Source: Tridacna crocea
Taxonomy: Eukaryota > Mollusca > Bivalvia > Cardiida > Cardiidae
Direction of reading: 5' to 3'
DNA length: 64,000 nt
NCBI GenBank assembly: GCA_943736015.1
Contig: OX031056.1
Coordinates: forward strand, 71,017,277 to 71,081,276
Every line of letters starts with the position of its first letter. Position 1 is the stretch's first letter. The translations under genes were made by a program, and so were the position numbers. The notes beneath the pieces were generated by a model. It did no database searches, had not been told where the DNA came from, and was given only the letters and a program-made list of their open reading frames with translations. Of this stretch, positions 1 through 64,000 are shown piece by piece.

Positions 1-613
1 TTGCAGTAATCGGTCGTATTTTTTTTTTCAAATAATTTTTGACAGTAAAAACTATAATAGTTCAGAGAAATCTGGAGTTAAGACAGGCCTGATTTCTCGT
101 GAAATTGATAAAAGTCATTTTTTCCATTGCTACTTTATTAGCGCGTATTACTACAATCCTCCCAATAATGGGGGGGGGGGAGTGATGCGTCATAGCAGAC
201 AGGTCAAATCCTCGAAGAATATGACATGCGTAGACAACGACCATTCTGCACAACAGGAATCACAAGCTACTGGCTGCTTTTCCACATAAACGCAGTCGAA
301 ACAATGTTTAGCAACACGACGGAAATAAATAACCCTCTTGCCAACACTTTTTTCAAGCTTTGGTGAAAAAAAATAGCTTGAATTTGAGACCTCGAAACGT
401 CTAGATTTCCTGCACATTTCCCATTGAGCAACAAACGGTTGACACATACAAAAAATGTACATAATAAATAATCATGTCGTGCATTGTCAATGGAGTCATG
501 AGACCATGAAATAGACAAACTTGAAAAATCTTCTATTTATTCCAGGGATGCCTCGACGTATCATGTTCCCGCATTAACCCATTGGGCTGCTAAGCACGAC
601 TCAATGACCTATT
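1..613. other. Noncoding start of unit 1
   Basis: This AT-rich sequence is repeated at 41650-42140 and 54943-55560. It contains a poly-G run near 171-181 whose length differs between copies. Short open frames on the minus strand are not consistent between the copies and show no domain. I see no gene here. Confidence 0.6.
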
Positions 614-681
614 TGCGGACAGTGTAGATCAAGATCAGACTGCACGAAACGTGCAGTCTGATCTTGGACCTACACAGTCCG
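614..681. repeat. Hairpin MITE, family M2
   Basis: This is a palindrome of about 68 bp whose arms read GGACAGTGTAGATC then AAGATCAGACTGCAC, with the inverse on the other side. The same family occurs at 4517, 30226, 42151, 46262, 54290, 55563 and 59738. The inverted structure is direct evidence; calling it a MITE is inference from its dispersal. Confidence 0.7.
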
Positions 682-830
682 ATGACAAGACATCTTTCTT
701 AAAAAAAAAAATGTGTTTAAAATAACATTATTTGGGTTTTTTACTATCGACTTAGAAGTTTATATTCAAGTGTTTCAGCAGAATAAGGGTGAAGGCAGTT
801 TTATTAGAGATACCCTTTACTTCTTACCGT

Positions 831-906
831 GCCGAGCCTCGATAGCTCAGTCGGTAGAGTACAGGACTTGAGAACGAGGGGTCGTGAGCTAAATCCCCGG
901 CTCGGC
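831..906 (+). other. tRNA-like sequence (probable SINE head)
   Basis: A 7-bp acceptor-like stem (GCCGAGC with GCTCGGC) encloses a good internal A box (TAGCTCAGTCGG) and a weak B-box region (GGTCGTGAG...). The anticodon arm does not pair properly and the B box is degenerate, so it is probably not a working tRNA. Copies lie at 42365 and 55776 with the same downstream sequence (CCAATTTCTTTCC...), and a diverged relative lies on the minus strand at 57315. This fits a tRNA-derived SINE carried in the duplicated unit. Confidence 0.55.
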
Positions 907-2043
907 CAATTTCTTTCCGAGAATTGATGATTGTCATTGCGACAGAACTCATTCCTCTGTGCTCACCGCTGATCGTTGTTTCGCAATGGTTATGTGGAAA
1001 AGGAGCCAGTGACCTGGAAAGAAAATTGTGCGGAATATTGGTAACAGAAACTCCAGGAAAGCATGGATAGGTGCACTGGCCGCCGCGATTTTAACTGAAT
1101 TAATAATGTTGAAAACGGCGTTAAACACCATACAATCTATCAACCATTACTTCTTACCGTATCTGTCATCTAAAACTCTCCCGCCTCCACCGCGCCGGCC
1201 ACTGGTTTCAGCCCGAGAATGTCGCTACAGCTTATGCCAATCATCGGACGGAATCTTGACCGGGCCTGTAACCTCAGAATAATGTCATATTAACTCTAGG
1301 CAAACTGTTATTTTGCCAGGGAAAGCTTTGGGTATACAAATGAAGCATGTTCTGTAAAAAGGGGGGCTTAATGGATCTGCAAAAAGTATCGACTCAGGTC
1401 AGCCTGCGCAGTCCGCGCAGGCTGACCAGAGTCGAAATTTTTTGCTTTTGGTCCGTTTTCTGCGTGGTAGAGGACCAGTGTACTGTATGACTCAAGCGGT
1501 TGTCAAACGAAGCAGATTTTTATGGATCCATAATTATGTGACAAATTTGCTTAGAATCATGCATCATGGGTATTTTATGATTTTATAAGCCCCCTTTTGC
1601 CAGAGCATGGCGCATATATTTATAGGTTTAGTTCAAATCGTTTTTTCTTTTAAACGTGTACATGTGACCAGATTCCTAACGCACGATAATGTGTGACACC
1701 TCTCGACAGATAGGGAAATTACCCATCTCCTTTTTTTCCAAATGTTTGCCAAAGCGATCCGTTCGTTACACAATAGCAGAGTTTTCGAAGTCAAAAATTG
1801 GTTCTAAAGTGATATAATTATTTGTTCATAAAATGATATTTTCTATTTATACTCTGATGATTTGTCATAAACTAATATATACATGTACGTAAACAGATAA
1901 TTTCTATTTATACATTTTTAATAGCCATGCATCATGCAACTCCACCCACACACTGTATCAAACCAAGTTTTCCTTTTTTTTGCAAAAACCTAAGACCACA
2001 AATGGCTTGCAACACCCGAAAAGGGGCAGTCAGACATTTGCGC
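907..2043. other. Noncoding, with one M3 palindrome at 1386-1437
   Basis: The sequence is shared with 42443-43540 (unit 2) and in part with 55852-56156 and 58310-58510 (unit 3). The palindrome at 1386-1437 (GTCAGCCTGCGCAG / CGCGCAGGCTGAC) belongs to the GC-rich M3 family. The short ORF at 1028-1282 is not kept in the other units. No gene is supported. Confidence 0.6.
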
Positions 2044-2235
2044 AAAGTATCGTTTCGGATCAGCCTGCTCAGCCCGCGCAGGCTAATCCGAGACGGCACT
2101 TTTCGTTTTTTATTTAATTTTCTGTGTTTAGCGAATCTACTGTATCACAAAATCTAATGTAGTGCACAGTGCCGTCTCAGATCAGCCTGCGCGGACTGCG
2201 CAGGCTGATCCGAGACGGCACTGTACGCAAAATGT
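2044..2235. repeat. Two M3 palindromes (GATCAGCCTGCGCAG family)
   Basis: Two GC-rich inverted repeats, at about 2044-2107 and 2168-2235, have arms reading CGGATCAGCCTGC...GCGCAGGCTAATCCG within GACGGCACT borders. This is the most frequent short repeat in the window, with about 15-20 copies including 7415, 42907, 43540, 51415 and 62645. It behaves as a dispersed hairpin MITE. Confidence 0.7.
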
Positions 2236-2748
2236 CCGAATGTCCCTTTTCGCGGGTCGCAAGCCAAATAGAATATAGTGAATGGTGGGGAAAATTTGAC
2301 CTTTCTGCCGATTTTGATTGATAGGTGTTCCAACGTCTTATCGGCCAATGAAAACGCAGCATCGGGCGTCATGTAAAAAAAAAAGTAAGACACAGTTTGT
2401 TACAGACATGCGATAATTTGATCGTGTCTATTTAATTATCAATACAGCCAACATATTCGAATTGATAAGAAAGTTATGGAAAAAAATGTTGTTATTAGCC
2501 TTAAGCAAAACATCAGCTAGAATGAAAGTGAATAAACGCTCTTTCTCTTTCGACGCCATTTTCTGGTTAGCTTGTCAGGTATGTCAGGCGTTACTAAGGG
2601 GGCGTGCCAAACTCGCGTTTACAGAAAGGTCAACTGCACTGACGGCGATGCAGTTCTCGTATTCTAACAACAAAGGTCAACTACTTGATATTCAATTCGA
2701 TTTTTAAAACTTCCGTATTTGGTATTCGTTTTGAAAATTAATACCTGG
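2236..2748. other. Noncoding unit sequence
   Basis: This matches unit 3 at 58636-59133 closely and is missing from unit 2, where the sequence jumps at 45585. An 81-codon open frame at 2462-2707 is not supported by the unit 3 copy, which has an indel and a 37-bp tandem duplication. I see no gene. Confidence 0.55.
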
Positions 2749-2751
2749 TAA

Positions 2752-3908
2752 CACTATGGTCACAATGTGAAACTGCCGCCTGCCGATTTTTATACATCGG
2801 TGGGTTCTTAAAATTACATGCCGCCGGCCGATTTTTTACAAATCGGTGAGAGTGGTCATAAATAACTGCCAGTAAAAGGCCGCCTGGCGGATTCCGGGCG
2901 GCGGCAGGCAGTTTCTTAAGTTCGAGGGGTGTGGGATGTTATCAGGGTATCGGCCGGTGGCAGTTAGGCGACAGTCCGGCAGCCGTCAGATTTTACCTGC
3001 CACCGCCCGGCGACCTGGCGGACACCGACCATTTACAACTGACACCGGCCGGCGATCGGGCGTTCGAACTGCCACCGACAGGCGCCCGCCCGATAATCTG
3101 ACGGCGGCAGGCTGGTTTACGGGAAATATATATAGCTAGATGGCTCTCGTATCACTACAAAGTTTTCATCATTATCATCAACCACAAGATAAATAGATCT
3201 AATTTTTAAGAAATTTTTGCTTCCAACAAGGAGCCCCCTAAAGGCAAGGGGCAAGATAAAGCGCCAGTACCGAAGCGCAAGAGACCAGAGCTCAACCCAG
3301 CAATACGCAAGTCTCTGAGTCGCCCTGGTGCTGTTAGAATCGCCATGACGACAATTTCTTATTGTGAATAGCCTCGGATTTATATTCAGGGGCAGGGAGT
3401 CTGCACTCGGCAGATCGCTATCCTGCCACCTACCAACACCGACAGCCGCCTTCCATCTGCTTTTCAATCTCCGCCCTGCCGCCGGCAGGTATTTTGAAAT
3501 CGCACGGTGGCATGTCGGTAGCATAACGGTAGCAGACCGGATGCTGGAGAGTGGCAGTTAGTTCCTACCGATCGCCGGCCGAAGATTAAAGGCCCTCAAA
3601 CCCCGTGACGACCGAGTAAAAATCGCGCTGCCGCCCGTCTGCCGCTTGATTGCCACCGCGCGGCCACGAAATGCGCCCGGCTGGCGCCCTGACGACAGCC
3701 ACAATTGGAAAAAATCGGCCGGTGGCAGTCAGAATTTTAACTTTTTCTTAAAACTTCAGCGGCGTCCTAGCGCCGTCCAAAATGCCGCCTGCCACCTGCC
3801 GATTGTGCCTGCCACCGAGCTGCCACCGGGCTGCCACCGGCCGAATTTGAGTGAAAACTGGCAGTTACCACGCCTGCAGGCGGCATTTACTGATTTGTGA
3901 CCGTAGTA
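2752..3908. mobile_element. Nonautonomous CACTA-like element, GC-rich
   Basis: This insertion is absent from unit 2 (45.6 kb) and unit 3 (59.13 kb), where the sequence runs straight from GGTAA into the next hairpin. Its left end is CACTATGGTCACAA and its right end TTGTGACCGTAGTA, so the termini are inverted with one or two mismatches and begin with CACTA, as in CACTA/EnSpm transposons. An imperfect 3-bp flank (TAA/TTA) fits that group. The interior is unusually GC-rich and full of scattered TGCCACCGGCCG-like subterminal repeats in both orientations. No transposase is visible; the ORFs inside are by-products of GC-rich repeats. Confidence 0.6.
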
Positions 3909-3918
3909 TTAGAGAGCA

Positions 3919-4003
3919 TATCGTCGGTTTACTTCGAAAACCTCGTAACTGAAGCTTGTTTCAAGCTGTAGTTACGAGATTTTCGAGGTAAACCAACGAT
4001 ATT
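3919..4003. repeat. Hairpin MITE, family M4
   Basis: A near-perfect palindrome with arms ATATCGTCGGTTTACTTCGA / TCGAGGTAAACCAACGATAT around CTCGTAACTGAAGC. Orthologous copies sit upstream of the other two receptor genes at 45631-45717 and 59147-59231. Confidence 0.7.
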
Positions 4004-4204
4004 CAACATCAGGAAGGTATTACGTTTTACCTCAGCCAGCTAAAGAAGGCATGTGAAACATTTCAAGCCGATGGCAAAATCCAGAATTTTGCTATTTCAA
4101 AATTATGACAGAGAAGATCCCAGATCAGACCTAACGTTCTTTGCAGTCTAAACTTGAACTACACTGTCTGCAAAAAGGTCCTTGAGTTGCGGTAAGCATG
4201 TAGC

Positions 4205-4440
4205 TTTTACCTCTTTACCAAACGACAAAGTTATACACTGGTCCAAATTGAAAGCATTTGCAGACGACAAAATAAATGTTACTGAAGAATCGAAATTTGA
4301 TTTGTGAAGAGCAGAAAACATTGTGAGAGAAGGAGAAAATGCTGGTTACCAGCATTTTCTCCTTTTCCCACAATGTTTTCCAAAGTCTACTACCTCAGGG
4401 TCGTCAAAAGTCGTCGTTGCGTGGTAAAGGTTAAGGGTTA
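4205..4440. repeat. Hairpin MITE, family M1
   Basis: This element of about 230 bp has outer ends reading TTTACC...GGTAAAG and a strong central hairpin, AGAAAATGCTGGTTACCAGC. Subterminal blocks read GCATTTGCAGACGACA and GTCGTCAAAAGTCGTC. The same position upstream of the other receptors is occupied by 45945-46180 and 59433-59663, so this insertion predates the segmental duplication. Confidence 0.75.
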
Positions 4441-4516
4441 AGTCTCAACTAGTACTACAACACAAAACATCCCAGTAATAAACGATCTTTTCGCCAGAGA
4501 ACATCTCTCAACTTCG

Positions 4517-4586
4517 GACAGTGTAGATCCAAGTTCAGGCTTCAAATTCTGTACATCCTGATCTTGATCTACAATGTCCGCAAAAG
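4517..4586. repeat. Hairpin MITE, family M2 (diverged)
   Basis: An inverted pair CGGACAGTGTAGATCCAAG / CTTGATCTACAATGTCCG. Its counterparts are at 46262-46333 and 59738-59806, all about 150-215 bp upstream of a receptor start. Confidence 0.65.
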
Positions 4587-4731
4587 CGCTATGAGTCCTC
4601 GCTTAGCAGCAAAAGGGTTAAATTGCTTCTCAGGTTTCTTTCATTGAACAGGAAGAAGATCAACTTGATACTGCCTTACCTCCAACTTCTTTTTATCGCC
4701 GATTGCAGTCTGACTGAGTAGACAGAAGAAG

Positions 4732-6867
4732 ATGAACTTGTCTTATTTACGGACGTGGAGTCGCCTATTGGTGTTAACAGCCTTTTTGTCATTGACATCA
4801 GCAGTGATTCAGGAAAATGAAAAGCTTTGTACTTGCGAGTTTACTAATGTTACTCAAACACTCGTGATCAAATGCAAGCCTTCAATTTCCCGGCTCGAAG
4901 TGTCTAAGTGTGTAGACAAATATGAAAGTACAAAGAGGCTTGTTTTTACAGATAGCTTTCTAACCATGATTCCAGGAGAAATTCGGAAGCTTAAACATTT
5001 GATTTATCTGGACTTATCACGTAATCGGCTACAAACACTGGATTTGGATCCTCTTGAAGAAGTTTGCAGCAAACTGGAGACACTGATATTAAATTCAAAC
5101 CAGATACTCAAGTTATCTAATGGCTCGATGGATTGCTTGAAAGCTTTGGTGACTTTTGCGATCGCGAATAACTCGTTAGCGACGATAGAAAATGGAACGT
5201 TTAACAATAAGCTTAAAATGCTGGAGAAAATATCGATCATGCACAATTCTCTAACTGTCCTAGACACTAGTATTGCCTATCTCCCAAAGCTGTTGACCAG
5301 AGCAAATATTATAGTTAATGCAACATGGAATAAAGTTTCCCGATTTTCTAATTTTCGGAACTTAAGCATCACAGATATTTATCCTAGTTATTCATTTTTA
5401 ATAGTGTTGACACATAACATGTTTACTAGATTTAATGTTGACTACTACGCGAAGATGTTTTATGTTACAAAACCAGCCTTACTTTACCGTCTATGGAACA
5501 GTGGGGTTGACGCACGTTTTAATCCCTTTGTATGTGATTGTTCCATGGAGCCAGTTGCAGAACTACTGCGAGAGTTTAAGCCTATTGATCCAGACAATCC
5601 GGTCTTTTCCATTACATGTGCTACACCAAGTTCTTTATCCGGCACTGCAATATATGCAGTTAATCTCACTGAGTTTAACTGCTCAATAAGTGACAAATGT
5701 CCAAGAGGATGTTCTTGTGTAGAAACAATTAAACTACAACTTATAACGGTCCGTTGCGACAAGAGCTATATTTCATCAACACTGCCAGATGAAGTGCCCG
5801 GCCTTAACGATATCCATATCAACATTAAAAGTGGTACACTAACTAAACTTACCGGAAGACAATACCTTAAAAATACGACTACTCTAGACGTGTCTGGTTG
5901 TGCCGTGGATACCATTTCTACAGATATTCTGAAACAAATCTCTCGCATTGACACTGTACATCTTCATGATAATGCATTAAGTAGAATGCCAAGAGAAATT
6001 GAACAAGTCAAGTTTAGTGGCTTAACAACACTCACTCTGCATGGTAATCCATTCTCGTGTGATTGTCATTCGGTTTGGTTCAAGAAATGGTTGATATTAC
6101 ACAGACGACAAATACCTGATATTGACAGAGTTCTTTGTTCCGACGGCCCTGGAAAGGGACACCCTATTATAGAGGTGAAAGATTCAGACTTTGAGTGCTT
6201 GCACCCAATTACTACCAAAGAACTTTTGATCATTATTTCTTCTGTTGTTTTTCTCTTGATAGTGATATTCATATTATTACACCGTAATAGAACATTTCTT
6301 CAAGTCCTATTGATTGCTCACTGTAACATTTACTGCTTTCGCAGGAAAGCTGTCGGCGAGTTTCCTTTCGATGTGTTTATCTCTCATAGCAGCAAGGATG
6401 ACCGTTGGGTCATTGAAACACTCATACAAAAATTGGAAAGTCAGACACCTCCATACAAAGTTTTCTTCGACGAGAGAGACTTTCTCCCCGGGAAAACAAT
6501 CGTAGAAAACGTTATCAGAGCAATACATTCAAGTAGGACAACTTTGCTTGTGCTTACAAATAACTTTCTTCGTAGTGACTGGTGCCTGATGGAATTCAAA
6601 CAGGCTTATCTTAAACTACTTAAAGACAATGATATCAATTTTATTGTCATCGTCAAGGAAGAGCTTGACGAAAGTTTGATTGGACAAGAACTGAAAGAGT
6701 ATCTGAAAACTAATGTCTATATAAAACATGGAGACAAATATTTTTGGCCGAGGTTATTGCATGCCTTACCCATGGCTCATGTTCAGAACAGAGCAAATGA
6801 TATATCTGAGAGAACGCCATTACTTGTCGATTCATCAATTCCTTCATACATGGGAAGAAAATCTTAA
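4732..6867 (+). CDS. Toll-like receptor, copy A (711 aa, single exon)
   Basis: A membrane pattern-recognition receptor that would sense microbial ligands or cytokines outside the membrane and signal inside through its TIR domain. Visible parts: signal peptide about 1-24; N-terminal cysteine cap (C33, C35, C48); leucine-rich repeats about 66-190; a cysteine-rich C-terminal cap at 264-317 (CDC at 268-270); a second N-cap at 323-342 (CPRGCSC); more repeats about 360-435; a second C-cap at 439-489 (CDC at 443-445); a membrane helix about 497-516; and TIR at 544-680 with box 1 FDVFISHS, box 2 RDFLPG and box 3 FW at 671-672. Two cysteine clusters are typical of the multiple-cysteine-cluster (Drosophila Toll-type) receptors common in invertebrates. 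The start is the ATG just upstream of the signal peptide and matches the other copies. No intron is seen. Ligand unknown. Confidence 0.96.
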   Translation: MNLSYLRTWSRLLVLTAFLSLTSAVIQENEKLCTCEFTNVTQTLVIKCKPSISRLEVSKCVDKYESTKRLVFTDSFLTMIPGEIRKLKHLIYLDLSRNRLQTLDLDPLEEVCSKLETLILNSNQILKLSNGSMDCLKALVTFAIANNSLATIENGTFNNKLKMLEKISIMHNSLTVLDTSIAYLPKLLTRANIIVNATWNKVSRFSNFRNLSITDIYPSYSFLIVLTHNMFTRFNVDYYAKMFYVTKPALLYRLWNSGVDARFNPFVCDCSMEPVAELLREFKPIDPDNPVFSITCATPSSLSGTAIYAVNLTEFNCSISDKCPRGCSCVETIKLQLITVRCDKSYISSTLPDEVPGLNDIHINIKSGTLTKLTGRQYLKNTTTLDVSGCAVDTISTDILKQISRIDTVHLHDNALSRMPREIEQVKFSGLTTLTLHGNPFSCDCHSVWFKKWLILHRRQIPDIDRVLCSDGPGKGHPIIEVKDSDFECLHPITTKELLIIISSVVFLLIVIFILLHRNRTFLQVLLIAHCNIYCFRRKAVGEFPFDVFISHSSKDDRWVIETLIQKLESQTPPYKVFFDERDFLPGKTIVENVIRAIHSSRTTLLVLTNNFLRSDWCLMEFKQAYLKLLKDNDINFIVIVKEELDESLIGQELKEYLKTNVYIKHGDKYFWPRLLHALPMAHVQNRANDISERTPLLVDSSIPSYMGRKS

Positions 6868-7414
6868 TATTAATTTAAGATGACGTATGAACTGGTAGCT
6901 CGTGTTTGATCTTCGTATCAGCCAGTGGACGCATTCTGCAAACTTCTGTTGATGGGAGACATCAGATCCCTTGGTTGTATCTGGTGGATTGATATGCAGC
7001 AGATCGGTACATTCATCGCCTGGAAATACGTCAGTTTGCCGTTATGAAAATTGTAAGGCACCTCTTACAAAAGAAAACTTGAGTCTCAATTTTCTATCTA
7101 AATCTTTCTAACTATATTTTAGTTGACAAACAGTTCGTTCATTTATTTTTTGATGTGGATTATCAATTCAGATTGAAGTTCTCACCGACAGATAGATGAG
7201 AATAAATTCAACGAGGTTGATTATGTCGTTACTAAACGACTGACATTGGTGTGCCATGTATAAGATCACGTGATTCGCAATTCAAATGGGAACGACCGTT
7301 ATACGGACAAGGTCAGATGTTGGTACGCAATCGGCCTAGTTGTGACGAGTGCCAGTGGACGGTTACCGGAGATACAATGGTTACGTGCAAAAGAGGCATT
7401 CGAACATTTGCATA
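6868..7414. other. 3-prime flank of receptor A
   Basis: This is conserved with 48583-48890 plus 51140 onward (unit 2) and 62096-62640 (unit 3), so the duplication includes the 3-prime flank. A possible polyadenylation signal AATAAA lies at 7201-7206, about 330 bp after the stop. The matching positions in units 2 and 3 have changed (AATAAC, ATTAAA). I see no other gene. Confidence 0.5.
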
Positions 7415-7785
7415 AAGTGTCATCTCGGATCAGCCTGCGCAATCCGCGCAGGCTAATCCGAGACGGCACTTCACAACTACATTACATTTTGCGCTAGAGT
7501 AGACCTATGAAAAACAGAAAATTATATAAAAACGGGAAGTATCGTTTCGAATTAGCTTGAGCGGACTGCGCAGGCTGATCCGAGAGGACACTTCACGCAA
7601 ATGGCCAAATGTCCCTTTCCGCGTGTTGCAAGCCAGTTGAATTACCGGTTGTACTCGCCGATTAAGTCTATGAATGAATAATCGAGTAATGGTATGTGCA
7701 AAAGGGGGATATCAAAGCATCTGCAAAAAGAAGGGACTTAGGTCAGCCTAAGCAATCCGCGCAGGCTAACCTGGGTTGAACCTTT
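7415..7785. repeat. Cluster of three M3 palindromes
   Basis: Palindromes sit at about 7415-7480, 7540-7600 and 7737-7785, all with CAGCCT...AGGCT arms. The same trio occurs at 51415-51770 and 62645-63005, so it was present before the units duplicated. Confidence 0.65.
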
Positions 7786-8865
7786 TTGCTATTGTGAACT
7801 TTTCTGAATGTCACACCACTATTACTACCTTATAATTAAGACGCTTGTCAGACAAACTGGGTGTTATATATATATAACTAAGTAATAACAAGCTTGCATA
7901 AAACTTCCTCAGTTTCTATTGAAGAATGTTTTATGCATAATGTTAGGGCCATGCATTTTTTTATTTGCTCCCAGTTTTGTAGCAAATATATATTAGCCAT
8001 ACGATATATGTATCAGCCGATATTTGTACATACGATACTAGAAAATTATAGGGTTTGTTTCACATCATTGTCATAATGGCGTGTCAAGTTTTTCACACAA
8101 CGAGTTCCTTCACAAATACCACTTCAGCGTTCTCGACGCTTTGATTTTATTTGCTACCGGTTTTGTAGCAAATATATAATAGCATTATGATTTATGTGTA
8201 AGTCGATATTTGTACATATAATACTAGAAAATTATAGGGCTTATTTCACATCATTGTTAAATTGGCGTGTCAAATTCGTTTTTTACACGTGTTTCCCGCT
8301 GTTTTAAGGATTTTTTGAAAGTTTGAGGGTTGCAATACATTCTGTGACTCTCTTTAGAGTTACTGAGTAGCCTTAATGATAAATGAATGACAATGGGCAA
8401 TAGATAAGATAAAAGCACTGCCCTTCTTGACAGCGCTATCTTTAGTTCCCTCGCGGTACTTTGATTGCAATCCATTCAGTAGTTTCATCTTTCTGTACAT
8501 AGATTGTTCGGCAGACAAAACTTTATTCGTATACATGATTTACGAACCACTGGTTACGTATTAGTAACATACCGGAACCTTTGGTCAATAACTTGGCATG
8601 TTACAAATCATTCTTATGAAACCATTTTCTTTGTCAAATACTAAATTCTATTGGTGGTACTCTTCAAGTTAATCCTTATACTACTAAATGGCCTACAACA
8701 CGCGAAATGGGCCATTCGGACATTTCCGTACTGTATCGTTTCGGATCAGCCTACATTCGGACGGTTTGTTGTTGGACAAACCGGGTGTTATGGATCGATG
8801 TCATACAATGCTTTGCTTGATATAATTAATGACAAGAGTTGCATCTATTCTCCTTTTATCAAAGT
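7786..8865. other. Noncoding, conserved between units
   Basis: This matches 51780-52860 and 63010-64000. It contains a local imperfect duplication: GTAGCAAATATATA and ACTAGAAAATTATAGGG each occur twice about 180 bp apart. Open frames here are short and not maintained across copies. Confidence 0.55.
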
Positions 8866-9071
8866 GTCGCTCATTTACCTGTATGTCAGTTTAATATGGA
8901 GAATGCCATTCAGTGCGTGTATGTCAGTTTCTTATGGAGAATGTCATTCATGTTTACGTCAGTTTTATATGGAGAATGTCATTTACGTGTATGTCAGTTT
9001 CTTGTAGAGAATGTCATTCATGTTTACACCAGTTTTATTGAAGAATGCCATTCAGTACGTGTATGTCAGTT
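8866..9071 (+). repeat. 35-bp minisatellite, left piece
   Basis: Imperfect tandem copies of a 35-bp unit containing TCAGTTTCTTATGGAGAATG and TCATTTACGTGTATG. The array is cut by the Polinton, which begins at 9072. Its continuation is at 27455-27484 and 29196-29462, and a sister array lies at 52866-53722. Because 35 is not a multiple of 3 and the unit lacks stops, long ORFs appear in several frames; these are not genes. Confidence 0.85.
9066..9071. repeat. Target site duplication, left (TCAGTT)
   Basis: The 6-bp sequence TCAGTT precedes the element and recurs directly after it at 27449-27454. Removing the element and one copy restores the 35-bp minisatellite motif (GTATG-TCAGTT-TCTTATGG). A 6-bp duplication is the known signature of Polinton integrase. 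Confidence 0.9.
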
Positions 9072-9224
9072 AGTAGTAGTAACAGCAGCTCTTTGGATGC
9101 AAACAAAGATGACGTAATCGGTGGTAATCTTGACCTACTTTCGGCCATTGTGTTACTATAGTTAGTAACTCATTTGCATATAAGGAGTTGTTGATGTGTC
9201 ATGGGTATTCGCGGCGGATATGGT

Positions 9225-9520
9225 GAGTCCGCCATTTTGGATGAGGATCGGCCATATTGGATGAGCCATGATGGATTAAGATCAGTATACAGAGCTGACG
9301 TGTATACCTCGTATTGGTAAGTACTCGCGGGCATTGAGGGTCAGGCCCTTTCTTTACCAGACGATAAATAAGTAAATAATTCACCGCAAAGTGGTCAAAG
9401 TGTGGATAGGGATCGGCCATGTTGGATCAATATACAGAATTGACGTGTATATTTCGTTGAGGGTCAGGCCCTTTCCCTACCAGACGATAAATAAATAAAT
9501 AAATAAATAAATGAATGTAC
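9225..9520. repeat. Terminal-region repeats and AAAT microsatellite
   Basis: The outer part of the arm has a diverged internal duplication: GGGTCAGGCCCTTTC...TACCAGACGATAAATAA occurs near 9338 and again near 9462. It ends in an AAAT tetranucleotide run that is longer in the right arm (around 27003-27036). No coding potential was seen. Confidence 0.6.
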
Positions 9521-9681
9521 CTCTCTCCGATGTGCACTCCTCAAGGTCCAACTCTCAAATGAGACATTTAGTCCAGAACAGAGTCTAAAGTAGAATGATG
9601 CGCGTGCGCGAAGCTATATTTAGATATGTGATCATCAACTATATTTAGAGTCATTACATCAGCTATAATAGGGAAGATCCT

Positions 9682-9908
9682 AACAATGGTCTTTTGTTAA
9701 TGTCACCATACTGTCTAGTTTTGTTTATTTGGTGACGGAAGCACGAACAATTGTCTATTCAACTGTCAAAGTTAATCCCCTAACAAAGACCCAAAAGGCA
9801 GAACATTGGTCTTTTGTTAATGTCACCGTACTGTCTGGTTTTGTTTATTTGGTGACGGAAGCACGGACAATGGTCTATTCAACTGTCAAACTTAATCCTT
9901 TTTCAAGT
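9682..9908 (+). repeat. Two tandem 120-bp copies near the element end
   Basis: GGTCTTTTGTTAATGTCACC occurs at 9689 and again at 9809, with the following sequence repeated to AACTGTCAAA. Mirrored copies lie at about 26610-26840. The position between the end and the polymerase promoter leaves room for a terminal replication or regulatory role, which is only a guess. Confidence 0.75.
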
Positions 9909-10126
9909 CATTAACGTGTCTGGCTTCTGTTAACATAGAACTGGAAGATCAGACAATAGCTTATTCAATAAAAGGACCTCGAACTTATACCCCTAAAACG
10001 GCTTGAAATTCAGCCAATCAGAAATAGGGAATTTTCGACCAATCGGATTACAGGACGCATCGACCAATCAGATTACAGGAAAATGACGTGATGCTCAAAA
10101 AATAGATCATGATTGTTCTGGGAGAG

Positions 10127-10134
10127 TATATAAG
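10127..10134 (+). promoter_or_regulatory. TATA box of polymerase gene (left arm)
   Basis: TATATAAG lies 60 bp before the ATG at 10187. With transcription normally starting about 30 bp downstream of TATA, the earlier in-frame ATG at 10109 would fall outside the message, so 10187 is the better start. A mirrored copy lies at 26381-26388. Confidence 0.6.
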
Positions 10135-10186
10135 AAGACGGATAGCTTTAGTTCTTCATTCTAACTTCAGAATTACAACTGACAAC

Positions 10187-13100
10187 ATGGAACACACCCT
10201 GGAAATGATGGTGAATGCTTTTACCGAAGCGGAAGATCTGATGACCTTTGCGGTAGCATGGGATATACAAGAATCCCCCGTGGTCAGATCCCGGCTATAT
10301 CAATTGAGAAACCGAGAGAATGAAAATCACGTGGTCAACACAGAATTAACAGACGAGATGGAAGACAATTTGGAGTTGGCCCTGGAGTACGTAAGAGAGC
10401 AAGAGGAGATAGAGGGGGCCGTTAAAGCCCTGCTCTTTGACGACGAAATGGAGGCCCTTGCCCAAACCTGCGTGGACGATGGAGAGTGGGATCCCCCGAG
10501 TCCAGTACAAGAAGGTAGGGGAGATGAACCACAACCCGGACCATCGGATCAACTACAGTACACTATGAAGAAAACCTCACGACGCACTTACGCAAAGAAT
10601 GCAGCTACAGATCGAACATACAAGGTGAAAATAGATGAAAAGTACAATGGGCAGCAACTCAAAGATGTGAGAGAGGGTCTCCATGATATGATGCATGACG
10701 TATTGAACCAGGCCCGGGGGAATTTAGCGGGAAACGATTTAGGGCGTGTGGTGGTACACCATGACGGATTGCACGACCCTGTCGTCGTCCCACTTCAGGC
10801 CTGGGACCAACTGGACGCAAACAAAGTGATGGAGACCCTGCAAAAGGTACTCAACAGCAACGAGAAACTCTCCATCAATGAAAGTTTCTCCATTACTATA
10901 GGCACCATTGACTTACCGAAAGGGGGAACCAGACGACGAATCACCAACCTGAAAGGCGAGAAGAAGAACTCACTAAAACTCAAAACCTCAATTGTAACCA
11001 TAGACAATAACGACTGCTTATGTATGGCGAGAGCGATTGGCGTGAGCTGGGCAAAATTAAAGAGATGTACACCAGAAGAATGGGAGGAGGTGGTCAAGAA
11101 CAGGCAGGGAAAAAGCAACCTGCAACTAGTACTGGAACATCAGAAAGTTCCCTTGACCTATTACAAGGATCTTTGCAACAAAAAACGTAAACAACAGAAA
11201 CATTTAGCAGTAAACTTATGTCAGATGGCAGGTGTTCCCCAAGACAGGCCGGCGAGTCTCAACGATGTAGAAGCGTTTGAAGAACTCCTGGGGGTGCGCG
11301 TGATGGTGGTCAGTGCACGATTGGGTAACAAGTTCATCACCAGTCCGAGTAGTGACGAACGTCCCTGTATCTACCTGTACCTGGTGGACGATGACCACTT
11401 TCAGGCCATCACCAGCATCACGGGGTTCTTCAGCGCCAACTACTTCTGCGAGAAATGCCTGTACCATTATGATCACCGAGAATACCACGAATGTGACACC
11501 AGCTGTATCGTGTGCAAGAGGGCCCATTGCCCAAAGACCGAGCTGACCCGAACCTGCACGGACTGCAACATGACGTGTCGATCGGATGACTGTTACAAAA
11601 AACATAAAGAAGTACCCCTACACAAAAAGGGCAAGAAGAAGGGCCAACCTAGCGGACCTTCCCAGTGTCAAAAGTATTGGAAATGCCCCACGTGTTATAA
11701 AGTTGTGAGACTGGACCAGAGGAAGAAAGAAGACCATGAATGTGGAGAATATTGGTGCTCCACATGTACTAAATACGTTATGGACGATCACCAATGTTAC
11801 TTAAGAGCGACACCAGCAAAAGAACATTATATTCCAAAGTTTATATTTTTTGATTTTGAATGTTCCCAAGATGAAATTACCTATTGTGACGAAGGATATT
11901 GTACCCGATTCTAAATTAAATTGTAAGGACTGTCAAGCACCTGAGGTATGTAAATCTTGCTCCAAATGTCAAAATTGTAAAACGTCATGGTGCGGTAAAG
12001 CGACCCACCGTCCAAATTTTGTCGTAGCGCATTCCGTATGCCCAAAATGCATTGACAAAGAACTGAAACCCGATTCTGTATGTAAGGGTTGCGGTACCCG
12101 TTGCGACGAATGTGACAACACTGATCTGTACGAGAACGAGGACGAAGGTCCTTGTCCCGGTAAATGCGGATTCAGAGAAGTCATATTCGAGGGAACAGAT
12201 ACCGCCGAAAAGTTTGGACAGTGGCTCTTTACGGACCAGCATGAATATTTCAAGGTCGTTGCCCATAACTTGAAAGGCTACGATGGCTATTTTCTTCTGG
12301 AATATTTAATTGATCAATCGATAAGACCGGACAAAATCATTTATAACGGTTCAAAAATCATGTATATGACAGTGGAGAAAGGTTTACATATGAGAGTGAT
12401 TGACAGTCTCAATTTCTTACCCATGAAATTATCGCAATTACCTAAAGCATTTGGTTTACACGAATTGAAAAAAGGGTGGTTCCCACATTATTTTAATACT
12501 AGAGAGAATCAAAATTATGTTGGAGCCTATCCTGATGCTAAAGATTATGGTTACGATTTCATGAGTGAGAAAGAAAGAAGTGAGTTTGTAGCGTGGTTGA
12601 GTGAGAGAGAAAATGAAATATTTGATTTTAGAAAAGAAATGTTAGAACACTGTAGAAGTGATGTAGATATTTTAAGAAAAGCTTGTATGAAATTCAGACA
12701 TTTATTAATGAGTGCTACGGGGGAAGAGATAGAGGTTGTCAATGAGAAAGGGGAGGTAGAAAAGAAATGGGTGCGGGCTGTGGATCCCTTTGACTCGGTC
12801 ACCATCGCTTCTGTATGCATGAATGTCTTCCGGACAAAGTTCTTGGAAGAAGAATGGAGAGTACAGATGCATGGTAGTGGAGACAAATGGATCCAGGCTA
12901 GAATGAGAGACGGCACATTGTATGCATCTTTGGAGGGTGAATGGGTGAGTGAGGAACAGATGAAAATTACAGCCAGTGAATTTATTATGTCACCGATAGC
13001 AAAAATACCTCCCGGTGGATATAGGGATCAATATAGTCAAGCGTCAATTCAGTGGTTAGAGTGGAGGGCACGTTTAGACAAAGTACACATTCAACATGCG

Positions 13101-14783
13101 TTAAATGAAGGGGAAAAGACGATCCCTGGAACTCGATATAAGTTGGATGGGTACTGCGTAGAAACACACACGGCATATGAATATCACGGCTGCGTGTTTC
13201 ACGGATGCCCTGTGTGTTTCTCAGATAATCGAGAAGAAATGTGTCATCCCCTAACCCACCAGTCATTGGATGAATTGTATGCATTGACTATGAAAAAGAA
13301 AGCATATTTAGAGCAATTAGGCATGAACTACGTGTGCATTTGGGACCATGAATTTCAAAAGGAACGAAATCAAAATACAGAATTGATAACCTTCATTAAG
13401 CAGTTAGACATGACAGAGAGATTGGACCCTAGAGAGAGCTTCTTCGGCGGGCGTACCAATGCGAGTCAACTCTACCGTAAAACGGAAGAACAGGAAAGGA
13501 TCATGTACGTGGATTTCACGAGTTTGTATCCTTGGGTGAATAAGTATTGTCGGTATCCCGTGGGTCACCCGAAAATCTTGACCAAAGATTTTGGGAACAT
13601 AGAGGAGTATTTTGGTATTGCTAAGGTCAAGGTCTTACCCCCGAGAGGACTGTATCATCCAGTCCTCCCGTACAGATCAAATGGCAAACTAAAATTCCCT
13701 TTATGCAGGACCTGTGCGGATACCGAAAATCCTGACACCTGCACCTGTTCGGATGAAGAGAGAGTATTGACAGGTACATGGTGCACCCCGGAGATACACA
13801 CGGCTCTTAGACTAGGATACCAGCTTATAACTATATACGAAATATACCACTGGGAAGAAACAACACAATATGACCCCGATTCCGGAGAAGGAGGACTGTT
13901 TGCCAAGTACATCAATACCTTTTTGAAGTACAAACAAGAGGCGAGTGGTCCTCCGGACTGGATTCGGGATGCACAAGACATGCACACTTACATACAAGAC
14001 TATGCACAAAAAGAGGGGGTTTCATTGGATCGAGAGAATATTGTGAAGAACCCAGGATTGAGAGCCCTAGCCAAACTATGTCTCAATAGCTTTTGGGGCA
14101 AGTTTGGACAGAGGCTCAATATGCGCCAGACAGAAATCTTTACAGATAGTCAGGTCAACCTGTTCTTTCAACTATTCTCAGATCCCTTAAAACAACCTCT
14201 CAACTTTCACATATTAACGGACGACATGATACAAATTGAATGGCTATACAAACAGGACTGCCAACCGGAAGACAACAACACAAACATATACTTGGCGACC
14301 TTCACAACGTGCTGGGCCAGACTCAAATTGTACAGTGTGCTTGAACAATTAGACAGACGAGTACTGTATTACGATACAGATAGCGTCATTTACTTGAGTA
14401 GACCTGGAGAGGTAGACCCACCCTTAGGGGACTACTTGGGCGAATTGACCGATGAATTGGAGAAGGGAGAGCACATTGTAGAATTTGTGTCTGGAGGTCC
14501 CAAAAACTACGCATACAAAACAAACACCAACAAAGAAACGTGTAAAGTCAGAGGATTCACACTACACTACACCAACTCACAACTCATCAATTTTGAAAGC
14601 GTCAAACATATCGTTACAGACACACACGGCACCTCACACATCACTGTCACAAACCCAAGCAAAATATGTAGAGACAAAGGTAAACGAAAATTATACAACA
14701 GAGCAGAAGAAAAAAGATATCAAATGGTATACACCAAACGTAGAAGAATAGAGAACTATGACACAGTACCTTACGGATATTAG
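10187..14783 (+). pseudogene. Protein-primed DNA polymerase B, frameshifted (left arm)
   Basis: Same gene as the intact right-arm copy (21733-26328) but broken by one additional T at about 11899. The first frame stops at 11914, just after exonuclease motif I, and the rest stays open in another frame to 14783. Both halves keep recognisable motifs: zinc-ribbon cysteines and DFECSQDE before the break; HNLKGYDGY, CRSDVDIL, DFTSLYP, NSFWGKFG and YYDTDS after it. The left copy keeps glycine in exonuclease motif II where the right copy has aspartate. Without frameshifting it cannot give a full polymerase. A sequencing or assembly indel is possible, since it falls in a short ATATT context rather than a homopolymer run. 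Confidence 0.88.
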
Positions 14784-14824
14784 AATAGGGAGAATGGTGT
14801 GAGAATGAATGTAATTGAAATATT

Positions 14825-16045
14825 GACGTTACTGGAAGCAAAATTGCATGTTACTGGATGTAAAAATCAATGTTACTGGAAGTAAATTTGCATGTTACTG
14901 GATGTAAAAATCAATGTTATTGGAAGTAAATTTTGATGTTACTGGAAGTAAATTTTGATGTTATTGGAAGCAAATTTGCATGTTACTGGAACCTATTTTT
15001 GCAATTTTACATTGAAATATATAGGGAAAATTGGATTCATTTTTTGATGTTACTGGAAGCAAAATTTCATGTTACTGGATGTAAAAATCAATGTTACTGG
15101 AAGTAAATTTGCATGTTACTGGATGTAAAAATCAATGTTATTGGAAGTGAATTCTGATGTAACTGGAAGTAAAATTTAATGTTATTGGAAGCAAAATTGT
15201 ATGTTACTGGAACCTATTTTTGCAATTTTACATAGAAATATATAGGGAAAATTGGATTCATTCTTTGATGTTACTGGAAGCAAATTTGCGTGTTACTGGA
15301 TGTAAAAATCAATGTTACTGGAAGTAAATTTGCATGTTACTGGATGTAAAAATCAATGTTATTGGAAGTAAATTTTGATGTTACTGGAAGTAAATTTTGA
15401 TGTTATTGGAAGCAAATTTGCATGTTACTGGAACCTATTTTTGCAATTTTACATTGAAATATATAGGGAAAATTGGATTCATTTTTTGATGTTACTGGAA
15501 GCAAATTTGCGTGTTACTGGATGTAAAATTCACTGTTATTGGAAGTAAATTTTGATGTTACTGGAAGTAAAAATCAGTGTTATTGGAAGTAAATTTTGAT
15601 GTTACTGGAAGTAAAATTCAATGTTATTGGAAGCAAATTTGCATGTTACTGGAACCTATTTTTGCAATTTTACATAGAAATATATAGGGAAAATTGGATT
15701 CATTTTTTGATGTTACTGGAAGCAAAATTGCGTGTTACTGGATGTAAAAATCAATGTTATTGGAAGTAAATTTTGATGTTACTGGAAGTAAAATTTAATG
15801 TTATTGGAAGCAAATTTGCATGTTACTGGAACCTATTTTTGCAATTTTACATTGAAATATATAGGGAAAATTGGAATCATTTTTTGATGTTACTGGAAGC
15901 AAATTTGCATGTTACTGGATGTAAAAATCAATGTTACTGGAAGTAAATTTTAATGTTATTGGAAACAAATTTTGATGTTACTGGAAGCAAATTTTGATGT
16001 TATTGGAAGTAACTTTTGATGTTATTTGAAGTAAATTTTGACGTT
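14825..16045 (+). repeat. 22-bp tandem array with 221-bp higher-order unit
   Basis: About 50 imperfect copies of a 22-bp unit of the type TGTTACTGGAAGTAAATTTT. Variants (GGATGTAAAAATCAA, ATTGGAAGCAAATTTGCA) follow each other in a fixed order, with an AT-rich insert (ACCTATTTTTGCAATTTTAC) recurring at 14991, 15212, 15433, 15654 and 15831. The spacing is 221 bp except for the last, which is two 22-mers shorter. It follows the polymerase stop directly and is mirrored at 20471-21692. Confidence 0.9.
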
Positions 16046-16170
16046 AGATCTCTTGTATATTATTTGCTGATGCGTTGTATATTGTTTCATTTATAACTGA
16101 AATGAATAAAAGAATGTAAGAATGACAATGTCTGTTGTACTTTTTTTCGTTGCCCTTATTCGTAAGAATT

Positions 16171-16413
16171 ATGAATGACCCGGAATCCCCTAATCGTGAA
16201 CGGGGTAGTTTTATTCCTATTCCTAAACCAGAAGACTGTAATCAATCAAATCAATGGCCTTTACTGGGTACACAAGTTCCTAAAACTGAAATCGTGTACT
16301 TATGTCAAATGATCATTGTCTATATTATAATCATCACTTCCGTAGTCAATTTGTCTATACAAAATGGTTCTACCGAATTGTGGATAAGTTCACTCAGCAG
16401 TTGTATCGGTTAG
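16171..16413 (+). CDS. Small membrane protein of the element (left arm)
   Basis: An 80-residue frame starting MNDPESPNRERG. The first half is polar and proline-rich; a hydrophobic stretch follows (QMIIVYIIIITSVVNLSI), then a conserved-looking tail, ELWISSLSSCIG. A TAG stops it there, but the frame continues for nine sense codons to a TAA at 16441-16443, directly before the ATPase ATG, so the protein may be slightly truncated. From memory, similar short one-helix proteins with an ELW..LLSSCLGYLLP-like tail occur in Polinton/adintovirus genomes; their function is unknown. The right arm copy differs by one residue (L to F). The longer open frame from 16135 begins with TTG, not ATG. Confidence 0.6.
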   Translation: MNDPESPNRERGSFIPIPKPEDCNQSNQWPLLGTQVPKTEIVYLCQMIIVYIIIITSVVNLSIQNGSTELWISSLSSCIG

Positions 16414-16444
16414 GCCTTGCCTAATCCGAAGCTCAAAAAATAAA

Positions 16445-16615
16445 ATGGTAGTCCTGCCCTTCGAACCTAGCTCCAGTTTTTGTATCAGCGGTCAAACGGG
16501 ATCAGGGAAAACACAATGGGTCTATCGATTCCTCAAACACATTAAACACATGTACAGTAGAGATCCTCCTGTTCATATCCTCTTCTGCTATGGCACTCAC
16601 CTACCATTATTTTGA
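16445..16615 (+). pseudogene. Packaging ATPase fragment with Walker A (left arm)
   Basis: The frame opens with ATG and contains a clear P-loop, SGQTGSGKT, at residues 15-23 in a context (PSSSFCISGQTGSGKTQWV) typical of the FtsK/HerA-type genome-packaging ATPases of Polintons and related viruses. It ends at residue 56 with two successive TGA codons. A short further stretch in the same frame (from 16619) still looks related, then a minisatellite takes over, so Walker B and the rest are gone. The same stops are present in the right arm (19901-20071). Confidence 0.7.
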
Positions 16616-16640
16616 TGAATGGAACAACACATACCTCAGT

Positions 16641-17125
16641 TTACGGGTGAAAGCGAACAAATCAAGTCGTCCCCCTGTAAAGCAATTGATTAAATGACTC
16701 TAACAGGATTGGACAAGACACCAACCCTTTAATGCCCAGTACCCATTTATATCATTGATTATAACGCAAAAGCGAAAAATCAAGTTATTCCCCTTTAGAT
16801 TAAAAGTTAAATGACTCTAACAATATTGAAAATAAATCCCTACTCTTTTAAGGTCCACTACCCATTTATACCATTGATTATGATGTAAAAGGGGAAAAAA
16901 ATCAAGTCACCTCCCTTTAAAGCAAGAAATTAAATTATTCTAACAAGATTGGACAAGACCCTCCCACCCCTTTAAGATCGAGTGCCCACATATATGAATA
17001 CCATTGATTACAATGCAAAAGCAAAAAATCAAGTCGTCCCACTTTAAACCAGTAGATTCAATGTCTCTAACAAGATTGGACAAGACCTTCATCCCTTTAA
17101 AGTCCAGTGCCCATTGATAAGTCAA
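16641..17125 (+). repeat. Minisatellite of about 118-127 bp, four copies
   Basis: ATCAAGT recurs at 16661, 16779, 16901 and 17028, each followed by CCCCTTTAAAGC-like sequence, ATGACTCTAACAAGATTGG and CCCATTTATA...ATTGATTA. It replaces the body of the ATPase gene. The mirrored copy lies at about 19400-19890. Confidence 0.8.
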
Positions 17126-17962
17126 TGTTTTTTGACTTGAGATCGGATTAAGATAACTTATAAGGGGAGCTGGCCAATGTTTACACAAACATTTATAATA
17201 ACCCTAGTAACGGATTAAATTTTGCAAAAATGTAAGATTTTAGTCGAGAGTTATAGGAGTTGTTTCCTTCAGCAATTAAATGATTTTTTTCTCAACATTG
17301 CAACCTTGTAGAAAGTAAAACCGTGTACTGATAAACCTAATTCTAGGAAATGTAAGCAATGGCACCCATTTCTAAGACAACCAAGCAAATAAACCCATAG
17401 TCATCGTATTCTTTCATGTTGTGACAGTTTAATGCATTTTGAGATAATCCAACCAAATGATACCTGACCTATTACTCTTTTACTTTGACTCCCCTCATTG
17501 TCTTTCAATTTCCCAGCGTTTCAGGCTCAATACTCATTTACTTGGAAATATCGACTTCTTTATTTGCTGTCAGATCGAATCGACATAGGTATCATTGGAA
17601 TGGCCTTGTCACACTGTTGAAGAAAATGTATAGTTTTGTGGGTGTCACTTGAATGACAACGGATATACAAGGGTTAAAGTTTTGGGAGATACACGCTTTT
17701 GGCATCCACAGGCCCCAAAATGACTCAAATCTGTATTAAATGACCGATTATTACGTTCTTGGTGTCTATCCACGATAACTTTTACCAAGAAATTCAAATT
17801 TGAAGTCAAAATTTACCTAAAAATTATAGCAAACTCTTAGGTTTGCCTGAAAGATTTCAGATACGTTATTAATGCACTAACTTTAACAAAAAATAGCCAA
17901 AATCGTTGTTTATGAACCGATTTTCGTGACCTTGGTGTCTAATTGTATTAACTTTTACTCAG
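17126..17962. other. Inner arm, noncoding
   Basis: AT-rich sequence with no open frame of note on either strand; the arm copy is at about 18560-19400. A capsid or integrase gene would be expected in this space in a complete Polinton, but neither is visible. Heavily decayed remnants cannot be excluded. Confidence 0.5.
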
Positions 17963-18046
17963 AACTCCATTTATGGGGGTAACGAATACATTGTGTTGAG
18001 ATAATGGTAAAAAATGACTCCTTAATAAACGACTGTCAGATTAGGG

Positions 18047-18185
18047 TATAAAAGTATACGGAATGTACCACTGAGAAGAAACCATTCAGTATGACCCTAC
18101 AAACGGGCGAAGGGACCAGTCGCCAAATACATAAATACCTTTCTAAACTTTGAACAAGAGGCGACTGGTCCCCTCGCCCGTTTGT
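18047..18185 (+). pseudogene. Decayed DNA polymerase B fragment near the centre
   Basis: The stretch TACCACTGAGAAGAAACCAT...CAGTATGACCC, followed by CCAAATACATAAATACCTTT and AACAAGAGGCGACTGGTCC, aligns with the intact polymerase gene at about 13845-13960 (the region coding YHWEETTQYDP to QEASGPP). It carries many substitutions, including a TGG to TGA stop, and is repeated in the next 232-bp copy (18279-18417). It is therefore a second, much older polymerase remnant. This homology was read by eye. Confidence 0.7.
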
Positions 18186-18356
18186 AGAGTCATAAACTCC
18201 ATTTATGGGGGTAACGAATACATTGTGTTGAGATAATGGTAAAAAATGACTCCTTAATAAACGACTGTCAGATTAGGGTATAAAAGTATACGGAATGTAC
18301 CACTGAGAAGAAACCATTCAGTATGACTCTACAAACGGGCGAAGGGACCAGTCGCC

Positions 18357-18391
18357 AAATACATAAATACCTTTCTAAACTTTGAACAAGA
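18357..18391. other. Palindrome spacer (35 bp)
   Basis: The inner arms GGGACCAGTCGCC (ending 18356) and GGCGACTGGTCCC (from 18392) flank 35 bp that are not inverted. The spacer itself belongs to the decayed polymerase fragment. Confidence 0.85.
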
Positions 18392-19399
18392 GGCGACTGG
18401 TCCCCTCGCCCGTTTGTAGAGTCATACTGAATGGTTTCTTCTCAGTGGTACATTCCGTATACTTTTATACCCTAATCTGACAGTCGTTTATTAAGGAGTC
18501 ATTTTTTACCATTATCTCAACACAATGTATTCGTTACCCCCATAAATGGAATTCTGAGTAAAAGTTAATACAATTAGACACCAAGGTCACGAAAATCGGT
18601 TCATAAACAACGATTTTGGCTATTTTTTGTTAAAGTTAGTGCATTAATAACGTATCTGAAATCTTTCAGGCAAACCTAAGATTTTGCTATAATTTTTAGG
18701 TAAATTTTGACTTCAAATTTGAATTTCCTGGTAAAAGTTATCGTGGATAGACACCAAGAACGTAATAATCGGTCATTTAATACAGATTTGAGTCATTTTG
18801 GTGCCTGTGGATGCCAAAAGCGTGTATCTCCCAAAACTTTAACCCTTGTATATCCGTTGTCATTCAAGTGACACCCACAAAACTATACATTTTCTTCAAC
18901 AGTGTGACAAGGCCATTCCAATGATACCTATGTCGATTCGATCTGACAGCAAATAAAGAAGTCGATATTTCCAAGTAAATGAGTATTGAGCCTGAAACGC
19001 TGGGAAATTGAAAGACAATGAGGGGAGTCAAAGTAAAAGAGTAATAGGTCAGGTATCATTTGGTTGGATTATCTCAAAATGCATTAAACTGTCACAACAT
19101 GAAAGAATACGATGACTATGGGTTTATTTGCTTGGTTGTCTTAGAAATGGGTGCCATTGCTTACATTTCCTAGAATTAGGTTTATCAGTACACGGTTTTA
19201 CTTTCTACAAGGTTGCAATGTTGAGAAAAAAATCATTTAATTGCTGAAGGAAACAACTCCTATAACTCTCGACTAAAATCTTACATTTTTGCAAACTTTA
19301 ATCCGTTACTAGGGTTATTATAAATGTTTGTGTAAACATTGGCCAGCTCCCCTTATAAGTTATCTTAATCCGATCTCAAGTCAAAAAACATTGACTTAT

Positions 19400-19890
19400 C
19401 AATGGGCACTGGACTTTAAAGGGATGAAGGTCTTGTCCAATCTTGTTAGAGACATTGAATCTACTGGTTTAAAGTGGGACGACTTGATTTTTTGCTTTTG
19501 CATTGTAATCAATGGTATTCATATATGTGGGCACTCGATCTTAAAGGGGTGGGAGGGTCTTGTCCAATCTTGTTAGAATAATTTAATTTCTTGCTTTAAA
19601 GGGAGGTGACTTGATTTTTTTCCCCTTTTACATCATAATCAATGGTATAAATGGGTAGTGGACCTTAAAAGAGTAGGGATTTATTTTCAATATTGTTAGA
19701 GTCATTTAACTTTTAATCTAAAGGGGAATAACTTGATTTTTCGCTTTTGCGTTATAATCAATGATATAAATGGGTACTGGGCATTAAAGGGTTGGTGTCT
19801 TGTCCAATCCTGTTAGAGTCATTTAATCAATTGCTTTACAGGGGGACGACTTGATTTGTTCGCTTTCACCCGTAAACTGAGGTATGTGTT
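19400..19890 (-). repeat. Minisatellite, right-arm copy
   Basis: Mirror of 16641-17125, with the same four units in reverse orientation. Confidence 0.8.
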
Positions 19891-19900
19891 GTTCCATTCA

Positions 19901-20071
19901 TCAAAATAATGGTAGGTGAGTGCCATAGCAGAAGAGGATATGAACAGGAAGATCTCTACTGTACATGTGTTTAATGTGTTTGAGGAATCGATAGACCCAT
20001 TGTGTTTTCCCTGATCCCGTTTGACCGCTGATACAAAAACTGGAGCTAGGTTCGAAGGGCAGGACTACCAT
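19901..20071 (-). pseudogene. Packaging ATPase fragment with Walker A (right arm)
   Basis: Mirror copy of the left-arm fragment: same ATG, same P-loop SGQTGSGKT, same early stop after 56 codons. The break therefore existed before the arms were mirrored, or has been copied between them since. Confidence 0.7.
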
Positions 20072-20102
20072 TTTATTTTTTGAGCTTCGGATTAGGCAAG
20101 GC

Positions 20103-20345
20103 CTAACCGATACAACTGCTGAGTGAACTTATCCACAATTCGGTAGAACCATTTTGTATAGACAAATTGACTACGGAAGTGATGATTATAATATAGACAA
20201 TGATCATTTGACAGAAGTACACGATTTCAGTTTTAGGAACTTGTGTACCCAGTAAAGGCCATTGATTTGATTGATTACAGTCTTCTGGTTTAGGAATAGG
20301 AATAAAACTACCCCGTTCACGATTAGGGGATTCCGGGTCATTCAT
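20103..20345 (-). CDS. Small membrane protein of the element (right arm)
   Basis: An 80-residue frame identical to the left-arm copy apart from phenylalanine in place of leucine just before the hydrophobic helix. It has the same TAG followed by nine open codons. Start chosen at the ATG of MNDPESP; upstream in-frame codons lack another ATG. Function unknown. Confidence 0.6.
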   Translation of the reverse strand: MNDPESPNRERGSFIPIPKPEDCNQSNQWPLLGTQVPKTEIVYFCQMIIVYIIIITSVVNLSIQNGSTELWISSLSSCIG

Positions 20346-20470
20346 AATTCTTACGAATAAGGGCAACGAAAAAAAGTACAACAGACATTGTCATTCTTAC
20401 ATTCTTTTATTCATTTCAGTTATAAATGAAACAATATACAACGCATCAGCAAATAATATACAAGAGATCT

Positions 20471-21692
20471 AACGTCAAAATTTACTTCAAATAACATCAA
20501 AAGTTACTTCCAATAACATCAAAATTTGCTTCCAGTAACATCAAAATTTGTTTCCAATAACATTAAAATTTACTTCCAGTAACATTGATTTTTACATCCA
20601 GTAACATGCAAATTTGCTTCCAGTAACATCAAAAAATGATTCCAATTTTCCCTATATATTTCAATGTAAAATTGCAAAAATAGGTTCCAGTAACATGCAA
20701 ATTTGCTTCCAATAACATTAAATTTTACTTCCAGTAACATCAAAATTTACTTCCAATAACATTGATTTTTACATCCAGTAACACGCAATTTTGCTTCCAG
20801 TAACATCAAAAAATGAATCCAATTTTCCCTATATATTTCTATGTAAAATTGCAAAAATAGGTTCCAGTAACATGCAAATTTGCTTCCAATAACATTGAAT
20901 TTTACTTCCAGTAACATCAAAATTTACTTCCAATAACACTGATTTTTACTTCCAGTAACATCAAAATTTACTTCCAATAACAGTGAATTTTACATCCAGT
21001 AACACGCAAATTTGCTTCCAGTAACATCAAAAAATGAATCCAATTTTCCCTATATATTTCAATGTAAAATTGCAAAAATAGGTTCCAGTAACATGCAAAT
21101 TTGCTTCCAATAACATCAAAATTTACTTCCAGTAACATCAAAATTTACTTCCAATAACATTGATTTTTACATCCAGTAACATGCAAATTTACTTCCAGTA
21201 ACATTGATTTTTACATCCAGTAACACGCAAATTTGCTTCCAGTAACATCAAAGAATGAATCCAATTTTCCCTATATATTTCTATGTAAAATTGCAAAAAT
21301 AGGTTCCAGTAACATACAATTTTGCTTCCAATAACATTAAATTTTACTTCCAGTTACATCAGAATTCACTTCCAATAACATTGATTTTTACATCCAGTAA
21401 CATGCAAATTTACTTCCAGTAACATTGATTTTTACATCCAGTAACATGAAATTTTGCTTCCAGTAACATCAAAAAATGAATCCAATTTTCCCTATATATT
21501 TCAATGTAAAATTGCAAAAATAGGTTCCAGTAACATGCAAATTTGCTTCCAATAACATCAAAATTTACTTCCAGTAACATCAAAATTTACTTCCAATAAC
21601 ATTGATTTTTACATCCAGTAACATGCAAATTTACTTCCAGTAACATTGATTTTTACATCCAGTAACATGCAATTTTGCTTCCAATAACGTCA
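20471..21692 (-). repeat. 22-bp tandem array, right-arm copy
   Basis: Mirror of 14825-16045, with the same order of variants and the same 221-bp super-period, including the shortened last period. Confidence 0.9.
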
Positions 21693-21732
21693 ATATTTCA
21701 ATTACATTCATTCTCACACCATTCTCCCTATT

Positions 21733-24700
21733 CTAATATCCGTAAGGTACTGTGTCATAGTTCTCTATTCTTCTACGTTTGGTGTATACCATTTGATATC
21801 TTTTTTCTTCTGCTCTGTTGTATAATTTTCGTTTACCTTTGTCTCTACATATTTTGCTTGGGTTTGTGACAGTGATGTGTGAGGTGCCGTGTGTGTCTGT
21901 AACGATATGTTTGACGCTTTCAAAATTGATGAGTTGTGAGTTGGTGTAGTGTAGTGTGAATCCTCTGACTTTACACGTTTCTTTGTTGGTGTTTGTTTTG
22001 TATGCGTAGTTTTTGGGACCTCCAGACACAAATTCTACAATGTGCTCTCCCTTCTCCAATTCATCGGTCAATTCGCCCAAGTAGTCCCCTAAGGGTGGGT
22101 CTACCTCTCCAGGTCTACTCAAGTAAATGACGCTATCTGTATCGTAATACAGTACTCGTCTGTCTAATTGTTCAAGCACACTGTACAATTTGAGTCTGGC
22201 CCAGCACGTTGTGAAGGTCGCCAAGTATATGTTTGTGTTGTTGTCTTCCGGTTGGCAGTCCTGTTTGTATAGCCATTCAATTTGTATCATGTCGTCCGTT
22301 AATATGTGAAAGTTGAGAGGTTGTTTTAAGGGATCTGAGAATAGTTGAAAGAACAGGTTGACCTGACTATCTGTAAAGATTTCTGTCTGGCGCATATTGA
22401 GCCTCTGTCCAAACTTGCCCCAAAAGCTATTGAGACATAGTTTGGCTAGGGCTCTCAATCCTGGGTTCTTCACAATATTCTCTCGATCCAATGAAACCCC
22501 CTCTTTTTGTGCATAGTCTTGTATGTAAGTGTGCATGTCTTGTGCATCCCGAATCCAGTCCGGAGGACCACTCGCCTCTTGTTTGTACTTCAAAAAGGTA
22601 TTGATGTACTTGGCAAACAGTCCTCCTTCTCCGGAATCGGGGTCATATTGTGTTGTTTCTTCCCAGTGGTATATTTCGTATATAGTTATAAGCTGGTATC
22701 CTAGTCTAAGAGCCGTGTGTATCTCCGGGGTGCACCATGTACCTGTCAATACTCTCTCTTCATCCGAACAGGTGCAGGTGTCAGGATTTTCGGTATCCGC
22801 ACAGGTCCTGCATAAAGGGAATTTTAGTTTGCCATTTGATCTGTACGGGAGGACTGGATGATACAGTCCTCTCGGGGGTAAGACCTTGACCTTAGCAATA
22901 CCAAAATACTCCTCTATGTTCCCAAAATCTTTGGTCAAGATTTTCGGGTGACCCACGGGATACCGACAATACTTATTCACCCAAGGATACAAACTCGTGA
23001 AATCCACGTACATGATCCTTTCCTGTTCTTCCGTTTTACGGTAGAGTTGACTCGCATTGGTACGCCCGCCGAAGAAGCTCTCTCTAGGGTCCAATCTCTC
23101 TGTCATGTCTAACTGCTTAATGAAGGTTATCAATTCTGTATTTTGATTTCGTTCCTTTTGAAATTCATGGTCCCAAATGCACACGTAGTTCATGCCTAAT
23201 TGCTCTAAATATGCTTTCTTTTTCATAGTCAATGCATACAATTCATCCAATGACTGGTGGGTTAGGGGATGACACATTTCTTCTCGATTATCTGAGAAAC
23301 ACGCAGGGCATCCGTGAAACACGCAGCCGTGATATTCATATGCCGTGTGTGTTTCTACGCAGTACCCATCCAACTTATATCGAGTTCCAGGGATCGTCTT
23401 TTCCCCTTCATTTAACGCATGTTGAATGTGTACTTTGTCTAAACGTGCCCTCCACTCTAACCACTGAATTGACGCTTGACTATATTGATCCCTATATCCA
23501 CCGGGAGGTATTTTTGCTATCGGTGACATAATAAATTCACTGGCTGTAATTTTCATCTGTTCCTCACTCACCCATTCACCCTCCAAACATGCATACAATG
23601 TGCCGTCTCTCATTCTAGCCTGGATCCATTTGTCTCCACTACCATGCATCTGTACTCTCCATTCTTCTTCCAAGAACTTTGTCCGGAAGACATTCATGCA
23701 TACAGAAGCGATGGTGACCGAGTCAAAGGGATCCACAGCCCGCACCCATTTCTTTTCTACCTCCCCTTTCTCATTGACAACCTCTATCTCTTCCCCCGTA
23801 GCACTCATTAATAAATGTCTGAATTTCATACAAGCTTTTCTTAAAATATCTACATCACTTCTACAGTGTTCTAACATTTCTTTTCTAAAATCAAATATTT
23901 CATTTTCTCTCTCACTCAACAACGCTACAAACTCACTTCTTTCTTTCTCACTCATGAAATCGTAACCATAATCTTTAGCATCAGGATAGGCTCCAACATA
24001 ATTTTGATTATCTCTAGTATTAAAATAATGTGGGAACCACCCTTTTTTCAATTCGTGTAAACCAAATGCTTTAGGTAATTGCGATAATTTCATGGGTAAG
24101 AAATTGAGACTGTCAATCACTCTCATATGTAAACCTTTCTCCACTGTCATATACATGATTTTTGAACCGTTATAAATGATTTTGTCCGGTCTTATCGATT
24201 GATCAATTAAATATTCCAGAAGAAAATAGCCATCGTAGTCTTTCAAGTTATGGGCAACGACCTTGAAATATTCATGCTGGTCCGTAAAGAGCCACTGTCC
24301 AAACTTTTCGGCGGTATCTGTTCCCTCGAATATGACTTCTCTGAATCCGCATTTACCGGGACAAGGACCTTCGTCCTCGTTCTCGTACAGATCAGTGTTG
24401 TCACATTTGTCGCAACGGGTACCGCAACCCTTACATACAGAATCGGGTTTCAGTTCTTTGTCAATGCATTTTGGGCATACGGAATGCGCTACGACAAAAT
24501 TTGGACGGTGGGTCGCTTTACCGCACCATGACGTTTTACAATTTTGACATTTGGAGCAAGATTTACATACCTCAGGTGCTTGACAGTCCTTACAATTTAA
24601 TTTAGAATCGGGTACATATCCTTCGTCACAATAGGTAATTTCATCTTGGGAACATTCAAAATCAAAAAATATAAACTTTGGAATATAATGTTCTTTTGCT

Positions 24701-26328
24701 GGTGTCGCTCTTAAGTAACATTGGTGATCGTCCATAACGTATTTAGTACATGTGGAGCACCAATATTCTCCACATTCATGGTCTTCTTTCTTCCTCTGGT
24801 CCAGTCTCACAACTTTATAACACGTGGGGCATTTCCAATACATTTGACACTGGGAAGGTCCGCTAGGTTGGCCCTTCTTCTTGCCCTTTTTGTGTAGGGG
24901 TACTTCTTTATGTTTTTTGTAACAGTCATCCGATCGACACGTCATGTTGCAGTCCGTGCAGGTTCGGGTCAGCTCGGTCTTTGGGCAATGGGCCCTCTTG
25001 CACACGATACAGCTGGTGTCACATTCGTGGTATTCTCGGTGATCATAATGGTACAGGCATTTCTCGCAGAAGTAGTTGGCGCTGAAGAACCCCGTGATGC
25101 TGGTGATGGCCTGAAAGTGGTCATCGTCCACCAGGTACAGGTAGATACAGGGACGTTCGTCACTACTCGGACTGGTGATGAACTTGTTACCCAATCGTGC
25201 ACTGACCACCATCACGCGCACCCCCAGGAGTTCTTCAAACGCTTCTACATCGTTGAGACTCGCCGGCCTGTCTTGGGGAACACCTGCCATCTGACATAAG
25301 TTTACTGCTAAATGTTTCTGTTGTTTACGTTTTTTGTTGCAAAGATCCTTGTAATAGGTCAAGGGAACTTTCTGATGTTCCAGTACTAGTTGCAGGTTGC
25401 TTTTTCCCTGCCTGTTCTTGACCACCTCCTCCCATTCTTCTGGTGTACATCTCTTTAATTTTGCCCAGCTCACGCCAATCGCTCTCGCCATACATAAGCA
25501 GTCGTTATTGTCTATGGTTACAATTGAGGTTTTGAGTTTTAGTGAGTTCTTCTTCTCGCCTTTCAGGTTGGTGATTCGTCGTCTGGTTCCCCCTTTCGGT
25601 AAGTCAATGGTGCCTATAGTAATGGAGAAACTTTCATTGATGGAGAGTTTCTCGTTGCTGTTGAGTACCTTTTGCAGGGTCTCCATCACTTTGTTTGCGT
25701 CCAGTTGGTCCCAGGCCTGAAGTGGGACGACGACAGGGTCGTGCAATCCGTCATGGTGTACCACCACACGCCCTAAATCGTTTCCCGCTAAATTCCCCCG
25801 GGCCTGGTTCAATACGTCATGCATCATATCATGGAGACCCTCTCTCACATCTTTGAGTTGCTGCCCATTGTACTTTTCATCTATTTTCACCTTGTATGTT
25901 CGATCTGTAGCTGCATTCTTTGCGTAAGTGCGTCGTGAGGTTTTCTTCATAGTGTACTGTAGTTGATCCGATGGTCCGGGTTGTGGTTCATCTCCCCTAC
26001 CTTCTTGTACTGGACTCGGGGGATCCCACTCTCCATCGTCCACGCAGGTTTGGGCAAGGGCCTCCATTTCGTCGTCAAAGAGCAGGGCTTTAACGGCCCC
26101 CTCTATCTCCTCTTGCTCTCTTACGTACTCCAGGGCCAACTCCAAATTGTCTTCCATCTCGTCTGTTAATTCTGTGTTGACCACGTGATTTTCATTCTCT
26201 CGGTTTCTCAATTGATATAGCCGGGATCTGACCACGGGGGATTCTTGTATATCCCATGCTACCGCAAAGGTCATCAGATCTTCCGCTTCGGTAAAAGCAT
26301 TCACCATCATTTCCAGGGTGTGTTCCAT
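21733..26328 (-). CDS. Protein-primed family B DNA polymerase (right arm, open)
   Basis: Replicative polymerase of the element, of the DNA_pol_B_2 type that starts synthesis from a terminal protein. In the numbering of the longest frame (1557 aa from 26406) I see: an acidic N-terminal region; a possible Cys/His domain at 300-430; cysteine-rich zinc ribbons at 446-575; exonuclease I DFECSQDE at 582; exonuclease II at 719-727 (HNLKDYDGY); exonuclease III CRSDVDIL near 848-855; an endonuclease-like insert near 1013-1033 (DGYCVE...YEYHGCVFHGC); and polymerase motifs A DFTSLYP at 1135, B NSFWGKFG at 1326 and C YYDTDS at 1420-1425. The ATG at 26328 (1531 aa) is preferred because TATATAAG lies 60 bp upstream. 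Glycine-to-aspartate in exonuclease II could affect proofreading. Reads inward from the element end. Confidence 0.93.
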   Translation of the reverse strand: MEHTLEMMVNAFTEAEDLMTFAVAWDIQESPVVRSRLYQLRNRENENHVVNTELTDEMEDNLELALEYVREQEEIEGAVKALLFDDEMEALAQTCVDDGEWDPPSPVQEGRGDEPQPGPSDQLQYTMKKTSRRTYAKNAATDRTYKVKIDEKYNGQQLKDVREGLHDMMHDVLNQARGNLAGNDLGRVVVHHDGLHDPVVVPLQAWDQLDANKVMETLQKVLNSNEKLSINESFSITIGTIDLPKGGTRRRITNLKGEKKNSLKLKTSIVTIDNNDCLCMARAIGVSWAKLKRCTPEEWEEVVKNRQGKSNLQLVLEHQKVPLTYYKDLCNKKRKQQKHLAVNLCQMAGVPQDRPASLNDVEAFEELLGVRVMVVSARLGNKFITSPSSDERPCIYLYLVDDDHFQAITSITGFFSANYFCEKCLYHYDHREYHECDTSCIVCKRAHCPKTELTRTCTDCNMTCRSDDCYKKHKEVPLHKKGKKKGQPSGPSQCQMYWKCPTCYKVVRLDQRKKEDHECGEYWCSTCTKYVMDDHQCYLRATPAKEHYIPKFIFFDFECSQDEITYCDEGYVPDSKLNCKDCQAPEVCKSCSKCQNCKTSWCGKATHRPNFVVAHSVCPKCIDKELKPDSVCKGCGTRCDKCDNTDLYENEDEGPCPGKCGFREVIFEGTDTAEKFGQWLFTDQHEYFKVVAHNLKDYDGYFLLEYLIDQSIRPDKIIYNGSKIMYMTVEKGLHMRVIDSLNFLPMKLSQLPKAFGLHELKKGWFPHYFNTRDNQNYVGAYPDAKDYGYDFMSEKERSEFVALLSERENEIFDFRKEMLEHCRSDVDILRKACMKFRHLLMSATGEEIEVVNEKGEVEKKWVRAVDPFDSVTIASVCMNVFRTKFLEEEWRVQMHGSGDKWIQARMRDGTLYACLEGEWVSEEQMKITASEFIMSPIAKIPPGGYRDQYSQASIQWLEWRARLDKVHIQHALNEGEKTIPGTRYKLDGYCVETHTAYEYHGCVFHGCPACFSDNREEMCHPLTHQSLDELYALTMKKKAYLEQLGMNYVCIWDHEFQKERNQNTELITFIKQLDMTERLDPRESFFGGRTNASQLYRKTEEQERIMYVDFTSLYPWVNKYCRYPVGHPKILTKDFGNIEEYFGIAKVKVLPPRGLYHPVLPYRSNGKLKFPLCRTCADTENPDTCTCSDEERVLTGTWCTPEIHTALRLGYQLITIYEIYHWEETTQYDPDSGEGGLFAKYINTFLKYKQEASGPPDWIRDAQDMHTYIQDYAQKEGVSLDRENIVKNPGLRALAKLCLNSFWGKFGQRLNMRQTEIFTDSQVNLFFQLFSDPLKQPLNFHILTDDMIQIEWLYKQDCQPEDNNTNIYLATFTTCWARLKLYSVLEQLDRRVLYYDTDSVIYLSRPGEVDPPLGDYLGELTDELEKGEHIVEFVSGGPKNYAYKTNTNKETCKVRGFTLHYTNSQLINFESVKHIVTDTHGTSHITVTNPSKICRDKGKRKLYNRAEEKRYQMVYTKRRRIENYDTVPYGY

Positions 26329-26380
26329 GTTGTCAGTTGTAATTCTGAAGTTAGAATGAAGAACTAAAGCTATCCGTCTT

Positions 26381-26388
26381 CTTATATA
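26381..26388 (-). promoter_or_regulatory. TATA box of polymerase gene (right arm)
   Basis: TATATAAG on the minus strand, 60 bp before the ATG at 26328; mirror of 10127-10134. Confidence 0.6.
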
Positions 26389-26609
26389 CTCTCCCAGAAC
26401 AATCATGATCTATTTTTTGAGCATCACGTCATTTTCCTGTAATCTGATTGGTCGATGCGTCCTGTAATCCGATTGGTCGAAAATTCCCTATTTCTGATTG
26501 GCTGAATTTCAAGCCGTTTTAGGGGTATAAGTTCGAGGTCCTTTTATTGAATAAGCTATTGTCTGATCTTCCAGTCCTATGTTAACAGAAGCCAGACACG
26601 TTAATGACT

Positions 26610-26840
26610 TGAAAAAGGATTAAGTTTGACAGTTGAATAGACCATTGTCCGTGCTTCCGTCACCAAATAAACAAAACCAGACAGTACGGTGACATTAACA
26701 AAAGACCAATGTTCTGCCTTTTGGGTCTTTGTTAGGGGATTAACTTTGACAGTTGAATAGACAATTGTTCGTGCTTCCGTCACCAAATAAACAAAACTAG
26801 ACAGTATGGTGACATTAACAAAAGACCATTGTTAGGATCT
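26610..26840 (-). repeat. Two tandem 120-bp copies, right-arm end
   Basis: Mirror of 9682-9908. GGTGACATTAACAAAAGACC occurs twice, 120 bp apart. Confidence 0.75.
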
Positions 26841-27004
26841 TCCCTATTATAGCTGATGTAATGACTCTAAATATAGTTGATGATCACATATCTAAATATA
26901 GCTTCGCGCACGCGCATCATTCTACTTTAGACTCTGTTCTGGACTAAATGTCTCATTTGAGAGTTGGACCTTGAGGAGTGCACATCGGAGAGAGGTACAT
27001 TCAT

Positions 27005-27035
<31 letters not shown>

Positions 27036-27448
27036 TCGTCTGGTAGGGAAAGGGCCTGACCCTCAACGAAATATACACGTCAATTCTGTATATTGATCCA
27101 ACATGGCCGATCCCTATCCACACTTTGACCACTTTGCGGTGAATTATTTACTTATTTATCATCTGGTAAAGAAAGGGCCTGACCCTCAATGCCCGCGAGT
27201 ACTTACCAATACGAGGTATACACGTCAGCTCTGTATACTGATCTTAATCCATCATGGCTCATCCAATATGGCCGATCCTCATCCAAAATGGCGGACTCAC
27301 CATATCCGCCGCGAATACCCATGACACATCAACAACTCCTTATATGCAAATGAGTTACTAACTATAGTAACACAATGGCCGAAAGTAGGTCAAGATTACC
27401 ACCGATTACGTCATCTTTGTTTGCATCCAAAGAGCTGCTGTTACTACT

Positions 27449-27454
27449 TCAGTT
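27449..27454. repeat. Target site duplication, right (TCAGTT)
   Basis: Matches 9066-9071 exactly and is followed by TCTTATGGAGAATG, the next part of the 35-bp minisatellite unit. Confidence 0.9.
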
Positions 27455-27484
27455 TCTTATGGAGAATGTAATTTATGTGTAGAC
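27455..27484 (+). repeat. 35-bp minisatellite, middle piece
   Basis: A single remaining unit between the Polinton and the next transposon. It continues the array interrupted at 9071. Confidence 0.75.
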
Positions 27485-28104
27485 ATATGTCGTAGTCCAA
27501 ACTGGAATCTAGGCAGATCCGGAATCTGCCTAGACCAAATTGGATTTCTATTTTGTAGCAAATATATAATAGAATTTTTAATTTAAACCCAAAAATAAAA
27601 GTGGTTGTTAATCAGAAGTTCAGAGTACCAATAGATTTTGAATGTTTTGCACTTTAGAAGGAAAAAAAAATGTAGGGAATGGAGCAGATGGGGGTGGGGG
27701 GTGGGGAGATATTGCTTTAACCAGAAATACATGTACATCTTAGTTGTAAACATATGTGGATCTGTTTGATTTAATAGAAAGAAATGAAATAACCCGATAA
27801 TAAGGTAGTAAGCATTGTTGGAAAAGGAGATTTTTTTTTGTAATTTCCTAAGAATTCTACAACAAAGTTGTAGTTGTAAACCTGTTTTATTTTTTTTGTA
27901 GGATTGATAATATAAAAATGAGAAAAATGATTAATAAATCCGGTAGAAATTATGATGGGAAAAGGAGAATTGTTCATACTGTATTTTCTTTATATTTTTT
28001 CCGCAATAAATGGTAATTTATAATATGTGATGGGTCAACCTGTCTAGCTGGCACAAGTATGGTGTGTGAAGATTAGGGAAAGTTGAAATCGTGAAAATAT
28101 TGAT

Positions 28105-28320
28105 AACCCTTTACCACTCAATGCCGACTCTTAACGAACCTGGGAAAGGAGCCTTTTGAAAACATGCGGAAAGAAGAAAATCCTGGTAACCAGCATTTTG
28201 CCCTTTTCCCGCAATGTTTTCTCTACCTTATCAAAGAAAAAATGCTGAATCTTAACCACATTGTCTGCAAATGCTTTCAATTTGGACAAGGCTAAAATTT
28301 TGTCATCTAGTAAGGGGTTA
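28105..28320. repeat. M1 hairpin MITE inside the TIR transposon
   Basis: Ends AACCCTTTACCA and TAAGGGGTTA, with a centre of GGTAACCAGCATTTTGCCC and AACATTGTCTGCAAATGC. One half of the hairpin is degraded. Confidence 0.6.
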
Positions 28321-28671
28321 ATTGCCAAATTAGTTAGCTGTAAAAGTATGAATGTGTGATATCTTTTTGACCAATCACACATAGATGGACAATCTGGCAA
28401 CCCCTTACATGAAATGAGAGAGATCACTGACAGTGCACATATATCTGAGTCAATAGTTTTCAAACATGTGACTGTTTATTAGATAGGTAAACATATCACC
28501 TACAGAAAATCTACCTGATGTGAAATTTTAGTCTTGGTCAGCCAACGCAGTCAGTGCGATCTGACCAGTGTCGATACTTATTGCAGTTTCTGCATGGTCC
28601 TTTTTTACATGAAGGGTCACATTTACTAAACCGTTTTTTGAAATAATTCATTTTAATTAATTGCATTGTTC

Positions 28672-28797
28672 ATGAATAATAAATGCCCATATCAAAAAGA
28701 TAATAATGCTAATAAAATCTAGACAAAAGACCGAAGTGTAATAATGTACATGCTGATCTTTGTCTACACTTCCTACAAAATATATGATTTAAGTTGG
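28672..28797. repeat. Short dispersed repeat (inverse of 58513-58634)
   Basis: The stretch AATAAATGCCCATATCAAAA through TGTAGACAAAG-type sequence to ATATGATTTAAGTT is the reverse complement of the block inserted in unit 3 at 58513-58634. Nothing coding. Confidence 0.6.
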
Positions 28798-29195
28798 GAA
28801 CTACATCAACAGAAGAATGGGGATATATTCATAACTTTACTACTTTTTTTTCCCATTTGTATAAATGTGTTTACTTAGTAAAGCATTTATAGAAAAGGTG
28901 TAAAAATCAATATTCAGGAGATAAAGAAATGCTTTTTTGTGTTAAAATGGGTATTTACTGAAAAGATTCTGAAAAAAGAAAAGATTCCAATTTGGTCTAG
29001 GCTGATCCTGTATCTGCCTAGCCAAACTGGAATTCTAATTTGGCCCAGGCAGATCTGGAATCTGCCTAGGCCAAACTAGAATTCTAATTTGGTCTAGACC
29101 AAATTAGAATTCTAGTTTGGCCTAAGCAGATTCCAGATCTGCCTAGGCCGATTCCGGATCTGCCTGGATTCCAATCTGGCCTACGACATATCTAT

Positions 29196-29462
29196 CAGTT
29201 TCTTATGGAAAATGTCATTTACCTGTATGTCAATTTCTTATGGAAAATGTCATTGATGTATATGTCCGTCTCTTATGGAGAATGACATTTAAATGTATGT
29301 CAGTTTCTTATGGAAAATGTCATTTTTGTGTAAGTCAGTTTCTTATGGAGAATGTCATTTACGTGTATGTCGGTTCTCATGGAGAATGTCATTTACGTGT
29401 ATGTCAGTTTCTGTTAGAGAATGTCATTTACGTGTACATCAATTTCTATTGAAGAATGTTTC
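29196..29462 (+). repeat. 35-bp minisatellite, right piece
   Basis: About seven copies continuing the array broken by the two transposons, for example TCAGTTTCTTATGGAGAATG. The 65-70 codon ORFs over it are repeat artefacts. Confidence 0.85.
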
Positions 29463-29555
29463 TAGTATGATGTATGTTATACCTGATTAATTATCATTAA
29501 CAGTTTGAATATAATAATATTTGTTACCGGTTTTGTAGCAAGTATGTATTAGCAT

Positions 29556-29734
29556 GCGCGGATCCAGATATCTTTCTCAGGGGGGGTCCCACCAAAAACG
29601 CACTCGTCTTATTATATAATACTTTGATTTCCTGATTTAGGTGGGTACAAGCCGTTTACAAGAAAAGTCAACGTTTCTAGTTCTAAGGGGGGGGGTGTCC
29701 GGACTTCGCCCCCCCCCCTCTGGATCCGCCCATG
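29556..29734. mobile_element. Small hAT-like MITE
   Basis: This insertion of about 180 bp is absent from unit 2 at 53800. Termini CATGCGCGGATCCAGA and inverse (CATGGGCGGATCCAGA) are flanked by ATTAGCAT on both sides (29548-29555, 29735-29742). An 8-bp duplication and the GGGCGGATCCAG motif are typical of hAT MITEs. G and C runs lie just inside the ends. Confidence 0.65.
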
Positions 29735-29742
29735 ATTAGCAT

Positions 29743-31227
29743 ACTTTTATGCTTTTGTTAATATTTGTACATATTCTACCTGTAACTCGTAGGGCCTAAA
29801 GGCTAAGTAGCGACTAAAAAAATGTATAGCAGCTATGCTCAATGAAAAGGAAGCTTAAAGCATCTGCGAAAAGTATCTACCCAGGTCAGCCTGCGTAGTC
29901 AACACAAGCTGACCTTGGTCGAAACGTTTCGTTGTTGTTCAATTCCCTGTATGCCCAAGGACCAGTCTACGTCATGATAAAATTTGATTGTTAAAAAGAG
30001 GTGGCTGTTACGGATCAATAATTATGGGATGACTTGCTTGGTATCATGCATCACAGAGATGCATTAAGCCTCTTTTTGTCGGAGCATAGTTCATTTAAAT
30101 CTAAATCATACTTTTTTTACAAGTTTCCAAGTTTTTTTTTTGTGAAGATGACAGTCTGATAATGTACAATCGGTCTGAGGATGAGTCACTGGCTCAGAAT
30201 GAATTTGAAAATCAGGTAAACCTGATCGGACAGTGTAGATCCAAGATCAGACTGCACGTTTTGTGCAGTCTGATCTTGGTCTACACTGTCCGCAAAAGCG
30301 CTTTTAATCGCGCTTTGTTGTTTAACTGTGTATATCATTACCTTGCCATGTATATGTAACTTTCCGAATAATAGTTGGAGTTCTATTTTTATGCCTACTT
30401 CTAGATCTATACTCAGCATAAAGGCCTACTTATATATTCAGCCGCTGAAGATGAAAGTCAGGATCAGGTTAAATGAAGAAGACAATATTTCTGAATAAGT
30501 ATAATAGCCGTAATTATAATGCATAATACCACGATCACTTCATCTTGCTGTGTAACCACCATTTTGATTTAAGAAATAATATTCTTTCTATCGTGGTATA
30601 TCGTTCAATAAACCACAGTTGTGAGTTATGAGGTACAATAAATAATCCACGAGGGCGATAGCCCGAGTGGATTATTCATTGCGCCTCATAACTCACAACG
30701 TGGTTTATTGAACGATATACCACGATAGAAAGAAGATTATTTCGATTCTAACTTGGCCAATTCTTAATAAAAGGAAAACAAGTTCAAACAAAGAGTAAAA
30801 ACGCGGATGAAGATTATGTTCCATCGAATAACTCACTCATTGAATGACGTCACTCTACATGGATTGTTGCAGATTTTACCAAGTTTTCCTTGCACTGTGT
30901 TTATAGAGCCACAGTCGCGTATCATGTTAGAATTACCCATAAATCTGGCGCATTATCTCCTGCTAGATGGCATTCTACAAATACACATCTATCTAATTTG
31001 GGCATTCTGGGTACAGAAGCGGATTATTTTTTCAAAACAACAACCGTTATTTTGAATTTCAAAATTAAACAAACGTTTACTAAGAAAAAAGTTACTTGGT
31101 GCGATTCATTCAGCTATGATCGGCTAGCATGTAACCTATACACCGGCCATTTATTAAAAAAGGCCCAACAGGCCTAGGGTAATGCACACGTAGGCTACTC
31201 GGTGTACCGTCTTGATCTATTTTTAGG
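29743..31227. other. Noncoding end of unit 1, with M3, M2 and a long hairpin
   Basis: Matches 53810-54925. It contains an M3 palindrome (about 29880-29935), an M2 palindrome (30226-30298, CGGACAGTGTAGATCCAAG) and an extra insertion of about 370 bp around 30567-30935 not in the sister copy. ORFs such as 30807-31055 fall in sequence not shared by unit 2 and have no recognisable domain. Confidence 0.55.
30575..30742. repeat. Near-perfect 168-bp hairpin element
   Basis: Arms read ATTCTTTCTATCGTGGTATA / TATACCACGATAGAAAGAAG, then GTTCAATAAACCAC and TTGTGAGTTATGAGG, around a short CGAGGGCGATAGCCCGAG core. It is absent from the equivalent place in unit 2 (54631), so it was inserted here, or lost there, after the duplication. 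Confidence 0.75.
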
Positions 31228-33540
31228 CCAGGGAATCCCTCTCAAGGGATTCCCTTGCCTATAGGGATCGTAAGCTGCCTATTCAGACAAAAATGTTGGA
31301 CGGTGTGTCCACTCTATATCGCTGAGTCCGCCAAAACAACTAGTTTCCAAAGTATATACAGAGATTGCTTATCACACGGTGTAAATGCTTTCCTATCCTC
31401 AAAGCTTTCATCTGCAAAATGCCATGGAATTGCTAGGGTATTACGACCCTTTAATAACTGACGAATATGTGTTTTTTATCCTGTTTTTGTCATTAACACT
31501 GACCTAATAGAGGCGTAACCTAATAAACTTAGCTTTATCAAACAGTTGTGTATTCCTACGCGCTATATACGGTTAATATCTATAACGCTCTCTCTCTTGC
31601 ACTCCGGATCATTCACATTCATGTATGGTGAGAGTAACGAACGACAACTCTGCTCGGAGACTGTCTATATATAACGTTGTGTTGACATTTGAACATATGT
31701 GTCACAAAACGCGTCTCCGCAATTTTTGCGATTGTAAATAAAACTACATATAGAATATTAGGCGGTGTTATGTTTATCATATTTTCTTATGCATATCGAC
31801 TAAATCTAGGGTACTTCAGCGGAATGCTGGAGAAATCGGCCCCTGGAGAAATCGTCCCCAAACTGCTTGGCCCGTGTTATGTTTATCACTCCGGAGAAAT
31901 CGTCCCCTGGAGACTATTTCTTTGGTGAAATCGTCCCCAAATAAAATTTTAGAAAAAATCGACTTCAACATCAAATTTCATCCATATCGTTAATCAAGTT
32001 GTCTGTAAAAATATTTTTGAAAGTTCGGTTTTTTTTAGCATGTACATTATGTGTATTAGTTACCTTTATCCAAGAGTTATTTGGTAGTTTTGTCATTGTT
32101 CATACTGCCTATTTGACATTGATAGGATGTATTTCACACCTTTTACATCTGTCACAAATAGATTACACCTGTGTGATTCTTAAAAATGTCTTTGATTGAC
32201 TTTGATTTGAAACCAAATAAATGCTTATAATTTTTTTCTGTAGTCTTTCGCTTGTTATTTAATGTATTTTTTTTTTTTTTATCTCTCTCTCTACAAGTGT
32301 CATATGACATACCTGTGACCAATACCATTTAGCAGGGGTATCAGTGTCTCTGACACACATATTTCTAGTGTTCACTAGGGCTTGTGTGCATCCGAATATT
32401 TCCGGTCCATAACTTCTACAATTGTGGATGGATTTCAAAATAATTTGGCACAATTGACCTCCATCACGAATAAATGTGCCATTTGAAATGTCTGTTGAAG
32501 TAGGTTGAAGATCAAGGCCACATTGAAGACCAATTTTTCGTCCGAACCATAACTCCTTCATTTTTGGATAGATTCCGTTATGAATTAGCATAATACATTG
32601 TTCTCCATCATGAGCAGAAGTTCCCTTTGAAACATTTGTTCAGATCCAGGGTCTAGGTCAAGCTTGAGAGTCAAGTGTTCGCGGGCTTGACACAAGTTGT
32701 CCTTGGACAACGATTATGAATTAGGATTAACGTCTTTTTATATTATGTAGATATAAGTATCGAAGCTCAAGTCACTGTGACTTGTCCGTAAAATAGGCAA
32801 GTAAAATAGGTAAACCGAGCCTAATCGTTTTCCCAAAACAATCCAACCTTTTCACAGTATTTTATTGAGAAAATATTTTGGCTAAAAGAGAATTTGCTTG
32901 TAACAAGCAATTGCTCCCAATATCCCCTAAATCTTACTTTTCAAAATACACGAGGAACTACTTTGGATTTTCATCTACAACTTCCTTCAAATATGACCAG
33001 TTCAAAATTTCGTCGACTTGTGGAAGGTAGAGACAATATGGCCAACCAACTGCCATATCACTCCAATCTTTATTATTCATTACATTTTACATTGATATCT
33101 ATCTTACATGTATTTTCATTGAAATCAAAAGAAATAAATATGTTCTTGCGTCATAAATGTAAAAAAATAACGTTATTCAGGACTACAAGACATCACATGT
33201 CTCAGAAAATGTAGATAATCAAAGTTGGTATTGCACCGATTGAATACTTCAATTTTGACTTGGGATTGTTTACAAGCACGACAAATTACTAAGTATTCTA
33301 AGCCATTATCAAGCACCCCATAACTGTGAGCACATGCCTAGCTCTGGCTTAATTAGTTTCTGGCTGGTGCTTTCTAGTATCAGTTCAAAATTTCCTGTTA
33401 AAACCAAGAATTCCTGGGGCTTAGTGGAATCCGCTTGTATCTCTGTCCGTCTACCTGTTTGTATTAATTAAAATTGACCTCTTGTGTTGTTTTGTATCCT
33501 CAATTTCCTGGCCTTCAGTACTGTCAGTACTTTGATTAGA
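31228..33540. other. Unassigned insertion at the unit 1/unit 2 junction
   Basis: In the unit 2/unit 3 junction TTGATCTATTTTTAG joins directly to ATACTGTATACAAAG; here 2.3 kb lies between them. It has no gene I can support. It includes a small inverted pair (GGGAATCCC / GGGATTCCC at about 31232-31255), repeats of GAAATCGTCCCC near 31850-31940, and a stretch near 32400-32600 resembling dispersed repeats. A 110-codon minus-strand ORF (32259-32591) has no domain. Confidence 0.45.
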
Positions 33541-34263
33541 TACTGTATACAAAGATTTGCAGTAATCGGTCGTTTTTTTTTTTCAAATAATTTTTGTCAG
33601 TAAAAACTATTATAGTTCAGAGAAATCTGGAGTTAAGACAGGCCTGATTTCTCGTAAAATTGATAAAAGCCATTTTTGGAAGTCGATTACTTCAGTAATC
33701 GGTCTTCCTATGTCAACGCTCAGGCATTTTGGAAATCACCCAACAACACCAATATTCAAACAGCGAAAAAAAAGTTCTATGAAATTTAAGTATTTAAACA
33801 TATAAAACGATTGAATTTCAGATAAAAAATGAAATAAGTCAAACTATTGCACTAAACAGACATATTCTTTGAACTGTTATGACATTTCAGTGAATAATTA
33901 CCAAATCTTAATATTTGTTAATGCACAGATCCTATATTTTTCTATATGAATGCGGACGAATCTAGCCATTCGGCATTACCCAGGTGTTGAGAGCCATCAA
34001 ATCGGCCGAGATGTTACGATTACCAATCGGGCACTATTTTATTCATGAATGATATGTCACTCGGACCCATGTTCACATAAAAAATAGCTTTCGTTAAAAA
34101 CGCATCATTAATACTCTTACCAAAAAAATTATTGGTTGTTACACGGTTATTTTTCAAGGCATTTACATTTTCAACAAAAATTTGCTTGAATGTCTGAAGT
34201 GTTGAATAGCTAGTAACCTAATCTATTCATACGCGCAACGTGACTTTTTCATCCACACCACAG

Positions 34264-34337
34264 CTTTGAAACGGCGGCGAGTGAAACGCAAGGCAAGCAA
34301 GTCACAATTTGATCTGAACAAACCCAAGGCTGCAAAG
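34264..34337 (+). other. Possible internal exon (basic peptide)
   Basis: A pyrimidine-containing stretch ending CACCACAG precedes an open 74-bp segment that ends AAG and is followed by GTAAAG, a good donor. It would encode a very basic peptide (LKRRRVKRKASKSQFDLNK...), like a nuclear localisation segment. The next candidate exon at 36497 is in phase. This is weak evidence: both splice sites were judged by eye and no family was recognised. Confidence 0.22.
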
Positions 34338-35119
34338 GTAAAGTTAAATGTATTTTTTTCTTTTTTGAAATGTGTTCTTGTTTTAAACGTGAAGGACATT
34401 ACGTCCTTCCTTAAGTATTGTTTAGAAACGAAGTAGGTCAGTGGTTGTTTATAATTATAAAGATTACAGTCGCCATTTTGATTGTAAGTTCGTGAAAGCT
34501 TTACGCCTGCGTTTCAGAAGGCTACATTAGTATATAAATCTGAATGATTTGTATTTCATTTGCTGCCATAACTAGTTGAATGTATGTCTCTTCGTCGAAG
34601 AAGAATATTTAACGAATCCCAAATGTCAACAGTCCTTACAGTGACTGGAAATTTCGACGATAACAATTTCGTCCCATTACAATTTCGGCCCATTACAATT
34701 TCGGCCCTTTCTCCTAACGTGAGTTTACATGGTTTGCATTTGTGTAATAAGTCTTACACCTTTATATTCTTTTAAACTTACCTTTCAGCACTAGGATTTT
34801 GCAGCCCTAAGGTGAAAGTATATTGAAATGTTGGAAAAAATATAAAATAGTGATCTATTCTGCCCCTTTCATATAGTTAATTTTTACTTTAAATAAAGCT
34901 GTCAACCTGGATCTAACATATATATGCATTTAAATCTTTAAATTGGCTCAGTCAAAAGTATTGCAGCTTTTGTACTTTCACTTGAAGGTTGATTTTGAAC
35001 CAGGTTGCCCAAGTATACAAAAAGTGTCATGTTATTGAAGTTTTTGAAGTTAATTGACATAATATTTAGTAGATTCATTCATTTTAGCTGCCAAGTATCT
35101 TGCAAAATTGATACCTGCT

Positions 35120-37200
35120 TCTGTAGAGAAAAGGGTTAAACGTTAATATTGAAAAAAAAAACAAACTAAATGTGCATGCAAAACCGAACAAAAGAAAGCT
35201 TCTGAAAACATTCAGGGAAAAGGAGAAAATGCTGGTAACCAATGTTTTCTTCTTTTCCCATAATGTGTTCTTATCCTTTACTGACAAATCTTGTTACTTG
35301 TGCCACATTTACTATGTCTCTTGGAATTTCTTTCAATTTTGATCGGTCTGAATTTTGTTGTGTGGTAAAGAGTCAAATCTGATATAAAAGGATTTTTGAA
35401 AATTGTGTTTGCATAGGTAAAAAGGCTGTACAGTATGTGCTTAACCCATTACCACACAGTCCCTACTTTTGACGCCCCTGAGAAAGAAGCCTTTTGAAAA
35501 CACTGTAGGAAAAGGAGAAAATGCTGGTAACCAGCATTTTCTCCTTTTCCTACAGTGTTTTCTACCCTTCCAAGTACAAGTTTCAATTTTTCAGTCACCT
35601 TTATTTGGTCGTCTGCAAATGCTTTCGATTTGAACAAGTCTAGAATTTTGTCATTTGGAAATGAATTAACTCTTTCCCAAACAACAAAATTTTAGAGTGG
35701 TCCAAATTGAAAGCACATGCTGATGACATAATAAATGTGGCTCAAAAATTGAAATTTGTTTAGGGAAGATTAGAAAACATTGTGAGAAAAGGAGATAATG
35801 ATGGTTAGTCACACTTTCTACTTTTCCTACAATATTTTCAAAAGGCTTCTTTCTCAGGATCGTTGAAAGTCGGGATTGTTTGGTAGTCTTAAGAGTTAAA
35901 GGTAACCAGTGGCACTGTTGAGTTGATGCAGAATGCAAACCATTTTAGATATGTCTGTTAGGACTACTTTAGCTTTTAACAATTGCCACAGTCAGGGAGA
36001 TTTGTCTCAAATGATTATGATCCTTGACTGAACATTAAAACCAATATTTTATCATCTACAAAAGATGTGAAGCATTCTTTAACCTTTTACCACTCAGTGA
36101 TGAGTTTTGACACCCCAAGGATAGAAGCCTCCTTTTCCCACAATATTTTCTACTATGTCAAAGAACAATTGCAGCATTTGATTCAGATAATGAGATTGAA
36201 ATTGTTGTCTGCAACTGCTTTCAATTTGGACAAGGCTAGAATGTTGTCAACTGGTAAAGGGGTTAAACCTGGTTTGTATGTGTTAGCATGATGCTTTCAA
36301 GTGGGATAAAGCAGTTAAGCTAAAGAAATGCGGGCTGAGCTTAGACAATCAAGGCCCTCTTCAATTCTTTGGACAATAACTTGATGTTGCATCAATCTAC
36401 AATATGCATCTTTGATAAAAGAAGAATGTTAAGTTAAATACTGTTCAGATTTTTGTATGGCTATTATTTGGTTATATTTCTTTGTATCTGTTTTAGGAAG
36501 AGATTGTGAAGATTGTGCAGGTCAGAGGGACAGACGTCCAGGTCAAGACAGTTAAGATCTCAAGATGGCACAGATGACTTAAAGGTGTCACTCTGGAGGG
36601 AGTGGAGGGAGATGAGTTCAAAGAACCTAATGGGTCAATACATACAGCTAACAATTGTTGTTGTCAATACATACAGAGACGAGATGTCAGTGTCAACCAA
36701 AACAAAGACTAAAATTAAGGTATTAAATCCACTCTAGTCTTCCCAGGTTATCCCTAGTGCTCATGGTGAACAGTTGTGATGGGTTGGTATTTTGACTATT
36801 GTGTGTCTGTTCACCATTAGCACAAGCACATTTACATGTTGCTCCTGAAGTTCTATTTGACAAAGCCCAGAAAAGCAATGTCACAAACTGGCTTTCAGTA
36901 TCTTTAACAGAATCACTAAGATGTAAAAGGATTATTAAACTTTCGACAGTACTGTCCTCAAGTTAACCCATTACCACGCAATCCCTACTTTTGACGACCT
37001 TTGGAAACAAGCCTTTTGGAAACATTGTGGGAAAAGGAGAAAACGCTGGTAAGTCGCATTTTCTCCTTTTCCCACAATATTTTCTACCCTTCACAAAACA
37101 AAGTTAAAATTTTCATTCACTTTTATTTTTGGTCTGCAAATGCTTTCAATTTGGACAAGCCTAAAATATTGTCATTTGGGTAATGAGTTAATCTCATTCA
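35120..37200. repeat. Cluster of M1 hairpin MITEs
   Basis: Copies at about 35120-35375 (degraded), 35445-35667, 35668-35905, 36080-36267 and 36963-37192, in both orientations. Best-kept parts read TTAACCCATTACCA, GAAGCCTTTTGAAAACA, AAAATGCTGGTAACCAGC and GTCTGCAAATGCTTTC. 35445-35667 and 35668-35905 abut end to end. The ORFs in this stretch are readings through these repeats. Confidence 0.7.
36497..36577 (+). other. Possible terminal exon
   Basis: TCTGTTTTAG, an acceptor-like site, is followed by 26 open codons (EEIVKIVQVRGTDVQVKTVK...) and TGA at 36575-36577. The phase agrees with the donor at 34337. The composition looks protein-like, but I recognise no family. A different frame remains open to 36737. 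Low confidence. Confidence 0.22.
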
Positions 37201-37529
37201 GACCTTGCATGGCCCAACGTAAGATCTGGAAAAAGATTGATCTTATGCCAATTGTTTACTAACGTGTTGGGACATTCTTAATGGTGTATCAGCATTGATG
37301 ATAATTCAACATTCTTTTTCAGGAGACTCACTTGTTTCCTCAGTCATTTGCTATTGAAAATAATAGAACCACTGTGATTCTCTAAAATTCTCAAAGTAAC
37401 TGTGACTCAAATTATATATTTCCATTATCACCAGAAATTCTAATTTCTATGGGCATAGATCAAGAAAAGTGCAGAGATACTGCAGAAAATCCTTACTTTG
37501 CATATTGCAGCTGATTATTAGGTAACATA

Positions 37530-37748
37530 GTTAACCCATTACCACAGAATCCCTACTTTTGACGACCCTAAGAAAGAAGCTTTTAGAAAACAATATGGGA
37601 AAAGGAGAAAATGCTGGTAACCAGCATTCTCACAATGTTTTCTACCCTCCACAAAACAAATTTCAAATTTTCAGTTACTTTTATTTTGTTGTCTGCAAAT
37701 GCTTTTGATTTGGGCAAACCTAAAATATTGTTGTTTGGTAATGTTAAC
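37530..37748. repeat. M1 hairpin MITE
   Basis: Ends TTAACCCATTACCA and TTGTTTGGTAATGTTAA; one half of the central hairpin is shortened by a deletion (AACCAGCATTCTCACAATG). Confidence 0.65.
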
Positions 37749-37926
37749 TGCTACCAACACAAATTATGTGTGAAAAATAGCCCAGAATATTTTTTTTTTG
37801 TGGGAATTTCATACTAACTTGTTTGTTTGATTTTCAAAAGTAAATTATTTTTTTTTTTTTAAATTTCAATAGCCTTTTTTTTTTCAGACTTGCCAGGAGC
37901 CATCCCCCAAGTAGAAGGGGAGTTGC

Positions 37927-39161
37927 CAAGGTTGGCAAAAAGCCGGTCAATATGAGTATTGACTGGGCCGGCGGTTTTAACCGGTAAAAACCGGTCAATA
38001 CTGGTCAATAGTGGTGGATTGGTGGTCAATTGAAGTGGTTGATTGAGTCAATTAAATTACTGACTTACATACCTGTCCTGTTTCTAAGCTAGTCTTAAAA
38101 GCTCTCCTAAATCCTGTACTGAAGATATAATACATATTATCATCAGTATCATCTTCTGGTCAACTGAAGAGGTTGTTGGATTGACCTTCCTCTTTGAACT
38201 TACATGCAGGTCAGTTCTTTTCAACCAAAGAACTTTTAAGTTTTATCTATCATGATTCCTTATAGGTTAGATAACCATTTATAGTACTGCATCTTTTCTC
38301 TCTCTCTTTCCCCCTCCCACCACAAATATACTTAGGTTTTTAAAAAATTAGATTATTTAAAAGTTCAAATATAGCATCAAAAAGCAGCTAATTTGAAACT
38401 TTCATGTAAAATTGCAGAAGAAAATGTCACCCATGTGTAAAACTGTAAACCATTCTGAAATTTACCTGTCATTAAATCTAAAGGCATATTGAGTACCCAT
38501 AAAGAGGGCTGTGACTGATTAACTAAACAATAATTAGGGATACATCACTGTCTGAAGCATATTCAAGTATCTACCTACACCTTTACATTGTTGTCAAAAC
38601 ACATTAAAAGGTGTAAAAGTTGCCCCTCTCTATCCCAATGGGAGTGGCTTAAATTACAAAAGGGACCAATCATGTATCCCTATTTGGGGGTAGAATATTT
38701 GACACCAGGCCTTATTCCTAAAGTGTGAAATACTGACTTATATGCAATCAAGTTAATATCTTATCATCAAGCAGTTACTTAAGGTGCTAAAAATGAAACC
38801 TAAAGACCTGACTAGGAACTTATATACATGCAGAGTTTTGGAAAACTGGCAAAAGCCAGCTGATCAGTAGCCTTGGCAGGGACAAAACACTCTTTCCACT
38901 AAAAGTCAACGCTCATATTAGTGAATTCAACCAAACTTGGAACAAAAAAAGGGGAAAAAAAACCACAATAAATCATCCACTAAATAGCATGACTGTCCAC
39001 TTAAAATACATCTGACCAGTCATATTTCCAAATGACCACTACAAATATCCAATCGACCAGTATTGACCAGTATTGACCACTTAGGGAGTATTGACCGGGG
39101 CGGTTTTAACCGGTTAAAACCGCCGATTAAAACCACCTCTGGTTTTGACCGCCCAACCTTG
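37927..39161. mobile_element. Nonautonomous hAT-like element with 8-bp duplication
   Basis: Inverted ends CAAGGTTGG / CCAACCTTG lie inside a perfect 8-bp direct repeat, GGAGTTGC (37919-37926 and 39162-39169). Subterminal regions share GGCGGTTTTAACCGG and repeated GGTCAATACT motifs in opposite orientation. The 8-bp duplication is the hAT signature. No transposase ORF in 1.2 kb. Confidence 0.8.
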
Positions 39162-39169
39162 GGAGTTGC

Positions 39170-41600
39170 AGGCATACATTGTGCTACGTAAAGCACTAGA
39201 CTACAGCAGTGCAGACTCGGACTAATCTCTACAAAAGAAGATCCTTTCGTCAACTTGACTAAGAATTACATAGGGAAATGTTTCGCAATTGTACTCACTT
39301 CTGGACAGATGCCAGTTTTGGACTCTTCCAATTTAATTGGATGGGGGAAAAAAGACAAATCGTGCTAATATTTGGAGAAATTTGGAAACACTATGATACA
39401 TTTTCTCATTTTCCATGTTTTTAAAAACCTCTTATATAATGCATCTATATGAGAGGAAAGGTTAATAATCAGAATGATGCAAACAGATTCAAAGCTAATA
39501 ACAAATAACAGTCCATTTTGGAATGTATTCAGGGTCTTGACTTGTACTAATACATGCGAATAGTGATATCTAATGCAAAAGAAAAGGAATGTAAAGATAA
39601 GTTAATCTTTTATCAGAAAAACCCTGCTTTTTTATAGACTTGAGGTAGAATGCTTTTGGAAACATTTTGGGTATATGAGAAAGTGCTTGTAATGGGTATT
39701 TACTCCATTGGTCACCATGTTTTCTTTCTTCAAAAGGCTACTGCACACTTTGAGCAGAAGTTCATTTCTTGTTTGCAAATCTTTTCAAGACTAAATTTTT
39801 TTTATATAGATAGAGTGATAGATTGATATTTTACATGCACATCGTCTGGCTAGTCAGGTTTTTGTGTATATATTTTCACTTGATTACTTTTTGGTACATG
39901 TTCATTATATTTTTGCCACTACCTTTAAGTTTACATGCTCTATCTTACTATATTTGCCTGTTCTTTAACCAATTAACCCTTTACCAAATCATCCCTGGTT
40001 TTCACAACCCTGAGATAGAAGGCTTTTGAAAACATTGTTGGAAAAGGAGAAAATGCTGGTTACCAGTAATTTCTCCTTTTTCCACAGTGTTTTCCGCCTT
40101 GCCTGAAAGAAAAATTTAATTTTTTAGTTGCTTTTATTTTGTTGTCTGCAAGTGCTTTCAATTTAGACCAGTCTAAAATTTTGTTGTTTAATAAATAGTT
40201 ACTAGCAGACAAAAATTAAATTGTCCCAGATTTCAGAAGACAATTTCAAAAAACGGTCAAAAAAGTGGAAAAGGTACTGAAAGGATAAATATAAACATTA
40301 TTTGAAAGAGACACTATTTGGATTATATGAGGAAAGCATTGTGTTGCAATGTACCAGTGTATATCTGTAGATTCCTTTGACATAGTGTGCAAGTTGTTGG
40401 CTAAATACATGTACTCATGTTTTCTTTTTAAAAATCATCATCAAGTATAAGATTTTGAGCTTTTTTTACTTTCATTTATTTGCAACTCAAAGCATCAGCA
40501 GAGATGAAAATGCTTGTCGCAAGCATTTTTACCTTTGGACACAGTGTTTTCAAAAATATACCGAACAACTTTAAAAATCGGGCTAGTTGGCTATGGGTTA
40601 AGTTTTGATTCAAGGGCCATTTATTTCTCTTTATACAAGTTGTATCGTCCCAAAATTTGTCTTAGAAGTATTCTCTGCATTAAACAAATTTAACAGTATG
40701 AGAATATACTCTAGCTGAAGTATTAAAATATACTTTCAATGTTCATCATACTACAAGGGCATACAATTAAAAAAAATATCAGAAAGATCTTTACAGGCTA
40801 TTATTACTTTTTTTGATGTTTCGAAAATATAAGAAAAATATGAGATTTTTGTTTTGGTCCCTTGAAATATTATGCAATAAAAGCCACATTTTCTATTTTA
40901 TGCAGTTCAAAGTTTACTCATTACCACACGACAACATTTTAGACTGGTTCAAAATGAAAGCATTTGCAGACGACAATATAAAGGTGACTGAAAAATTGAA
41001 ATTGGTTCTGGGAAGGGTAGAAAACACTGTGGGAAAGGAGAAAATGCTGGTTACCAGCATTTTCTCCTTTTCCTACAGTGTTTTCAAAAGGCTTCTTTCT
41101 TAGGGCTTCAAAAGTAGGGATTGTGTGGTAATGGGTTAAACTTCCTAGTCTTTTTGCGAGCCTTTTTGACAGGTCTGAATTGAGACAAAGCACTGGGATA
41201 AGAATGTAGCACTTAGTATTCAATTGTTTTCTACTTTTGCCACAATATTTTCAAGCTGCTTCTCTCCAAGAGTAGTCAAAAGTCGTCATTGTGTGCGAAA
41301 GGGTATTGACATGTCCTGCTTGAGATTGAGGTGTTTATTCACAAATATACTGTTTACTTGTTCCAACTACCTTTACATATATTCATTTTGTTGTGGTACT
41401 CGATTCATGTTACTAGAAGATGATACTTCTTTCAAGTTAAATTTAAAAAAAAAGAAGCTTTGTTTCTGTTCTTCTTTTTGTTTAACTGTTTCACCTTAAA
41501 TAGTATTGAGTTTTGTTGACTATTTCACTCTGCACATGATGAGAAACTTTTGGTCACATCCAAATTGAACGCACCTTCAGACCAGGGGGAACGATTTCTT
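39170..41600. repeat. MITE-containing noncoding stretch
   Basis: Contains M1 copies at about 39968-40202 and 40913-41140, with degraded ones near 39600-39800 and 41225-41300. Between them is AT-rich sequence with no gene I can support; the ORFs at 39823-40029, 40813-41103 and 41224-41499 run partly through repeats or are hydrophobic AT-rich readings. Confidence 0.6.
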
Positions 41601-42150
41601 CATTTACTCAATATAATTCTAAAATCGACTTCCATGAGTACTTTCAGTACTTTGATTTCCATTGCTACTTTATTTGCGCGTATTACTACAATCCTCCCAA
41701 TAATGGGGGGGGGGGGGAAGTGATGCGTCATAGCAGACAGGTCAAATCTTCGAAGAATATGACATGCGCATACAACGACCATTCTGCACAACAGGAATCA
41801 CAAGCTACTGGCTGCTTTTCCACATAAACGCAGTCGAAACAATGTTAAGCAACACGACGGAAATAAATAACCCTGTTGCCAACACTTTTTTCAAGCTTCG
41901 GTGAAAAAAATAGCTTGAATTTGAGACATCGAAACGTCTAGATTTCCTGCACCTTTCCCATTGAGCAACAAACGATTGACACAAACAAAAATTGTATAAT
42001 AGAATAATCATGTCGTGCATTGTCAATGGAGTCATGAGACCATGAAATAGATTAGACAAACTTGAAAAATCCCCTATTTATTCCTGGGATGCCTCGTATG
42101 TTCCCGCATTAACCCATAAGGCTGGTAAGCGCGACTCATTGACCTACTTT

Positions 42151-42219
42151 CGGACAGTGTAGATCAAGATCAGACTGCACGAAACGTGCAATCTGATCTT
42201 GGACCTTCACAGTCCGATT
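42151..42219. repeat. M2 hairpin MITE (unit 2)
   Basis: Counterpart of 614-681: CGGACAGTGTAGATCAAGAT and inverse CTTGGACC...CAGTCCG, with a few mismatches. Confidence 0.7.
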
Positions 42220-42364
42220 ACAAGACATCTTTTAAAAAAAAAAAAATGTGTTTAAAATAACATTATTTGGGATTTTTACTATCGACTTAGAAGTTTTATT
42301 CAAGTTATTCAGCAGAATAAGGGTGAAGGCAGTTTTATTAGAGATACCCTTTGCTTCTTACCGT

Positions 42365-42440
42365 ACCGAGCCTCCGTAGCTCAGTCGGTAGAGTACAGGA
42401 CTTGAGAACGGGGGGTCGTGAGTTAAGTCCCCGGCTCGGC
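42365..42440 (+). other. tRNA-like sequence (unit 2)
   Basis: Counterpart of 831-906. The A box TAGCTCAGTCGG is intact; the acceptor stem has one mismatch (ACCGAGC with GCTCGGC). The anticodon arm is unpaired, so it is unlikely to be a functional tRNA. Confidence 0.55.
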
Positions 42441-45400
42441 CAATTTCTTTCCCAGAATTGATGATTGTCATTGCGACAGAACTCATTCCTCTGTGCTCAC
42501 CGCTGATCGTTGTTTCGCAATGGTTATGTGGAAAAGGAGCCAGTGGCTTGGAAAGAAAATTGTGCGATATACTGGTGACAGAAACTCCAGGAAAGCATGG
42601 ATAGGTGCACTGGCCGCCGCGACTTAAACTGAATTGAAAACGGCGTTAAACACCATACAATCTATCAACCATTACTTCTTACCGTATCTGTCATCTAAAA
42701 CTCTCCCGCCCCCACCGCGCCGACCACTGGTTTCAGCCCGAGAATGTCGCTATAGCTTATGCCAATCATCGGACGGAATCTTGACCGGGCCTGTAACCTT
42801 AGAATAATGTCATATTAACTCTAGGCAAACTGTTATTTTGCCAGGGAAAACTTTGGGTATACAAATGAAGCATGCTCTGTAAAAAAGGGGGCTTAATGCA
42901 TCTGCAAAAAGTATCGACTCAGGTCAGCCTGCGCATTCCGCGCAGGCTGACCTGAGCCGAAAGCTTTTGCCATAAGTCCGTTTTCTGCGTGATAGAGGAC
43001 CAGTGTACTATATGACTCAAGCGGTTGTTAGACAAACCTTTTTTTTTTATACATAATTATATTACGATTTGCTTAGAATTATGCATCAGGGAGATTTTAT
43101 AATTTTTATAAGCCCCCTTTTGCCAGAGCATGGCGCATATATTTATAGTGATAGTTTATATATATTTTTTTTTAAACGTGTAGTCATGTGACCAGCGATT
43201 CCTAAAGCACGATAATGCGTGAAATCTCTCGACAGATAGGGAAATTACCCATCTCTTTATTTTTTTTTTTTTCAAATGTTTGCCAAAGCGATCCGTTCGT
43301 GACAAACTTGAAAAAGTAGTTTTCGAAGTCGAAAATTGGTCATAAAGTGATATACATGTATCTGTTCATCAAAAGGTATTTTCTGTTTATACACTAGTAA
43401 TTGCTCATAAAGTTATTGTTCATGTACCCACACCCATACAGTATATCAAACCAATTTTTCCTGCTTTTGCGACTACCTTAAGACCAAATATGGCTTGCAG
43501 CACGCGAAAAGGGGCAGTCGAACATTTGTGTAAAATATCGTCTAGGATCAGCCTGCGCAGCTTGCGCAGGCTGATCAGAGATGGCACTTTACGTCAACAT
43601 TAGATTTTGTCCTGATGTTGTTAGAAAAGTGCGAGCATATAGGCCTGCAGGGACCCGCAAAATAAACATGTGCAGATTTTTTACTAAGTACAAATTACCA
43701 TTCTATTCATTCTTGGCCATTCTTGGAAATCAAATTTTCTCCCTTGCCAGATAAATACTAAAGGTATCCAAATAACAGATTGATCCGTTTAACTGTATTC
43801 CTTTGTTTTCATCCTTGGTTTCCCTGGGGGCGTTGCGATAAATATAACAGATTTATTATGTTTGTGTAAGTTCGGCATGTAATTCAATTCAAATTTTGTT
43901 CTTAAACATCAGCAACTACGCATACACTGATATGTAAAACAATCTGTTTAGATTTATATGCAATATTATCTCGAGAACATGGTTGTTCAGTGCAAGAAAA
44001 TCAAGGATAAAATCCGAGTAATCTCCCTTTCAGGACCAATACAGTGCTGGAGAAGAATCAAGGGAAATAACTTTAAAATGGCTCTCATTATACCAACAAC
44101 AACAACATACTTTTAATTACACCCAGGTATACATGGTATACAATAAGGGCAATATACATAATAATAGTACTACATGAAAATATAAAAGACGACTTCCGAA
44201 AAAAATAACACATGTTAGCTGGTGATGATATGGAGGAAGGATTTAGAGGGATAGAGCCGCTTACGCGCACCTGCTGGTCACGTGACCTCACGTGCGAAAT
44301 ACAGGTCGCGTAAACCCTACTTGAAAGCAGCAGGTAAGTTGTTTTTATTATTCATAAGTACTGCTAGATCAATTTACTAATAACACGTGAAGAAAGGGTG
44401 GAAAACAGACGGGGCTAGCGTCATTGTGCACATGAGGGTGTCAACAATGAGGCCAGCTCAGCCTGTTATATCGCCAGCCATGTGGGTAAAATTGCAAATT
44501 CGTCTTTTTTCATGTGATGAAATGAAATAGTCCAGACTCCAAACTAATTAATAAAACTATCACATTAATATGTTGGTCTAGTGTCTCAATAAAGAGGAAT
44601 AAACGTCTTTCCCTGTTGTACGCCCCTGTGACATTCGTAAAATTGTTATTTTAGCCAACCAATCGATACATGGATCCGTCGTGATAAGATAAACCAAGAA
44701 GTCGGTCAAGTCGGTGCATTCTGGTTCACCTAAAAATGTTGTCTTCATAGCGCTATGGATTAGAATATGAATAAATAGTCGGGTCCGCTATGTCTGAGTC
44801 GGTATGTACACTGAAATGAACTTCTAAACGGTCACTTTTAAGCTGTAATTTCCCATTGAAGTTGTCTCGCGTCCACTACCCATAAAAGGGACAGCTTATT
44901 TGGTTTCGTCTTTTGCAGAATAAATGGCCGGTCTGAAAACATACCTGAGCCAAATTCTTAAGAGAATGTATTATCGCGGAAGAAACTTATTTGTCGTTCA
45001 TTCACACAACATGGTAAAATGAAATATCAAGTTTTTGAAAATTTCATGCTTGTTTTTTCGGATAACACTTTTTCACAAAAAATAATTTTCATGTTTTTTC
45101 TTACTGCTTACAAAAGTTCGGTATTTTATGCTTCTCTTTTTTAAACTGGTTTCACAGGTAGACACCACGCATGCGCAAACAACTAGCATTCCTTTTTTGA
45201 AAAAAAAAAAAAAATCATTCTGTTGGCAAAATGGAGAATCTTTTTATCACAATACCATGGTTAACGTCCAGATATATGTCAAAATTTGTTTTTGTTAACA
45301 TTTCTTTTACTTGCTCCAGTTTATAGGAGAAACAAAAGTGGCCGTTTAGAAGCTCGTTTCAGTGTAGTGCAGATTGCGTGTCAAAAGGTATTTGTTTCTT

Positions 45401-45630
45401 GTGATTACATCTAGCCTTGACCGTATTTTCTCTTTGTTTATAGATTGCTTGATAAGATTTGTAACTCTCTCACTCTTTTAAAACAAATTTATAGTTTTAC
45501 ATGAGGCACGGTCTGGAAAAAGAGGGGTTTTTAATCTGCAAAAAATATCGGTTCAGGTCAGCCTGCGCAGTCCGCAGTATTCGTTTTGAAAATTGCTACC
45601 AGGTAAGGGTAGAAACGTATTTGAATTTGC
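42441..45630. other. Noncoding, unit 2
   Basis: Up to about 43610 it matches 907-2107 of unit 1, with M3 palindromes at about 42907-42965 and 43540-43600. From 43610 to 45545 it is unique to unit 2, and a truncated M3 follows at about 45550-45585. The unique part has no ORF of more than 67 codons; the one at 44088-44291 (minus strand) shows no domain. Confidence 0.5.
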
Positions 45631-45717
45631 CATATCGTCGGTTTACTTCAAAAGCCTCGTAACTGCTGCTTGTAACAAGCTGCAGTTACGAGATTTTTTT
45701 AAGTAATCCGACGATAT
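45631..45717. repeat. M4 hairpin MITE (unit 2)
   Basis: CATATCGTCGGTTTACTTC ... AAGTAATCCGACGATATTC around CTCGTAACTGCTGCTTG; counterpart of 3919-4003. Confidence 0.7.
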
Positions 45718-45944
45718 TCGACATCAAGTATTACGTTTTACCTCAACCTGCTAAATGAGGGACATGAAACATTTTAAGCTGATGGTGTAAAATCCAGAAT
45801 TTTGCAATTTCAAAATTATTTCATGAGTTCAAATATCTCCTTATCTGACAGAGAAGATTCAAGATCAGACATAACGTTCTTTGCAGTCTAATCTTGAACT
45901 ACACTGTCTGCAAAAAGGTCCTTGAGTTGCGGTAAGCATGTAGC

Positions 45945-46180
45945 TGTTACCTCTTTACCAAACGACAAAGTTATACACTGGTCCAAACTGAAAGCATTTG
46001 CAGACGACAAAATAAATGTGACTGAAGAATCGAGTTTTGATTTGGGAAGGGTAGAAAACATTGTGGGAAAAGGAGAAAATGCTGGTTACCAGCATTTTTT
46101 TCCTTTTCCCACAATGTTTTCAAAAGGCTTCTACCTCAGGGTCGTCAAAAGTCGTCATTGTGTGGTAAAGGGTTAAGGGT
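45945..46180. repeat. M1 hairpin MITE (unit 2)
   Basis: The best-preserved M1 upstream of a receptor: GGGAAAAGGAGAAAATGCTG followed by GTTACCAGCATTTTTTTCC, with outer TTACCTCTTTACCA / TGTGGTAAAGGG. Ends about 300 bp before receptor B. Confidence 0.75.
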
Positions 46181-46261
46181 TAAAAAAAGTCTCTACCATT
46201 ACCACAACACAAAATATCCCAGTTATAAACGATCTTTTCGCCAGAGCAAATCTCCAAACTT

Positions 46262-46333
46262 TGGACAAACAGTAGATCATGTTCAGGCTGCACATTCTGT
46301 GCAGCCGGATCTTTACCTACAATGTCCGCGAAA
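46262..46333. repeat. M2 hairpin MITE, diverged (unit 2)
   Basis: TTCAGGCTGCACATTCTGTG with GCAGCCGGATC and ACAATGTCCGCG; counterpart of 4517-4586. Confidence 0.6.
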
Positions 46334-46476
46334 GCGCTTTGAGTCCGCCTTAGCAGCAAAAGGGTTAAATTACTTCTCAGGTTTCCTTTAATTGAACAGA
46401 AAGAAGATCAACTTGATACTGCCTTACCTCCAACTTCTGTTTATCGCCGATTGCAGTTTGACTGTATAGACCGAAG

Positions 46477-48582
46477 ATGGTGAACTTGCCTTATTTACGG
46501 ACGTGGAGACACCTATTGGTGTTAGCAGCCTCGTTGTCATTGACATCAGCAGTGATTCAGGAAAATGAAAAGCTTTGTACATGTGAGTTTACTAATGTTA
46601 CTCAAACACTCGTGATCAAATGCAAGCCTTCAATTTCCAGGCACGAAGTGTCTAAGTGTGTACACAAACATGGAAGTACAAAGAGACTTGTATTTACAGA
46701 CAGCTTTCTAACCGTGATTCCAGGAGAAATTCGGAAGCTTAAACATTTGATTTATCTGGACTTATCACGTAATCGGCTACAAACACTGGATTTGGATCCT
46801 CTTAAAGAAGTTTGCAGCGAACTGGAGACACTGATATTAAATTCAAACCAGATACACAAGTTAACTAATGGCTCGATGGATTGTTTGAAAGCTGTGGTGA
46901 CATTTGCGATTGCGAATAACTCGTTAGCGACGATAGAAAATGGAACGTTTAATGATAAGCTTAAAATGCTGGAGAAAATATCCATCATGCACAATTCTCT
47001 AACTGTCCTAGACTCTAGCATTGCCTTTCTCCCAAGGCTGTTGACCAGAGCAAATATTATGGTTAATGCAACATGGAATAAAGTTTCCCGATTTACTAAT
47101 TTTCGGAACGTAAGCATCACAGATATTTATCCTAGTTATTCACTCGGTATAGTGTTGACACATAACATGTTTACTGGATTTAATGTGGATTACTACTCGA
47201 AGATGTTTTATGTTACAAAACCAGCCTTACTTTACCGTCTATGGAACAGTGGGTTTGACCTACGTTTTAACCCCTTTATATGTGATTGTTCCATGGAGCT
47301 AGTTGCAGAACTACTTCGAGAGTTTAGGCCTATGGATCCAGACAATCCGGTCTTTTCCATCACGTGTGCTACACCAAGTTCTTTATCCGGCACTGCAATA
47401 TACGCAGCTAATCTCACTGAGTTTAACTGCTCAGTAAGTGAAAAATGTCCGACAGGATGTTCTTGTGTAGAGACAATTAAACTACAACTTATAACGGTCC
47501 GTTGTGACAAGAGCTATATTTCATCAACACTGCCAGATGAAGTGCCCGGCCTTAATGATATCCATATCAACATTAAAAGTGGTACCCTGACCAAACTTTC
47601 TAGAAGACAATATCTTAAAAATACGACTACTCTAGACGTGTCTGGTTGTGCCGTGGATACCATTTCTGCAGATTTTCTGAAACAAATCTCTCGCATTGAC
47701 ACTGTACATCTTCATGATAATGCATTAAATAGAATGCCTAGAGAAATTGTGCAAGTCAAGTTTATTGGCTTAAAAACACTCACTTTGCATGGTAACCCAT
47801 TTTCGTGTGATTGTCATTCGGTTTGGTTCAAGAAATGGTTGATAACAAACAGACGACAAATACCTGATATTGACAGAGTTCTTTGTTCCAACGGCCCTGG
47901 AAAAGGACACCCTATTATAGAGGTGAAAGATTCAGACTTCGAGTGTTTGCACCCAATTACTACCAAAGAACTTCTGATCATTATTTCTTCTGTTGTTTTT
48001 CTTTTGATAGTGATATTCATTGTTTTACATCGTAATAGAAAATTTCTTCAAATCCTATTGATTGCTCACTGTAACATCTACTGCTTTCGCAGGAAAGCTG
48101 TCGGCGAGTTTCCTTTCGATGTGTTTATCTCTCATAGCAGCAAGGATGACCACTGGGTCATTGAAACACTCATACAAAAATTGGAAAGTCAGACACCTCC
48201 ATACAAAGTTTTCTTCGACGAGAGAGACTTTCTCCCCGGGAAAACAATCGTAGAAAACGTTATCAGAGCAATACATTCAAGTAGGACAACTTTGCTTGTG
48301 CTTACAAATAACTTTCTTCGTAGTGACTGGTGCCTGATGGAATTCAAACAGGCTTATCTTAAACTACTTAAAGACGATGATATCAATTTTATTGTCATCG
48401 TCAAGGAAGAGCTTGACGAAAGTTTGATTGGACAAGAACTGAGAGAGTATCTGAAAACTAATGTCTATATAAAACATGGAGACAAATATTTTTGGCCGAA
48501 GTTATTGCATGCCTTACCCATGGCTCACGTTCAGAACAGAGCAAATGATATGTCTGCGAGAACGCCGTTACTTGTCGATTGA
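46477..48582 (+). CDS. Toll-like receptor, copy B (701 aa, shorter tail)
   Basis: Paralogue of copy A with the same architecture: signal peptide, two blocks of leucine-rich repeats each closed by a CDC-containing cysteine cap, one membrane helix and a TIR domain with FDVFISHS, RDFLPG and FW. It has one extra residue at the start (MVNLP) and ends after TPLLVD because TCA has become TGA, so the last 11 residues of the other copies are missing. By eye there are about 47 substitutions from copy A in roughly 490 ectodomain residues but only about four in the 137-residue TIR. All structural cysteines are kept. It is the most diverged of the three copies. Probably functional; ligand unknown. Confidence 0.95.
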   Translation: MVNLPYLRTWRHLLVLAASLSLTSAVIQENEKLCTCEFTNVTQTLVIKCKPSISRHEVSKCVHKHGSTKRLVFTDSFLTVIPGEIRKLKHLIYLDLSRNRLQTLDLDPLKEVCSELETLILNSNQIHKLTNGSMDCLKAVVTFAIANNSLATIENGTFNDKLKMLEKISIMHNSLTVLDSSIAFLPRLLTRANIMVNATWNKVSRFTNFRNVSITDIYPSYSLGIVLTHNMFTGFNVDYYSKMFYVTKPALLYRLWNSGFDLRFNPFICDCSMELVAELLREFRPMDPDNPVFSITCATPSSLSGTAIYAANLTEFNCSVSEKCPTGCSCVETIKLQLITVRCDKSYISSTLPDEVPGLNDIHINIKSGTLTKLSRRQYLKNTTTLDVSGCAVDTISADFLKQISRIDTVHLHDNALNRMPREIVQVKFIGLKTLTLHGNPFSCDCHSVWFKKWLITNRRQIPDIDRVLCSNGPGKGHPIIEVKDSDFECLHPITTKELLIIISSVVFLLIVIFIVLHRNRKFLQILLIAHCNIYCFRRKAVGEFPFDVFISHSSKDDHWVIETLIQKLESQTPPYKVFFDERDFLPGKTIVENVIRAIHSSRTTLLVLTNNFLRSDWCLMEFKQAYLKLLKDDDINFIVIVKEELDESLIGQELREYLKTNVYIKHGDKYFWPKLLHALPMAHVQNRANDMSARTPLLVD

Positions 48583-48890
48583 TCAATTTCTGCATGCATG
48601 GGAAGAAAATCTTAATATTAATTTGTTAAGATGACGTATAAACTGGCAGCTCGTGTTTGATCCTCTTATCAGGCAGTGGACGCATTCGGCTTACCTCGGG
48701 TGATGTGAGCCATCAGATCTCCCGGTTGTATCCGGTGGATTGATATGCAGCAGATCGGTACGTTCATCGTCGGTTTGCCGTTATGAAAATTGTAAGACAC
48801 CTCTTACAAAAGAAAACTTGAGTTTCAATTTTCTATCTAAATCTTTCTAACTATATTTCAGTTGACAAACAGTTCGTTCATTTACTTTTT
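48583..48890. other. 3-prime flank of receptor B
   Basis: Continues the match to the other units (6868 and 62096 onward) up to TTCATTTACTTTTT, where the next element is inserted. No gene. Confidence 0.5.
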
Positions 48891-51113
48891 TATCCCCCGC
48901 CGAAAAGGCGGCGGGGGATATGGTAATAGTCTCCGTCCGTCGTTCCGTCCTTCCGTCCTTCCGTCCCACATTATTGTCCGGAGCATATCTCCAAAAGTAT
49001 TTTGAGATATCAACTTCAAACTTCACAAGTGGATAGATCTCATTAAGGAGGCATGCAGTGTACAAGAACCATTACTCTATCTTCAGTATTTTTGGAGTTA
49101 TTGCCCTTTGTACATTTTTTTTCTGGAATTTTTGTCCGGAGCATATCTCCAAGAGTATGAAAGCTAGGAACTTGAAACTTCACACACATATAGAACTCAT
49201 TGAGGAGAAGTGCAGTGCAAAACAACCATAACTCTGTGTTCAGTATTTTTGGAGTTATTGCCCTTTGTACTTTTTACTTTGAATTTTTGTCCGGAGCATA
49301 TCTCCAAAAGTATAAAAGCTAGGAACTTGAAACTTCACACATATATAGAACTCTGCGAGGAGAAGTGTATTGCACAAAAACATAACTCTGTCTTCAGCAT
49401 TTTTGGAGTTATTGCCCTTTGTAAATTTTAACTTTGGATTTTTGTCCGGAGCATATCTCCAAAAGTATAAAAGGTAAGAATTTGAAACTTCACACACATA
49501 TAGAACCCATTGAGGAAAAGTGCAGTGCACAACAACCATAACTCTGTCTTCAGTATTTTTGGAGTTATTGCCCTTTGTAAATTTTAACTTTGGATTTTTG
49601 TCCGGAGCATATCTACGAAAGTACAAAGGCTAGGCACTTCAAACTATATACACTTATAGAATTCATTAAGGAGAAGTGCAGTTCACAAAAGCTAAAACTC
49701 TGTCTTCAGTAATTTTTGAGTTATTGCCCTTTGTTAATTTTTACTTTGGATTTCTGTCTGGTGTATATCTCCAACAGTATAAAAGCTAGGAACTTGAAAC
49801 TTCACACACATATAGAACTAATTGAGGATAAGTGCAATGCACAAGAACCATAACTCTATCTTCAGTATTTTTGGAGTTATTGCCCTTTGTAAATTTTTAT
49901 TTTGATTTTTGTTTACACATTTCCATTTAGATTCACAGGCTTTTTTTGACTGATTACCCTTTGATGAATTTATCCTGTTCTGGGACAAGTGCTAGTTTTT
50001 TGCCCTTATTTTTGTAATAAGGTGTCATGGAAAAAGGGGGTTTCGTGTTATATTTCATTCCATTTCTTGTGAAGGCAGCTCCTTGCACATTTCTTGACGG
50101 AATTGAATAGAATTTTGACAGAATATTTCTTGTCATGTGACCTATTGCACATTGTCAACATTTTGCGATTAGTAGCTGCGTCATGAAAAAAGGGGGCTTC
50201 ATGTTTTATTTCTTGTGAATGCAACTCATCCCATATTTCTTGACAGATTTGAATGGAATTTTCTCATTATCATGTGACCTAATACAACGCCTCCCACATA
50301 TCTTGGCAGATTTGGATGGAATTTTCACATGATCATGTGACCTACGGCATATTGTCAAGGTTTTGGGATTGGTAGCTGCATCATGAAATAAGGGGGCTTC
50401 ATGTTATAATTTCTTTTTTCACCAGAATCTCTTCAATTACTGGACATATCCCAATAGATTTGGATGAGATTTTCACAGATCATGCGACCTAGTACATGTT
50501 GTCAGGGTTTTGCAATTTATCACTGTATCATGGAAAAAGGGGACTTCATGTCAAATTTAATTTTTTATCAGTGTATCTCCAACTTTTGCACATATTTTCA
50601 AAGAACTTCATATTTTTATTGCTTGATCAAAGCCAGTGACCAATGAGTCAATTGTGCATTCGTCTCTCCATGCATCAGTCTGTTCGTAAACCTTTTAGAT
50701 CACAAGATATACCATATATCCATTCAGCTACCCAGGCAGGTGCTACAAATTTCAACACTTTAGTCTCTAGCTACCTGCTTAAAATGGCAGCAGTGTGGCG
50801 GCTTATATTGTGAGAGGGATATCATCTAAAGTCCTTGACAAAAATTGATGAAACTTCATGCATGTTTTCCATCGGATAGTCCGTAGATACATTTTTTCCC
50901 CCACATGTATGAAATCCTGAAATGGGTACTTAATATATAATCCTGTTATGGACCTCTTTTATATTTTTTATGTAATGAAATCCTGTGCCATGGAACAAGG
51001 GAGCTTAATGTATAATTTCATCATGGACCAGTAACAAAAAGGTCACATGTACATGCAAACCACAATACCTCTTATACGTTTGCATCAAAAAAGGTCTTTT
51101 TCGGCGGGGGATA
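48891..51113. mobile_element. Element with TATCCCCCGCCGAAA ends and internal tandem repeats
   Basis: Starts TATCCCCCGCCGAAAA and ends TTTTTCGGCGGGGGATA, a 15-bp inverted pair. The left end also folds on itself (GCCGAAAAGGC). It interrupts unit 2 relative to unit 1 at about 7150. Inside are about six copies of a 156-bp unit (TTGTCCGGAGCATATCTCC at 48974, 49132, 49287, 49442, 49598 and a diverged one at 49754), then a second, looser repeat (CATGTGACCTA ... AAAAAGGGGGCTTCATG) over 50130-50560. No transposase visible; the exact right junction is unsure because 25-30 extra bases follow before unit sequence resumes. Confidence 0.6.
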
Positions 51114-52865
51114 TCATTTCAACGAAATTGCTTATTTAATATGGATTATCAATTCAGATTGAAGTTCTGACAGACACCGACAGATAGATGAGAATAACTT
51201 CATTGAAGTTGTTTATGTCGTTACTAAACGACTGACATTGGTGTGCCATGTATATATAAGATCACGTGAGTCGCAATTCAAATGGAAACGACCGTTATAC
51301 GGACGAGGTTAGATGTTGGTACGGAATCGGCTGAGTTGTGACGAGTGCCAGTGGACAGTTACCGGAGATATAATGGTTACGTGCAAAAGGGGCATTCGGA
51401 AATTTGCGTAAAGTGTCTTCTAGGATCAGCCTGCGCAGTCCGCGCAGGCTAATCCGAGACGGCACTTCACGACTACATTGGATTTTGTGCTAGAGTAGAC
51501 CTGTGAAAAGCAGAAAATTATATAAAAACGGGAAGTGTCGTTTCGGACTGCGCAGGCTGATCCGAGAGGACACTTTACGCAAATGTCCAAATGTCCCTTT
51601 TCGCGTGTTGCAAGCAAGTTGAATTACGGTTTGTACTCGCCGATCAAGTGTATGAATGAATAATCGAGTAATGGTATGTGCAAAAGGGGGATATCAAAGC
51701 ACCTGCAAAAAGAAGGGACTTAGGTCAGCCTAAGCAATCCGCGCAGGCTAACCTGGGTTGAACCTTTTTGCTATTGTGAATTTTTCTGAATGTCACAACA
51801 CTATTACTACCTTATAATTTAGACACTTGTCAGACAAACTTGGTGTCATAGATACATAACTAAGTAACGGTTCACGGAGATGCATAAAACTTACTCAGTT
51901 TCTATTGAAGAATGTTTTATGCATGATGTTTTGGGCCATACATTTTTTTATTTGTTCCCAGTTTTGTAGCAAATATATATTAGCCATACGATATATGTAT
52001 CAGTCGATATTTGTACATACGATACTAGAAAATTATAGGGTTTGTTTCACATCATTGTCATAATGGCGTGTCAAGTTTTTCACACAACGAGTTCCTTCAC
52101 AAATACCACTTCAGCGTTCTCGACGCTTTGATTTTATTTGCTACCGGTTTTGTAGCAAATATATAATAGCATTATGATTTATGTGTAAGTCGATATTTGT
52201 ACATATAATACTAGAAAATTATAGGGCTTATTTCACATCATTGTCAAAATGGCGTGTCAAATTCGTTTTTTACACGTGTTTCCCGCTGTTTTAAGGATTT
52301 TTTTGAAAGTTTAAGGGTTGCTATACATTCTGTAACTCTCTTTAGAGTTACTGAGTAGCCTTAATGATAAGTGAATGACAATGGGCAATAGATAAGATAA
52401 AAGCACTGCCCTTCTTGACAGCGCCATCTTTAGTTCCCTCGCGGTACTTTGATTGCATCCCATTCAGTAGTTTCATCTTTCTGTACATGGGTTGTTCGGC
52501 AGACAAAACTTTATTCGTATGTGATTTACGAGCCACTGGTTACGTATTAGTAACATACCGGAACCTTTGGCCAATAACTTGGCATGTTACAAATCATTCT
52601 TATGAAACCATTTTCTTTGTCAAATGCTAAATTCTATTGGTGGAACTCTTCAAGTTAATCCTTATACTATAAAATGGCCTACAACACGCGAAATGGGCCA
52701 TTCGGACATTTTCGTACATTATCATTTCCGATCAGCCTACATTCGGACGGTCGTTGTTGGACAAACCGGGTGTTATGGATCGATGTTATACAATACAGTA
52801 CTTTGCTTGATATGATTAACGACAAGAGTTGCATCTATTCTCCTTTTATCAAAGTGCCGCCCATT
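51114..52865. other. Noncoding unit 2 sequence with M3 cluster
   Basis: Resumes the unit pattern of 7160-8865. M3 palindromes at about 51415-51475, 51535-51590 and 51720-51770. No gene is supported. Confidence 0.55.
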
Positions 52866-53722
52866 TACGTGTATGTCAGTTTCTTATGGAGAATGTCATT
52901 CATGTCTACGTCAGTTATATATGAAGAATGCCATTTACGAGTATGTCAGTTTCTTATGGAGAAGGTCATTCATGTTTACGTTTTATATGGAGAATGTCAT
53001 TTACGTGTATGTCAGTTTCTTGTAGAGAATGTCATTCATGTTTACGTTTTATATGGAGAATGTCATTTACGTGTACATGTATGTCAGTTTCTTATGGAGA
53101 ATGTCATTCATGTTTGCATCAGTTTTATATGGAGAATGTCATATATGTGTATCTCAGTTTCTTATTGAGAATGTCATTTACATGTTTGTCAGTTCTTATG
53201 GAGAATGTCATTTACGTATGTCAGTTTCTGTTTTAGAATGTCATTTACATGTATGTCAGTTTCTTATGGAGAATGTTATTCATGTGTATGTCACTTTTAT
53301 ATAGAGAATATCATTTACGTGTATATCAGTTTCTTATGGAAAATGTCATTTATTTTTATGTCCGTTTCTTATGGAGAATGTCGCTTACGTGTATGTCAGT
53401 TCCTTATGGAGAATGTCATTAACGTGTATTTCAGTTTTTATGGAGAATGTCATTTAAGTGTATGTCAGTTTCTTATGGAGAATGCAATTGACGTGTATGT
53501 CAGTTTCTTATGGAAAATGTCATTCATGTATACGCCAGTTTCATATGGAGAATGTAATTTACTTGTATGTCAGTTTTATATAGAGAATGTCATTCATGTG
53601 TACGTCAGTTTCTGTTTCAGAAAATCATTCACGTGTACGTCAGTTTCTGTTTGAGAAATTCATTCACGTGTACGCCAGTTTCTGTTTGAGAATGTCATTT
53701 ACGTGTACGTTAGTTTATCTTG
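52866..53722 (+). repeat. 35-bp minisatellite (unit 2, uninterrupted)
   Basis: About 24 imperfect copies of the unit TCAGTTTCTTATGGAGAATG-TCATTTACGTGTATG; some are shortened or carry GTTTAGAGAATG variants toward the end. It is the intact sister of the array split by the Polinton. The ORFs of 91-164 codons crossing it are periodic artefacts. Confidence 0.88.
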
Positions 53723-54925
53723 AAGAATGTCTCTACTATAATGAAAATTATACCTGATCAAATATCATAATATTTGTTAACGGTTTTGTAACAAGTATGT
53801 AGTAGCATATTTTTATGCTTTTGATTATATTTGTACATATTCTAACTGTAAATCGTAGGGCCTAAAGGCTAAGTAGCAACTAAAAAATGTATAGCAGCTA
53901 TGCTCAATGAAAAGGAAGCTTAAAGCATCTGCGAAAAGTATCTACCCAGGTCAGCCTGCGTAGTCAACACAAGCTGACCTTGGTCGAAACTTTTCACTGT
54001 TGCTCAATTCCCTGTATGTCCAAGGACCAGTCTACGTCATGATAAAATTTGATTGTTAAAAAGAGGTGGCTGTTACGGATCAATAATTATGGGATGACTT
54101 GCTTGTTATCATGCATCACGGAGATGCATTAAGCCTCCTTTTGTCGGAGCATAGTTCATTTAAATCTAAATCATATTTTTTTACAAGTTTCCAAGTTTTT
54201 TTTGTGAAGATGACAGTCTGATAATGTACAATCGGTCTGAGGATGAGTCACTGGCTCAGAATGAATTTAAAAATCAGGTAAACCTCATCGGACAGTGTAG
54301 ATCCAAGATCAGACTGCACGTTTTGTGCAGTCTGATCTTGGATATACACTGTCCGCAAAAGCGCTTTGAATCATGCTTTGTTGCTTAAGTGTGTATATCG
54401 GTACCTTGCCATGTATATGTAACTTTCCGAATAATAGTTGGAGTTCTATTTTTATGCCTACTTATAGATCTATATTCAGCATAAAGGCCTACTTATATAT
54501 TCAGCCGCTGAAGATGAAAGTCAGGATCAGGTTAAATGAAGTAGACAATATTTCTGAATAAGTATAATAGCAGTAATTATTATGCATAATACCACGATCA
54601 CTTCATCTTGCTCTGTTACCACCATTTTGATTTACCCATAAATCTGGCACATTATCTCCTGCTAGATGGCATTCTACAAATACACATCTATCTAATTTGG
54701 GCATTCTGGGTACAGAAGCGGATTATTTTTTCAAAACAACAACCGTTACTTTGAATTTCAAAATCAAATAAACGTTTACTCAGAAAAAAGTTACTTGGTG
54801 CGATTCATTCAGCTATGATCGGCTAGCATGTAGCCTATGTACCGGCCATTTATTTAAAAAGGCCCAACAGGCCTAGGGTAATGCACATGTAGGCTACTCG
54901 GTGTACCGTCTTGATCTATTTTTAG
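53723..54925. other. Noncoding end of unit 2, with M3 and M2
   Basis: Matches 29463-31227 apart from the hAT MITE and the long hairpin, which are missing here. M3 at about 53945-53995 and M2 at 54290-54361. No gene. Confidence 0.55.
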
Positions 54926-55562
54926 ATACTGTATACAAAGATTTGCAGTAATCGGTCGTATTTTTTTTTTCAAATAATTTTTGACAGTAAAAACTATAAT
55001 AGTTCAGAGAAATCTGGAGTTAAGACAGGCCTGATTTCTCGTGAAATTGATAAAAGTCATTTTTTCCATTGCTACTTTATTAGCCCGTATTACTATACAA
55101 TCCTCCCAATAATGGGGGGGGGGGGAGTGATGCGTCATAGCAGACAGGTCAAATCTTCGAAGAATATGACATGCGCAGACAACGACCATTCTGCACAACA
55201 GGAATCACAAGCTACTGGCTGCTTTTCCACATAAACGCAGTCGAAACAATGTTCAGCATCACGACGGAAATAAATAACCCTGTTGCCAACACTTTTTTCA
55301 AGCTTCGGTGAAAAAAATAGCTTGAATTTGAGACCTCGAAACGTCTAGATTGCTTTACCTGCACCTTCCCAATTGAGGAACAAACGATTGACACAAACAA
55401 AAATTGTATAATAGAATAATCATGTCGTGCATTGTCAATGGAGTCATGAGACCATGAAATAGATTAGACAAACTTGAAAAAATCCCCTATTTATTCCTGG
55501 GATGCCTCGTATGTTCCCGCATTAACCCATAAGGCTGGTAAACGCGACTCATTGACCTACTT

Positions 55563-55631
55563 TCGGACAGTGTAGATCAAGATCAGACTGCACGAAACGT
55601 GCAATCTGATCTTGGACCTACACAGTCCGAT
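55563..55631. repeat. M2 hairpin MITE (unit 3)
   Basis: Counterpart of 614-681 and 42151-42219. Confidence 0.7.
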
Positions 55632-55775
55632 TACAAGACATCTTTTTTAAAAAAAAATGTGTTTAAAATAACATTATTTGGGTTTTTTACTATCGACTTA
55701 GAAGTTTTATTCAAGTTATTCAGCAGAATAAGGGTGAAGGCAGTTTTATTAGAGATACCCTTTGCTTCTTACCGT

Positions 55776-55851
55776 GCCGAGCCTCCTTAGCTCAGTCGGT
55801 AGAGTACAGGACTTGAGAACGGGGGGTCGTGAATTAAGTCCCCGGCGCGGC
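55776..55851 (+). other. tRNA-like sequence (unit 3)
   Basis: Counterpart of 831-906, with A box TAGCTCAGTCGG; the 3-prime stem has one change (GCGCGGC). Confidence 0.5.
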
Positions 55852-57314
55852 CAATTTCTTTCCGAGAATTGATGATTGTCATTGCGACAGAACTCATTCC
55901 TCTGTGCTCACCGCTGATCGTTGTTTCGCAATGGTTATGTGGAAAAGGAGCCAGTGGCTTGGAAAGAAAAATGGGCGGAATACTGGTGACAGAAACTCCA
56001 GGAAAGCAAGGATAGGTGCACTGGCCGCCGCGATTTAAACTGAATTGAAAACGGCGTTAAACACCATACAATCTATCAACCATTACTTCTTACCGTATCT
56101 GTCATCTAAAACTCTCCCGCCCCCACCGCGCCGGCCACTGGTTTCAGCCCGAGAATATGGAATACCGTTAGGGCCATCGCCTTTGAATTTGCTAATTTGA
56201 AACACGATACTCGATAGTACGATGACGATAACGCGAAACAACGAAACCACGATGGTGAAAACGCGATAGTACGATGACGATAACACGATACTACGATGGT
56301 GAAACGATAGTACGATGATGATAGTGCGATATAGTATCGTGTTTTCACCATCGTACTGTCGTAATTTCACCATCGTAGTATCGTATTTTCGTGTTTTCAC
56401 CATCGTGCTATCGTAGTATCGCATTATCATCATCGTACTATCGTATTATCGTCATCGTACTATCGTGTTATCGTCATCGTGCTATCGTGGTATCATCATC
56501 GTACTATCGTGTTTTCACCATCGCACTATCGTAGTTTCACCATCGCACTATCGTATTATCGTCATCGTACTATCGTGTTATCGTCATCGTACTATCGTGG
56601 TTTCATCATCGTACTATCGTATTATCGTCATCGTAGTATCGTGTTTTCACCATCGTACTATCGCCTTCCGGTGCGCATGCGTATCCTCAAATATTCAATA
56701 CCTACAGGACAACAGTACACATAGACGAGTTTATAAAAAAGTCATTTTGAGAGAGGCTATACTAGTCCATAGATATCCGATATTTTTCCAGTACCGAAGT
56801 TCTTTAACTCTTCCACTGCCCGTGGGGATTAAAATCGCTTTTGGAGAGCTGAGACTGTGGATTAGAAAGTGCAGTCTGCTACCTGACGCTTTTTTTTTTT
56901 AGCAAAACCATCTTACAGTACAAGAGTAATCTAATTTCAAGCTTTGAAATACCCTGAATTTATCATTATTTTTCTTTTTGGTGGCAAAAAAATTACAGGA
57001 TACATTAACCCAACTAGATTGTGGAACAACACATACATGTAGATTTATTAGAAAAACATTTTCCTGTTCTATAAGTATATATCCTAAACAAAGGTGAAAT
57101 GGGATTGGTAAATCAAAAAAAATAGCAGGTTAAATATAGGTTTGATTTGTTTGCGGGAGAAATACAGAAGTTTATGAAAGGAATATACACATTATCCTGT
57201 ATTTGTTTGGTTGAATGGTGCTTTACATCATTATCAGTATTATTTTAGTTTTATCAGTGCAACCAGTCCACCTATCCATGCTTTCCCATAAATTTTGTTC
57301 CTCGGAAAGAAATT

Positions 57315-57387
57315 GGCCGAGGTGCATATCAAACCAGTGACCTCTGTTCTCAAGTCTTCCACACTACCGACTGAGATACCAGGGCTT
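57315..57387 (-). other. tRNA-like sequence on the minus strand (SINE relative)
   Basis: Read on the minus strand it has TATCTCAGTCGGTAG, GACTTGAGAACAGAGG and ends CTCGGCCAATTTCTTTCC, the same layout as the tRNA-like copies of the duplicated units but clearly diverged. It lies inside the foldback element, so the element has picked up or been hit by the same SINE family. Confidence 0.5.
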
Positions 57388-57605
57388 GGAAGATTATGCT
57401 CTAGACAATTAGTCGTACCCAATTATGGGAAAAACAAAAGAAGCCATTTTCCCCCCTAAATACCCCTTTCTGAAGTCACTGATACAAATTTGTTGAAGTC
57501 AAAGGCAAAAGTTCTTGATACAAATTAAATTTCTGACTATATCAATGTTTAAAAAAGTTAAGATAGTGGAGAAAATCTAGTAGAAAAAAAAAAAAACAGA
57601 GTTCT

Positions 57606-57673
57606 ATGCCGGATTTGAACCTTGGTCTACTTCACATTTAGCAGGTGCTTTATCCATAAGGCCATTGACTCCG
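57606..57673 (-). other. Second tRNA-like sequence (Arg-type body)
   Basis: On the minus strand, TGGCCTTATGGATAAAG fits an A box and GGTTCAAATCC is a near-consensus B box. The anticodon stem pairs with one wobble (CTGCT/AGTAG) but the loop has eight bases, so a functional tRNA is doubtful. Confidence 0.4.
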
Positions 57674-58309
57674 CAATTGTCTAAGAGGGTAGATAACCCA
57701 ATTTACAGGCATAGCCTCTCTCAAAATGACTTTGAATAAACTCTTCCATGTGTACTGTTGTCCTGTAGGTCTTGAATATTGGAGGATGCGCATGCCCACC
57801 GGAAGGCGATAGTACGATGGTGAAAACGCGATAGTACGATGATGAAACTACGATAGTACGATGACGATAACACGATAGTACGATGACGAAAACACGATAG
57901 TACGATGACGATAGTACGATGACGATAATACGATAGTGCGGTGGTGAAACTACGATAGTGCGATGGTGAAAACACGATAGTACGATGACGATACCACGAT
58001 AGTACGATGACGAAAACACGATAGTACGATGACGATAATACGATAGTACGATGGTGAAAACACGAAAATACGATACTACGATGGTGAAATTACGACAGTA
58101 CGATGGTGAAAACACGATACTATATCGCACTATCATCATCGTACTATCGTATTGTCGTGGTTTCACCATCGTAGTATCGTGTTATCGTCATCGTACTATC
58201 GCGTTTTCACCATCGTGGTTTCGTTGTTTCGCATTATCGTCATCGTACTATCGAGTATCGTGTTTCAAATTAACACATTCAAAGGCGATGGCCCTAACGG
58301 TATTCCGTA

Positions 58310-59146
58310 CGAGAATGTCGCTATAGCTTATGCCAATCATCGGACGGAATCTTGACCGGGCCTGTAACCTCAGAATAATGTCATATTAACTCTAGGCAAA
58401 CTGTTATTTTGCCAGGGAAAGCTTTGGGTATACAAACGAAGCATGTTCTGTAAAAAGGGGGCTTAATGCATCTGCAAAAAGTATCGACTCAGGTCAGCCT
58501 GCGCAGTCCGCAACTTAAATCATATATTTTGTAGGAAGTGTAGACAAAGATCAGCATGTACATTATTACACTTCGGTCTTTTGTCTAGATTTTATTAGCA
58601 TTATTATTTTTTTGATATGGGCATTTATTATTCATGGTGGGGAAAATTTGACCTTTCTGTCGATTTTGATTGATAGGTGTTCCAACGTCTTATCGGCCAA
58701 TGAAAACGCAGCATCGGGCGTCATGTAAAAAAAAGTAAGACACAGTTTGTTATAGACATGCGATAATTTGATCGTGTCTATCTAATTATCAATACAGCCA
58801 ACATGTTCGAATTGATAAGAAAGTTATGGGAAAAAAATGTTGTTATTAGCCTTGAGCAAAACATCAGCTAGAATGAAACTGAAATAAACGCTCTTTCTCT
58901 TTCGACGCCATTTTCTGGTTAGCTTGTCAGGTTTGTCAGGCGTTAGTAAGGGGGCGTGCCAAACTCGCGTTTACAGAAAGGTCAACTGCACTGACGGCAA
59001 TGCAGTTCTCGTATTCTAACAACAAAGGTCAACTACTTGATATTCAATTCTAACAACAAAGGTCAACTACTTGATATTCAATTCGATTTTTAAAACTTCC
59101 GTATTTGGTATTCGTTTTGAAAATTAATACCTGGTAAGAGAGCATA
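58310..59146. other. Noncoding unit 3 sequence
   Basis: Resumes the unit at GAGAATGTCGCTATAGC. A partial M3 ends at about 58512, followed by the dispersed block 58513-58634 (inverse of 28672-28797), then sequence matching 2283-2748. A 37-bp tandem duplication (TTCTAACAACAAAGGTCAAC...) lies at 59015-59088. No gene. Confidence 0.55.
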
Positions 59147-59231
59147 TCGTCGGTTTACTTCGAAAACCTCGTAACTGAAGCTTGTTTCAAGCTGTAGTTA
59201 CGAGATTTTCGAAGTAAACCAACGATATTCA
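59147..59231. repeat. M4 hairpin MITE (unit 3)
   Basis: CATATCGTCGGTTTACTTCG and inverse; counterpart of 3919-4003. Confidence 0.7.
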
Positions 59232-59432
59232 ACATCAGGACAGGTATTACGTTTTACCTCAGCCAGCTAAAGAAGGGATGTGAAACATTTCAAGCCGATG
59301 GCAAAATCCAGAATTTCGCTATTTCAAAATTATGACAGAGAAGATCCCAGATCAGACCTAACGTTCTTTGCAGTCTAATCTTGAACTACACTGTCTGCAA
59401 AAAGGTCCTTGAGTTGCGGTAAGCATGTAGCT

Positions 59433-59663
59433 TTTACCTCTTTACCAAACGACAAAGTTATAGACTGGTCCAAATTGTAAGCATTTGCAGACGACAAAAT
59501 AAACGTGACTGAAGAATCGAAATTTGATTTGTGAAGAGTAGAAAATATTGTGAGAGAAGGACAAAATGCTGGTTACCAGCATTTTCTCCTTTTCCCACAA
59601 TGTTTTCCAAAGTCTACTACCTCAGGGTCGTCAAAAGTCGTTGCGTGGTAAAGGTTAAGGGTT
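59433..59663. repeat. M1 hairpin MITE (unit 3)
   Basis: Counterpart of 4205-4440 with the same GAGAGAAGGACAAAATGCTG half-arm. Confidence 0.75.
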
Positions 59664-59737
59664 AAGTTTCAACCAGTACTACAACACAAAACATCCCAGT
59701 TATAAACCATCTTTTCGCCAGAGAACATCTCTCAACT

Positions 59738-59806
59738 TCGGACAGTGTAGATCCAAGTTCAGGCTTCACATTCTGTACATCCTGATCTTGATCTACAATG
59801 TCCGTA
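59738..59806. repeat. M2 hairpin MITE (unit 3)
   Basis: CGGACAGTGTAGATCCAAG / CTTGATCTACAATGTCCG; counterpart of 4517-4586. Confidence 0.65.
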
Positions 59807-59959
59807 AAAGCGCTATGAGTCCTCGCTTAGCAGCAAAAGGGTTAAATTGCTTCTCAGGTTTCTTTCATTGAACAGGAAGAAGATCAACTTGATACTGCCT
59901 TACCTCCAACTTCTGTTTATCGCCGATTGTGCACAGTCTGATTGAGTAGACAGAAGAAG

Positions 59960-62095
59960 ATGAACGTGTCTTATTTACGGACGTGGAGTCACCTATTGGT
60001 GTTAACAGCCTCGTTGTCACTGACATCAGCAGTGATTCAGGAAAATGAAAAGCTTTGTACTTGTGAGTTTACTAATGTTACTCAAACACTCGTGATCAAA
60101 TGCAAGCCTTCAATTTCCCGGCACGAAGTGTCTAAGTGTGTAGACAAATATGGAAGTACAAAGAGGCTTGTTTTTACAGATAGCTTTCTAACCGTGATTC
60201 CAGGAGAAATTCGGAAACTTAAATATTTGATTTATCTGGACTTATCACGTAATCGGCTACAAACACTGGATTTGGATCCTCTTGAAGAAGTTTGCAGCAA
60301 ACTGGAGACACTAATATTAAATTCAAACCAGATACACAAGTTATCTAATGGCTCGATGGATTGCTTGAAAGCTTTGGTGACTTTTGCGATCGCGAATAAC
60401 TCGTTAGCGACGATAGAAAATGGAACGTTTAACAATAAGCTTAAAATGCTGGAGAAAATATCGATCATGCACAATTCTCTAACTGTCCTAGACACTAGTA
60501 TTGCCTATCTCCCAAAGTTGTTGACCAGAGGAAATATTATAGTTAATGCAACATGGAATAAAGTTTCCCGATTTACTAATTCTCGGAACGTAAGCATCAC
60601 AGATATTTATCCTAGTTATTCATTTTTAATAGTGTTGACACATAACATGTTTACTAGATTTAATGTGGACTACTACGCGAAGATGTTTTATGTTACAAAA
60701 CCAGCCTTACTTTACCGTCTATGGAACAGTGGGGTTGACGCACGTTTTAACCCCTTTATATGTGATTGTTCCATGGAGCCAGTTGCAGAACTACTGCGAG
60801 AGTTTAAGCCTATTGATCCAGACAATCCGGTCTTTTCCATCACATGTGCTACACCAAGTTCTTTATCCGGCACTGCAATATATGCAGCTAATCTCACTGA
60901 GTTTAACTGCTCAATAAGTGACAAATGTCCAAGAGGATGTTCTTGTGTAGAAACAATTAAACTACAACTTATAACGGTCCGTTGCGACAAGAGCTATATT
61001 TCATCAACACTGCCAGATGAAGTGCCCGGCCTTAACGATATCCATATCAACATTAAAAGTGGTACACTAACTAAACTTACCAGAAGAGAATATCTTAAAA
61101 ATACGACTACTCTAGACGTGTCTGGTTGTGCCGTGGATACCATTTCTACAGATATTCTGAAACAAATCTCTCGCATTGACACTGTACATCTTCATGATAA
61201 TGCATTAAGTAGAATGCCAAGAGAAATTGAACAAGTCAAGTTTAGTGGCTTAACAACACTCACTCTGCATGGTAATCCATTCTCGTGTGATTGTCATTCG
61301 GTTTGGTTCAAGAAATGGTTGATATTACACAGACGACAAATACCTGATATTGACAGAGTTCTTTGTTCCGACGGCCCTGGAAAGGGACACCCTATTATAG
61401 AGGTGAAAGATTCAGACTTTGAGTGCTTGCACCCAATTACTACCAAAGAACTTTTGATCATTATTTCTTCTGTTGTTTTTCTCTTGATAGTGATATTCAT
61501 ATTATTACACCGTAATAGAAAATTTCTTCAAGTCCTATTGATTGCTCACTGTAACATTTACTGCTTTCGCAGGAAAGCTGTCGGCGAGTTTCCTTTCGAT
61601 GTGTTTATCTCTCATAGCAGCAAGGATGACCGTTGGGTCATTGAAACACTCATACAAAAATTGGAAAGTCAGACACCTCCATACAAAGTTTTCTTCGACG
61701 AGAGAGACTTTCTCCCCGGGAAAACAATCGTAGAAAACGTTATCAGAGCAATACATTCAAGTAGGACAACTTTGCTTGTGCTTACAAATAACTTTCTTCG
61801 TAGTGACTGGTGCCTGATGGAATTCAAACAGGCTTATCTTAAACTACTTAAAGACAATGATATCAATTTTATTGTCATCGTCAAGGAAGAGCTTGACGAA
61901 AGTTTGATTGGACAAGAACTGAAAGAGTATCTGAAAACTAATGTCTATATAAAACATGGAGACAAATATTTTTGGCCGAAGCTATTGCATGCCTTACCCA
62001 TGGCCCATGTTGAGAACAGAGCAAATGATATGTCTGAGAGAACGCCATTACTTGTCGATTCATCAATTCCTTCATACATGGGAAGAAAATCTTAA
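59960..62095 (+). CDS. Toll-like receptor, copy C (711 aa, single exon)
   Basis: Paralogue of copies A and B with identical length and domain order to copy A: signal peptide, two cysteine-capped leucine-rich repeat blocks, membrane helix near 497-516 and TIR at about 544-680 with FDVFISHS, RDFLPG and FW. The frame is open six codons further upstream, but that begins with TTG; the ATG at 59960 aligns with the start of copy A. By eye it differs from copy A by about 20 residues, nearly all in the ectodomain (for example TGRQY to TRREY), and keeps the long C-terminal tail ending MGRKS. Probably functional; ligand unknown. Confidence 0.96.
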   Translation: MNVSYLRTWSHLLVLTASLSLTSAVIQENEKLCTCEFTNVTQTLVIKCKPSISRHEVSKCVDKYGSTKRLVFTDSFLTVIPGEIRKLKYLIYLDLSRNRLQTLDLDPLEEVCSKLETLILNSNQIHKLSNGSMDCLKALVTFAIANNSLATIENGTFNNKLKMLEKISIMHNSLTVLDTSIAYLPKLLTRGNIIVNATWNKVSRFTNSRNVSITDIYPSYSFLIVLTHNMFTRFNVDYYAKMFYVTKPALLYRLWNSGVDARFNPFICDCSMEPVAELLREFKPIDPDNPVFSITCATPSSLSGTAIYAANLTEFNCSISDKCPRGCSCVETIKLQLITVRCDKSYISSTLPDEVPGLNDIHINIKSGTLTKLTRREYLKNTTTLDVSGCAVDTISTDILKQISRIDTVHLHDNALSRMPREIEQVKFSGLTTLTLHGNPFSCDCHSVWFKKWLILHRRQIPDIDRVLCSDGPGKGHPIIEVKDSDFECLHPITTKELLIIISSVVFLLIVIFILLHRNRKFLQVLLIAHCNIYCFRRKAVGEFPFDVFISHSSKDDRWVIETLIQKLESQTPPYKVFFDERDFLPGKTIVENVIRAIHSSRTTLLVLTNNFLRSDWCLMEFKQAYLKLLKDNDINFIVIVKEELDESLIGQELKEYLKTNVYIKHGDKYFWPKLLHALPMAHVENRANDMSERTPLLVDSSIPSYMGRKS

Positions 62096-64000
62096 TATTA
62101 ATTTAAGATGACGTATGAACTGGCAGCTCGTGTTTGATCCTCGTATCAGCCAGTGAACGCATTCGGCATACCTCGGGTGATGGGAGACATCAGATCTCCT
62201 GGTTGAATCTGGTGGATTGATATGCAGCAGATCGGTACATTCATCGCCCGGAAATACGTCGGTTTGCCGTTATGAAAATTGTAAGGCACCTCTTACAAAA
62301 GAAAACTTGAGTTTCAATTTTCTATCTAAATCTTTCTAACTATATTTTAGTTGACAAACAGTTCGTTCATTTATTTTTTGATGTGAATTATAAATTCAGA
62401 TTGAAGTTCTCACCGACAAATAGAGGTGATTAAATTCAACGAGGTTGATTATGTCGTTGCTAAACGACTGGCATTGGTGTGCCATGTATAAGATCACGTG
62501 ATTCGCAATTCAAATGGAAACCACCGTTATACGGACGAGGTAAGATGTTGGTACGGAATCGGCTGAGTTGTGACGAGTGCCAGTGGACGATTACGGAAGA
62601 TACAATGGTTACGTGCAAAAGGGGCATTCGAAAATTTGCGTAAAATGTCGTCTCGGATCAGCTTGCGCAGTCCGCGCAGGCTTATCCGAGACGGCACTTC
62701 ACGACTACATTATATTTTGCGCTAGAGTAGACCTGTGAAAAACAGAAAATTGTATAAAAATGGGAAGTGTCGTTTCGAATTAGTGTGTGCGGAATGCGCA
62801 TGATCCGAGAGGACACTTTTCGCAAATGTCCGAATGTCTATTTTCGCGTGTTGCAAGCCAGTTAAATTACAGTTTGTACTCGCCGATCAACTGTATGAAT
62901 AATCGAGTAATGGTATGTGCAAAAGGGAGATATCAAAGCACCTGCAAAAAGAAGGGACTTAGTAGGTCAGCCTAAGCAATCCGCACAGGCTGACCTGGGT
63001 CGAACCTTTTTGCTATTGTGAACTTTTCTGAATGACACACCGCTGTTACTACCTTATAAGTTAGACCTTGTCAGACAAACTGGCTTTTATAGATACATAA
63101 CTAAGTAATGACAAGCGTGCTAAACGGTTCACGGAGATGCATAAAACTTCCTCAGTTTCTATTGAAGAATGTTTTATGCTTGATGTTATGGGCCATACAT
63201 TTTTTTATTTGCTCCCGGTTTTGTAGCAAATATATATTAGCTATAGGATATATTTATAAGTCGATATTTGTATTTTACATCATTGTCATAATGGCGCGTG
63301 AAGTTCGTTTTTCACACAACGGGTTCTTTGACAAATACCACTTCAGCGTTCTCGACGCTTTGATTTTTTTTTTGCTGCCGGTTTTGTGGCAAATATATAT
63401 TAGCATTATGTCTAAGTCGATATTTGTGCATATAATACTAGAAAATTGTAGGGCTTATTTCACATAATTGTCATAATGGCGTGTCAAAGTCGCTTTTTTT
63501 TACGTGTTTCCAGCTGTTTTAAGGATTTTTTGAAAGTTTAAGGGATGCAATACAATCTGTAGCTCTCTTTAGAGTCAATGACTAGCCTTAAAGAGTCGTA
63601 AATGACAATGGGCAAAAGATAAGATAAAAACACTGCCTTTCTTGAAAGCGTCATCTTCAGTTCCCTCGCGGTACTTTGAGTAGTTTCATCTACGTATCTG
63701 TACGTAGGCCATTCGGCAGACAAAACTTAATTCGTATACAAGATTATGAACCACTGGTTCCGTATTAGTAACATACCGGAACCTTTGGCCAATAACTTGG
63801 CATGCTACAGATCATTCAAAAATTCTTATGAAACCATTTTCTTTGTCAAATACGGTGAAACTCTTCAAGTTAATCCTTATATTATAAAATGGCCTACAAC
63901 ACGCGAAATGGGCCATTCGGATATTTTCGTACAGTATCGTTTCCGATCAGCCTACATTCGGACGGTTCGTTGTTGGACAAACCGGGTGTTATGGATCGAT
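62096..64000. other. 3-prime flank of receptor C and end of window
   Basis: Matches 6868-8795 of unit 1, including M3 palindromes at about 62645-62705, 62770-62825 and 62965-63005. ORFs here are not shared in frame with the other units. No further gene seen. Confidence 0.55.

Follow-up and report, generated by a model that had tools for sequence, protein, structure and literature searches.

A palindromic, Polinton-derived element and related palindromes in the genome of Tridacna crocea

The analysed stretch of Tridacna crocea DNA (the window, 64,000 nucleotides) contains, at positions 9072-27448, an integrated giant palindrome that is probably a recent copy of a palindromic, Polinton-derived, non-autonomous lineage, the palindrome being renewed by snap-back synthesis near its centre and the integrase being supplied in trans. 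As part of the same explanation, and with the same fairly good confidence, the genome of the element is taken to be one half of a Polinton (tip, PolB and ATPase remnant) joined head to head via a 35-nt loop.

The inverted arms (9075-18124 and 18392-27448) are 99.69% identical over 9,058 alignment columns, with 19 mismatches and two gaps of together 9 bases, i.e. a one-base difference inside PolB and an eight-base difference in a microsatellite. Chance cannot account for arms this long and this identical, and a chance palindrome was therefore rejected. A direct duplication at the centre (17963-18194 equals 18195-18426) results in an extra copy of the spacer at 18125-18159. A preliminary description of this DNA had reported a giant palindrome with two ~9-kb arms, a 35-bp spacer and a perfect 6-bp duplication, and its coordinates were right to the base. 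The features of the element and its surroundings are:

9066-9071, no strand: left target-site duplication, TCAGTT
9072-18356, plus strand: left arm including the 232-bp central duplication, from the arm alignment
9072-9089, plus strand: left tip AGTAGTAGTAACAGCAGC, three AGT units
10109-14783, plus strand: left-arm PolB in two frames (10109-11914 and 11850-14783), frameshifted, with a one-base length difference near 11.9 kb
14818-16046, plus strand: 22-bp tandem-repeat array of the left arm
16388-16615, plus strand: P-loop fragment of the left arm, matching the PolB-adjacent gene of L003, L004 and L002; its Pfam matches are all below the curated cut-offs
16659-17113, plus strand: 127-bp tandem repeats of the left arm
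17963-18426, plus strand: 232-bp tandem duplication that crosses the centre of the palindrome and is restricted to the left side
18357-18391, plus strand: central spacer (loop) of 35 nt, similar to PolB coding sequence
18392-27448, minus strand: right arm, from the arm alignment, 99.7% identical to the left arm when read inward from its own tip
19901-20128, minus strand: P-loop (ATPase) fragment, mirror copy in the right arm
20470-21698, minus strand: 22-bp array, mirror copy in the right arm
21733-26406, minus strand: right-arm PolB, an open frame of 1557 aa with an OTU-like fold (about residues 274-445), a Cys/His-rich region and DNA_pol_B_2
27434-27448, minus strand: right tip AGTAGTAACAGCAGC, two AGT units in the minus-strand reading
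27449-27454, no strand: right target-site duplication, TCAGTT
52862-53731, plus strand: paralogous 35-bp minisatellite without the element, outside of it, for comparison as an unfilled site

The host site is a 35-bp minisatellite. When the flanks are joined via one TCAGTT, the 35-bp register is kept, and the joined sequence matches the array at 52862-53731 at 84% (84 query bases, 88 columns). The mirror symmetry ends at the target duplications, as an insertion would predict and a fold-back error of the assembly would not; the earlier view that the mirrored molecule itself had been integrated is supported. Both ends were seen in 13 elements, and the 6-bp duplications, read by eye, are perfect in 11 of these.

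PolB matches PF03175 (2.2e-46) and is thus a family-B polymerase of the protein-primed kind; judged by this family, it would start synthesis by protein priming. As had been claimed, both arms carry the gene; it is open on the right and frameshifted on the left. An OTU-like domain N-terminal to the polymerase is given as a Polinton/Maverick trait in a published study (PMC11071308), and such a domain precedes the polymerase in the PolB of the window. The protein has 919 homologues at E≤0.001, and the nearest named ones among the 120 matches listed are from bivalves. A PHROGs search yielded DNA polymerase families and weak matches, a PDB sequence search yielded no match, and no relatives turned up when viral contigs were scanned with the PolB protein or with a PolB alignment. 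No terminal-protein structure was found among the PolB matches listed, which does not speak against a terminal-protein domain at the N-terminus.

Polintons have terminal inverted repeats, 5'-AG ends and short terminal tandem repeats. The tips AGTAGT(AGT) of the window element fit this description, though its inverted repeat is ~9 kb long, and the 6-bp target-site duplication typical of Polintons is present as TCAGTT at both ends. Of a packaging ATPase, just a P-loop fragment of ~60-75 aa was found in the window, which may be the remnant of a Polinton ATPase. The integrase of L001 found no counterpart in the window arm by tblastn. The L001 open frames that we take, from gene position and general knowledge, to encode the protease and the major and minor capsid proteins had no tblastn match at E≤1e-3 in the window arm, nor in L017, L031, L033, L035 and L037-L039. 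Thus, the capsid and integrase genes, described earlier as lost, are undetected in the window copy, as is the protease gene. Because its arm lacks a detectable integrase, the element is classed as Polinton-derived and non-autonomous, so that the original label "Polinton" stands only with this qualification.

A search of the genome for similar elements, suggested in the preliminary description, revealed related palindromes at many loci and with several types of cargo. With a 1.5-kb PolB query (40 of 58 candidates scored, so that all counts are lower bounds), at least eight loci match the whole query at 98-100%, and 8/8 are head-to-head pairs. At least 24 further PolB loci are unpaired, and 19 of the 24 have a convergent integrase and are ordinary Polintons; these 19 single loci in the same assembly serve as an internal control for the palindromic ones. 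The PolB genes of the ordinary Polintons are 80-88% identical at the DNA level. Ten loci were retrieved for comparison: the centre is present in all ten, nine are symmetric barring local differences, and the tenth, C7, is a derivative with rearrangements. C3 was covered at its outer 4.7 kb and by paired matches only, C4a up to its right end, and the type D palindromes at the centre of C14. The palindromes of the lineage are 15-19 kb in size. Palindromes that differ in cargo (PolB; BIR with a decayed integrase; no evident gene) have all or part of the centre in common, and matches to the whole centre query sit at palindromic loci (40 of 110 candidates scored). The decayed integrase copy is found in two type C palindromes, and the palindrome at C10:22.14 Mb has a 306-aa integrase frame without stops near each end. 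Stop-free integrase frames are plentiful in the genome (106 of 1,689 candidates scored, again a lower bound), and the earlier proposal of mobilisation in trans fits this evidence. Unpaired matches to the family also exist, namely C7 and C10:33157539 (91%) for PolB, at least five for the centre (40 of 110 candidates scored), and about a dozen places for the ends (40 of 163 scored, a lower bound). As mirrored copies are present at many separate insertion places, the mirrored form seems to be inherited rather than a one-off accident. Of the earlier reading as a snap-back or defective-interfering genome, the snap-back origin fits, but a singular defective molecule is contradicted by the related palindromes at many loci.

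Within one and the same copy, the arms diverge by 0-0.504% in their first ~5.75 kb (eight copies). Divergence between copies is 0.12% for C8 and C4a, 0.38-0.42% for C17 versus C8 and C4a, 1.10% for C2a and C4b, and 2.04-2.63% for all other pairs. Private substitutions number 109 in both arms of one copy and 45 in one arm only, and the changes that separate C17 from its close relatives C8 and C4a are present in both arms. In the tree, sister arms pair with support of at least 0.995 in six of the eight copies, and those of C8 and C4a are not resolved as sisters; a grouping of these by left and right arm was traced to the tip variant and the alignment ends, and was discarded. The dN/dS of PolB between copies is 0.18-0.45 (21 pairs), and PolB is under purifying selection.

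With the exception of one homopolymer, asymmetries between arms that are common to several copies were found in just two places, a tip variant and the ~47 bp next to the spacer; the scan covered the arms as far as the end of PolB and again over their last 1.2 kb, with ~2 kb in between left aside. In arm columns 211-5740, none of 5,530 columns shows the arms differing in more than one copy, and the 96 differing cells are all private. An asymmetry ~47 bp from the loop is common to C8, C17, C4a and C5, another at ~37 bp is common to C8 and C4a, and a one-base bulge at ~14 bp is present in 8 of 11 copies, C4b being without it. In the first 210 columns (seven copies with both ends), the same three-base difference between left and right arm occurs in C8 and in C5, and the latter has ten further private arm differences. 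At ~840 bp from the loop, C8 and C4a each have a T10/T11 homopolymer that is not the same in their two arms, in opposite loop orientation. The loop itself is identical (35/35) in the window and the ten retrieved copies. At the mean rate of the arms, the chance of an unchanged loop in the eight PolB copies is ~0.06; thus a function of the loop, although considered, is not established by its invariance and is not claimed.

The cycle proposed for the lineage starts with protein-primed synthesis by the encoded PolB at the AGT-repeat tip. The new strand would copy one arm and cross the loop and ~50 bp of the second arm, whereupon its 3' end would fold onto the complementary stem just made and copy its own arm to the tip, yielding a hairpin with one open end. 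A second protein-primed round would turn the hairpin into a complete palindromic duplex whose two tips are alike, which an integrase acting in trans, from ordinary Polintons or an integrase-bearing palindrome, would insert with a 6-bp duplication. The observations behind this cycle are the palindromes at many loci, the target duplications, the arms that are alike within and different between copies, the selection on PolB, and the integrase frames elsewhere. It should be noted that several points speak against this explanation: the tip differences of C8 and C5, which the model does not explain, the C8/C4a homopolymer, the lack of the bulge in C4b, the failure of the C8 and C4a arms to pair as sisters, and the unpaired family matches. 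A more far-reaching version, which we advance only tentatively, is a split and obligately palindromic system, with PolB and integrase on separate palindromes that share AGT tips and related centres; each cycle would rebuild the palindrome from one arm by snap-back, and the arms would be forced into concerted evolution, giving every insertion a built-in clock.

Alternatively, every palindrome might be an independent fold-back of a one-armed Polinton or free virus, absent from the assembly, that has a natural imperfect hairpin of ~47 bp. This rather doubtful scenario predicts like arms in each copy, the same loop and a shared asymmetry near it, all of which are seen, and ordinary Polintons with related PolB genes do exist in the genome. 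However, no one-armed version of the 98-100% PolB class was found (all eight loci are paired, with 40 of 58 candidates scored), and the whole centre query leads to palindromic loci. In addition, since palindromes with different cargo share the centre or part of it, a separate one-armed parent would be required for every cargo type.

Gene conversion between the arms of a long palindrome is a known process, and a palindrome of single origin, replicated as an ordinary duplex, could have been homogenised by it after integration, which would also leave a shared asymmetry near the loop if this region were spared. This is nevertheless unlikely: all 96 differing cells in columns 211-5740 being private, conversion would need to have erased every older difference and left no shared ones, and the changes of C17 in both arms also argue against it. 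Long palindromes are, moreover, a known problem of genome assembly, and the structures described here were read from an assembly, so that mirror images could stem from fold-back reads or collapsed haplotypes. Such an artefact is highly improbable, as at separate loci the symmetry does not reach beyond the target duplications and the flanks are different, the arms differ by substitutions, and the same assembly yields single PolB genes with single convergent integrases at 19 loci. Least credible of all is a one-off defective-interfering molecule without further propagation as a palindrome: the window copy indeed has no detectable capsid, protease or integrase genes, but the family of related palindromes and the purifying selection on PolB contradict it.

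The palindromic, snap-back-renewed lineage that we favour resembles the Polintons/Mavericks of animals (adintovirus-like) in its PolB of the protein-primed kind with a preceding OTU-like fold, the AGT-type tips, the 6-bp duplication and the ATPase remnant. The window element differs from them in that the whole element is terminal inverted repeat, that PolB is present twice, and that genes for integrase, protease and capsid were not detected. The preliminary description knew of no class of palindromic Polintons, and none is described among the literature matches listed. Very long terminal inverted repeats are also found in Foldback/Galileo elements, but Galileo is reportedly placed, on account of its transposase, in the P-element group. 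Two protein-primed replicators are also similar. The linear yeast killer plasmid pGKL1 gives, by snap-back, hairpins with one open end and palindromic dimers; these derivatives, however, are cytoplasmic deletion forms that are not integrated and do not make up an inherited family with target duplications. Symmetric adenovirus recombinants with two left ends are large palindromes that keep two identical ends, but they are defective genomes carrying host DNA and neither transposons nor an evolving family.

Long palindromes with nearly perfect symmetry should be unstable and should not persist for long. Here, a lineage of such palindromes has spread through an animal genome with its polymerase gene still under selection. 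If the proposed cycle is true, snap-back would be a normal mode of inheritance of a protein-primed eukaryotic element, beyond the accidents of adenoviruses and yeast plasmids. With the palindromes, template switching by protein-primed polymerases could be tested in a natural setting, and comparison of arm with arm offers a dating clock, like paired LTRs. They also exemplify elements that may see to their own replication but depend on an integrase from elsewhere, and their mirrored transcripts could supply long double-stranded RNA.

The preliminary description of the window element (9072-27448) as a giant palindrome is borne out: the sequence does contain the palindrome, at exactly the coordinates given, and its inverted arms (9075-18124 against 18392-27448) align at 99.69% identity, with 19 mismatched positions and 9 bases in gaps. 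A second copy of the spacer lies left of the centre, inside a 232-bp direct duplication. TCAGTT adjoins the element at both ends, and the insertion sits within a 35-bp minisatellite, of which a paralogous array (52862-53731) is free of the insertion. The surroundings of the insertion consist of three tandemly arrayed units, with copies 41.5 and 13.4 kb apart and long common stretches of about 85-98% identity, and the palindrome follows the first of the three LRR-TIR copies. Among named relatives of the TIR-LRR gene, the nearest come from Mercenaria, Ruditapes, Cyclina and Mactra, which makes the host a heterodont bivalve. At 48970-49912 and 56235-58230 the window holds further minisatellites (156-bp units; 22-bp units of the ACGATAGT type, with the arrays inverted), distinct from that at the insertion site.

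Features of the window and of two related copies
18357-18391, window: central spacer, 35 nt
4732-6867, 46477-48582 and 59942-62095, window: LRR-TIR (Toll-like receptor) genes, one open frame each, one per tandem unit
L033:7010-7486: BIR-domain (inhibitor of apoptosis) frame of copy C2b (C2:65.35 Mb)
L031:6828-7295: BIR-domain (inhibitor of apoptosis) frame of copy C9 (C9:11.75 Mb)

Each window arm reads inward as tip, PolB, 22-bp tandem array, P-loop fragment, 127-bp repeats and centre. PolB (PF03175 at 2.2e-46) is open on the right arm (1557 aa) and frameshifted on the left; its three best homologues, 71-77% identical, are unnamed, and among named ones those from Ruditapes (73%) and Mya (61%) come closest. 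A predicted model of residues 1-600 contains an OTU-like fold at residues 274-445 (Foldseek E no better than 4.5e-3), an architecture that PMC11071308 describes for polinton pPolBs. The P-loop fragment, for which every Pfam match is below curated cut-offs, matches the gene after PolB in three comparison contigs (L003, L004, L002). In a fourth, L001, PolB faces a set of other open frames, which we take to be protease, capsid and integrase genes; no counterparts of these were detected in the window arm. L001 (CALIZB010000033.1) and L003 are filed under bacterial MAGs, their Polinton-like genes evidently being eukaryotic or viral contamination.

The whole analysis concerns one genome (G000; 1.05 Gb, 31 contigs), and the searches score only the best candidates, so that counts are lower bounds. 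A 1-kb end query gave at least 58 matches (best 40 of 163 candidates scored), among them ten more pairs, head to head at distances of 10-19 kb, which were fetched as two pieces each. Seven (C8, C17, C4a, C2a, C4b, C11, C5) are palindromes with PolB, 17.1-18.9 kb long, of which C5 and C11 show local differences between their arms, and C7 (C7:22479249-22489491; L035, L036) is a rearranged 10.2-kb derivative. C9 (17.6 kb) and C2b (18.0 kb), type C, are without PolB and carry a decayed integrase and a BIR-domain frame (PF00653 at 1.5e-22 in C2b, on which alone Pfam was run; the C9 frame is similar). The remaining matches are spread over roughly a dozen places, where they are single, close-spaced or clustered; three of these places were sampled: L038 is a relic of ~5.2 kb with both tips and 34/35 loop bases, L039 has a type C-like beginning with no partner seen, and L037 is an end only. 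C10:17770000-17802000 holds a cluster in which the element's end recurs in many partial copies, tandem-like in arrangement.

A centre query (best 40 of 110 candidates scored) recovered the copies of types A, B and C anew, together with at least ten additional head-to-head pairs at 80-81% (type D), a C10 pair at 87% and at least five unpaired matches. Two type D elements were sampled, the other eight being known from paired matches only: C14:36.03 Mb (arms 99.6% over 7,951 columns, 76-nt loop), without a clear target duplication at its ends, and C3:38101808-38118676 (tip AGTAGTAATAGCG, outer 4.7 kb 99.6%). Over the outer 1.6 kb, the two ends of the palindrome at C10:22140604-22156015 (tip AGTAGTAATTATGG) are 98.6% alike. 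Near either end it carries an integrase frame of 306 aa uninterrupted by stops, and its centre, symmetric at 97-99%, has a spacer of about 98 bp; the middle was read in part. Judged by eye, a perfect 6-bp duplication flanks 11 of the 13 elements with both ends seen (C4a, whose right end was not fetched, is outside this count); in C7 it is 5/6 and in C14 there is none.

Perfect 6-bp target duplications
PolB palindromes: window TCAGTT; C8 CATAGC; C17 CTGAGT; C2a CTTGTG; C4b TTTGAC; C11 TTTCAC; C5 CTTGTT
Type C: C9 GACATG; C2b TCAAAA
Integrase palindrome: C10 ATCATC
Type D: C3 ACGATG

Ordinary Polintons served as an internal control. With a 1.5-kb PolB DNA query (best 40 of 58 candidates scored), all eight loci matching over the whole length (1,499-1,501 bases, 98-100%) were paired, and 24 loci were unpaired: C7 (97-98% in fragments), C10:33157539 (91%) and 22 at 80-88%. 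At 19 of these 24 a convergent match, drawn from the 24 best integrase matches, lies 8.5-11.5 kb away; thus, the assembly renders ordinary Polintons with one PolB and one integrase as such. The integrase search gave at least 114 matches, 16 with stops by our count (best 106 of 1689 candidates scored), so possible integrase sources are ample. A subterminal stretch of the ordinary element L047 and the outer part of type D C3 share blocks of 80-91% similarity.

The arms appear to have evolved in concert. Over the first ~5.75 kb of eight PolB copies (the C4a right arm without its first ~200 bases), copies differ by 0.12% (C8-C4a), 0.38-0.42% (C17 from C8 and C4a), 1.10% (C2a-C4b) or 2.04-2.63% (all others).

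Arm-arm divergence within copies (%)
Window 0.157; C8 0.104; C17 0; C4a 0.072; C2a 0.087; C4b 0.070; C11 0.332; C5 0.504

Among gap-free columns with two states, 109 substitutions mark a single copy and occur in both of its arms, against 45 that occur in one arm only, and sister arms group with support of at least 0.995 in six of eight copies, C8 and C4a not being separated into sisters. Since PolB dN/dS between copies is low (0.18-0.45, 21 pairs) and arm-arm differences are mostly non-synonymous (6 against 2 synonymous in the four copies with two open frames; 7/7 coding substitutions in the window), we infer that PolB was probably under selection before insertion and has drifted thereafter.

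All 35 nt of the loop are the same in the window and in each of the ten fetched copies, and the C14 loop, although longer, shares its inner part. Loop and adjoining stem resemble PolB coding sequence: 29/35 bases match a stretch inside the C5 PolB frame, and a 23-aa window matches the L001 PolB (43%, E 1.8e-4). Close to the loop, 8 of 11 copies have a one-base bulge in the stem at ~14 bp; there is also an A/G asymmetry at ~47 bp (C8, C17, C4a, C5) and a C/G asymmetry at ~37 bp (C8, C4a). These differences between the two stems are inherited. The scan for shared asymmetry covered the outer arm, where none of 5,530 columns has an arm-arm difference in two copies, and, beyond an intervening ~2 kb, the final 1.2 kb in six copies. 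In this final stretch the sole other case is a homopolymer (T10/T11) shared by C8 and C4a, whose loops are oppositely oriented.

Such a pattern of asymmetry would be left by a new strand that, after copying one arm and passing through the loop, turns back on itself inside the first tens of bases. It should be noted that repeated fold-back of a parent with an imperfect hairpin of ~47 bp would be expected to leave it equally. However, no such parent was found, and the centre is common to palindromes with different cargo; therefore, fold-back of the strand after one arm and the loop is preferred, though not proven. The centre is rearranged or duplicated in three of the 11 copies of types A, B and C (C7; C11, L027 and L028; window 17963-18426), as expected for unstable palindromes.

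At the tips, arm concordance is less clean than in the rest of the arms. In columns 4-210 of seven copies, a three-base left-right difference is common to C8 and C5, and ten further arm differences are private to C5 and one to C2a. C5 (L029/L030, C5:16.39 Mb) has 13 differences there versus 16 more to column 5740, as though one of the ends had been swapped. Tips (left tips of L017, L019, L021, L029 and L031) come in two variants, AGTAGTATAGGCAGC and AGTAGTAACAGCAGC; C17 has AGTAGTATAGGCAGC at both ends, and the two ends carry unlike variants (ATAGG versus AACAG) in C8, C5 and C9, a mismatch that lies outside the favoured explanation. The near-identical C8 and C4a (right tip of the latter not seen) both have AGTAGTATAGGCAGC on the left, but their loops point in opposite directions, which hints that flipping of the loop with respect to the arms can occur.
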